Origin: a virus
DNA length: 23,429 bases
Direction: 5' to 3' (one strand)
Virus record (IMG/VR): IMGVR_UViG_3300036852_000744
Coordinates: 1-23,429 of that record
Shown here: one piece after another, positions 1 to 23,429 of the stretch
Numbering within the stretch: the first letter of the stretch is position 1
How the letters are laid out: each line of letters opens with the position of its first letter
Translations under genes and position numbers: made by a program
The notes under the pieces: generated by a model
Told to the model about the DNA's origin: nothing
What the model saw: the letters and a program-made list of their open reading frames with translations, nothing else
The model's database searches: none

Positions 1-189
1 ATGAACGTCCGCATCACGCCGCGCGGCTGGCCGACGCGCACGGAGCTCTACGGCGGGATCACGCGCGTCCTGAGCGACGGCACGACGCTCGTGCTCGTCG
101 CCGAGCGCCCGTCGCCGTTCCACACGATCGCGCAGCTGCCGCTGAAGGCGGTCGCCGAGATCGCGCTCGACGAGGACGGTGGCCTGTGA
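1..189 (+). CDS. hypothetical protein, 62 aa
   Basis: The window opens exactly on an ATG, and the frame stays open to a TGA with high G/C in third positions, so this looks like a real small gene. I do not recognise the product. It is a soluble protein with alternating hydrophobic stretches (TTLVLVAERP, LPLKAVAEIAL) and an acidic C-terminal end. It sits upstream of the scaffold and coat genes, where P22-like phages often carry small proteins after the portal gene, but no portal is visible here. Its ribosome binding site lies outside the window, so an earlier in-frame start cannot be excluded. Confidence 0.55.
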   Translation: MNVRITPRGWPTRTELYGGITRVLSDGTTLVLVAERPSPFHTIAQLPLKAVAEIALDEDGGL

Positions 190-293
190 CGCCCGGCTGG
201 ATCGACCTCAACGACTGGCCCGCCGATGCGAACGAGCTGCTCGTGCGCTTCGTGCGGTACTGGGCGCAGAGCGCCTGGCTCGTTTGCACCTGA
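186..293 (+). CDS. small hypothetical protein, 35 aa (GTG start)
   Basis: A GTG overlaps the TGA of the previous gene (GTGA), the same coupling used repeatedly in this operon, and opens a 35-codon frame ending in TGA. The predicted peptide is tryptophan-rich and begins MTPGWIDLNDWPADANELL. Its third positions are mostly G or C. No family is recognised. The support is the overlap architecture and codon bias only; it is short enough to be chance. Confidence 0.4.
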   Translation: MTPGWIDLNDWPADANELLVRFVRYWAQSAWLVCT

Positions 294-314
294 CCGATCG
301 CGTTGTGCAGACTG

Positions 315-500
315 ATGCCTGAGCACCGCCTGCAGCGCACGCGCGCCGCGTACGCGCCGCACGATTTCGATCGCGACAGCACGACCACGGGCCGCCGGTT
401 CCCGGTCCTCCGCGACCGCGACGCCGCGATCGCGGCGCTGGCCCGCGCGATGGCGCGTGCGAGTCGACCGCTCCGACAGATCCATCGACCGATGAAGTAA
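315..500 (+). CDS. possible small basic protein, 61 aa
   Basis: An ATG at 315 opens a frame to a TAA at 498-500. In it, almost every codon ends in G or C until the last ten or so codons. The product is arginine-rich and basic, which is also typical of chance frames in GC-rich DNA. There is no good Shine-Dalgarno site before the ATG, and an upstream TTG at 303 is in the same frame. No function is assigned. The alternative is that 294-594 is non-coding or carries an antisense frame. Confidence 0.3.
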   Translation: MPEHRLQRTRAAYAPHDFDRDSTTTGRRFPVLRDRDAAIAALARAMARASRPLRQIHRPMK

Positions 501-594
501 CCCGACATTGACCGTCTCGCCTGACTCGCGCTGATCCCGCGAGGACCCAGCGCACACCCTAGCGCGGCGGACGGACAAAGGGACGCGGACCGAG

Positions 595-647
595 AAGGGC
601 TCGGTCGCCGATCACGTGGATACGTGGCGGTGGCCGAGCCCTTTTTT
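595..647 (+). terminator. intrinsic terminator with nested palindromic loop
   Basis: The arms AAGGGCTCGG (595-604) and CCGAGCCCTT (634-643) are perfect complements, followed by a run of six T (642-647). The loop contains a further inverted repeat (CGCC...CACGT / ACGTG...GGCG), so the whole element can fold as one long stem. It lies 31 bp before the scaffold gene and probably separates upstream transcription from the capsid genes or attenuates it. Confidence 0.8.
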
Positions 648-678
648 GTTGCGTCCCGATTTTTTTCACAAGGACTCC

Positions 679-1734
679 ATGAGTACCGACGCCCAGACCG
701 CCGCCTCGTCACCGGCTCCGACCGCCGCCGCCGCTGAATCTGTGTCCGCTGTCGACCAGGCCGTCGCGACGAACAACGTCGCCGCGTACCGGGCCGCCCG
801 GCTGCAGGAACGCAGCGGCAAATCGACTCCTATTGCTGATCAACCTGCCGCCGCAGCAGCGGCCCAGCCTGACGGACAGGCCGCGTCAACGGACGCGTCA
901 GCGACCCCGGCCGCCTCGGAACCGGCCAAACCGAAGAAGAACGCCGACACGCGCGTGCAGGAACTCCTGCGCGAACGGGCGACCGAACGCGAACGCGCCG
1001 CCCGGGCGGAGCGCGAGCTCGTGGAACTGCGCCGCCAACTGCAGACGCCTCGTGACGATCAACCGGCCGCCTCGTCGCCGGCCAGGCCCGCAGCGGAGAA
1101 GTTCCCCGACTACGCGACGTATCTCGACCAGCACCCCGATGCGCCGCTCGAGCAGTGGCTCGATGCGCGCGACGAGTGGCGAGACACGCAGCACGCGACC
1201 CGCGCGCGGGCGCAGGCGGAGCAGCAGCACCGTCAGACCGCGCAGCAGCAGCGCACCGAGAAAGTGCGCGGGCAGATCGCGACGAAGGTCGCGGCCGATC
1301 CCGAGTTCCTCACGAAGGTGAAGCCCGAGATTCTCGATCTGAAACCGTTCGACGCGTTGGCGCCCGGGGAACCCGCCGGGCCGCTGAATGCGATCGCGGA
1401 AGAGATCCTCGACAGCGCCGTGACGGCGGAGCTGCTCCTGCACTTCTCGGAACACCCCGAGGATCTGCAGCGGCTCTCGACCCTGGCGCCGCGCGATCTG
1501 ATTCGCGAGTTCGGCAAGCTCGAAGCCCGTCTCGACACGTCATCCACCGCGGCCACGCCGACGCCGGCGAAGCCGCACCCCAAAACCATCACCGACGCGC
1601 CCGCGCCGCCGACCACGCTCGGATCTCGCCCCGCTGAGGCGCTCGATCCCGTGACGGCTGCGGTCGTGAGCGGCGATCAGGCCGCGTTCAAGGCCGCCAA
1701 ACACGCGGCGCGCCTCGCGACGGTCCGCAGGTAA
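679..1734 (+). CDS. putative capsid scaffolding protein
   Basis: This 351-aa protein is predicted to be the internal scaffold that guides coat assembly. The assignment rests on position (6 bp before the coat gene) and composition: an Ala/Pro/Gln-rich flexible N-terminus, a charged coiled-coil-like helix at about residues 80-120 (RVQELLRERATERERAARAE), a second Gln/Arg-rich helix around 165-200, and a lysine/arginine-rich C-terminus. The start at 679 is chosen because AAGGA (670-674) is correctly spaced; the frame extends upstream into the terminator, which is implausible as coding. The N-terminal segment AVATNNVAAYRAARL is echoed near the C-terminus by AVVSGDQAAFKAAKHAARL. P22 scaffold uses a C-terminal helix-turn-helix to bind coat, so this end may be the coat-binding segment; that is inference. 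No protease motif was seen. Confidence 0.7.
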   Translation: MSTDAQTAASSPAPTAAAAESVSAVDQAVATNNVAAYRAARLQERSGKSTPIADQPAAAAAAQPDGQAASTDASATPAASEPAKPKKNADTRVQELLRERATERERAARAERELVELRRQLQTPRDDQPAASSPARPAAEKFPDYATYLDQHPDAPLEQWLDARDEWRDTQHATRARAQAEQQHRQTAQQQRTEKVRGQIATKVAADPEFLTKVKPEILDLKPFDALAPGEPAGPLNAIAEEILDSAVTAELLLHFSEHPEDLQRLSTLAPRDLIREFGKLEARLDTSSTAATPTPAKPHPKTITDAPAPPTTLGSRPAEALDPVTAAVVSGDQAAFKAAKHAARLATVRR

Positions 1735-1740
1735 TTTCCG

Positions 1741-2985
1741 ATGCCCAACACGTTCGAATACGCCACCTGGCTGGCGATGGAATCGCTCGACTTGCTCGAG
1801 AGCAAGCGCGCGGTGAGCCAGTACTTCAACACCGACTACTCGAAGGAATTCAAACTCAAATTCCCGGTCGGGGACGCGATCAGCGTCCCGTACCCGCAGC
1901 GCTTCACGGTCCGCAACGGGCTGACCTACAACCCGCAGGCGATCAACCGCATCCACGCGTCGGTCGCCTTCGACGATCCGTTCGGGATCGACTTCGACTG
2001 GGATTCGGCCGAGCAGGCGCTGAAGGCGCCGCGCGGCCGCGCGAAGGTCAGCAAGGAAATCCTCGAACCGGCGATGAGCTACCTCGCGCAGGAGATCGAT
2101 TCCCGCTGCGCGCAGTACGCGTACCAGCACGCGGCCAGTGTTGCCGGCGTGCTCGGCACCGATCCGGCGGACTTCGACAGCGCGACCGGCGCGGCCGCGC
2201 AGAAGATGTTCGAGCTCGGCTGCCCCGAGGGGGAGAAAGCGTTCCTCCTCTCGCCGGCGCTGAACCGCACGCTCAAGAAGACCACCGTCACCTGGATGAA
2301 TCCCGTGTCGGACGTCAGCAAGATGTTCCGCAAGGGGATCGTCGGCCAGGCCGACGACTTCGACTTCTACCGCTCGATGTCCCTGTACCGCCACACGGCG
2401 GGCACGTGGGCCGGCGCCGTCACCGTGACGTCGACCGTGACCGCGCAGGGCACGACCTCGATCGCGCTGACGTGCACGACCGGTGACACGTTCAAGAAGG
2501 GCGACAAGTTCTCGATCGCCAGCGTGCTGCCGGTCAACCCGATGACGCGACGCACGTTCGGCAGCGCGGCGAAGACCTTCACGGTCACCGCCGACGCGAC
2601 CGGCGCGTCGTCCGCGGCGACGGTGTCGTTCTCGCCGGCGATGTACGGCCCCGGCTCGCAGTACCAGAACGTCGACGCGCTGCCGGTCGCAGCCGCGGCG
2701 CTGACGCTGTGGCCCGGCACGAGCTCGCCGAACGGCAAGAGCGGCACGGTCAGCCTGGCGCTGCACCGGAACGCGTTCGCGCTCGTCGGCGTGGAGCTCG
2801 AGGAGCCGAAGGATTCGTCCGTCGAGCTCGTCAGCCAGAAACGCGATCCGGATTCCGGCATCGCGGTGCGCTTCATCCGGCAGTGGGACAACACGATCAG
2901 CCGGTTCACCAACCGCTTCGACGCCTGCATCGGCTACGGCGAGCTCTACAACGACGCCTGCGCCGTGGCAGTCGCCGGCGCGTAA
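1741..2985 (+). CDS. major capsid protein, P22 coat (gp5) family
   Basis: This 414-aa protein forms the icosahedral shell. Its length is close to P22 gp5 (430 aa). Features typical of the P22 coat family are visible: an N-terminal region with TYNPQAINRIHASVAF, a beta-rich insertion at about 220-310 that corresponds to the P22 I-domain, the motif VLPVNPMTRRTFG followed by KTFTV, and a conserved end with SLALHRNAFALV, then a Lys/Asp-rich segment and AVRFIRQWDNTISRFTNRFDACIGYG. It follows the scaffold gene by 6 bp and is followed by a strong terminator at 3002-3036, as is common for highly expressed coat genes. The Shine-Dalgarno site is weak, so translation may depend on coupling to the scaffold gene. 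The family call is recognition, not a search result. Confidence 0.9.
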   Translation: MPNTFEYATWLAMESLDLLESKRAVSQYFNTDYSKEFKLKFPVGDAISVPYPQRFTVRNGLTYNPQAINRIHASVAFDDPFGIDFDWDSAEQALKAPRGRAKVSKEILEPAMSYLAQEIDSRCAQYAYQHAASVAGVLGTDPADFDSATGAAAQKMFELGCPEGEKAFLLSPALNRTLKKTTVTWMNPVSDVSKMFRKGIVGQADDFDFYRSMSLYRHTAGTWAGAVTVTSTVTAQGTTSIALTCTTGDTFKKGDKFSIASVLPVNPMTRRTFGSAAKTFTVTADATGASSAATVSFSPAMYGPGSQYQNVDALPVAAAALTLWPGTSSPNGKSGTVSLALHRNAFALVGVELEEPKDSSVELVSQKRDPDSGIAVRFIRQWDNTISRFTNRFDACIGYGELYNDACAVAVAGA

Positions 2986-3001
2986 TCGATCGTTCACCTC
3001 T

Positions 3002-3036
3002 GACGCCGCCGGTCGCGTGATCGGCGGCGTCGTTTT
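3002..3036 (+). terminator. intrinsic terminator after coat gene
   Basis: GACGCCGCCG (3002-3011) and CGGCGGCGTC (3022-3031) form a perfect 10-bp stem with a 10-nt loop, followed by GTTTT. It lies 16 bp after the coat stop codon. The T-run is short (four), so it is probably leaky, letting some transcription continue into the downstream head and tail genes. Confidence 0.75.
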
Positions 3037-3095
3037 CGCCTTGCGCCCTCGTGCACACACACGACGGGAGTGCGGGCACCTGAAGGTAGTTTTCA

Positions 3096-3521
3096 ATGAG
3101 TCTTGGCGCTTCGCTCTCTCCCGCGCGCACGATGCCGCACTTCTCGACGCTGGTCTATCCGTTCCTAACGGTGACCACGGACGCGACGGCCAGCGCGCTC
3201 ACCCTGACGGCCGCACAGATCCTCGGCGGCCTCATCCTCCGCGACCCGAACGGCGCGGGCCGGACCGACACGCTGCCGACGGCAGCGCTCCTGGTCGCGG
3301 CGATTCCCGGCTGTCAGGTCGGCAGCTCGTTCCAGTTCGACATCCGCAACACGGCGGATGCGGCCGAGACGATCACGATCGCGGCCGGCAGCGGCGGCAC
3401 CGTGAGCGGCACGGCGACCATCGCGCAGAACAACACGAAGCGGTTCCTCGTGCGCATCACGGCCATCGCGGCCGGCAGCGAGACCTACACGATCTACTCG
3501 ATCGGGACCTTCGTTCACTAA
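3096..3521 (+). CDS. putative capsid decoration or minor head protein
   Basis: A 141-aa protein with GAAGG about 10 bp before the ATG. It is almost free of long helices: it is rich in Thr, Ala and Gly with alternating beta-strand-like patterns (TLTAAQILGGLILRDPNG, SFQFDIRNTADAAETITIAA, KRFLVRITAI), as in small beta-sandwich virion surface proteins. It is the first gene after the coat terminator, where decoration or head-fibre proteins often lie. There is no signal peptide. Role is inferred from position and composition; it could be another small structural protein. Confidence 0.6.
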   Translation: MSLGASLSPARTMPHFSTLVYPFLTVTTDATASALTLTAAQILGGLILRDPNGAGRTDTLPTAALLVAAIPGCQVGSSFQFDIRNTADAAETITIAAGSGGTVSGTATIAQNNTKRFLVRITAIAAGSETYTIYSIGTFVH

Positions 3522-3530
3522 ATCCCTGAC

Positions 3531-3561
3531 GCGCCTCGGCGGGATCGTCTCGCCGGGGCGC
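3531..3561. other. GC-rich hairpin without T-run
   Basis: GCGCC/GGCGC, CGGCG/CGCCG and GA/TC pair across 3531-3561 with single mismatches, giving an extended stem in the 53-bp gap between two structural genes. No U-tract follows in the plus direction. It may be an mRNA-stabilising or processing hairpin rather than a terminator. Confidence 0.45.
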
Positions 3562-3574
3562 GCTCCTGGATCCC

Positions 3575-3850
3575 ATGCCTGATCTGACGTTTCCTCGACT
3601 CGTTCACCAAGCGGGCGGCGCGTTGTTGCGTGTCACCAGCGAAGACGCGTACGTCGCCGCGCTGCACGCCGGCTGGTCGGCCGATCCGGTCGCCGTCACC
3701 GTGCAGAAGGGCGACGCGATCTGGGTCGTCTACACGGCCGACAGTCTCGAGACGGCGCTGGCGGACGGCTGGGTTGTCCTCGAGCAAGTCGATCCCGAGC
3801 CGGTCGCCGTCGACGTCGACGCGCCCGCGCGGAAGCGGGCGAAGAAGTAA
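3575..3850 (+). CDS. hypothetical protein, 91 aa, basic tail
   Basis: The frame runs from ATG 3575 to a TAA that directly abuts the next gene's ATG. The body contains a compact alternating domain (ALLRVTSEDAYVAALHAGW, KGDAIWVVYTADSLETALADGWVVLEQ) and ends in an Ala/Lys/Arg tail (PARKRAKK). Similar small proteins with a basic C-terminus occur between coat and connector genes in many short-tailed phages, but I assign no function. No strong Shine-Dalgarno site precedes it. Confidence 0.6.
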   Translation: MPDLTFPRLVHQAGGALLRVTSEDAYVAALHAGWSADPVAVTVQKGDAIWVVYTADSLETALADGWVVLEQVDPEPVAVDVDAPARKRAKK

Positions 3851-4576
3851 ATGCCCTTCACCTACGGCGATCTCGTCACCGACGCCTACTGCGAGCTGAA
3901 CATCCTCGGCGCCGGCGAAGTGCTCTCGCCCGAAGATGCGGCGTTCGGCCTCGGCAAGCTGAATCGCCTGATCGATCTCTGGAACGCGAAGGGCCAGGCC
4001 GTTTACAACGACGTCCTGAACCCGTTCACGCTGACGACGAGCCTGAGTCCGCACACGATCGGGCCGACGGGCGCGACCTGGACGCTCTCGCAGCGGCCGG
4101 TGAAGCTCACCGCCGCGACTCTCGTCATCAACGGCACGCGCCGCCCGATCACGGTCCACAACGGCGACGTCGGCTGGTATACGAGTCTGGCGCTGCCCGC
4201 GCTGAGCGGCGATCCGACCGACGTCTACTACGAACCCGACTGGCCGAACGGCAAGCTCTATTTCTACCCGGTGCCGAGCAACGCCTACAGCGTGGAGCTG
4301 TGGGCGCGGGTCGTGCTCGCGTCGGTCGCGGCGGCCGACGTGTTTTCGCAGCCGCCCGGGTACCGCGAGGCGATGACCCTGACGCTCGCGGAGAGTCTCG
4401 GCCCGGCGTACCCGAACGCGGTCGTGTCGGCGGACCTCAAAACGCACGCGCGCGACGCGCGCGCCACCATCTTCGGCAACAACGACGTCACGCCGCGCAT
4501 TGCGACCGTCGACGGCGGCATGCCGCGCTCCGGGCCGCGCGGATCCTTCAACTACCGAACGGGACTGAGTTCATGA
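3851..4576 (+). CDS. head-tail connector / tail accessory factor, P22 gp4-like
   Basis: This 241-aa protein is predicted to bind below the portal after packaging and extend the channel. The N-terminal helical segment (PFTYGDLVTDAYCELNILGAGEVL followed by GLGKLNRLIDLWNAKG) is the pattern seen in P22 gp4-like tail accessory factors: two helices, then LN.L.D.W. A beta-rich middle follows with WPNGKLYFYPVPSNAYSVEL, then a C-terminal helix (YREAMTLTLAESLGPAYP). P22 gp4 is 166 aa, so this one is longer. Its place between coat and the gp10-like gene matches the P22 order. The start abuts the previous TAA; the stop overlaps the next ATG. Confidence 0.75.
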   Translation: MPFTYGDLVTDAYCELNILGAGEVLSPEDAAFGLGKLNRLIDLWNAKGQAVYNDVLNPFTLTTSLSPHTIGPTGATWTLSQRPVKLTAATLVINGTRRPITVHNGDVGWYTSLALPALSGDPTDVYYEPDWPNGKLYFYPVPSNAYSVELWARVVLASVAAADVFSQPPGYREAMTLTLAESLGPAYPNAVVSADLKTHARDARATIFGNNDVTPRIATVDGGMPRSGPRGSFNYRTGLSS

Positions 4577-4938
4577 ACCGGATTCTGCTTGCGCTGCTGG
4601 TCGCGCTGACGCTCAGCGTCACGCTCGCGGCGAGTTACTACGATTTCGAACAGATCACCGTCGACGCGACGGCGGGCGGCAAAGGCTTCACCGCCGCGAA
4701 GATCACGCCGTCGAACAAACCGCCGATGACCTCCGCGTCGTGCCGCTTGCGCACGGCGGAGATCAGCTACCTCTACGTGGATCCGGCGGCGACGACGGTC
4801 ACCGCGTCGGTGGGGCAGCTCCTCGAGCCGGGCGACACGATCACGTTCAGCAACCGCGAAGACCTCTTGAACTTCCGCGCGATTCGCACGGGCGCGACCT
4901 CCGGTCAACTCGATTGCACCTACAAGGCGGCGAACTGA
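4573..4938 (+). CDS. secreted-type protein with Sec signal peptide, 121 aa
   Basis: The ATG overlaps the connector stop (ATGA), so it is translationally coupled. The N-terminus is a textbook signal peptide: MNR, then a hydrophobic core of Leu/Ala/Val, ending near LAAS at about residues 19-22. The mature part is about 100 aa, beta-rich, with two cysteines (CRLRTAEI and LDCTYKAAN) that could form a disulfide in the periplasm. The segment LEPGDTITFSNREDLLNFRAIRTG resembles a small beta-sandwich. No family is recognised. Export of a virion-operon product is unusual and is discussed in the findings. Confidence 0.65.
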   Translation: MNRILLALLVALTLSVTLAASYYDFEQITVDATAGGKGFTAAKITPSNKPPMTSASCRLRTAEISYLYVDPAATTVTASVGQLLEPGDTITFSNREDLLNFRAIRTGATSGQLDCTYKAAN

Positions 4939-5519
4939 TGCGCCGCCTGCTCCTCACCATTCTGCTCGCGCTCGCGCCGGCGATCGCTGTGGCGCAGACC
5001 GCCACGGTCACCCCCGGTGTGCTGACGCCGGCGCCGGTCGTCGTCACGCCGGCCGCGGCGATGAACGGCGCCGGCCAGATGGCCGGCAAGATCACGACCT
5101 ACAACAACGTCACGACGGCGGGCTGGGGCGTGCCGGCGATTCAGGCGGCCGGGCGCGCGACCGCGCAGACCGCCGCGAACGCGAGCGTCGCGACCTACAC
5201 GGTCGGCGCGGCGGACGGCTCGTTTGAAGTCTCCGCGAACGTGCTCGTGACGACGGCGACGACGCACACCTTCACCATCGAATGCGCCTACACCGATGAA
5301 GGCAACACCGCGCGCACGCTGACCTTGCCGTTCACGCTCGTCGCCGGCTCCGCGATCGTCACCTCGGTCGCGAACGCCAACGGCGCGGTCCCGTACATGG
5401 GCATTCACATGCACATCCGGGCGAAGGCCGCGACCGCGATCACGATCCGGACGCAAGCCGCCGGCACGTACACGACGGTCACGTACAACGTCGAAGGCAA
5501 CATCCGCCAGATCTCGTGA
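4938..5519 (+). CDS. secreted-type protein with Sec signal peptide, 193 aa
   Basis: The ATG shares its A with the previous TGA (TGATG). MRRLLLT plus a hydrophobic core and an AVAQ cleavage-like site (about residue 19-20) give a clear Sec signal peptide. The mature region is Ala/Thr/Gly-rich and beta-strand-like (FEVSANVLVTTATTHTFTIECAYTDEGNTARTL), similar in style to phage tail or head-fibre beta domains, and ends YNVEGNIRQIS. The signal peptide is clearly related to that of the protein starting at 5915 (both MRRLLLT...AQ). Function unknown. Confidence 0.65.
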   Translation: MRRLLLTILLALAPAIAVAQTATVTPGVLTPAPVVVTPAAAMNGAGQMAGKITTYNNVTTAGWGVPAIQAAGRATAQTAANASVATYTVGAADGSFEVSANVLVTTATTHTFTIECAYTDEGNTARTLTLPFTLVAGSAIVTSVANANGAVPYMGIHMHIRAKAATAITIRTQAAGTYTTVTYNVEGNIRQIS

Positions 5520-5632
5520 TGCTGACCGCGCTCCTCGTCCTCGTCGGCGTCCAGGCCGCACAGCTCGGGATCGCGATCTGGTCGCTCGTCCATCTGCGGG
5601 CGCCGCTCAACCCGCACGGCCGGGTGCGGTAA
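5519..5632 (+). CDS. small single-pass membrane protein, 37 aa
   Basis: The ATG shares its A with the previous stop (TGATG). The peptide has one hydrophobic helix over residues 2-24 (LTALLVLVGVQAAQLGIAI), then WSLVHLRAPLNPHGRVR, a basic tail expected to stay in the cytoplasm. It lies among the secreted-type proteins and may act with them at the membrane. There are no homologues I can name. The tight coupling and clear membrane segment make it more likely real than chance. Confidence 0.5.
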   Translation: MLTALLVLVGVQAAQLGIAIWSLVHLRAPLNPHGRVR

Positions 5633-5636
5633 CGCC

Positions 5637-5915
5637 GTGGCCCAGTCGCGAGCCTTTCGGATCGCGCGCGTGACGCTCAGCGCGGGCGTCCTGACGGCGA
5701 TCACGCCGCCGCAGGCCTTTACCGCGGTCAGCGTCGGCAATGCGACGGCGACCGATCTCGAAGTCCACACGGCCTCGGATGGGACCGAGTACCTCGTGAT
5801 TACGAGCGGCTACGAACGGGCGCTCCCGATCGTCCGCACGCAGTTCGACAGTTACGAACCGGCGTTTTGGTTGAAATCGAGCGGCGGCGGCACCGCCGTG
5901 ATCATCTGGCACTGA
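5637..5915 (+). CDS. hypothetical structural-operon protein, 92 aa (GTG start)
   Basis: A GTG 4 bp after the preceding TAA opens this frame; the stop overlaps the next gene by TGATG. The protein is beta-rich without a signal peptide (FRIARVTLSAGVLTAITPPQ, TDLEVHTASDGTEYLVI, GGGTAVIIWH). It resembles small virion beta-sandwich proteins in composition, but no family is recognised. Confidence 0.6.
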   Translation: MAQSRAFRIARVTLSAGVLTAITPPQAFTAVSVGNATATDLEVHTASDGTEYLVITSGYERALPIVRTQFDSYEPAFWLKSSGGGTAVIIWH

Positions 5916-7300
5916 TGCGACGCCTGCTTCTCACGCTGATCGGCCTCGCCACGGCGGCCGTGGTGTCGGCGCAGGTGTTCCCGATCACGCTGCCGAGTCA
6001 CGTGATCGTCGACAGCTGCAGCGGCTGCGGCGGCGGCACGGTCGCGATCGATCAGACCACGCCCGGCACGACCAACGGCGTCGCCGTCACCAACGTCCCG
6101 CATGTCGTCTGTGACAGCGGCTGCGGATCGGCCGCGGCGGTCCTGATGGCCGACGGCGTCGCCAATCCAACGATTCCGCAGACCGCGAGCTTCGGCGTCG
6201 TCTTCAACGGCACGACCTGGGACCGCTGGCGCGGCGATACGACGAGCGGCGCGTGGGTCCAGGTCAAGAACACGCCCGCGGTCACCGTGAGTAGCGGATC
6301 GATCACCGCCAACGCGGGGACGAATCTCAACACGTCGGCGCTCGCGCTCGACGCGACCGTGACGGGCCGGCTGCCGGCCGGCGCGAGTCCCGCCGACAAC
6401 GAATCGAACACCGCCACGAATCTCTCGCGCGTCGGGACGTTCCCCTTCGTCTTCGACGGCACCACGTGGGATCGCTGGACCGGGCAAGTCACGCTGGGCG
6501 GCACGCTGCCGGCCTTCGCGGCGACGCCGACGATGAACGTCGGCACGTTCCCGGATAACGAACCGATCAACGTCGCGCAGCTCGCCGGAACCGCCACGTC
6601 GGTCAACTCCGGCGTGAAGGACGCGGGCACCCTCCGCGTCGTCCTCGCGACGGATCAGCCGCAGCTCACCAACAAGCTACTCGTCACGCCGGACGCGAAT
6701 AGCGCCATCAACGTCGCGCAGATCGCCGGCGCCGCAACGAGCACCGCCGCGTCCGGCGTGCAGAAAGTCGGCCTCGTCGGCAACGCCGGCGCCGCGATCG
6801 ACGCCGCGAATAACGCCGCCGCGCCCGCGAACGTGATCGTGCAGGGCGTCGAGACGATCGCGCAAGGCTCCCAGCCGACGGCCGCCACGGCCGGCAACGT
6901 GCGCCGATCGCTGGCCACCACGGAAGGCGTGATGTTCGTGCAGGAAGGCAGCTCGAATCGCTTTTCCTGCTTCGTCCAGGCAGTCACCGTCACGACACAG
7001 TGTCAGGCGGCGCCCGGCGCCGGCCTCCGCGCCTACATCACCGGCGCCACGTTCTCGAATCAAGCTGCGACGGTGCAAACGCTCGACATCGTCTTCGGCA
7101 CCGGCTCGAACTGCGCCACGGGCATCACCGCGCTGACCCACAAGATTCAGATGGGCACGAACGCGACGACGACCAGTCCGTTTCTCGCGGTCCTCGCCTT
7201 CGATACGCCGCTGATTCCCACGGCCGCCAACGCGATCTGCGTGCGGCCGAGCGCGGCGACGGCCTTCGGCGCGACGCTCACCGGATTTATCGCCCCGTGA
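5915..7300 (+). CDS. large secreted-type repeat protein, putative tail or surface fibre
   Basis: A 461-aa protein with a Sec signal peptide (MRRLLLTLIGLATAAVVSAQ) like that of the gene at 4938. After cleavage there is a cysteine-rich patch (CSGCGGG and CDSGCG within about residues 30-70), then repeated units with the motif F(N/D)GTTWDRW(R/T)G (near residues 95 and 180) and repeated INVAQ(L/I)AG units near 210 and 265. The C-terminal 120 aa form a separate beta-rich domain with spaced cysteines. The GTTWDR repeat style is common in phage surface and fibre proteins. Position just before the gp10-like gene supports a virion role; the signal peptide argues for export or membrane contact. Confidence 0.65.
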   Translation: MRRLLLTLIGLATAAVVSAQVFPITLPSHVIVDSCSGCGGGTVAIDQTTPGTTNGVAVTNVPHVVCDSGCGSAAAVLMADGVANPTIPQTASFGVVFNGTTWDRWRGDTTSGAWVQVKNTPAVTVSSGSITANAGTNLNTSALALDATVTGRLPAGASPADNESNTATNLSRVGTFPFVFDGTTWDRWTGQVTLGGTLPAFAATPTMNVGTFPDNEPINVAQLAGTATSVNSGVKDAGTLRVVLATDQPQLTNKLLVTPDANSAINVAQIAGAATSTAASGVQKVGLVGNAGAAIDAANNAAAPANVIVQGVETIAQGSQPTAATAGNVRRSLATTEGVMFVQEGSSNRFSCFVQAVTVTTQCQAAPGAGLRAYITGATFSNQAATVQTLDIVFGTGSNCATGITALTHKIQMGTNATTTSPFLAVLAFDTPLIPTAANAICVRPSAATAFGATLTGFIAP

Positions 7301-8751
7301 ACTATCCCGGCTTCATCGGTCCCAGCGGTCCGTCGCAGAGTCCGCTCGCCAACTGCGAGCGCACGGTGAACTGGTACGTCGAGCCGAACGACGCGGCCTC
7401 CGGCCGGCCGGCGCTCTATCCGACGCCCGGGCAGTCGGCGTTCGTGACGGTCAGCGACAGCGGCACGCGCGCGCTCTTCACGATGAACGGGCGCACGTTC
7501 GCGGTCGTCGGCAGCTCGTTCGGCGAAGTCTTTTCGGGGGGCACGTTCACCAAATACGGCACGGTCGCCTACAACAGCGCCCTGGCGCAGATCACGGCCA
7601 ACGGCATCAGCGGCAACCAGCTCGGGGTGTCGAGCGGGACGAACTTTTATGCCTTCAACTTGTCGACGAACACGCTCTCCGCGGCGGTGCTGGTCGGCGA
7701 GTCGACACAGATCGGGATGCTCGACGGCTACGGCGTCATCTTCAACCAGACCGCCGGCAAGATCCGCCTCTCGGCCTTGAACGATTTCTCGACGGCCGAT
7801 CCGACGATGTTCGCGCTCCGCTCGAGCGCGCCCGACAACTGGCAGGCGATGCTCGTCAAGGCGCCCGACGTCGTGCTGGTCGGCGAGCAGACCGGGGAAG
7901 TCTGGTACGACGCGGGGACGTCGTCGTTTCCGCTCGCGCCGCGGCCGGGCGTCAAGTTCGAGTACGGCATCGCGGCGACCTGGTCGATCGCGGCCGCCGG
8001 CGATTCGATCCTCTGGCTGTCGCGCAATGCCGACGGCGCCGGCGTCGTCGTGCGGATGCGCGGCTACGTGCCGCAGCCGATCAACAGCTACGCGCTCGAC
8101 ACGGCAATCGCCGAGTACCAGCGGACGGCCACGATCGCCGACGCCGAAGCGCTCGTCTATCAGCGCGCCGGCCACACCTTCTACGTCCTGAAGTTTCCGA
8201 GCGCGAACGCGACCTGGGTCTACGACCTGCGCACGGGGCTCTGGCACGAGCGCGGGACGTGGAACAGAGCCGCGGGCCGGTTCGATGTCTGGGGCCCGCG
8301 CGCGATCACCTACGCCTTCGGCAAGCACCTGGTCGGCGATGCGAGCGGCGTCCTCGCGTACCTCGACGACACGGTCGGCACCGAAGTCGACGGCACGGCG
8401 ATCCGCCGCGTCCGGATTCCGCCGGCGCTCGCGCCCGCGGACGGCGACCGCCTGTTTGTCGATCGGTTCGAGCTCGGGATCGATCCCGGCCTCGGCACCG
8501 CGACCGGGCAGGGCAGCGATCCGGAAGTGATGCTGCGCATCTCGCACGACTTCGGCAAGACGTGGGGCACCGAGCGCCGGGCGAAAGCCGGCAAGCAGGG
8601 CGAGTACGACACGCGCGTCGTCTGGACGCGCTGCGGCAGCAGCCCGCGCGCGTGGGTGCCCGAAATCTCAATCTCCGATCCGATCGTGGCGCGCCTGACC
8701 GGCGCGGCCGTCGACGGGCGCGGCATCGCGCGCGATCGGCGGGCGGCGTAG
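7297..8751 (+). CDS. packaged DNA stabilization protein, P22 gp10-like
   Basis: A 484-aa protein close in length to P22 gp10 (472 aa), which caps the connector together with gp4 and gp26 and keeps packaged DNA inside. The opening (NYPGFIGPSGPSQSPLANCE, then RTVNWYVEPND) and the long run of beta-propeller-like strands (RTFAVVGSSFGEVF, GYGVIFNQTAGKIRLSALND, TWVYDLRTGLWHERGTW) are characteristic of this family. The start is a GTG overlapping the preceding TGA. Order coat, gp4-like, gp10-like agrees with P22. The overall call is by recognition of the family pattern. Confidence 0.8.
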   Translation: MNYPGFIGPSGPSQSPLANCERTVNWYVEPNDAASGRPALYPTPGQSAFVTVSDSGTRALFTMNGRTFAVVGSSFGEVFSGGTFTKYGTVAYNSALAQITANGISGNQLGVSSGTNFYAFNLSTNTLSAAVLVGESTQIGMLDGYGVIFNQTAGKIRLSALNDFSTADPTMFALRSSAPDNWQAMLVKAPDVVLVGEQTGEVWYDAGTSSFPLAPRPGVKFEYGIAATWSIAAAGDSILWLSRNADGAGVVVRMRGYVPQPINSYALDTAIAEYQRTATIADAEALVYQRAGHTFYVLKFPSANATWVYDLRTGLWHERGTWNRAAGRFDVWGPRAITYAFGKHLVGDASGVLAYLDDTVGTEVDGTAIRRVRIPPALAPADGDRLFVDRFELGIDPGLGTATGQGSDPEVMLRISHDFGKTWGTERRAKAGKQGEYDTRVVWTRCGSSPRAWVPEISISDPIVARLTGAAVDGRGIARDRRAA

Positions 8752-9252
8752 ATGAGCCTGATTGCCGCGCCGCCGATCCAAGACTCGCTCGTCGAGACCG
8801 ACGAGACCGACGCGGCGCGCCGCAACCCCTTCTACCTGGCGAAGGGGTGGTTCATCTGGCTGCAGGACTCGATCATCGCGCGCGTCCAGGCCGCGCCGCA
8901 GGTGCTGAAGGTCCTGACGCTGACGAATCAGAACGCGGCGATCGGGGCGACGGCGATCCCGCTCGGCACGGTGACCGCCGGGATCTACCGGATCGCCTGG
9001 TACGCGCGCATCACGACCGTCGACGGCGTGTCGAGCTCGCTGACGGTGACCGCGCGGTGGACCGAAGGCGCCGTCGCGCTGACGCTCAGTGGCGCCGCGA
9101 TCACGGGCGATACGACGACGAGCGTGCAGAGCGGGATCGTCGAGGTGCAGGTCGATGCGAACGCGGCGATCAGCTACTCGACGGCGTACGCGTCGAACAC
9201 GCCCGGGCAGATGAAATACGCGCTGCGCCTCATCGTGGAGCGCGTGTCGTGA
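8752..9252 (+). CDS. hypothetical virion protein, 166 aa
   Basis: The ATG directly follows the gp10-like TAG. The N-terminal 50 aa are charged with a short amphipathic helix (NPFYLAKGWFIWLQDSII), followed by a beta-rich domain (LKVLTLTNQNAAIGATAIPL, IYRIAWYARITTVDGVSSSLTVTARW). This arrangement, a short anchoring helix then a beta-sandwich, is frequent in phage tail-tip or needle-associated proteins. In P22 the next gene is the needle gp26, but gp26 is a coiled coil and this is not, so it is left unassigned. Confidence 0.6.
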   Translation: MSLIAAPPIQDSLVETDETDAARRNPFYLAKGWFIWLQDSIIARVQAAPQVLKVLTLTNQNAAIGATAIPLGTVTAGIYRIAWYARITTVDGVSSSLTVTARWTEGAVALTLSGAAITGDTTTSVQSGIVEVQVDANAAISYSTAYASNTPGQMKYALRLIVERVS

Positions 9253-9623
9253 CGACCCGCGTGCTGCCGCCGGCGGAGTGGAATCGCCTCGCGGAGACGG
9301 AGCTCGGTCCGGCGCTGCCGCATCTCGATCCGGCCAGCGCCACGGTGTTCGTCGTGGAAGACGTGGACGGCGCGATCGTCGGCTGCTGGAGCCTGATCAC
9401 CGTCGCGCATGTGGAAGGGCTCTGGATCGCGCCGGCGCATCGGCGCCGCGGCCGCGTGCTCGTGAAGCTGTGGGCGCTGTTGTGTGAGCTGACCGGCGCG
9501 CGATCGCTCTCGTCGGTGCTGACCGCCGCGGTCAGTCCCGAGGTGACGCGCTTGATCGAATCGCGCGGCGGCGTCGCGTTGCCGCCCGCGTATGCGCTGC
9601 CGGTGCAGCCGTTGAGGAGTTAA
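9249..9623 (+). CDS. GNAT-like acetyltransferase domain protein
   Basis: The GTG start overlaps the previous TGA. The 124-aa product shows the GNAT core: a strand FVVEDVDGAIVGCWSLI (residues 34-50), then VEGLWIAPAHRRRGRVLVKL (55-74), in which R65-x-x-G68 corresponds to motif A (Q/R-x-x-G-x-G/A) that binds the acetyl-CoA pyrophosphate. The last G/A of the motif is valine, so catalytic competence is uncertain. It ends with a C-terminal region like motif B (SPEVTRLIESRGGVALPP). GNAT proteins are encoded in the virion region of several short-tailed phages; the substrate is unknown. Confidence 0.65.
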   Translation: MTTRVLPPAEWNRLAETELGPALPHLDPASATVFVVEDVDGAIVGCWSLITVAHVEGLWIAPAHRRRGRVLVKLWALLCELTGARSLSSVLTAAVSPEVTRLIESRGGVALPPAYALPVQPLRS

Positions 9624-9629
9624 GAAGCG

Positions 9630-10397
9630 ATGCCTGTTTTTGCATTGGCGCCGATGGCGGCCACGGCGTTCTGGGGGGCGGTCGGATCGGGCGCGGTGGC
9701 GGGTGCGCAGATCTACGGCGCGCACAAAGTCTCGTCGTCGAGCGACAAGGCCGCGAAGCTCCAGGTCGACGCCGCGAACCACGCGGCCGAGGTCACCGCG
9801 AAATCCAACGCCGAGGCGCTGGCGTTCCAAAAAGAACAAGCCGCGCGCGATGAAGCGATGGCCGAACAGACGCGTCGCGGCAACTACGACCAGTGGGCCG
9901 CGCGCGAGTCGCGGCTCGGGACCACGCTCGGCGCGATGCTCGGCCTCGGCCCGCGCGACATTCCGGCGTACGTGCCGCTGGCGCCGGGATCGACCGGTCC
10001 CGCGCCTGCGACGGGCGCGTCCGGCGCGAGCGGTGCGTTGCCGCCCGTCCCGAAGGATCTCGCGACCGCGATCGCGGAGGCGAACCGCATCGCCTACAAC
10101 GGCGAGAACAAGCACAACGACCCGAATTACTGGGCGGCGCACTGGGCGAAAGATCCCGGCTACACCTGGCAACGGCTCCTGGGCTGGCAAGCCGGCGGCG
10201 CGGACGTCGCGAAAGCGGGGCCCTACGCCGGCGTCGCGACCGCCGCGCCGGCGCGCACGCCGCCGCCCTCCGGCGCGCCGATGACCGGCCGGCCGCTGAC
10301 GATCGGCAGCTACGCGACGCTCCACCCGCGATCCCCGCTCACGCCCGCGCTCGAGGCGCCGGTGTATCAGCCGCGCACGATCGGCAGCTACTTCTAA
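9630..10397 (+). CDS. putative internal virion / DNA ejection protein A, 255 aa
   Basis: Good Shine-Dalgarno (GAGGAG) before the ATG. The N-terminus is a Gly/Ala-rich hydrophobic segment (about residues 8-30: ATAFWGAVGSGAVAGAQIYG), typical of short-tailed-phage ejection proteins that enter the membrane. It is followed by an Ala-rich coiled coil (residues 38-90), a Pro/Gly linker, a domain with NDPNYWAAHWAKDPGYTW, and a C-terminal segment carrying two copies of a TIGSY motif (LTIGSYATL and RTIGSYF). Together with the next two genes it occupies the place of the P22 ejection genes (gp7, gp20, gp16). Confidence 0.6.
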   Translation: MPVFALAPMAATAFWGAVGSGAVAGAQIYGAHKVSSSSDKAAKLQVDAANHAAEVTAKSNAEALAFQKEQAARDEAMAEQTRRGNYDQWAARESRLGTTLGAMLGLGPRDIPAYVPLAPGSTGPAPATGASGASGALPPVPKDLATAIAEANRIAYNGENKHNDPNYWAAHWAKDPGYTWQRLLGWQAGGADVAKAGPYAGVATAAPARTPPPSGAPMTGRPLTIGSYATLHPRSPLTPALEAPVYQPRTIGSYF

Positions 10398-10420
10398 CGC
10401 TCCAAGGACCGCGAGAGCCC

Positions 10421-11377
10421 ATGTACGATCAGGACACCGACTACAAAGACCTGCCAGAGAACGACCCGGCGTCGTCGACGTCGACCAACTGGTGGGAAGG
10501 CCCGCCGCCGGCCGGCTACACCGGCCCCTGGCCGCCGCCGCTGCCCGAGGGCGCGAGCTACGGCCCGAACTTCGGCCAGATCATCTACGGCACGCCGACG
10601 CCGGTTGATCAACTGCCGGGCGCCACGCCGTCGACGGATCCAACGAAGAGTCCGTACTACCACCCGGAGTACTGGGGCAACACCGCACCGGCGCCGACGG
10701 GTGACGCCGGCGGAGGCGCCGGCACGATCGGCGGGATCCTGTCGCCGTTCACCGGCGCGTTCACGGCGCCGACGCCGCAGTACCCGGTCGTCCCGTCGGG
10801 GATGCCGTACGTCCCGCCGACGCCGGACTTTCATCCGCCGGCCTACACGCCGCCGCCGGCGTTTGCGTACGACGCGTTCGTCGCGCCGACCGCGGCCGAC
10901 GCGCTGACCGATCCGGGCTACGAGTTCGCGCGGAGCGAAGGGCAGCGCGCGCTCGAAGCCAGCAAGGCGGCGCAGGGCACGCTCAACACCGGCGGGACGC
11001 TCAAAGACATCCTCGCCTGGGGCAACAACTACGCGACCACGCGCTACCAGGACGTCTACGGCCGGAAGCGCGACGTGTACGACACGAACCGCGCGAACGC
11101 GGTCGATGTCTACAACCGCAACTACCAGACGCAGTACGCCGACCCGTACCAGATCGCCTACCGAAGCGCGCTCGACCGCTTCGCGCCGCAGCAGATCGCG
11201 TACACCACGCAGGCGGGCGCCGGCCAGACGGCCTACACGACGCAGGCCGCGGCGGGGCAGCGCCAGAACGAGCTCGACTACCGTAACGCCTGGGACCGCT
11301 TCACGTTCGACTACGACAAGTGGCGCGATCAGCGCGACTCGACGTTCAACAAAACGTTCCAGTACGTGACCGCCTGA
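10421..11377 (+). CDS. putative DNA ejection / transfer protein B, 318 aa
   Basis: CCAAGGA lies upstream of the ATG. The N-terminal 150 aa are Pro/Gly/Tyr-rich and disordered-looking. From about residue 160 there is a helical module, DPGYEFARSEGQRALEASKA followed by AQGTLNTGGTLKDILAWG and then NYATTRYQDVYGRKRDVYD, a pattern common in phage internal or ejection proteins (DPGY.FR..EG..ALE.S.AA.G.L..GGTL..L). The C-terminus has near-duplicate units (IAYTTQAGAGQ, TAYTTQAAAGQ) and many spaced tyrosines in a long helix. It probably exits the virion with the genome; that is inference from family and position. Confidence 0.65.
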   Translation: MYDQDTDYKDLPENDPASSTSTNWWEGPPPAGYTGPWPPPLPEGASYGPNFGQIIYGTPTPVDQLPGATPSTDPTKSPYYHPEYWGNTAPAPTGDAGGGAGTIGGILSPFTGAFTAPTPQYPVVPSGMPYVPPTPDFHPPAYTPPPAFAYDAFVAPTAADALTDPGYEFARSEGQRALEASKAAQGTLNTGGTLKDILAWGNNYATTRYQDVYGRKRDVYDTNRANAVDVYNRNYQTQYADPYQIAYRSALDRFAPQQIAYTTQAGAGQTAYTTQAAAGQRQNELDYRNAWDRFTFDYDKWRDQRDSTFNKTFQYVTA

Positions 11378-11385
11378 GGATCTGA

Positions 11386-13305
11386 ATGGCGCCGTTTCAG
11401 TACGACAGCTACCGCAATCCCTACGTCGGCACGATCGGCGATCTGATCCTGCGGCGCGGCGACATTGCCGCGCGCCAGGCGGAGCAGGTCGCCGCGGCAC
11501 AGGCGCGCGCGACGGAGGCCTCCGGCCAGGCGTGGGCGGGCGCGGTGGGGAACATCGCGCAGACCGTCGCCGCGATTCCGCAGCAGATCCAACAGCAGAA
11601 GCGCCAGGGACTCGCGGATGAAGCCGATCGGCTCGCGATCGATCAGCGGCGCCAGCAGCTGACGACCGCGCAGCGCGTCGAACAGACGAAGCAGCGGATC
11701 AATCAGCTCGCGAGCGATCCGGGCATCTTCAATGAGGACGGCACGTTCAACCTGAAGAGCCTCGCGGCGCGCATGTCGACGCCGCCCGACGGCGCCGTCG
11801 GCCCCGTGCAGCCGCCGGATCTGGGCACCATCGCCGGCATCATCGATCCGATCAACAAGAGCCTGGCGGAGGCGCGCACGGCGCGCGTGCAGTGGGAAGA
11901 GCACAAAACGAACACACTCGCCCGGATCGCGTCGACGGCCTTCACGCTCGGCGCACCGAACGAGGCGAATCCGCGGGGCTCGTATCTCGAGCACGCGCAG
12001 CTGGGCCTCGCCGCGGCGCTCAAGAGCGGCCTCATCACGCAGCAGGAAGCGAATTCGTTTCTCGTGCCGATGGTCGAGCGGCCCGAAGCCGTCCCGCACA
12101 TGCTGCAGGCCCTCGCGGGCCGCTCCACCGCCGCGCCGATCAAACTCGGCGAACACGATCGCCTGGTCAATCCGCTGAATCCGACGCAGGTGTTGGTCGG
12201 CGGCACGACGACACTGAAGACGCGCGCGGAGCTCGCCGCCGACGCGGCGAATCCCGAGAGCCCGACGCGCGACCAGTCCAAAAAAGCCCTCGATCTCATG
12301 ACGACGCCGACGTCGAACGAGTGGAAGGACGTGCTGCTGGACGGGAAGCCGGCGAAGGTGTTCGTCGATCCGAAGACGAAGACCGTCACCGATCTCGCGG
12401 GCCGTGTGATCGACACCCCGGAGACGCGCATCACGCCGGTCCCGCCCGCGTCGGTCCAGATCCACAACGCGCAGCAGGCCGGCGCCGCCGGCGACTGGAC
12501 GAAAACCGGTGACGACTTCCTGAAGACGGTCCCCGCGCAGTGGCGGCAGACCGTCAAGAAGATCGCCAACTACGACGAGGACCCGACGAAGGTCGCGTCG
12601 ATGCGCGGCGGCATGCGCGAAACGCTCATGCAGTGGGTCAACCAGGTCAATCCCGCGTACGACGCGTCGCAGTTTACGAATCGCGCACCGACGCGGAAAG
12701 CGTTCACCACCGGCACGCAGGGGCAGCAGATCAACGCCATCAACACCGCGATCGGGCACATCGATCAGATCGTCGGCCTCTCCGCGCAGATGAACAACAG
12801 CTCGTTCACGCCGGGCAACGACGCCTTCAACCGGCTGCGGACGCTGTTCGGATCCGCCAACGTCACGAATTTCGAGACGCTGAAAGAGGCCCTCGCCGGC
12901 GAAGTCGCGAGCGTGTTGAGCAAGAGCGGCGCGACGGTCTCCGGCATTGAAGCCGCGAAGCAGAGCATCAAGAGTTCGGCCTCGCCGCAGCAGCTCGCCG
13001 GCTACGTCCAGACGCTCATCCCGGTGATGGGCTCGAAGCTCGCCGCGTTCGACTACCAGTACCACCAGGCGATGGGCGCCGACGATGCCTTCTCGGCGCT
13101 GTCACCGACCTCGAAGCAGATCCTCGAAAAGCACGGGTTCGATCCGGCGCACCCGGAGATCGGCGGCCCGCGAGACACGAACGCCGTCAGCGTCCCGACG
13201 AACGTCGCCGCCGCGCTGAAGAGCGTCGGCCCCGGGCGGCACACGCTCTCGGACGGCAGCGTGTGGATCGTCAATGCCTCCGGCACCATCACGAAGGTGA
13301 AGTGA
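11386..13305 (+). CDS. putative large DNA ejection protein C, 639 aa
   Basis: The largest gene in the window, 8 bp after the previous stop with a TGAGGA Shine-Dalgarno site. The N-terminus has helices rich in Ala/Gln (RQAEQVAAAQARATEASGQ, QQIQQQKRQGLADEAD), then a middle domain, then a conserved-looking helical module from about residue 430 (TTGTQGQQINAINTAIGHI, LRTLFGSANVTNFETLKEAL, AGEVASVLSKSGATVSGIEA). This last module recurs at the C-terminal half of many phage internal virion proteins. No lysozyme or transglycosylase motif (such as an SLT ESGG) was seen, so it is not a murein-degrading ejection protein by inspection. Confidence 0.65.
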   Translation: MAPFQYDSYRNPYVGTIGDLILRRGDIAARQAEQVAAAQARATEASGQAWAGAVGNIAQTVAAIPQQIQQQKRQGLADEADRLAIDQRRQQLTTAQRVEQTKQRINQLASDPGIFNEDGTFNLKSLAARMSTPPDGAVGPVQPPDLGTIAGIIDPINKSLAEARTARVQWEEHKTNTLARIASTAFTLGAPNEANPRGSYLEHAQLGLAAALKSGLITQQEANSFLVPMVERPEAVPHMLQALAGRSTAAPIKLGEHDRLVNPLNPTQVLVGGTTTLKTRAELAADAANPESPTRDQSKKALDLMTTPTSNEWKDVLLDGKPAKVFVDPKTKTVTDLAGRVIDTPETRITPVPPASVQIHNAQQAGAAGDWTKTGDDFLKTVPAQWRQTVKKIANYDEDPTKVASMRGGMRETLMQWVNQVNPAYDASQFTNRAPTRKAFTTGTQGQQINAINTAIGHIDQIVGLSAQMNNSSFTPGNDAFNRLRTLFGSANVTNFETLKEALAGEVASVLSKSGATVSGIEAAKQSIKSSASPQQLAGYVQTLIPVMGSKLAAFDYQYHQAMGADDAFSALSPTSKQILEKHGFDPAHPEIGGPRDTNAVSVPTNVAAALKSVGPGRHTLSDGSVWIVNASGTITKVK

Positions 13306-13306
13306 C

Positions 13307-14254
13307 GTGGCCGAATCCCAGCTGACCGTCGTCCAGTCCGAACCGCTCGCCGTGGCGGCGTCACAGCCGCTCGGCTCGGAGCGCACGCGCGTCGACACGA
13401 ACACGCTCGGCGTCGATCACGAGCAGCTACAACAGAAGATCGCGAACTGGGCCTCCACGCTCCCGCCCGCGTTGCAGCAACCGGCCGCGCGGATGGGCAC
13501 GTACTACGCCGACGTGTTGGCCTCGCTCGCGGAATTGATGTCCGCGCCGGAGTCGATCGCGACGATGGGCGCGAAGCCGGCGCTGGCCGCAATGGATGCG
13601 ACCGGCGCGGCGATCACGCGGTTGAAGTCGGCGGTCGGTCGGGTGTCGGTGAATCCGGGCGCGGCCGTCGAGCAATTCTCCCTGACGCAGCCGCAGAAGA
13701 TGCTGAAAGCGATCAGCGTCGCCGAGCAGCCCGTCGCGGAGCGCGTGCCCGGCTTCGATCGGTATCTCCCGAATCAGAGCGTGGCGCCGTCGACGCCCGC
13801 GATCGCGCCGCCCGTCGAACCTGTCGCCACGCCGGCGCCTGCTCCGCCGCGATCGCCGCGCTCGGTCAACGACGCGATGGCGGACGCGGTGCGGAAGGCG
13901 CAGGCGCAAGCGAAGGCCGCGCGGGCGGCGAAGAGTGCGGGATCTACTTCACCCGCCGAAACTGCGCGCGGTGGTACAGCGCCTCGAGGTGATCGCCCTG
14001 CCGCCGCAACGCCGGGGGAATCGCCAGCGCCGCCGCCAGCTGCTGAATCGGCAGCGACGCTCCGGCTGACGCCGCCGGAAGCGGCGGTCTACACGCAGCT
14101 CCGCGCGGCGGGCAAGACCGACGCGCAGGCCCGCGAGGCGATCGCGGCGATGCGCAAGCTCGCGGCAAACCTGCCGACCGACGCGGCCGTGCGGCAGACG
14201 GTGAAGGGCCGGAACACGACCGGCAAATGGCCAGGACCAGAAGAGCAGCGATGA
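13307..14254 (+). CDS. hypothetical virion-operon protein with Pro/Ala linkers, 315 aa
   Basis: GTG start 1 bp after the preceding stop; ends with ATGA overlap. An N-terminal helical region (residues 35-110, LQQKIANWASTLPPALQQPA) is followed by a Pro/Ala linker (about 155-185), a basic Ala/Lys helix, a second Pro/Ala/Thr-rich stretch (about 208-248), and a short folded-looking C-terminal domain (LTPPEAAVYTQLRAAGKTDA followed by QAREAIAAMRKLAANLP). The stretch encoded by 13940-14053 has abnormal codon use for this genome (see findings). Function unknown; it might be a virion or assembly protein. Confidence 0.6.
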   Translation: MAESQLTVVQSEPLAVAASQPLGSERTRVDTNTLGVDHEQLQQKIANWASTLPPALQQPAARMGTYYADVLASLAELMSAPESIATMGAKPALAAMDATGAAITRLKSAVGRVSVNPGAAVEQFSLTQPQKMLKAISVAEQPVAERVPGFDRYLPNQSVAPSTPAIAPPVEPVATPAPAPPRSPRSVNDAMADAVRKAQAQAKAARAAKSAGSTSPAETARGGTAPRGDRPAAATPGESPAPPPAAESAATLRLTPPEAAVYTQLRAAGKTDAQAREAIAAMRKLAANLPTDAAVRQTVKGRNTTGKWPGPEEQR

Positions 14255-15489
14255 CGACGACCCCGACCAGGACTCCCAGGACCATGCGCGGCGTGCTCAG
14301 TCTACTGCTGATCGCGCTGTTCGTGCCGACCCTCTTCGGCGCGACCGGCACGCTGATGCCGACGCCGTTTCAAACGTCGTTCGACACCAACGGCAATCCG
14401 GTCAGCGGCGGCTGCGTATGGACATACGCGGCGGGCACGACGACGCCGGCGACGACCTACACCGATTCGGCGCTCACGACGCCGAACACGAACCCGATCG
14501 TGGCGGATTCCGCCGGGCGGTTCGTCGCCTGGCTGTCCGTGGGCACGAGCTACAAGTTCACGTACGAGACGGCGTGCACGGCGCCGGCGCACGGCTCGGT
14601 GCTGCGCACCGTCGACAACGTGCTCGCGGTCCCGGGCAGCAGCAACCCGACGACGGATCTGTCCACCGTCAACGCGCGCTGCACGCTGACGAGCGGGACG
14701 CCGGTCACGACGAGCGACGTCACCGCCGCGACGTCGGTCTACATCGAACCGTACCAAGGCAACCGGATCGCGCTCTACGACGGCGCGAACTGGAATCTGC
14801 GCACGGTCACGGCGACGTCATTCGCGGTGCCGGCGACGACCAGCACGATGTACGACGTGTTCGCGTACGACGCGTCCTCGACGCCGACCTACGAAACCCT
14901 CGCGTGGACGAATGACACGACGCGCGCCACGGCGTTGACGACACAGGACGGCGTGCTCGCGAAGTCCGGCGCGACGACGCGCCGGTACCTGTGTTCGTTC
15001 CGGACAACGACCGTGAGCGGACAGACGGAAGACAGCAAGGTCAAGCGGTATCTCTGGAACTACTACAACCGGGTCGACCGCGCGCTCGTGCGGAAGGAAA
15101 GCACCAACAGCTGGACGACCACATCCCTGACTTTCGAACAAGTCAACGCCTCCGCGGCGAATCAAGTCGACCTCGTGGTCGGCTGGCCGGAAGACACGCT
15201 GACACTCACGGCGGTGCTCGTCGGAGCGGCTACCTCCGATCTGTCGTTTGATACCTCGATCGGGGAAGACTCGACGACCGTAGCGATGACCGATGCGCTG
15301 CAAGGCACCGGCAATGCAACCTCTGGGACTAACACCGGCGCCGCCGTGGCCAGTATCGCGAAGGTGCCAGCGGTGGGGCGCCACTTTTATGCCTGGCTCC
15401 AGGCCACGGCGGGCGGGACGCTGACGATGCGGTCGAACAATTCCAGCGCGCGGGCGCAGTCGGGCATCTCTGGGAGGTATCAGGGCTAA
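14251..15489 (+). CDS. tail fibre protein with N-terminal hydrophobic segment
   Basis: A 412-aa protein whose region after residue 30 carries the common phage tail-fibre opening (PTPFQTSFDTNGNPVSGGCV followed by WTYAAGTTTPATTYTDSAL, then NPIVADSAGRFVAWLSVGTS and YKFTYE). This fold is found at the virion-attachment end of many fibres and is followed by beta-rich receptor-binding regions. The start at 14251 overlaps the previous stop (ATGA). Unusually, residues 12-31 are hydrophobic (MRGVLSLLLIALFVPTLFGA), like a signal peptide or membrane anchor; an internal ATG at 14284 would make this the extreme N-terminus. It probably determines host adsorption. Confidence 0.7.
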   Translation: MTTTPTRTPRTMRGVLSLLLIALFVPTLFGATGTLMPTPFQTSFDTNGNPVSGGCVWTYAAGTTTPATTYTDSALTTPNTNPIVADSAGRFVAWLSVGTSYKFTYETACTAPAHGSVLRTVDNVLAVPGSSNPTTDLSTVNARCTLTSGTPVTTSDVTAATSVYIEPYQGNRIALYDGANWNLRTVTATSFAVPATTSTMYDVFAYDASSTPTYETLAWTNDTTRATALTTQDGVLAKSGATTRRYLCSFRTTTVSGQTEDSKVKRYLWNYYNRVDRALVRKESTNSWTTTSLTFEQVNASAANQVDLVVGWPEDTLTLTAVLVGAATSDLSFDTSIGEDSTTVAMTDALQGTGNATSGTNTGAAVASIAKVPAVGRHFYAWLQATAGGTLTMRSNNSSARAQSGISGRYQG

Positions 15490-15851
15490 TGGCCTTCTCG
15501 ATTCCCGTCGTCTGGGTGGTTGACCGCGCCCTGCGCGATGCGGGCATCCCGATTAGCGGCGCGGCCGTCGGCGACGAACAGGACCGGGCGACGTGGCGCG
15601 TGCACTATCAGCCGAGCGCGACGCCGGCGCAGCGCGCGCAGGGCGATCAGATCCTCGCGACGATCGATCCGCAGGACCCGACGACCGTGCAGAACATCAA
15701 GAACGACCTGTCGACGACGCGCGCGAACGACGAGTTGATCCGCGCGGTCGTGCAGGGCCTGTACGAAGCGATCCCGAACCCGCCCGTCGCCCTCGACACG
15801 CTCGCGAAACTCCGCGCGCGGATTCTCCAGATCTACCGCGGGCTCGTGTAA
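15489..15851 (+). CDS. small tail-associated protein, XkdW-like, 120 aa
   Basis: TAATG coupling to the fibre gene and again to the next gene. The sequence (VDRALRDAGIPISGAAVGDE, then TWRVHYQPSATPAQRAQGDQ and a helical C-terminal part) resembles small tail-associated proteins of the XkdW type that follow fibre genes, in which a short strand-rich part precedes T..Q...AQ.....FD. The likeness is from memory and is modest. It may be a fibre-associated or chaperone protein. Confidence 0.55.
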   Translation: MAFSIPVVWVVDRALRDAGIPISGAAVGDEQDRATWRVHYQPSATPAQRAQGDQILATIDPQDPTTVQNIKNDLSTTRANDELIRAVVQGLYEAIPNPPVALDTLAKLRARILQIYRGLV

Positions 15852-16096
15852 TGCGCGCGCGATCCGAGACCCTGACCACGATCGGCCGCTTCCTCGAGCG
15901 CCACGGGCTCGCGACCTTGCTCGCGCTGTTTCTCGTGTGGTGGCTGACGGGGCACGTCAACGCGTCCCTCGACCGCATCGACACGCAGGTCCACGACCAC
16001 GTCAGCGCCACGACGTTTTACTTGCGCGCGATCTGCCTCAACGTCGCCCAGGACGATCGCGCCCGGCAGACCTGCCAGCCGGAGCCGCCGCGATGA
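15851..16096 (+). CDS. small membrane protein of lysis cassette, 81 aa
   Basis: One clear transmembrane helix at residues 19-36 (GLATLLALFLVWWLTGHV) with a basic N-terminus (MRARSETLTTIGRFLERHG) and a 45-aa mostly polar C-terminus containing two cysteines. With N-in topology the tail would be periplasmic. The gene directly precedes and overlaps the endolysin (ATGA), so it could be a holin, antiholin or spanin-like component. Length and the single helix do not decide between these. Confidence 0.55.
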   Translation: MRARSETLTTIGRFLERHGLATLLALFLVWWLTGHVNASLDRIDTQVHDHVSATTFYLRAICLNVAQDDRARQTCQPEPPR

Positions 16097-16521
16097 CGCC
16101 GATCGACGTCGTCGCCTTGACGATCTACGGCGAAGCGCGAGGCGAACCGATCGAAGGCCAGATCGCCGTGGCGAACGTGATTCGCAACCGCGTGCGCGAC
16201 GGCCGCTGGGGCCCGGGCTACACGGCCGTGTGTCAGGCGCCGCACCAGTTCTCGTGCTGGACGCCGGAAGGCGGCTTGTCGAATTTCATGATCGTCGATC
16301 ACCTGCGCCAGGCGCTCGACCGCGGCGCGCCGCTCCCGGACGATCCGACGCTCAAGGCCTGCGTCGGGATCGCGCACGCGCTCGACGCGTGGATCCCCGA
16401 CACGGTCCGCGGGGCGACGCACTACTACGCCGACTGGCTGAAGCGCCCGCCGGCATGGGCGAAGGGCCATAGTCCGGTCGCGCTCGTCGGCCACCATCTG
16501 TTTTTTCGCGGGATCCGGTGA
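16093..16521 (+). CDS. endolysin, SleB-type cell wall hydrolase
   Basis: The 142-aa product matches the Hydrolase_2/SleB domain pattern: VALTIYGEARGE with the catalytic glutamate at position 14, followed by AVANVIRNRV, a QFSCW motif (residues 52-56), and a late ATHYYADW segment. SleB-type domains cleave peptidoglycan glycan strands. It has no signal peptide, so it needs a holin, consistent with the small membrane proteins on either side. It lies in the lysis region after the fibre genes. Its start overlaps the previous stop (ATGA). Confidence 0.85.
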   Translation: MTPIDVVALTIYGEARGEPIEGQIAVANVIRNRVRDGRWGPGYTAVCQAPHQFSCWTPEGGLSNFMIVDHLRQALDRGAPLPDDPTLKACVGIAHALDAWIPDTVRGATHYYADWLKRPPAWAKGHSPVALVGHHLFFRGIR

Positions 16522-16643
16522 CCGGCGAGTCGATGTTTCGCGCCGCGCTGCGCGTCCTGCGCGGGCAGACGCTGCACGTCGAGCTGCGCGACGGCGCCGT
16601 GCGGATCGCGATCCGATTTCTTGCTTCTGAGGAGCCGCGCTGA
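16518..16643 (+). CDS. small hypothetical protein, 41 aa (GTG start)
   Basis: GTG overlaps the endolysin stop (GTGA) and the frame ends in TGATG with the next gene. The peptide is basic and beta-prone (LRGQTLHVELRDGAVRIAIR). Nothing else can be said of function; both-end overlaps with strong genes support it as a real gene. Confidence 0.5.
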   Translation: MTGESMFRAALRVLRGQTLHVELRDGAVRIAIRFLASEEPR

Positions 16644-16819
16644 TGTTTCGCGACGACGTGAAATGGTGGGCTGGGCTGGTGGCGAGTGTCGCGCTGACGC
16701 TGACGGCGCAAGCCGATCTGCTCACGGATCCCATCCGCCGCTACGTGGCGATCGTCGGCCTGGTCGCGACCGTCGTGAGCGCGTACAAGATCACGCCCGG
16801 CGGATCGGTCAAGCCGTAG
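16643..16819 (+). CDS. putative holin, two transmembrane helices, 58 aa
   Basis: The 58-aa product has hydrophobic helices at about residues 8-24 (WWAGLVASVALTLTAQA) and 34-48 (YVAIVGLVATVVSAY), separated by a short polar turn with DPIRR, and a short basic C-terminus. This is the size and topology of class II-like phage holins. It is coupled by TGATG to the previous small gene and lies just after the endolysin. Shine-Dalgarno GAGGAG occurs just upstream (16629-16634). A holin role is inferred from topology and place. Confidence 0.6.
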   Translation: MFRDDVKWWAGLVASVALTLTAQADLLTDPIRRYVAIVGLVATVVSAYKITPGGSVKP

Positions 16820-16938
16820 TCCCCCGAAGTCTCTATGAGTCGCGTAGGTCAGCCGGGCGGCGGTGCGCAGATGTCGCACGCGGCTCGCGGCCGCGATCGG
16901 ACACGGTCCGCGACTCGCCTCTCCGCTGCGGAGTCGTC

Positions 16939-17286
16939 GTGCCGTTACTGAGCGCCGCGCAAGCGACGAAACGCCCCCGCGCCGCGGACCGCCTCCTGCG
17001 CGACGTCGTCGAAGCCGTCCCGACGACCACGATCGTCGAAGCGCCGATCCGCCATCCCGATCTCTACGTCTTCGGCGCGCACGATCTCGCCGACGGCTCG
17101 ATCACGCTGAACATTCCACTCTTGCGCGTCTTCGTCGCGCTCCACGAATTGACGCACCATGTGCGCCCGACCTGGAGTGAGCGCACGGTGCGCAGCAAGA
17201 GCGTGCAGCTCCTGCAGATGCTCGACGACGACGCGGTCGCGACGTTTGATGCGCAGTTGGTCCGCGCGATCCGCGCGACCGGCTAG
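16939..17286 (+). CDS. HExxH zinc-metallopeptidase-like protein, 115 aa
   Basis: The start is assigned to GTG 16939 with GGAG about 8 bp upstream; the frame is open further upstream but that part is Arg/Ser-rich and improbable. The body holds DLADGSITLNIPLLRVFVAL followed by HELTHH (residues 69-74), the HExxH zinc-binding and catalytic signature of gluzincin or metzincin-type peptidases. A possible third ligand lies downstream (E81 or the D96-D98 cluster). The domain is very small for an active protease. It might process a phage or host protein, or be a non-peptidase metal site. It is transcribed away from the lysis genes and converges on the leftward cluster. Confidence 0.6.
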   Translation: MPLLSAAQATKRPRAADRLLRDVVEAVPTTTIVEAPIRHPDLYVFGAHDLADGSITLNIPLLRVFVALHELTHHVRPTWSERTVRSKSVQLLQMLDDDAVATFDAQLVRAIRATG

Positions 17287-17552
17287 CGATCGGACTGCCG
17301 CGGGCCGTCGGGCTCGCGCTCGGGCCAGTGCCACGAGCCCGGCGCGCGCCGCTCGTCGTAGGGCACGTTCAGATTAAAGAACAGGCCCGTCGGATTCACC
17401 ACACACACATCCACCCGGACGCGCGGATCCGCGGTCGGCACGGCCGCCGGGACCTGCGTCACGATCGCTGCGCGGCAGATCCCGCTGGGGAACTCGCCGC
17501 CGGGCGTGCCGTACGCGACGTAGTGCACGATCCGGCCGACACTCGGCGTCAC
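17283..17552 (-). CDS. conserved-looking phage hypothetical protein, 89 aa
   Basis: GTG start overlapping the preceding leftward gene (GTGA). The sequence has the look of a common small phage accessory protein family: GRIVHYVAYGTPGGEFPSGI, then CRAAIVTQV, a hydrophilic middle, and VCVVNPTGLFFNLNVPYDER ending in SWHWPERE. The beginning HYVAYGTPGGE and the end GSWHWPE are recognisable family marks, but the function is not known. Its stop codon overlaps the stop of the rightward HExxH gene within CTAG. Confidence 0.7.
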   Translation of the reverse strand: MTPSVGRIVHYVAYGTPGGEFPSGICRAAIVTQVPAAVPTADPRVRVDVCVVNPTGLFFNLNVPYDERRAPGSWHWPEREPDGPRQSDR

Positions 17553-17734
17553 CGTTCGGACGGCTCCCGCCGGTCGATCGCGTCATCCGGCCGGTACCAC
17601 GCGGCGTGCGGCCGCGCGGGGCGCCGCGCGCCACACTTGCAGACCACCTCGTCGAGGTGCGCTCGGTACTGCTGCCACGCCTCCGGATGCGTGCAGGGCA
17701 ACGGCGCGTCCGGCTGTTCCGTGCGCTCAGCCAT
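17549..17734 (-). CDS. small protein with possible zinc site, 61 aa
   Basis: The start MAERTEQPDAPLPCTHPEAW at 17734 is preferred over an upstream ATG at 17788 because that would overlap the previous gene by 43 bases in a non-natural-looking sequence. C14, H16, C32 and C34 (CTH and CKCG) could bind one metal ion, as in small phage zinc-ribbon proteins. It overlaps the next leftward gene by GTGA. Function unknown. Confidence 0.55.
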   Translation of the reverse strand: MAERTEQPDAPLPCTHPEAWQQYRAHLDEVVCKCGARRPARPHAAWYRPDDAIDRREPSER

Positions 17735-17745
17735 CAGGGCGCCGC

Positions 17746-18096
17746 TCACTCGGTCCCGAACATCTGCGCGCCGACCGTGTACGCCCACTCCGGATTCTGC
17801 GCGATGAAGCCCGGCTGGGCGGATTCGATCGTGCAGATGAGATTCACGTAGTTGACGAGCGACGACGCCTTCAGCGTGCCGAGGACCTGATTGGCGTTGT
17901 TGCGTGGGAGCGACAGGAACTGCAGCGCCTTCACGCTGCCGAACTGAGCGGCCCGGCCGGTCGCCCCGCGGGCGGCAGTCGCGGTGCGGCCGCGGGCGAT
18001 TGTGGTCGTCGTCGGGGCCTCGCCCGCCGGGAACGGCATCGCCGTGGTCACCAGCGGATGCGCGGGCGTCGTCTTGTTGCGCGTGCGTGACGGCAT
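17746..18096 (-). CDS. hypothetical protein, 116 aa
   Basis: First gene of a leftward group of three, with AAGGAG 6 bp before its ATG. The N-terminal 50 aa are basic and Thr/Ala-rich without hydrophobic core, perhaps disordered. The remaining 65 aa look folded (VKALQFLSLPRNNANQVLGT, LVNYVNLICTIESAQPGFIA). No family was recognised. It lies 11 bp upstream of the next gene and is probably co-transcribed with it. Confidence 0.6.
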   Translation of the reverse strand: MPSRTRNKTTPAHPLVTTAMPFPAGEAPTTTTIARGRTATAARGATGRAAQFGSVKALQFLSLPRNNANQVLGTLKASSLVNYVNLICTIESAQPGFIAQNPEWAYTVGAQMFGTE

Positions 18097-18102
18097 ACGG
18101 TA

Positions 18103-18126
18103 CTCCTTAAGGGGCGCGAACCCCTT
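18103..18126 (-). promoter_or_regulatory. hairpin abutting Shine-Dalgarno site
   Basis: On the minus strand AAGGGG (18126-18121) pairs with CCCCTT (18114-18109) around a 6-nt loop, and the ribosome binding site AAGGAG (18108-18103) follows immediately. The hairpin could limit ribosome access or protect the 5' end of the leftward mRNA. Structure is visible; the role is inferred. Confidence 0.45.
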
Positions 18127-18130
18127 TACC

Positions 18131-18149
18131 GCGTCAAGTCATTTGACGC
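18131..18149. promoter_or_regulatory. palindrome GCGTCAA-n5-TTGACGC in divergent intergenic region
   Basis: Seven-base perfect arms separated by GTCAT lie between the divergent genes ending at 18096 (leftward) and starting at 18177 (rightward). Each arm contains TTGACG, a -35-like hexamer. It may be an operator or a pair of back-to-back -35 elements. A weak -10 (TGTAGC) stands 18 bp downstream on the plus strand; none is convincing on the minus strand. Confidence 0.45.
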
Positions 18150-18176
18150 AGGCGGCAACCGCCGAGTGTAGCACCC

Positions 18177-18494
18177 ATGTCGATCGTCTGGTGGTGGAGC
18201 CCGCCGCGCCGGCCGCCTGTGCCGTACCCGCCCGATGATCGGGTGGAGATCATCCCGCGGCTGACCGTGGCGAGCTGGTGTGTGCTGCACGCGGCCGCGG
18301 TCGCCGATCGGTTGACTGGGTTCCTGGCGCAGGCGGAACGGCGGCTGATCGTCGCGGAACGTGCGGGCCTGGTGCGCCGGCGCCGGCGGCAGGCGCTCGA
18401 CGCGCTCGGGGACGATCTCGACACGCGGTCCGCGGCCGCGCTCGGGTTGATCAAAGTGCCGCGGAAGGGATCGCGGGCACGGGCGCGGCGGTAG
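18177..18494 (+). CDS. hypothetical protein, 105 aa, opposed to its neighbours
   Basis: Plus-strand frame with nearly all codons ending in G or C and a sensible sequence: MSIVWWWSPPRRPPVPYPPD, a central helix (TVASWCVLHAAAVADRLTGF) and a basic helical C-terminus (LVRRRRRQALDALGDDLDTR to RKGSRARARR). Antisense frames of similar length exist but are Arg/Pro-rich and look spurious. There is no Shine-Dalgarno site, and a possible -10 lies only 4 bp before the ATG, so it could be read as a leaderless message. No function recognised. Confidence 0.5.
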   Translation: MSIVWWWSPPRRPPVPYPPDDRVEIIPRLTVASWCVLHAAAVADRLTGFLAQAERRLIVAERAGLVRRRRRQALDALGDDLDTRSAAALGLIKVPRKGSRARARR

Positions 18495-18544
18495 ACTGAG
18501 GGTATGGAGACCACGCCACCGGACCACACCCGCGGCCGCGAGGG

Positions 18545-18961
18545 TTAGTACCCGAGTTCGGGCCCGCTCTTGATCAGGAACTCCGGACCGCTCACCACTT
18601 GAATCCCGCCGCCGTCCGCGAACAGCCGCACCGGGTTCCCCAGATAGAGCAGTGGATGGTCGGTGTCCGGCAGGCGTTCGATGTGCTGGGCCGTGCGGAA
18701 GTTCCGCCAGCGGCGACTGGGGAAGACCGACAGCGCCAGCGGGCGCGTAGCGCTCATCATCATCGCGGTCGTGATCTGGAAGATCCGCTGCGAGCAGTCG
18801 ACGACGGCCTCATCGAAGTCGAGCCGCGCATCCGCGGGGCCCACGTCGTCGACGTCGTAGGTGTCGAGCACGAGGACGCCGCCCACGAGATCGATTGATC
18901 CGCGCGGCGTGATGCGGCGGACCTGCAGCGGGTCGACGAGCGGGAGATCGTGCGCGGTCAC
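18545..18961 (-). CDS. hypothetical protein, 138 aa
   Basis: Last gene of the leftward group that begins at 19928. The GTG start directly abuts the preceding TAA. The product is acidic in the middle (VLDTYDVDDVGPADARLDFD) with a helical segment (QRIFQITTAMMMSATRPL) and a C-terminus with HPLLYLGNPVRLFADGGGIQ. It looks like a compact soluble protein. No family was recognised, and no terminator follows. Confidence 0.6.
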   Translation of the reverse strand: MTAHDLPLVDPLQVRRITPRGSIDLVGGVLVLDTYDVDDVGPADARLDFDEAVVDCSQRIFQITTAMMMSATRPLALSVFPSRRWRNFRTAQHIERLPDTDHPLLYLGNPVRLFADGGGIQVVSGPEFLIKSGPELGY

Positions 18962-19153
18962 TTACCGCATTTTCACATAGCCCCGCCGCAGCGAGTCCCA
19001 CGGCTGCACGTACAGGTAATCGCCGCAGCGTTGAAGTCCGGTGATCGCGCGACGGCCGCGGACCGGGGCGCGCACGATCCGGGCCTCGCCGTCCTCGAGG
19101 CGCGCGAAGTGCCAGCGGAGAAAGCGGACGAGGCGCGAGCGGGACCGCGTCAT
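18962..19153 (-). CDS. small basic protein, 63 aa
   Basis: The ATG overlaps the stop of the upstream leftward gene (ATGA). It is strongly basic (MTRSRSRLVRFLRWHFARLE, then ARIVRAPVRGRRAI) and ends CGDYLYVQPWDSLRRGYVKM R. It might bind nucleic acid. No known family; reality is supported by exact coupling on both sides. Confidence 0.55.
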   Translation of the reverse strand: MTRSRSRLVRFLRWHFARLEDGEARIVRAPVRGRRAITGLQRCGDYLYVQPWDSLRRGYVKMR

Positions 19154-19335
19154 GCTTCGCGCCTCGATTCGCTATCGCGGAGAAGCTGCGCGGTGTACTC
19201 CGCCAGGGCGCGGTTGAAGCGCGCGGTGTAGTCCGCCAGGGCCTGCCGAAATTGCGCCCGGCGCGCCGCGAGCTCGCCGAAGGGCAGCGGGCCGAACGCC
19301 CGGACGAGCAGCGCGTCGAGGTCGGCGTCGGTCAT
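19150..19335 (-). CDS. small helical protein, 61 aa
   Basis: The start at 19335 overlaps the upstream gene's stop (ATGA), favoured over longer starts up to 19689 that run antisense-like and Arg-rich. The peptide is a probable helical hairpin with a local duplication: ALADYTARFNRALAEYTAQL (ADYTARF / AEYTAQL). No function known. Confidence 0.55.
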   Translation of the reverse strand: MTDADLDALLVRAFGPLPFGELAARRAQFRQALADYTARFNRALAEYTAQLLRDSESRREA

Positions 19336-19634
19336 CGACCGCCGGCCGCTTTCTTCGCCGGGGCGCGCGGCGGCCGCACGACGGTCGCGTCGTCCCAGAA
19401 GTCGTCGGGGAGGTTCGCGAGCTCCGGCGGCGAGGTCCGCGCGATCTCGGCCTCCGTCATGCAGTCCAGGCGGGGGAAATCGGCGCGGCCGCGTGTCGGT
19501 TGCGCGAGCGGATCGATCTCGCCGTCCGCGTACGCGCGCAGCAGGCCGAGCAGCACGTCGCGCAGGCGATCGCCGGCTTTGTCGCGGACGCGTCGCCAGA
19601 GGGCGGGCGGAATGCCGCGCAGGCGCCAGTCCAT
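19332..19634 (-). CDS. possible ribbon-helix-helix-like protein, 100 aa
   Basis: GAGG precedes the ATG, which directly follows the upstream TAA. The first 40 aa (MDWRLRGIPPALWRRVRDKA, then GDRLRDVLLGLLRAYADGEI) read like a strand followed by two helices, as in Arc/MetJ-type ribbon-helix-helix domains. The C-terminal half is acidic then basic (NLPDDFWDDATVVRPPRAPA). The DNA-binding idea is a pattern impression only. It belongs to the leftward operon. Confidence 0.55.
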   Translation of the reverse strand: MDWRLRGIPPALWRRVRDKAGDRLRDVLLGLLRAYADGEIDPLAQPTRGRADFPRLDCMTEAEIARTSPPELANLPDDFWDDATVVRPPRAPAKKAAGGR

Positions 19635-19928
19635 TTATCCTCGCGGCACTGGTCCGAACGGAAGGACCGAACATCGCGCATACCAGCACCGCTTCGCGAC
19701 GAGCGGGTCGTTCTCGTCTGTCAGTTCTTTCACGTCTTCGACACGGAACCGCGCGCCGGCTGGCAGCGGCCTGGGCTCTTCGTTCGCCGGCTCGCCAGGC
19801 CGGAGCGGCCAGTAGGGAAACGGCGAGACGACAATCTCGCCGACCTGCACCGGCCGATCGAATTCGATGGGATACAGGCTGTTGAGTCGAGCGGCGTCGG
19901 TGGTGGTGGGCTCGGTGGTCTTGGTCAT
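19635..19928 (-). CDS. hypothetical protein, 97 aa
   Basis: AGGAGAGGG lies upstream of the ATG, and the stop abuts the next gene's ATG. The product is Pro-rich with a beta-like middle (EFDRPVQVGEIVVSPFPYWP, AGARFRVEDVKELTDENDPL) and two cysteines (CWYARC). No family was recognised. Confidence 0.6.
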   Translation of the reverse strand: MTKTTEPTTTDAARLNSLYPIEFDRPVQVGEIVVSPFPYWPLRPGEPANEEPRPLPAGARFRVEDVKELTDENDPLVAKRCWYARCSVLPFGPVPRG

Positions 19929-19954
19929 GGCTCTCGCCCTCTCCTGGGATGGCG

Positions 19955-19973
19955 GCGGGCCCCGAAGGCCCGC
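19955..19973 (-). other. GC-rich hairpin, minus strand
   Basis: GCGGGCC and GGCCCGC form a 7-bp stem around TTCGG on the minus strand, between the two leftward genes ending at 19981 and starting at 19928. There is no U-tract. It may be an attenuator, a processing site or an mRNA stabiliser. Confidence 0.4.
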
Positions 19974-19980
19974 GACCCGG

Positions 19981-20205
19981 TTAGTGTCGATCGCTCGCCG
20001 AAAAGAGGCGCAACGCTTTCTCGGTTGCGGCGATCACGGCGTCGATCGCTTCACCCTGCGCATGGTTGGCCGCGGCAATGGCCGTCAGTGCGTCACGGAG
20101 GCCCGCAACGGTGTCGTCGAACGCGCTCGACGAGCGGCGCAACGCGATCTGCGCCGCTGAGAGATCTGCGAGGACGTCCTGCAGGCCGGGGGTGTTGTTG
20201 GTCAT
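19981..20205 (-). CDS. helical hypothetical protein, 74 aa
   Basis: The first gene of the leftward operon downstream of the promoter at 20268-20297. The product is almost entirely helix-forming (LQDVLADLSAAQIALRRSSS, DTVAGLRDALTAIAAANHAQ), with a heptad-like hydrophobic pattern compatible with a small coiled coil. The Shine-Dalgarno AAGGAG is clear and lies within a hairpin loop (20212-20234). Its position next to the repressor and under an operator-carrying promoter suggests an early or regulatory role. Confidence 0.6.
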   Translation of the reverse strand: MTNNTPGLQDVLADLSAAQIALRRSSSAFDDTVAGLRDALTAIAAANHAQGEAIDAVIAATEKALRLFSASDRH

Positions 20206-20211
20206 AACTCT

Positions 20212-20234
20212 CAGCTTCTCCTTTTTGGAAGCTG
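20212..20234 (-). promoter_or_regulatory. stem-loop exposing a Shine-Dalgarno site
   Basis: CAGCTTC and GAAGCTG (7 bp, perfect) flank a 9-nt loop that contains most of AAAAGGAGA, the ribosome binding site for the gene starting at 20205. Part of the site reaches into the stem. It could modulate initiation. Confidence 0.4.
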
Positions 20235-20267
20235 GCGGCGGGCGGGGTGCCCGCGACCGATAGAGAG

Positions 20268-20297
20268 ACTATACGGCAGGGCCGTATCGGTTGTCAA
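20268..20297 (-). promoter_or_regulatory. leftward promoter with operator O3
   Basis: On the minus strand TTGACA (20297-20292) and TATAGT (20273-20268) are separated by 18 bp. The spacer holds the perfect inverted repeat ATACGGC-AGG-GCCGTAT (20271-20287), the operator. The promoter lies just downstream of the repressor gene and drives the leftward genes from 20205. The -35 is a perfect consensus and the -10 has one mismatch. Confidence 0.7.
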
Positions 20298-20301
20298 GCA
20301 C

Positions 20302-20496
20302 TCATTTCGCGCGCCGCGCTTTGGTCCGCCGAGCCGCCAGGGCGCGGATCGCGGCGAGCACGAACGGATCCGGGACGCGGCGGCCTTGCTCCCAGTCTTC
20401 GACCGCGCGGCCTGTTTTAAGCCAGCGCTTGCCGAAGGTCGCCGTGTTCTCTCCGAGCGACGCGCGGAGGGCGCGGATTTCATCAGCGACCGTCAT
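20302..20496 (-). CDS. helix-turn-helix repressor, XRE-like, 64 aa
   Basis: The sequence has the compact XRE/HigA-like DNA-binding pattern: EIRALRASLG (residues 6-15), then TATFGKRWLKTGRAVEDWEQ with GRRVPDP, in which the TATFGKRW...AVEDWEQGRRVP segment is the helix-turn-helix and its conserved following turn. It lacks a dimerisation or LexA-like cleavage domain, so it is not a CI-type self-cleaving repressor. It lies between promoters that each carry the same operator, so it is the natural candidate to bind them and to autoregulate. An antitoxin-like role is possible, but no toxin gene is adjacent. Confidence 0.75.
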   Translation of the reverse strand: MTVADEIRALRASLGENTATFGKRWLKTGRAVEDWEQGRRVPDPFVLAAIRALAARRTKARRAK

Positions 20497-20503
20497 GTCA
20501 GAG

Positions 20504-20533
20504 AGTCTACGGCAGCGCCGTGCCAGCCGTCAA
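20504..20533 (-). promoter_or_regulatory. repressor promoter with operator O1
   Basis: Minus strand: TTGACG (20533-20528), 18-bp spacer, TAGACT (20509-20504), just upstream of the repressor ATG at 20496. The operator TACGGCAGCGCCGTG (20508-20522) overlaps the upstream edge of the -10. The -10 to ATG distance is only about 7 bp, so the message would be almost leaderless. This arrangement implies autoregulation. Confidence 0.6.
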
Positions 20534-20542
20534 TCTTTTTTG

Positions 20543-20571
20543 TTGACAGACGTCCCACGCTGCCGTAGACT
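20543..20571 (+). promoter_or_regulatory. rightward early promoter with operator O2
   Basis: TTGACA (20543-20548), a 17-bp spacer, and TAGACT (20566-20571) form a near-perfect sigma70 promoter reading into the early genes. The operator TACGGCAGCGTGGGA (minus-strand reading of 20567-20553, second half degenerate) overlaps the -10 start. CGCTGCCGTAGACT (20558-20571) is the exact inverted copy of the 14-bp AGTCTACGGCAGCG at 20504-20517. Confidence 0.75.
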
Positions 20572-20590
20572 GAGCGGGTAAGTCGGAACC

Positions 20591-20712
20591 GGGGCCGCCG
20601 AGTGCTGATAACACCCGACGGTCCCTAACCCGTTCACCGAGTACCGGTCGGCTACGCGGGCTGCCCGCCATTTTACGGGAGCCTCGCCACCCGGCAGAAA
20701 GCAGAGGCTTCC
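20591..20712 (+). promoter_or_regulatory. structured leader of the early transcript
   Basis: About 135 nt separate the promoter from the first early start codon. They hold a 14-position stem (20591-20604 with 20612-20625, two mismatches and one G-U, 7-nt loop CTGATAA) followed by CCCTAACCC, a perfect GCGGGC-T-GCCCGC palindrome (20656-20668), and a 9-bp stem (GGGAGCCTC 20677-20685 with GAGGCTTCC 20704-20712) that ends immediately before GTG 20713 and buries its GAGG ribosome binding site. Such a leader may control translation of the early genes. The base pairing is visible; the role is inferred. Confidence 0.55.
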
Positions 20713-20868
20713 GTGTTTCGTCTCCATGTCGTCTTTCGCTCCGGGACGCAGCAGACGCTGTCGTTTCCCACCGCGCTGACGCGCCTGCTCGTGATGCGCG
20801 CGCTCGATGCCTACGGGATCGACTGCGTGCCCGACGATCGCCCCGTCGATCCGGCGGTGCCGTCGTGA
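20713..20868 (+). CDS. first early gene, small hypothetical protein, 51 aa (GTG start)
   Basis: GTG immediately follows the leader hairpin. The product is a compact peptide (MFRLHVVFRSGTQQTLSFPT, then RALDAYGIDCVPDDRP). Codons are high in G/C third positions and the stop overlaps the next start (GTGA). No family recognised; it may be a small host-interaction or regulatory protein as is common for the first early gene. Confidence 0.55.
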   Translation: MFRLHVVFRSGTQQTLSFPTALTRLLVMRALDAYGIDCVPDDRPVDPAVPS

Positions 20869-21089
20869 GCCGCCCGAAATTCCTCGCGCCCGAACGTGTC
20901 CCGTTCGTCGAAGTCGAAGTCGTCCGTGTGGGCGTCGACACGTCCGGGACGGTGCGCCCCTTCGTCGACGTCGAGCTGCGGCCGAAGCCGGCCGATCAGC
21001 CCTGCACGCCGCGCTGCTGGTGGGACTGGGTCCGGCCGTCGGTGCTCAAGTGCCGGCGCTGCGGGCGGCTGAAGATCGCCGAGCGCTGA
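20865..21089 (+). CDS. small protein with zinc-ribbon-like cysteines, 74 aa
   Basis: GTG start overlapping the previous TGA. The N-terminal part is strand-rich (VPFVEVEVVRVGVDTSGTVR, PFVDVELRP); the C-terminus has C47, C51, C63 and C66 (CTPRC...KCRRC), which could bind one zinc ion. Zinc-ribbon proteins of this size occur in phage early regions and often bind DNA or RNA polymerase. The role here is unknown. Confidence 0.6.
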   Translation: MSRPKFLAPERVPFVEVEVVRVGVDTSGTVRPFVDVELRPKPADQPCTPRCWWDWVRPSVLKCRRCGRLKIAER

Positions 21090-21093
21090 CACC

Positions 21094-21135
21094 GTACTAA
21101 CAACGTACTAACCGTGACCTCCGCTGTCGTACGAC
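21094..21135. repeat. GTACTAAC direct repeat and adjacent palindrome
   Basis: GTACTAAC occurs at 21094-21101 and 21105-21112 (11-bp period), and the perfect 10-bp palindrome GTCGTACGAC lies at 21126-21135, in the 79-bp gap before the DDIPF protein gene. It may be a regulatory or binding site. No promoter hexamers are convincing. Confidence 0.5.
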
Positions 21136-21168
21136 TCGGAAACGATCGCCCCTGAAGGAGTCAGGATC

Positions 21169-21609
21169 ATGCCGAACATCAACGATGCGTTGTCGAACTA
21201 CCTGAAAGCGTCCGACCTGCAGGGCCGTGACGTCGTGGTGACGATCGAGCACGTCGACTTCAAGCTCGTCGGCCGCGAGCGCGAGCGGAAAGCCGTCGTC
21301 TACTTCGTGGGCAAAGTGAAGGGGATGATCCTCAACAAGACGAACGCGCGGAAGATCGTCGAGATCATCGGCTCGGCGCTCACCGAAGACTGGTACGGCA
21401 ACACGATCACGCTCTATCCCACCGAGACCGAGTTCGGCGGCGAGACCGTCGACTGCATCCGCGTCAAAGCGCCCGTGCGCGCCGCGCCGCCGGTTCGTCG
21501 GCCGACGCCCGCGATCGTCGCGCCGCCGGCGCCGCCCGTCGTGCGCAGTAACGGCGCGCAGCACGCGGCGAACAACCCCGAGATCACCGCCGACGACATT
21601 CCGTTCTGA
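21169..21609 (+). CDS. SSB-tailed phage protein (ends DDIPF), candidate ssDNA-binding or recombination partner
   Basis: AAGGAG precedes the ATG. The 146-aa protein has a folded core (residues 1-104) with LNKTNARKIVEIIG (55-68) and DWYGNTITLYPTE (74-86), then a Pro/Ala-rich linker (105-130), and ends ADDIPF. The DDIPF tip is the same as in bacterial single-stranded DNA-binding proteins, where it recruits exonucleases, helicases and RecO. The core is not an obvious OB-fold by eye, but OB-folds diverge widely. Location directly before the exonuclease gene (12 bp) supports a role in recombination or replication. The core recalls a widespread phage family with LNKTNA, whose function I do not know. 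Confidence 0.65.
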   Translation: MPNINDALSNYLKASDLQGRDVVVTIEHVDFKLVGRERERKAVVYFVGKVKGMILNKTNARKIVEIIGSALTEDWYGNTITLYPTETEFGGETVDCIRVKAPVRAAPPVRRPTPAIVAPPAPPVVRSNGAQHAANNPEITADDIPF

Positions 21610-21621
21610 GGAGCGACGCTG

Positions 21622-22266
21622 ATGCGCATCCTCACCTCGACGCAGCGCACCGACGCCTGGCGCCAGGCCCGGCTCGGGCGCGTCACCAGCTCGCGCGCGG
21701 CCGACATGCTCGCCCAGGTGAAACGGGGCGAAGCGAAGGGCCGCGCGCAGCTCCGCACGCAGTTGGTGCTCGAACGGATCACCCGCGCGCCGCAGGACCG
21801 CCTGGCCGTGACGTCCGACATGCTCTACGGGCTCTCACGCGAAGCCGATGCGCGCGCGCTCTACGAAGACACCTGCGACGTCACGGTCCAGCAGGTCGGC
21901 TTCGTCGCGCACGACACGCTCGCCGCGGGCTGTTCGCCCGACGGGCTGATCGATGACTTCGACGGCCTCCTGGAGCTCAAATGCTGCACGCCGGCGACGC
22001 ACCTCGCGTTCCTCGAAACCGGCCGGATCCCGCGCGCGCATCTGCTGCAGCTCACGCACGCGCTCTGGATCACCGGCGCCGCGTGGGCCGACTACGTGTC
22101 CTTTGATGACCGCTTCCCGCCCGGGCTGCAGCTCGCGATCGGGCGCGTGACGGCGGGGCAGTTCGATCTCGTGTTGTACGAGCGGAACGTCCGCGCGTTT
22201 CTCGACGAAGTCGACAGCAAGGAAGCGCAGATCCGATCGTGGGCCGATAACGCGGAGGTGGCGTGA
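21622..22266 (+). CDS. YqaJ/lambda-type exonuclease
   Basis: The 214-aa product has the motifs of the YqaJ/lambda exonuclease family of the PD-(D/E)xK superfamily: LGRVTSSRAADML at the start, LYGLSREADARALYE with E74 and E82, then CSPDGLIDD (D107), LELKC (E118, K120), and HLLQLTHALWITG (Q143). These match D119, E129, K131 and Q157 of lambda Exo in kind and spacing. It degrades the 5' strand of double-stranded ends to leave 3' tails, normally working with a single-strand annealing protein; the gene before it is the SSB-tailed protein instead. TGAGGAG precedes the ATG. Confidence 0.85.
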   Translation: MRILTSTQRTDAWRQARLGRVTSSRAADMLAQVKRGEAKGRAQLRTQLVLERITRAPQDRLAVTSDMLYGLSREADARALYEDTCDVTVQQVGFVAHDTLAAGCSPDGLIDDFDGLLELKCCTPATHLAFLETGRIPRAHLLQLTHALWITGAAWADYVSFDDRFPPGLQLAIGRVTAGQFDLVLYERNVRAFLDEVDSKEAQIRSWADNAEVA

Positions 22267-22442
22267 TGCCTGATAGACCGACGAAGGAGTACATCGGCGA
22301 CGGCGTGTACGTCTCGATCGAGTGGGGCGATCTCAAGCTCGAAACCGATCGCGGCGGCGTGACGCATTGGATCGTGCTGGAGCCGCAGGTCTATGCGGCG
22401 CTGGTGGCCTACGTGGAACGCGCCAAAGCGGAGGGACGCTGA
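22266..22442 (+). CDS. small hypothetical protein, 58 aa
   Basis: TGATG coupling to the exonuclease gene. The product reads as a small alternating strand-and-helix protein (YIGDGVYVSIEWGDLKLETD, VLEPQVYAALVAYVERAKAE). Its C-terminus ERAKAEGR is similar to that of the following three paralogues (IAKAEGRS), and the same DNA junction is reused. No function recognised. Confidence 0.55.
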   Translation: MPDRPTKEYIGDGVYVSIEWGDLKLETDRGGVTHWIVLEPQVYAALVAYVERAKAEGR

Positions 22443-22729
22443 TGAGCACGCATACCCCGGGCCCGTGGCACGTGAGCGAACTCGACTACCGCACGATCGG
22501 TCCGCGCCGCATCGTGGGACAGGGCACGATGGGCGAGATGCCGCAATTACAAGCGGTGGCCCGTGTCACGGAGCGCATGGACGAAACGGCCGCCAACGCG
22601 CGCCTGATCGCCGCGGCGCCGGAGTTGCTCGCGGCGCTGAAAAGCTGCATCGAGATCTGCGATCGCGAGTGCATCGGCGACCTGACGCTCATACACGCCG
22701 CCATCGCGAAAGCCGAGGGCCGATCATGA
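22442..22729 (+). CDS. HTPGPW-family phage protein, paralogue 1, 95 aa
   Basis: Begins MSTHTPGPWHV and contains TAANARLIAAAPELLAALKS near residue 60, ending IAKAEGRS. This HTPGPW...ARLIAAAPELL pattern is a widespread family of small phage proteins of unknown function, often in several copies. Here three consecutive genes share it. The start overlaps the preceding stop (TGATG), and its ribosome binding site is GGAGGG within the last codons of the upstream gene. Confidence 0.7.
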   Translation: MSTHTPGPWHVSELDYRTIGPRRIVGQGTMGEMPQLQAVARVTERMDETAANARLIAAAPELLAALKSCIEICDRECIGDLTLIHAAIAKAEGRS

Positions 22730-23019
22730 GCCCGCATACGCCGGGACCGTGGCGGATCTGGAAACGCAGCGATGGTGACTTCATCACCAATGAGCGCGGC
22801 GACGAAGGCGTCTGCCGGCTGATGCAGCGCCCGCGGAAGCCTCACGAAGAATTGCCCGAACTGGTCGCGGCCAACGCGCGGCTAATCGTTGCGGCGCCGG
22901 AGTTACTCATGACGTTGCGGCTGATCCGGCTCGCGCCGTTGCAGCACGGCGACGAGGCAATGACCGAAATCCTACGGATGGCCGACGCTGCCATCGCGAA
23001 AGCGGAGGGACGCTCATGA
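22726..23019 (+). CDS. HTPGPW-family phage protein, paralogue 2, 97 aa
   Basis: Begins MSPHTPGPWRIWKRSDGDFI, contains VAANARLIVAAPELLMTLRL, and ends ADAAIAKAEGRS. It is clearly paralogous to the genes on both sides but diverges strongly in the middle, as if under different selection or shuffled. The start overlaps the preceding stop (ATGA). Function unknown. Confidence 0.7.
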   Translation: MSPHTPGPWRIWKRSDGDFITNERGDEGVCRLMQRPRKPHEELPELVAANARLIVAAPELLMTLRLIRLAPLQHGDEAMTEILRMADAAIAKAEGRS

Positions 23020-23274
23020 GCGCACATACGCCGGGACCGTGGGAGTGGGACGGCAAGTTCACCGTCACGATTCCGCATCGCGACGGCTGGACGGCGTTCC
23101 GGACGAATCCCGAGGACGCGCGCCTGATCGCCGCGGCGCCGGAGCTGCTGAACGCCGCGCAGGCCGCGTATCACGCGCTCGAAAAGCTACGCGCACGGGA
23201 ATGCCGCGCCGGAATTGGCGCGCAACGTCGCGCGCTTGCTCGATCTGGTCATCGCGAAAGCCGAGGGCCGGTGA
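23016..23274 (+). pseudogene. HTPGPW-family paralogue 3, frameshifted
   Basis: The gene starts MSAHTPGPWEWDGKFTVTIP and continues through DARLIAAAPELLNAAQ and HALEKLRA in the first frame. From about 23190-23200 the family's C-terminus appears only in the +1 frame: NAAPELARNVARLLDLVIAK, then AEGR and a stop at 23272-23274. Without a shift the first frame runs on as Arg-rich, unconvincing sequence to 23427-23429 (137 aa). The break is therefore a single-base indel, a sequencing or assembly error, or less likely a programmed frameshift. No slippery run was seen. Confidence 0.6.
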
Positions 23275-23429
23275 TGTCAGTGATCGACTGTCAGCTGAGG
23301 GCCGACACCCTGCACGCCGCTGCACACGAACAACATCCATGCATTGAACGCGCGCGCCGGGTCGCGCTACAGTCGAGGCACTCACGCGCCAACAACTTCA
23401 GGGCCGAGCCCAGGGGAATCCATCGATGA
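23274..23429 (+). CDS. possible small ORF after the array, 51 aa
   Basis: ATG 23274 shares its A with the TGA that ends paralogue 3 in the corrected frame (TGATG), the pattern of the other junctions. The peptide starts MSVIDCQLRADTLHAAAHEQ and ends Arg-rich. It overlaps a possible promoter and the ribosome site of a gene that seems to begin at 23426 (AGGGGA then ATG), so its 3' half may be non-coding. Weakly supported. Confidence 0.25.
   Translation: MSVIDCQLRADTLHAAAHEQHPCIERARRVALQSRHSRANNFRAEPRGIHR
23344..23373 (+). promoter_or_regulatory. possible promoter before the next gene
   Basis: TTGAAC (23344-23349), an 18-bp spacer and TACAGT (23368-23373) match sigma70 hexamers at 4 to 5 positions each. 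An apparent ribosome site (CAGGGGA) and an ATG (23426) follow at the window edge, so it could drive the next gene. Medium to low confidence as a single instance. Confidence 0.35.

Follow-up and report, generated by a model that had tools for sequence, protein, structure and literature searches.

Sec signal peptides on appendage-type proteins of a P22-like virion operon suggest export of virion parts

The window, by which we mean the whole stretch of 23,429 nucleotides analysed here (IMG/VR record IMGVR_UViG_3300036852_000744), comes from an uncultivated soil phage and carries a P22-like podovirus virion operon. We assign it as such because scaffold (phrog_8865), coat (phrog_283), a gp4-like adaptor (phrog_12985/637) and head closure protein Hc3 (phrog_578, E 6e-83) occur in P22 order; gene 3096 matches phrog_673, and matches to phrog_1249 and phrog_598 fall within 7297 to 14254. 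The usual assumption for tailed phages is that synthesis and assembly of virion proteins both take place in the cytoplasm. This operon contains convincing Sec leaders, located as follows (genes are named by their start positions).

679 to 4576, plus strand: leaderless virion genes, namely scaffold 679, coat 1741, 3096, 3575 and gp4-like adaptor 3851
4573 to 4629, plus strand: Sec signal peptide of 4573, 19 aa, MNRILLALLVALTLSVTLA, predicted cut between TLA and A, score 10.5
4630 to 4938, plus strand: mature part of 4573, 102 aa with 2 Cys, a small virion-operon protein
4938 to 4994, plus strand: Sec signal peptide of 4938, MRRLLLTILLALAPAIAVA, predicted cut between AVA and Q, score 12.0
4995 to 5519, plus strand: mature part of 4938, a stand-alone beta domain that other phages have as the C-terminal part of longer proteins
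5519 to 5632, plus strand: hydrophobic ORF of 37 aa
5637 to 5915, plus strand: 92-aa partner gene without a leader, whose place directly before the 5915 homologue is conserved
5915 to 5971, plus strand: Sec signal peptide of 5915, MRRLLLTLIGLATAAVVSA, predicted cut between VSA and Q, score 11.7
5972 to 7300, plus strand: mature part of 5915, 442 aa with 8 Cys, appendage-like, with motifs NGTTWDRW and RVVLATDQP
7297 to 14254, plus strand: leaderless genes, namely Hc3 7297, needle-position 8752, acetyltransferase-like 9249-9620 and ejection-position 9630-14254
14251 to 14340, plus strand: tail fibre leader, score 10.7 from start 14251 and 10.3 from the alternative start 14284
14341 to 14640, plus strand: fibre head-binding domain with Cys pair GGC..TAC, Cys25 and Cys79 in the domain model, matching Pam1 and Pan3 in sequence and fold
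15079 to 15489, plus strand: fibre C-terminal TNF/C1q-like domain, putatively receptor-binding (Z 12.2 against PLTL lectin 9ib7, model residues 247-382)

An earlier note on this DNA had proposed Sec leaders on 4573, 4938 and 5915 and a similar N-terminus on the fibre, and the scores above bear this out. They come from a rule-based detector written for this analysis, with a cut-off of at least 9.5, which was reached by 18/19 Sec substrates and 0/73 cytoplasmic proteins in a calibration set of 120 E. coli K-12 proteins. Several E. coli K-12 inner-membrane proteins also score high, so a hydrophobicity filter was applied to the mature chains, and those of the window's leader genes contain no further strong hydrophobic or membrane segment. 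The ORFs and starts of all four genes hold, the starts of 4573 and 14251 overlapping the preceding stop codon as ATGA and those of 4938 and 5915 as TGATG. Each leader has a positive n-region, an uncharged h-region and small residues at -3 and -1. The cleavage sites had been described as AVA- or VSA-like, which fits 4938 and 5915; 4573 has TLA, and the fibre site is ambiguous. None of the four has a lipobox Cys at +1: 4573 has A there, 4938 and 5915 have Q, and the fibre has A or T. Cysteine pairs had likewise been claimed for these proteins; 4573 with 2, the fibre with 4 and 5915 with 8 cysteines bear this out, but 4938 has a single one, which is also found in leaderless relatives. What had been called a 37-aa membrane protein is present as a hydrophobic ORF, and it has no relative in the first set of loci.

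Among the 43 genes called in the window, only these four score at least 9.5, against 0.32 expected from shuffled N-termini (0.74%; P about 3e-4), and 2 of 104 non-gene ORFs also do so. Taken by itself, the window is suggestive, with leaders only moderately beyond chance, and the comparative data from relatives are decisive. The operon yielded no sigma-70-like promoter, and terminator matches, somewhat above background, are scattered, so independent (moron) transcription is without support.

Pfam and PHROGs searches gave no match for 4573, 4938 or 5915, nor did 5915 match PDB sequences; all three have sequence in common with fibre or appendage proteins. A pattern search for relatives of 4573 returned none, while two, L029:1228 (48%) and L135:11781, surfaced via coat and Hc3 loci; both have a leader as well. 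The AlphaFold2 model of 4938 (pLDDT 72, middling) gave just weak jelly-roll/TNF-like matches and no clear fold. Homologues of 5915 with leaders occur in L002, L014, L019-L023 and L026, and as a frame upstream of L025:7720; its 92-aa partner is 47-49% identical in L025 and L026, beside the same neighbour.

The fibre, modelled at pLDDT 92, is more informative. Its head-binding domain matches the Pam1 tailspike (7eeq_A, phmmer E 9e-9) and the Pan3 tail spike (9vyg, 2e-10), with fold matches of this type at Z 9.8 and 11.3, the latter at 1.9 Å over 82 residues. In the precursor this domain follows the 30-aa leader, and in the predicted mature chain it is extreme N-terminal. Fibre homologues with leaders are found in L025, L029, L218, L141, L154, L157 and others, and leaderless fibre relatives begin at the point where the leader would be cut. 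Since the mature N-terminus is the domain solved in Pam1 and Pan3, we take the fibre, as far as sequence can tell, to be a virion-type protein. With the other three akin to fibre or appendage proteins, this speaks against the earlier proposal that all of them are separate host-modifying proteins; superinfection exclusion is a possible role of 4573, 4938 and 5915.

To place these leaders in context we used 47 dereplicated relatives, in which 64/763 genes carry a leader compared with 0.40% for shuffled N-termini. The gene directly after coat does so in 28/44 cases and genes upstream of coat in 2/214 (p 7e-24), and relatives spanning GC 0.51-0.69 share the gene position of their leaders. The carriers are appendage-type proteins, whereas a leader on a portal, scaffold, head-closure or ejection protein is very rare. 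One detector hit, L073, is probably a false positive. Even and odd cysteine counts in mature chains stand at 53:9 with a leader and 170:211 without (p 9e-10). The fibre N-domain has a Cys pair in 12/14 leader-bearing and 0/39 leaderless fibres (p 3e-10), and N-domain cysteines counted before inspection gave 9/10 against 2/41 (p 2e-7); L230 and L257 are leader-bearing fibres without the pair. On the fibre tree, correlated evolution of leader and cysteines yields 3 independent pairs, all in the expected direction, for which p is 0.25 at best. At the level of sequence, we regard the leaders, their conservation, their placement and their link with paired cysteines as established.

Gln occupies +1 in 2/4 leaders of the window, in 35/68 of those in relatives and, similarly, in 19/52 leaders of an Acidobacteria MAG holding a related contig. 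The +1 Gln and this one MAG match hint at an Acidobacteriota host, with Vicinamibacteria as a candidate, and the host phylum is probably not Bacteroidota. A host glutaminyl cyclase may convert some mature N-termini to pyroglutamate. More generally, leader style can be compared with that of candidate host phyla, providing a sequence handle on host range.

Our preferred reading of these results, to which we give a probability of roughly 0.6, is that the appendages are Sec-exported, cleaved, disulfide-folded in the periplasm and joined to capsids at lysis. Appendage proteins made from the virion operon would pass through the Sec translocon, be cut by signal peptidase I and form disulfides as they fold in the periplasm; the cytoplasm would be where capsid, portal, neck and ejection proteins assemble around DNA. 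Cleavage would expose an ordinary head-binding N-terminus on the fibre, and appendages and finished capsids would meet once the inner membrane fails. That export really occurs, that disulfides form and that the proteins join the virion at lysis are steps that we infer. Export of the leader-bearing appendage proteins is well supported and appears highly probable, and their incorporation into virions thereafter is rather likely. An exported fibre must find capsids before dilution, which is a difficulty for appendage export, and the long hydrophobic N-terminus of coat in a few relatives (L025, L094, L002) is at odds with it.

Those coat N-termini, together with long n-regions in some fibre leaders, would suit leaders that tether nascent appendages to the inner membrane for assembly there without full translocation. 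We consider this improbable, given that many leaders have clear AxA sites, that +1 Gln is also seen in bacterial leaders, and that cysteine pairing argues for an oxidising compartment. The same pairing is left unexplained if each gene makes two products, an internal start giving a leaderless cytoplasmic virion form and the full form being exported for another purpose. A Met just past the leader in the window and L025 (LMPTPF, PMPTPY) speaks for this, but L029, L141, L154, L157 and L218 have none there, and we hold it to be slightly less probable still. It is very improbable that the leaders are hydrophobic N-termini which arose by chance in high-GC genes rich in Ala, Leu and Arg: the scoring non-gene ORFs favour this, but the position, cysteine and +1 statistics and the shared gene position across that GC range do not.

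A stronger competitor, though in our view unlikely, is that the proteins, once exported, remain in the host envelope without ever becoming part of a virion, and that, composed of fibre domains, they mask receptors or exclude superinfecting phages. The signal peptides and the receptor-binding-like domains of 4938 and the fibre C-terminus agree with this. Against it, the fibre retains the conserved virion head-binding domain and is the sole fibre of its kind in the 42-kb record G002, the +1 position lacks a lipobox Cys, and the genes are part of the late operon, where their start codons overlap. Membrane insertion during ejection, another suggestion of the earlier note, is not favoured, ejection-position genes being leaderless and the mature leader-bearing chains free of further strong hydrophobic segments. 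Nor could we establish the suggested duplication of the 4938 and 5915 leaders: they share 9/19 aa and 37/60 nt and rank 4 of 2278 leader pairs, but another phage's leader is nearer to that of 4938, and the mature parts are unrelated.

If this common soil phage group does export its receptor-binding fibres, assembly is divided between two compartments, tail fibres gain access to disulfides, and treating a signal peptide as annotation evidence against a virion role is a wrong rule. For the large uncultivated P22-like group as a whole, we put at about even the chance that the particle is built in this way, with a DNA-filled cytoplasmic capsid and disulfide-bonded fibres and capsid-associated proteins, made periplasmic by host Sec, joined at lysis.

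Rhodoferax P26218, Xanthomonas PBR31 and EBPR podovirus 1 share with the window the order scaffold, coat, gp4, gp10/Hc3, needle position, ejection genes and spike, and have similar coat and Hc3, but unlike the window they have no leader in the region surveyed. The filamentous phage coat proteins pIII and pVIII end up in the virion after export and leader cleavage; they remain anchored in the membrane and are assembled by extrusion. By comparison, the window's mature chains lack a membrane segment and belong to a tailed-phage operon, and so are not exported coats of filamentous type. Among tailed phages, the lysis proteins known as SAR endolysins and spanins carry export signals and use host export machinery (PMC3765740, PMC9144972), but they serve lysis and, unlike the window fibre, are not virion parts. 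Porphyromonas gingivalis Nixviridae prophages have genes with Q-rule Sec leaders, of unknown function and interpreted as potential modifiers of the host surface, and some capsid proteins with predicted leaders (PMC10367356); these are siphoviruses of Bacteroidota, and the cysteine, position and head-binding evidence of the window clade has no counterpart there. In the open-licence literature, phage signal peptides turned up on lysis proteins, in a remark about Bacteroides phages and in this P. gingivalis report; judged on that literature, exported virion appendages are apparently, though not provably, new for tailed phages. The closest structural parallels are the tailspikes of cyanopodophages Pam1 and Pan3 (7eeq, 9vyg), whose head-binding N-domain has the same fold and is 30-40% identical over the structural match. 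In these solved chains the alignment begins close to the first residue and no leader precedes the domain, whereas the window fibre carries a leader and, within the domain, a Cys pair.

The window, a 23.4-kb virus record, carries a P22-like virion operon according to its PHROG matches.

Features of the window (start coordinate, gene, PHROG match)
679, scaffold, phrog_8865
1741, coat, phrog_283
3096, post-coat gene of the leaderless type, phrog_673
3851, gp4-like adaptor, phrog_12985/637
7297, head closure protein Hc3, phrog_578 (E 6e-83)
10421, DNA-ejection-type gene, phrog_598
14251, tail fibre
16093, endolysin

An acetyltransferase-like gene (9249-9620; phrog_1249, E 1e-3) sits between the needle-position and ejection genes, and in the phage PBR31 an acetyltransferase is annotated in the equivalent spot. 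Three tandem paralogues with N-termini MSTHTPGPW, MSPHTPGPW and MSAHTPGPW occupy 22442-23429.

The earlier note read Sec signal peptides (leaders) on the products of 4573, 4938 and 5915 and a similar hydrophobic N-terminus on the fibre, and these are the 4 of the 43 called genes that score as Sec substrates in our rule-based detector. Each of their start codons overlaps the stop of the gene before, and this arrangement supports translational coupling there. At the calling threshold (≥9.5) the detector accepted 18/19 Sec substrates and 0/73 cytoplasmic proteins of E. coli; because it also accepts some E. coli inner-membrane proteins, our surveys left out any protein whose mature chain had a further strongly hydrophobic stretch. 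Shuffled N-termini give a chance expectation of 0.32 matches in the window (P about 3e-4). Given that 2 of 104 non-gene ORFs in the window also pass, the leaders in the window, taken alone, fall short of proof. Besides the fibre, 4573 encodes a small protein with two cysteines, 4938 a leader plus a domain that in other phages (L070-L078) makes up the C-terminus of longer proteins, and 5915 a protein sharing motifs with long appendage-like proteins; from operon and domain content we infer a virion role for all three. The conserved upstream neighbour of the 5915 homologue, 5637, is leaderless.

Leaders of differing sequence are frequent on 5915 homologues having the NGTTWDRW motif (L002, L019-L023) and are present on those of L014 and L026; homologues having only the RVVLATDQP repeat in common with 5915 mostly have none. 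The 4573 homologue in L029 has the leader MKRLILFLVLLACAAPVSA, cut before G, and another (L135:11781) also carries one. A coat-profile scan gave 80 contigs of 259 relatives; a single phage was kept for each coat cluster, giving 47 phages, 3 of which came from the earlier set. Among these, 28 of the 44 genes lying directly after coat bear a leader, cut mostly between A and QTALTQ or similar, against 2/214 at the six positions upstream of coat, scaffold and portal included (Fisher p 7e-24). At positions +4 to +8, which 4573, 4938 and 5915 occupy in the window, the count is 22/143. The window's own post-coat gene is of the leaderless type, the leader-bearing type being a different domain. In L137:11234-12004 a leader and a decoration-type domain are fused to the phrog_673 domain that stands alone at 3096, which connects both post-coat types. 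No leaders were seen in the surveyed region of the isolates Rhodoferax P26218, Xanthomonas PBR31 and EBPR podovirus 1, and P22-like relatives beyond the closest ones mostly have none there. The coats of three relatives (L025:4497-5858, L094:9875-11239, L002:6585-7943) carry an N-terminal in-frame hydrophobic extension; in L025, ATG, GTG and TTG are all absent between extension and coat domain. Such a coat might be tethered to the membrane or cleaved. Leader-bearing genes follow one another in the fibre locus of one relative (record G005; L259:1549-6102, L260:2-5800). One of them has 15 cysteines, and the last apparently resumes at the opposite end of the contig, encoding a very large protein with 48 cysteines.

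The cysteines point to genuine export. They make up 1.47% of mature chains with a leader and 0.80% of leaderless proteins on the same contigs; even counts stand to odd ones at 53:9 in the former and 170:211 in the latter (p 9e-10). Of the 53 sequences in the fibre N-domain family, 12/14 with a leader and 0/39 without contain a cysteine pair, after the missed leaders of L090 and L248 were reclassified by eye and the fibres L257 and L258 added; the earlier count was 9/10 against 2/41. The pair is placed differently among subgroups (GGC..TAC; PCVGC..NC; YC..PC), which suggests that it arose more than once. On the best fibre tree the leader state switches at least seven times; only three pairs are phylogenetically independent and well supported, all three agreeing with the leader-cysteine link, and none of the tests reaches significance. 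Cysteines are absent from L153, the one leaderless homologue of the decoration-type post-coat gene that was seen.

The mature fibre chain, from 14341, matches the Pam1 tailspike head-binding domain (7eeq; E 9e-9, residues 8-100 to 8-100) and the Pan3 tail spike (9vyg; E 2e-10). Its AlphaFold2 model (pLDDT 92) superposes on Pan3 with Z 11.3 and 1.9 A over 82 residues, and the modelled C-terminal domain has a TNF/C1q-like fold. Leaderless relatives (L047, L065, L209) begin directly with the head-binding domain; eight relatives have one fibre of this type per record, and no second one was seen in the 42-kb record G002. These features mark the fibre as a virion part, and the leader would thus be a removable add-on preceding a standard virion anchor.

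The sequences are best explained if the leader-bearing proteins are exported, cut by signal peptidase I and folded with disulfides; for export itself we put the probability at about 0.9. P22 tailspike can attach to finished heads in vitro, and hence the exported proteins may join the capsid at or after lysis. The chain as a whole, from export to joining, is somewhat favoured.

An Acidobacteria host is a lead, not a result. One genome match of the Hc3 profile falls in a subgroup 6 MAG (G001, L169-L208), on a 7.4-kb contig that may be misbinned. Gln stands at +1 in 35/68 phage leaders, resembling the MAG's own predicted leaders (19/52), and the MAG has two strong glutaminyl cyclase matches (PF05096). 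The Q-rule (Gln at +1) is described as specific to Bacteroidetes (PMC5837995); this MAG presents a Q-rule-like habit outside Bacteroidota.

Export signals are already known for lysis proteins of tailed phages (PMC3765740, PMC9144972); in the open-licence literature searched, no exported tail fibre came up for any tailed phage. Prophages of P. gingivalis contain functionally unassigned genes that obey the Q-rule, and capsid proteins whose predicted leaders were put down to the prohead protease (PMC10367356). For the window fibre the likeness is to cyanophages Pam1 and Pan3, whose tailspike head-binding domain is matched by its mature N-terminus.
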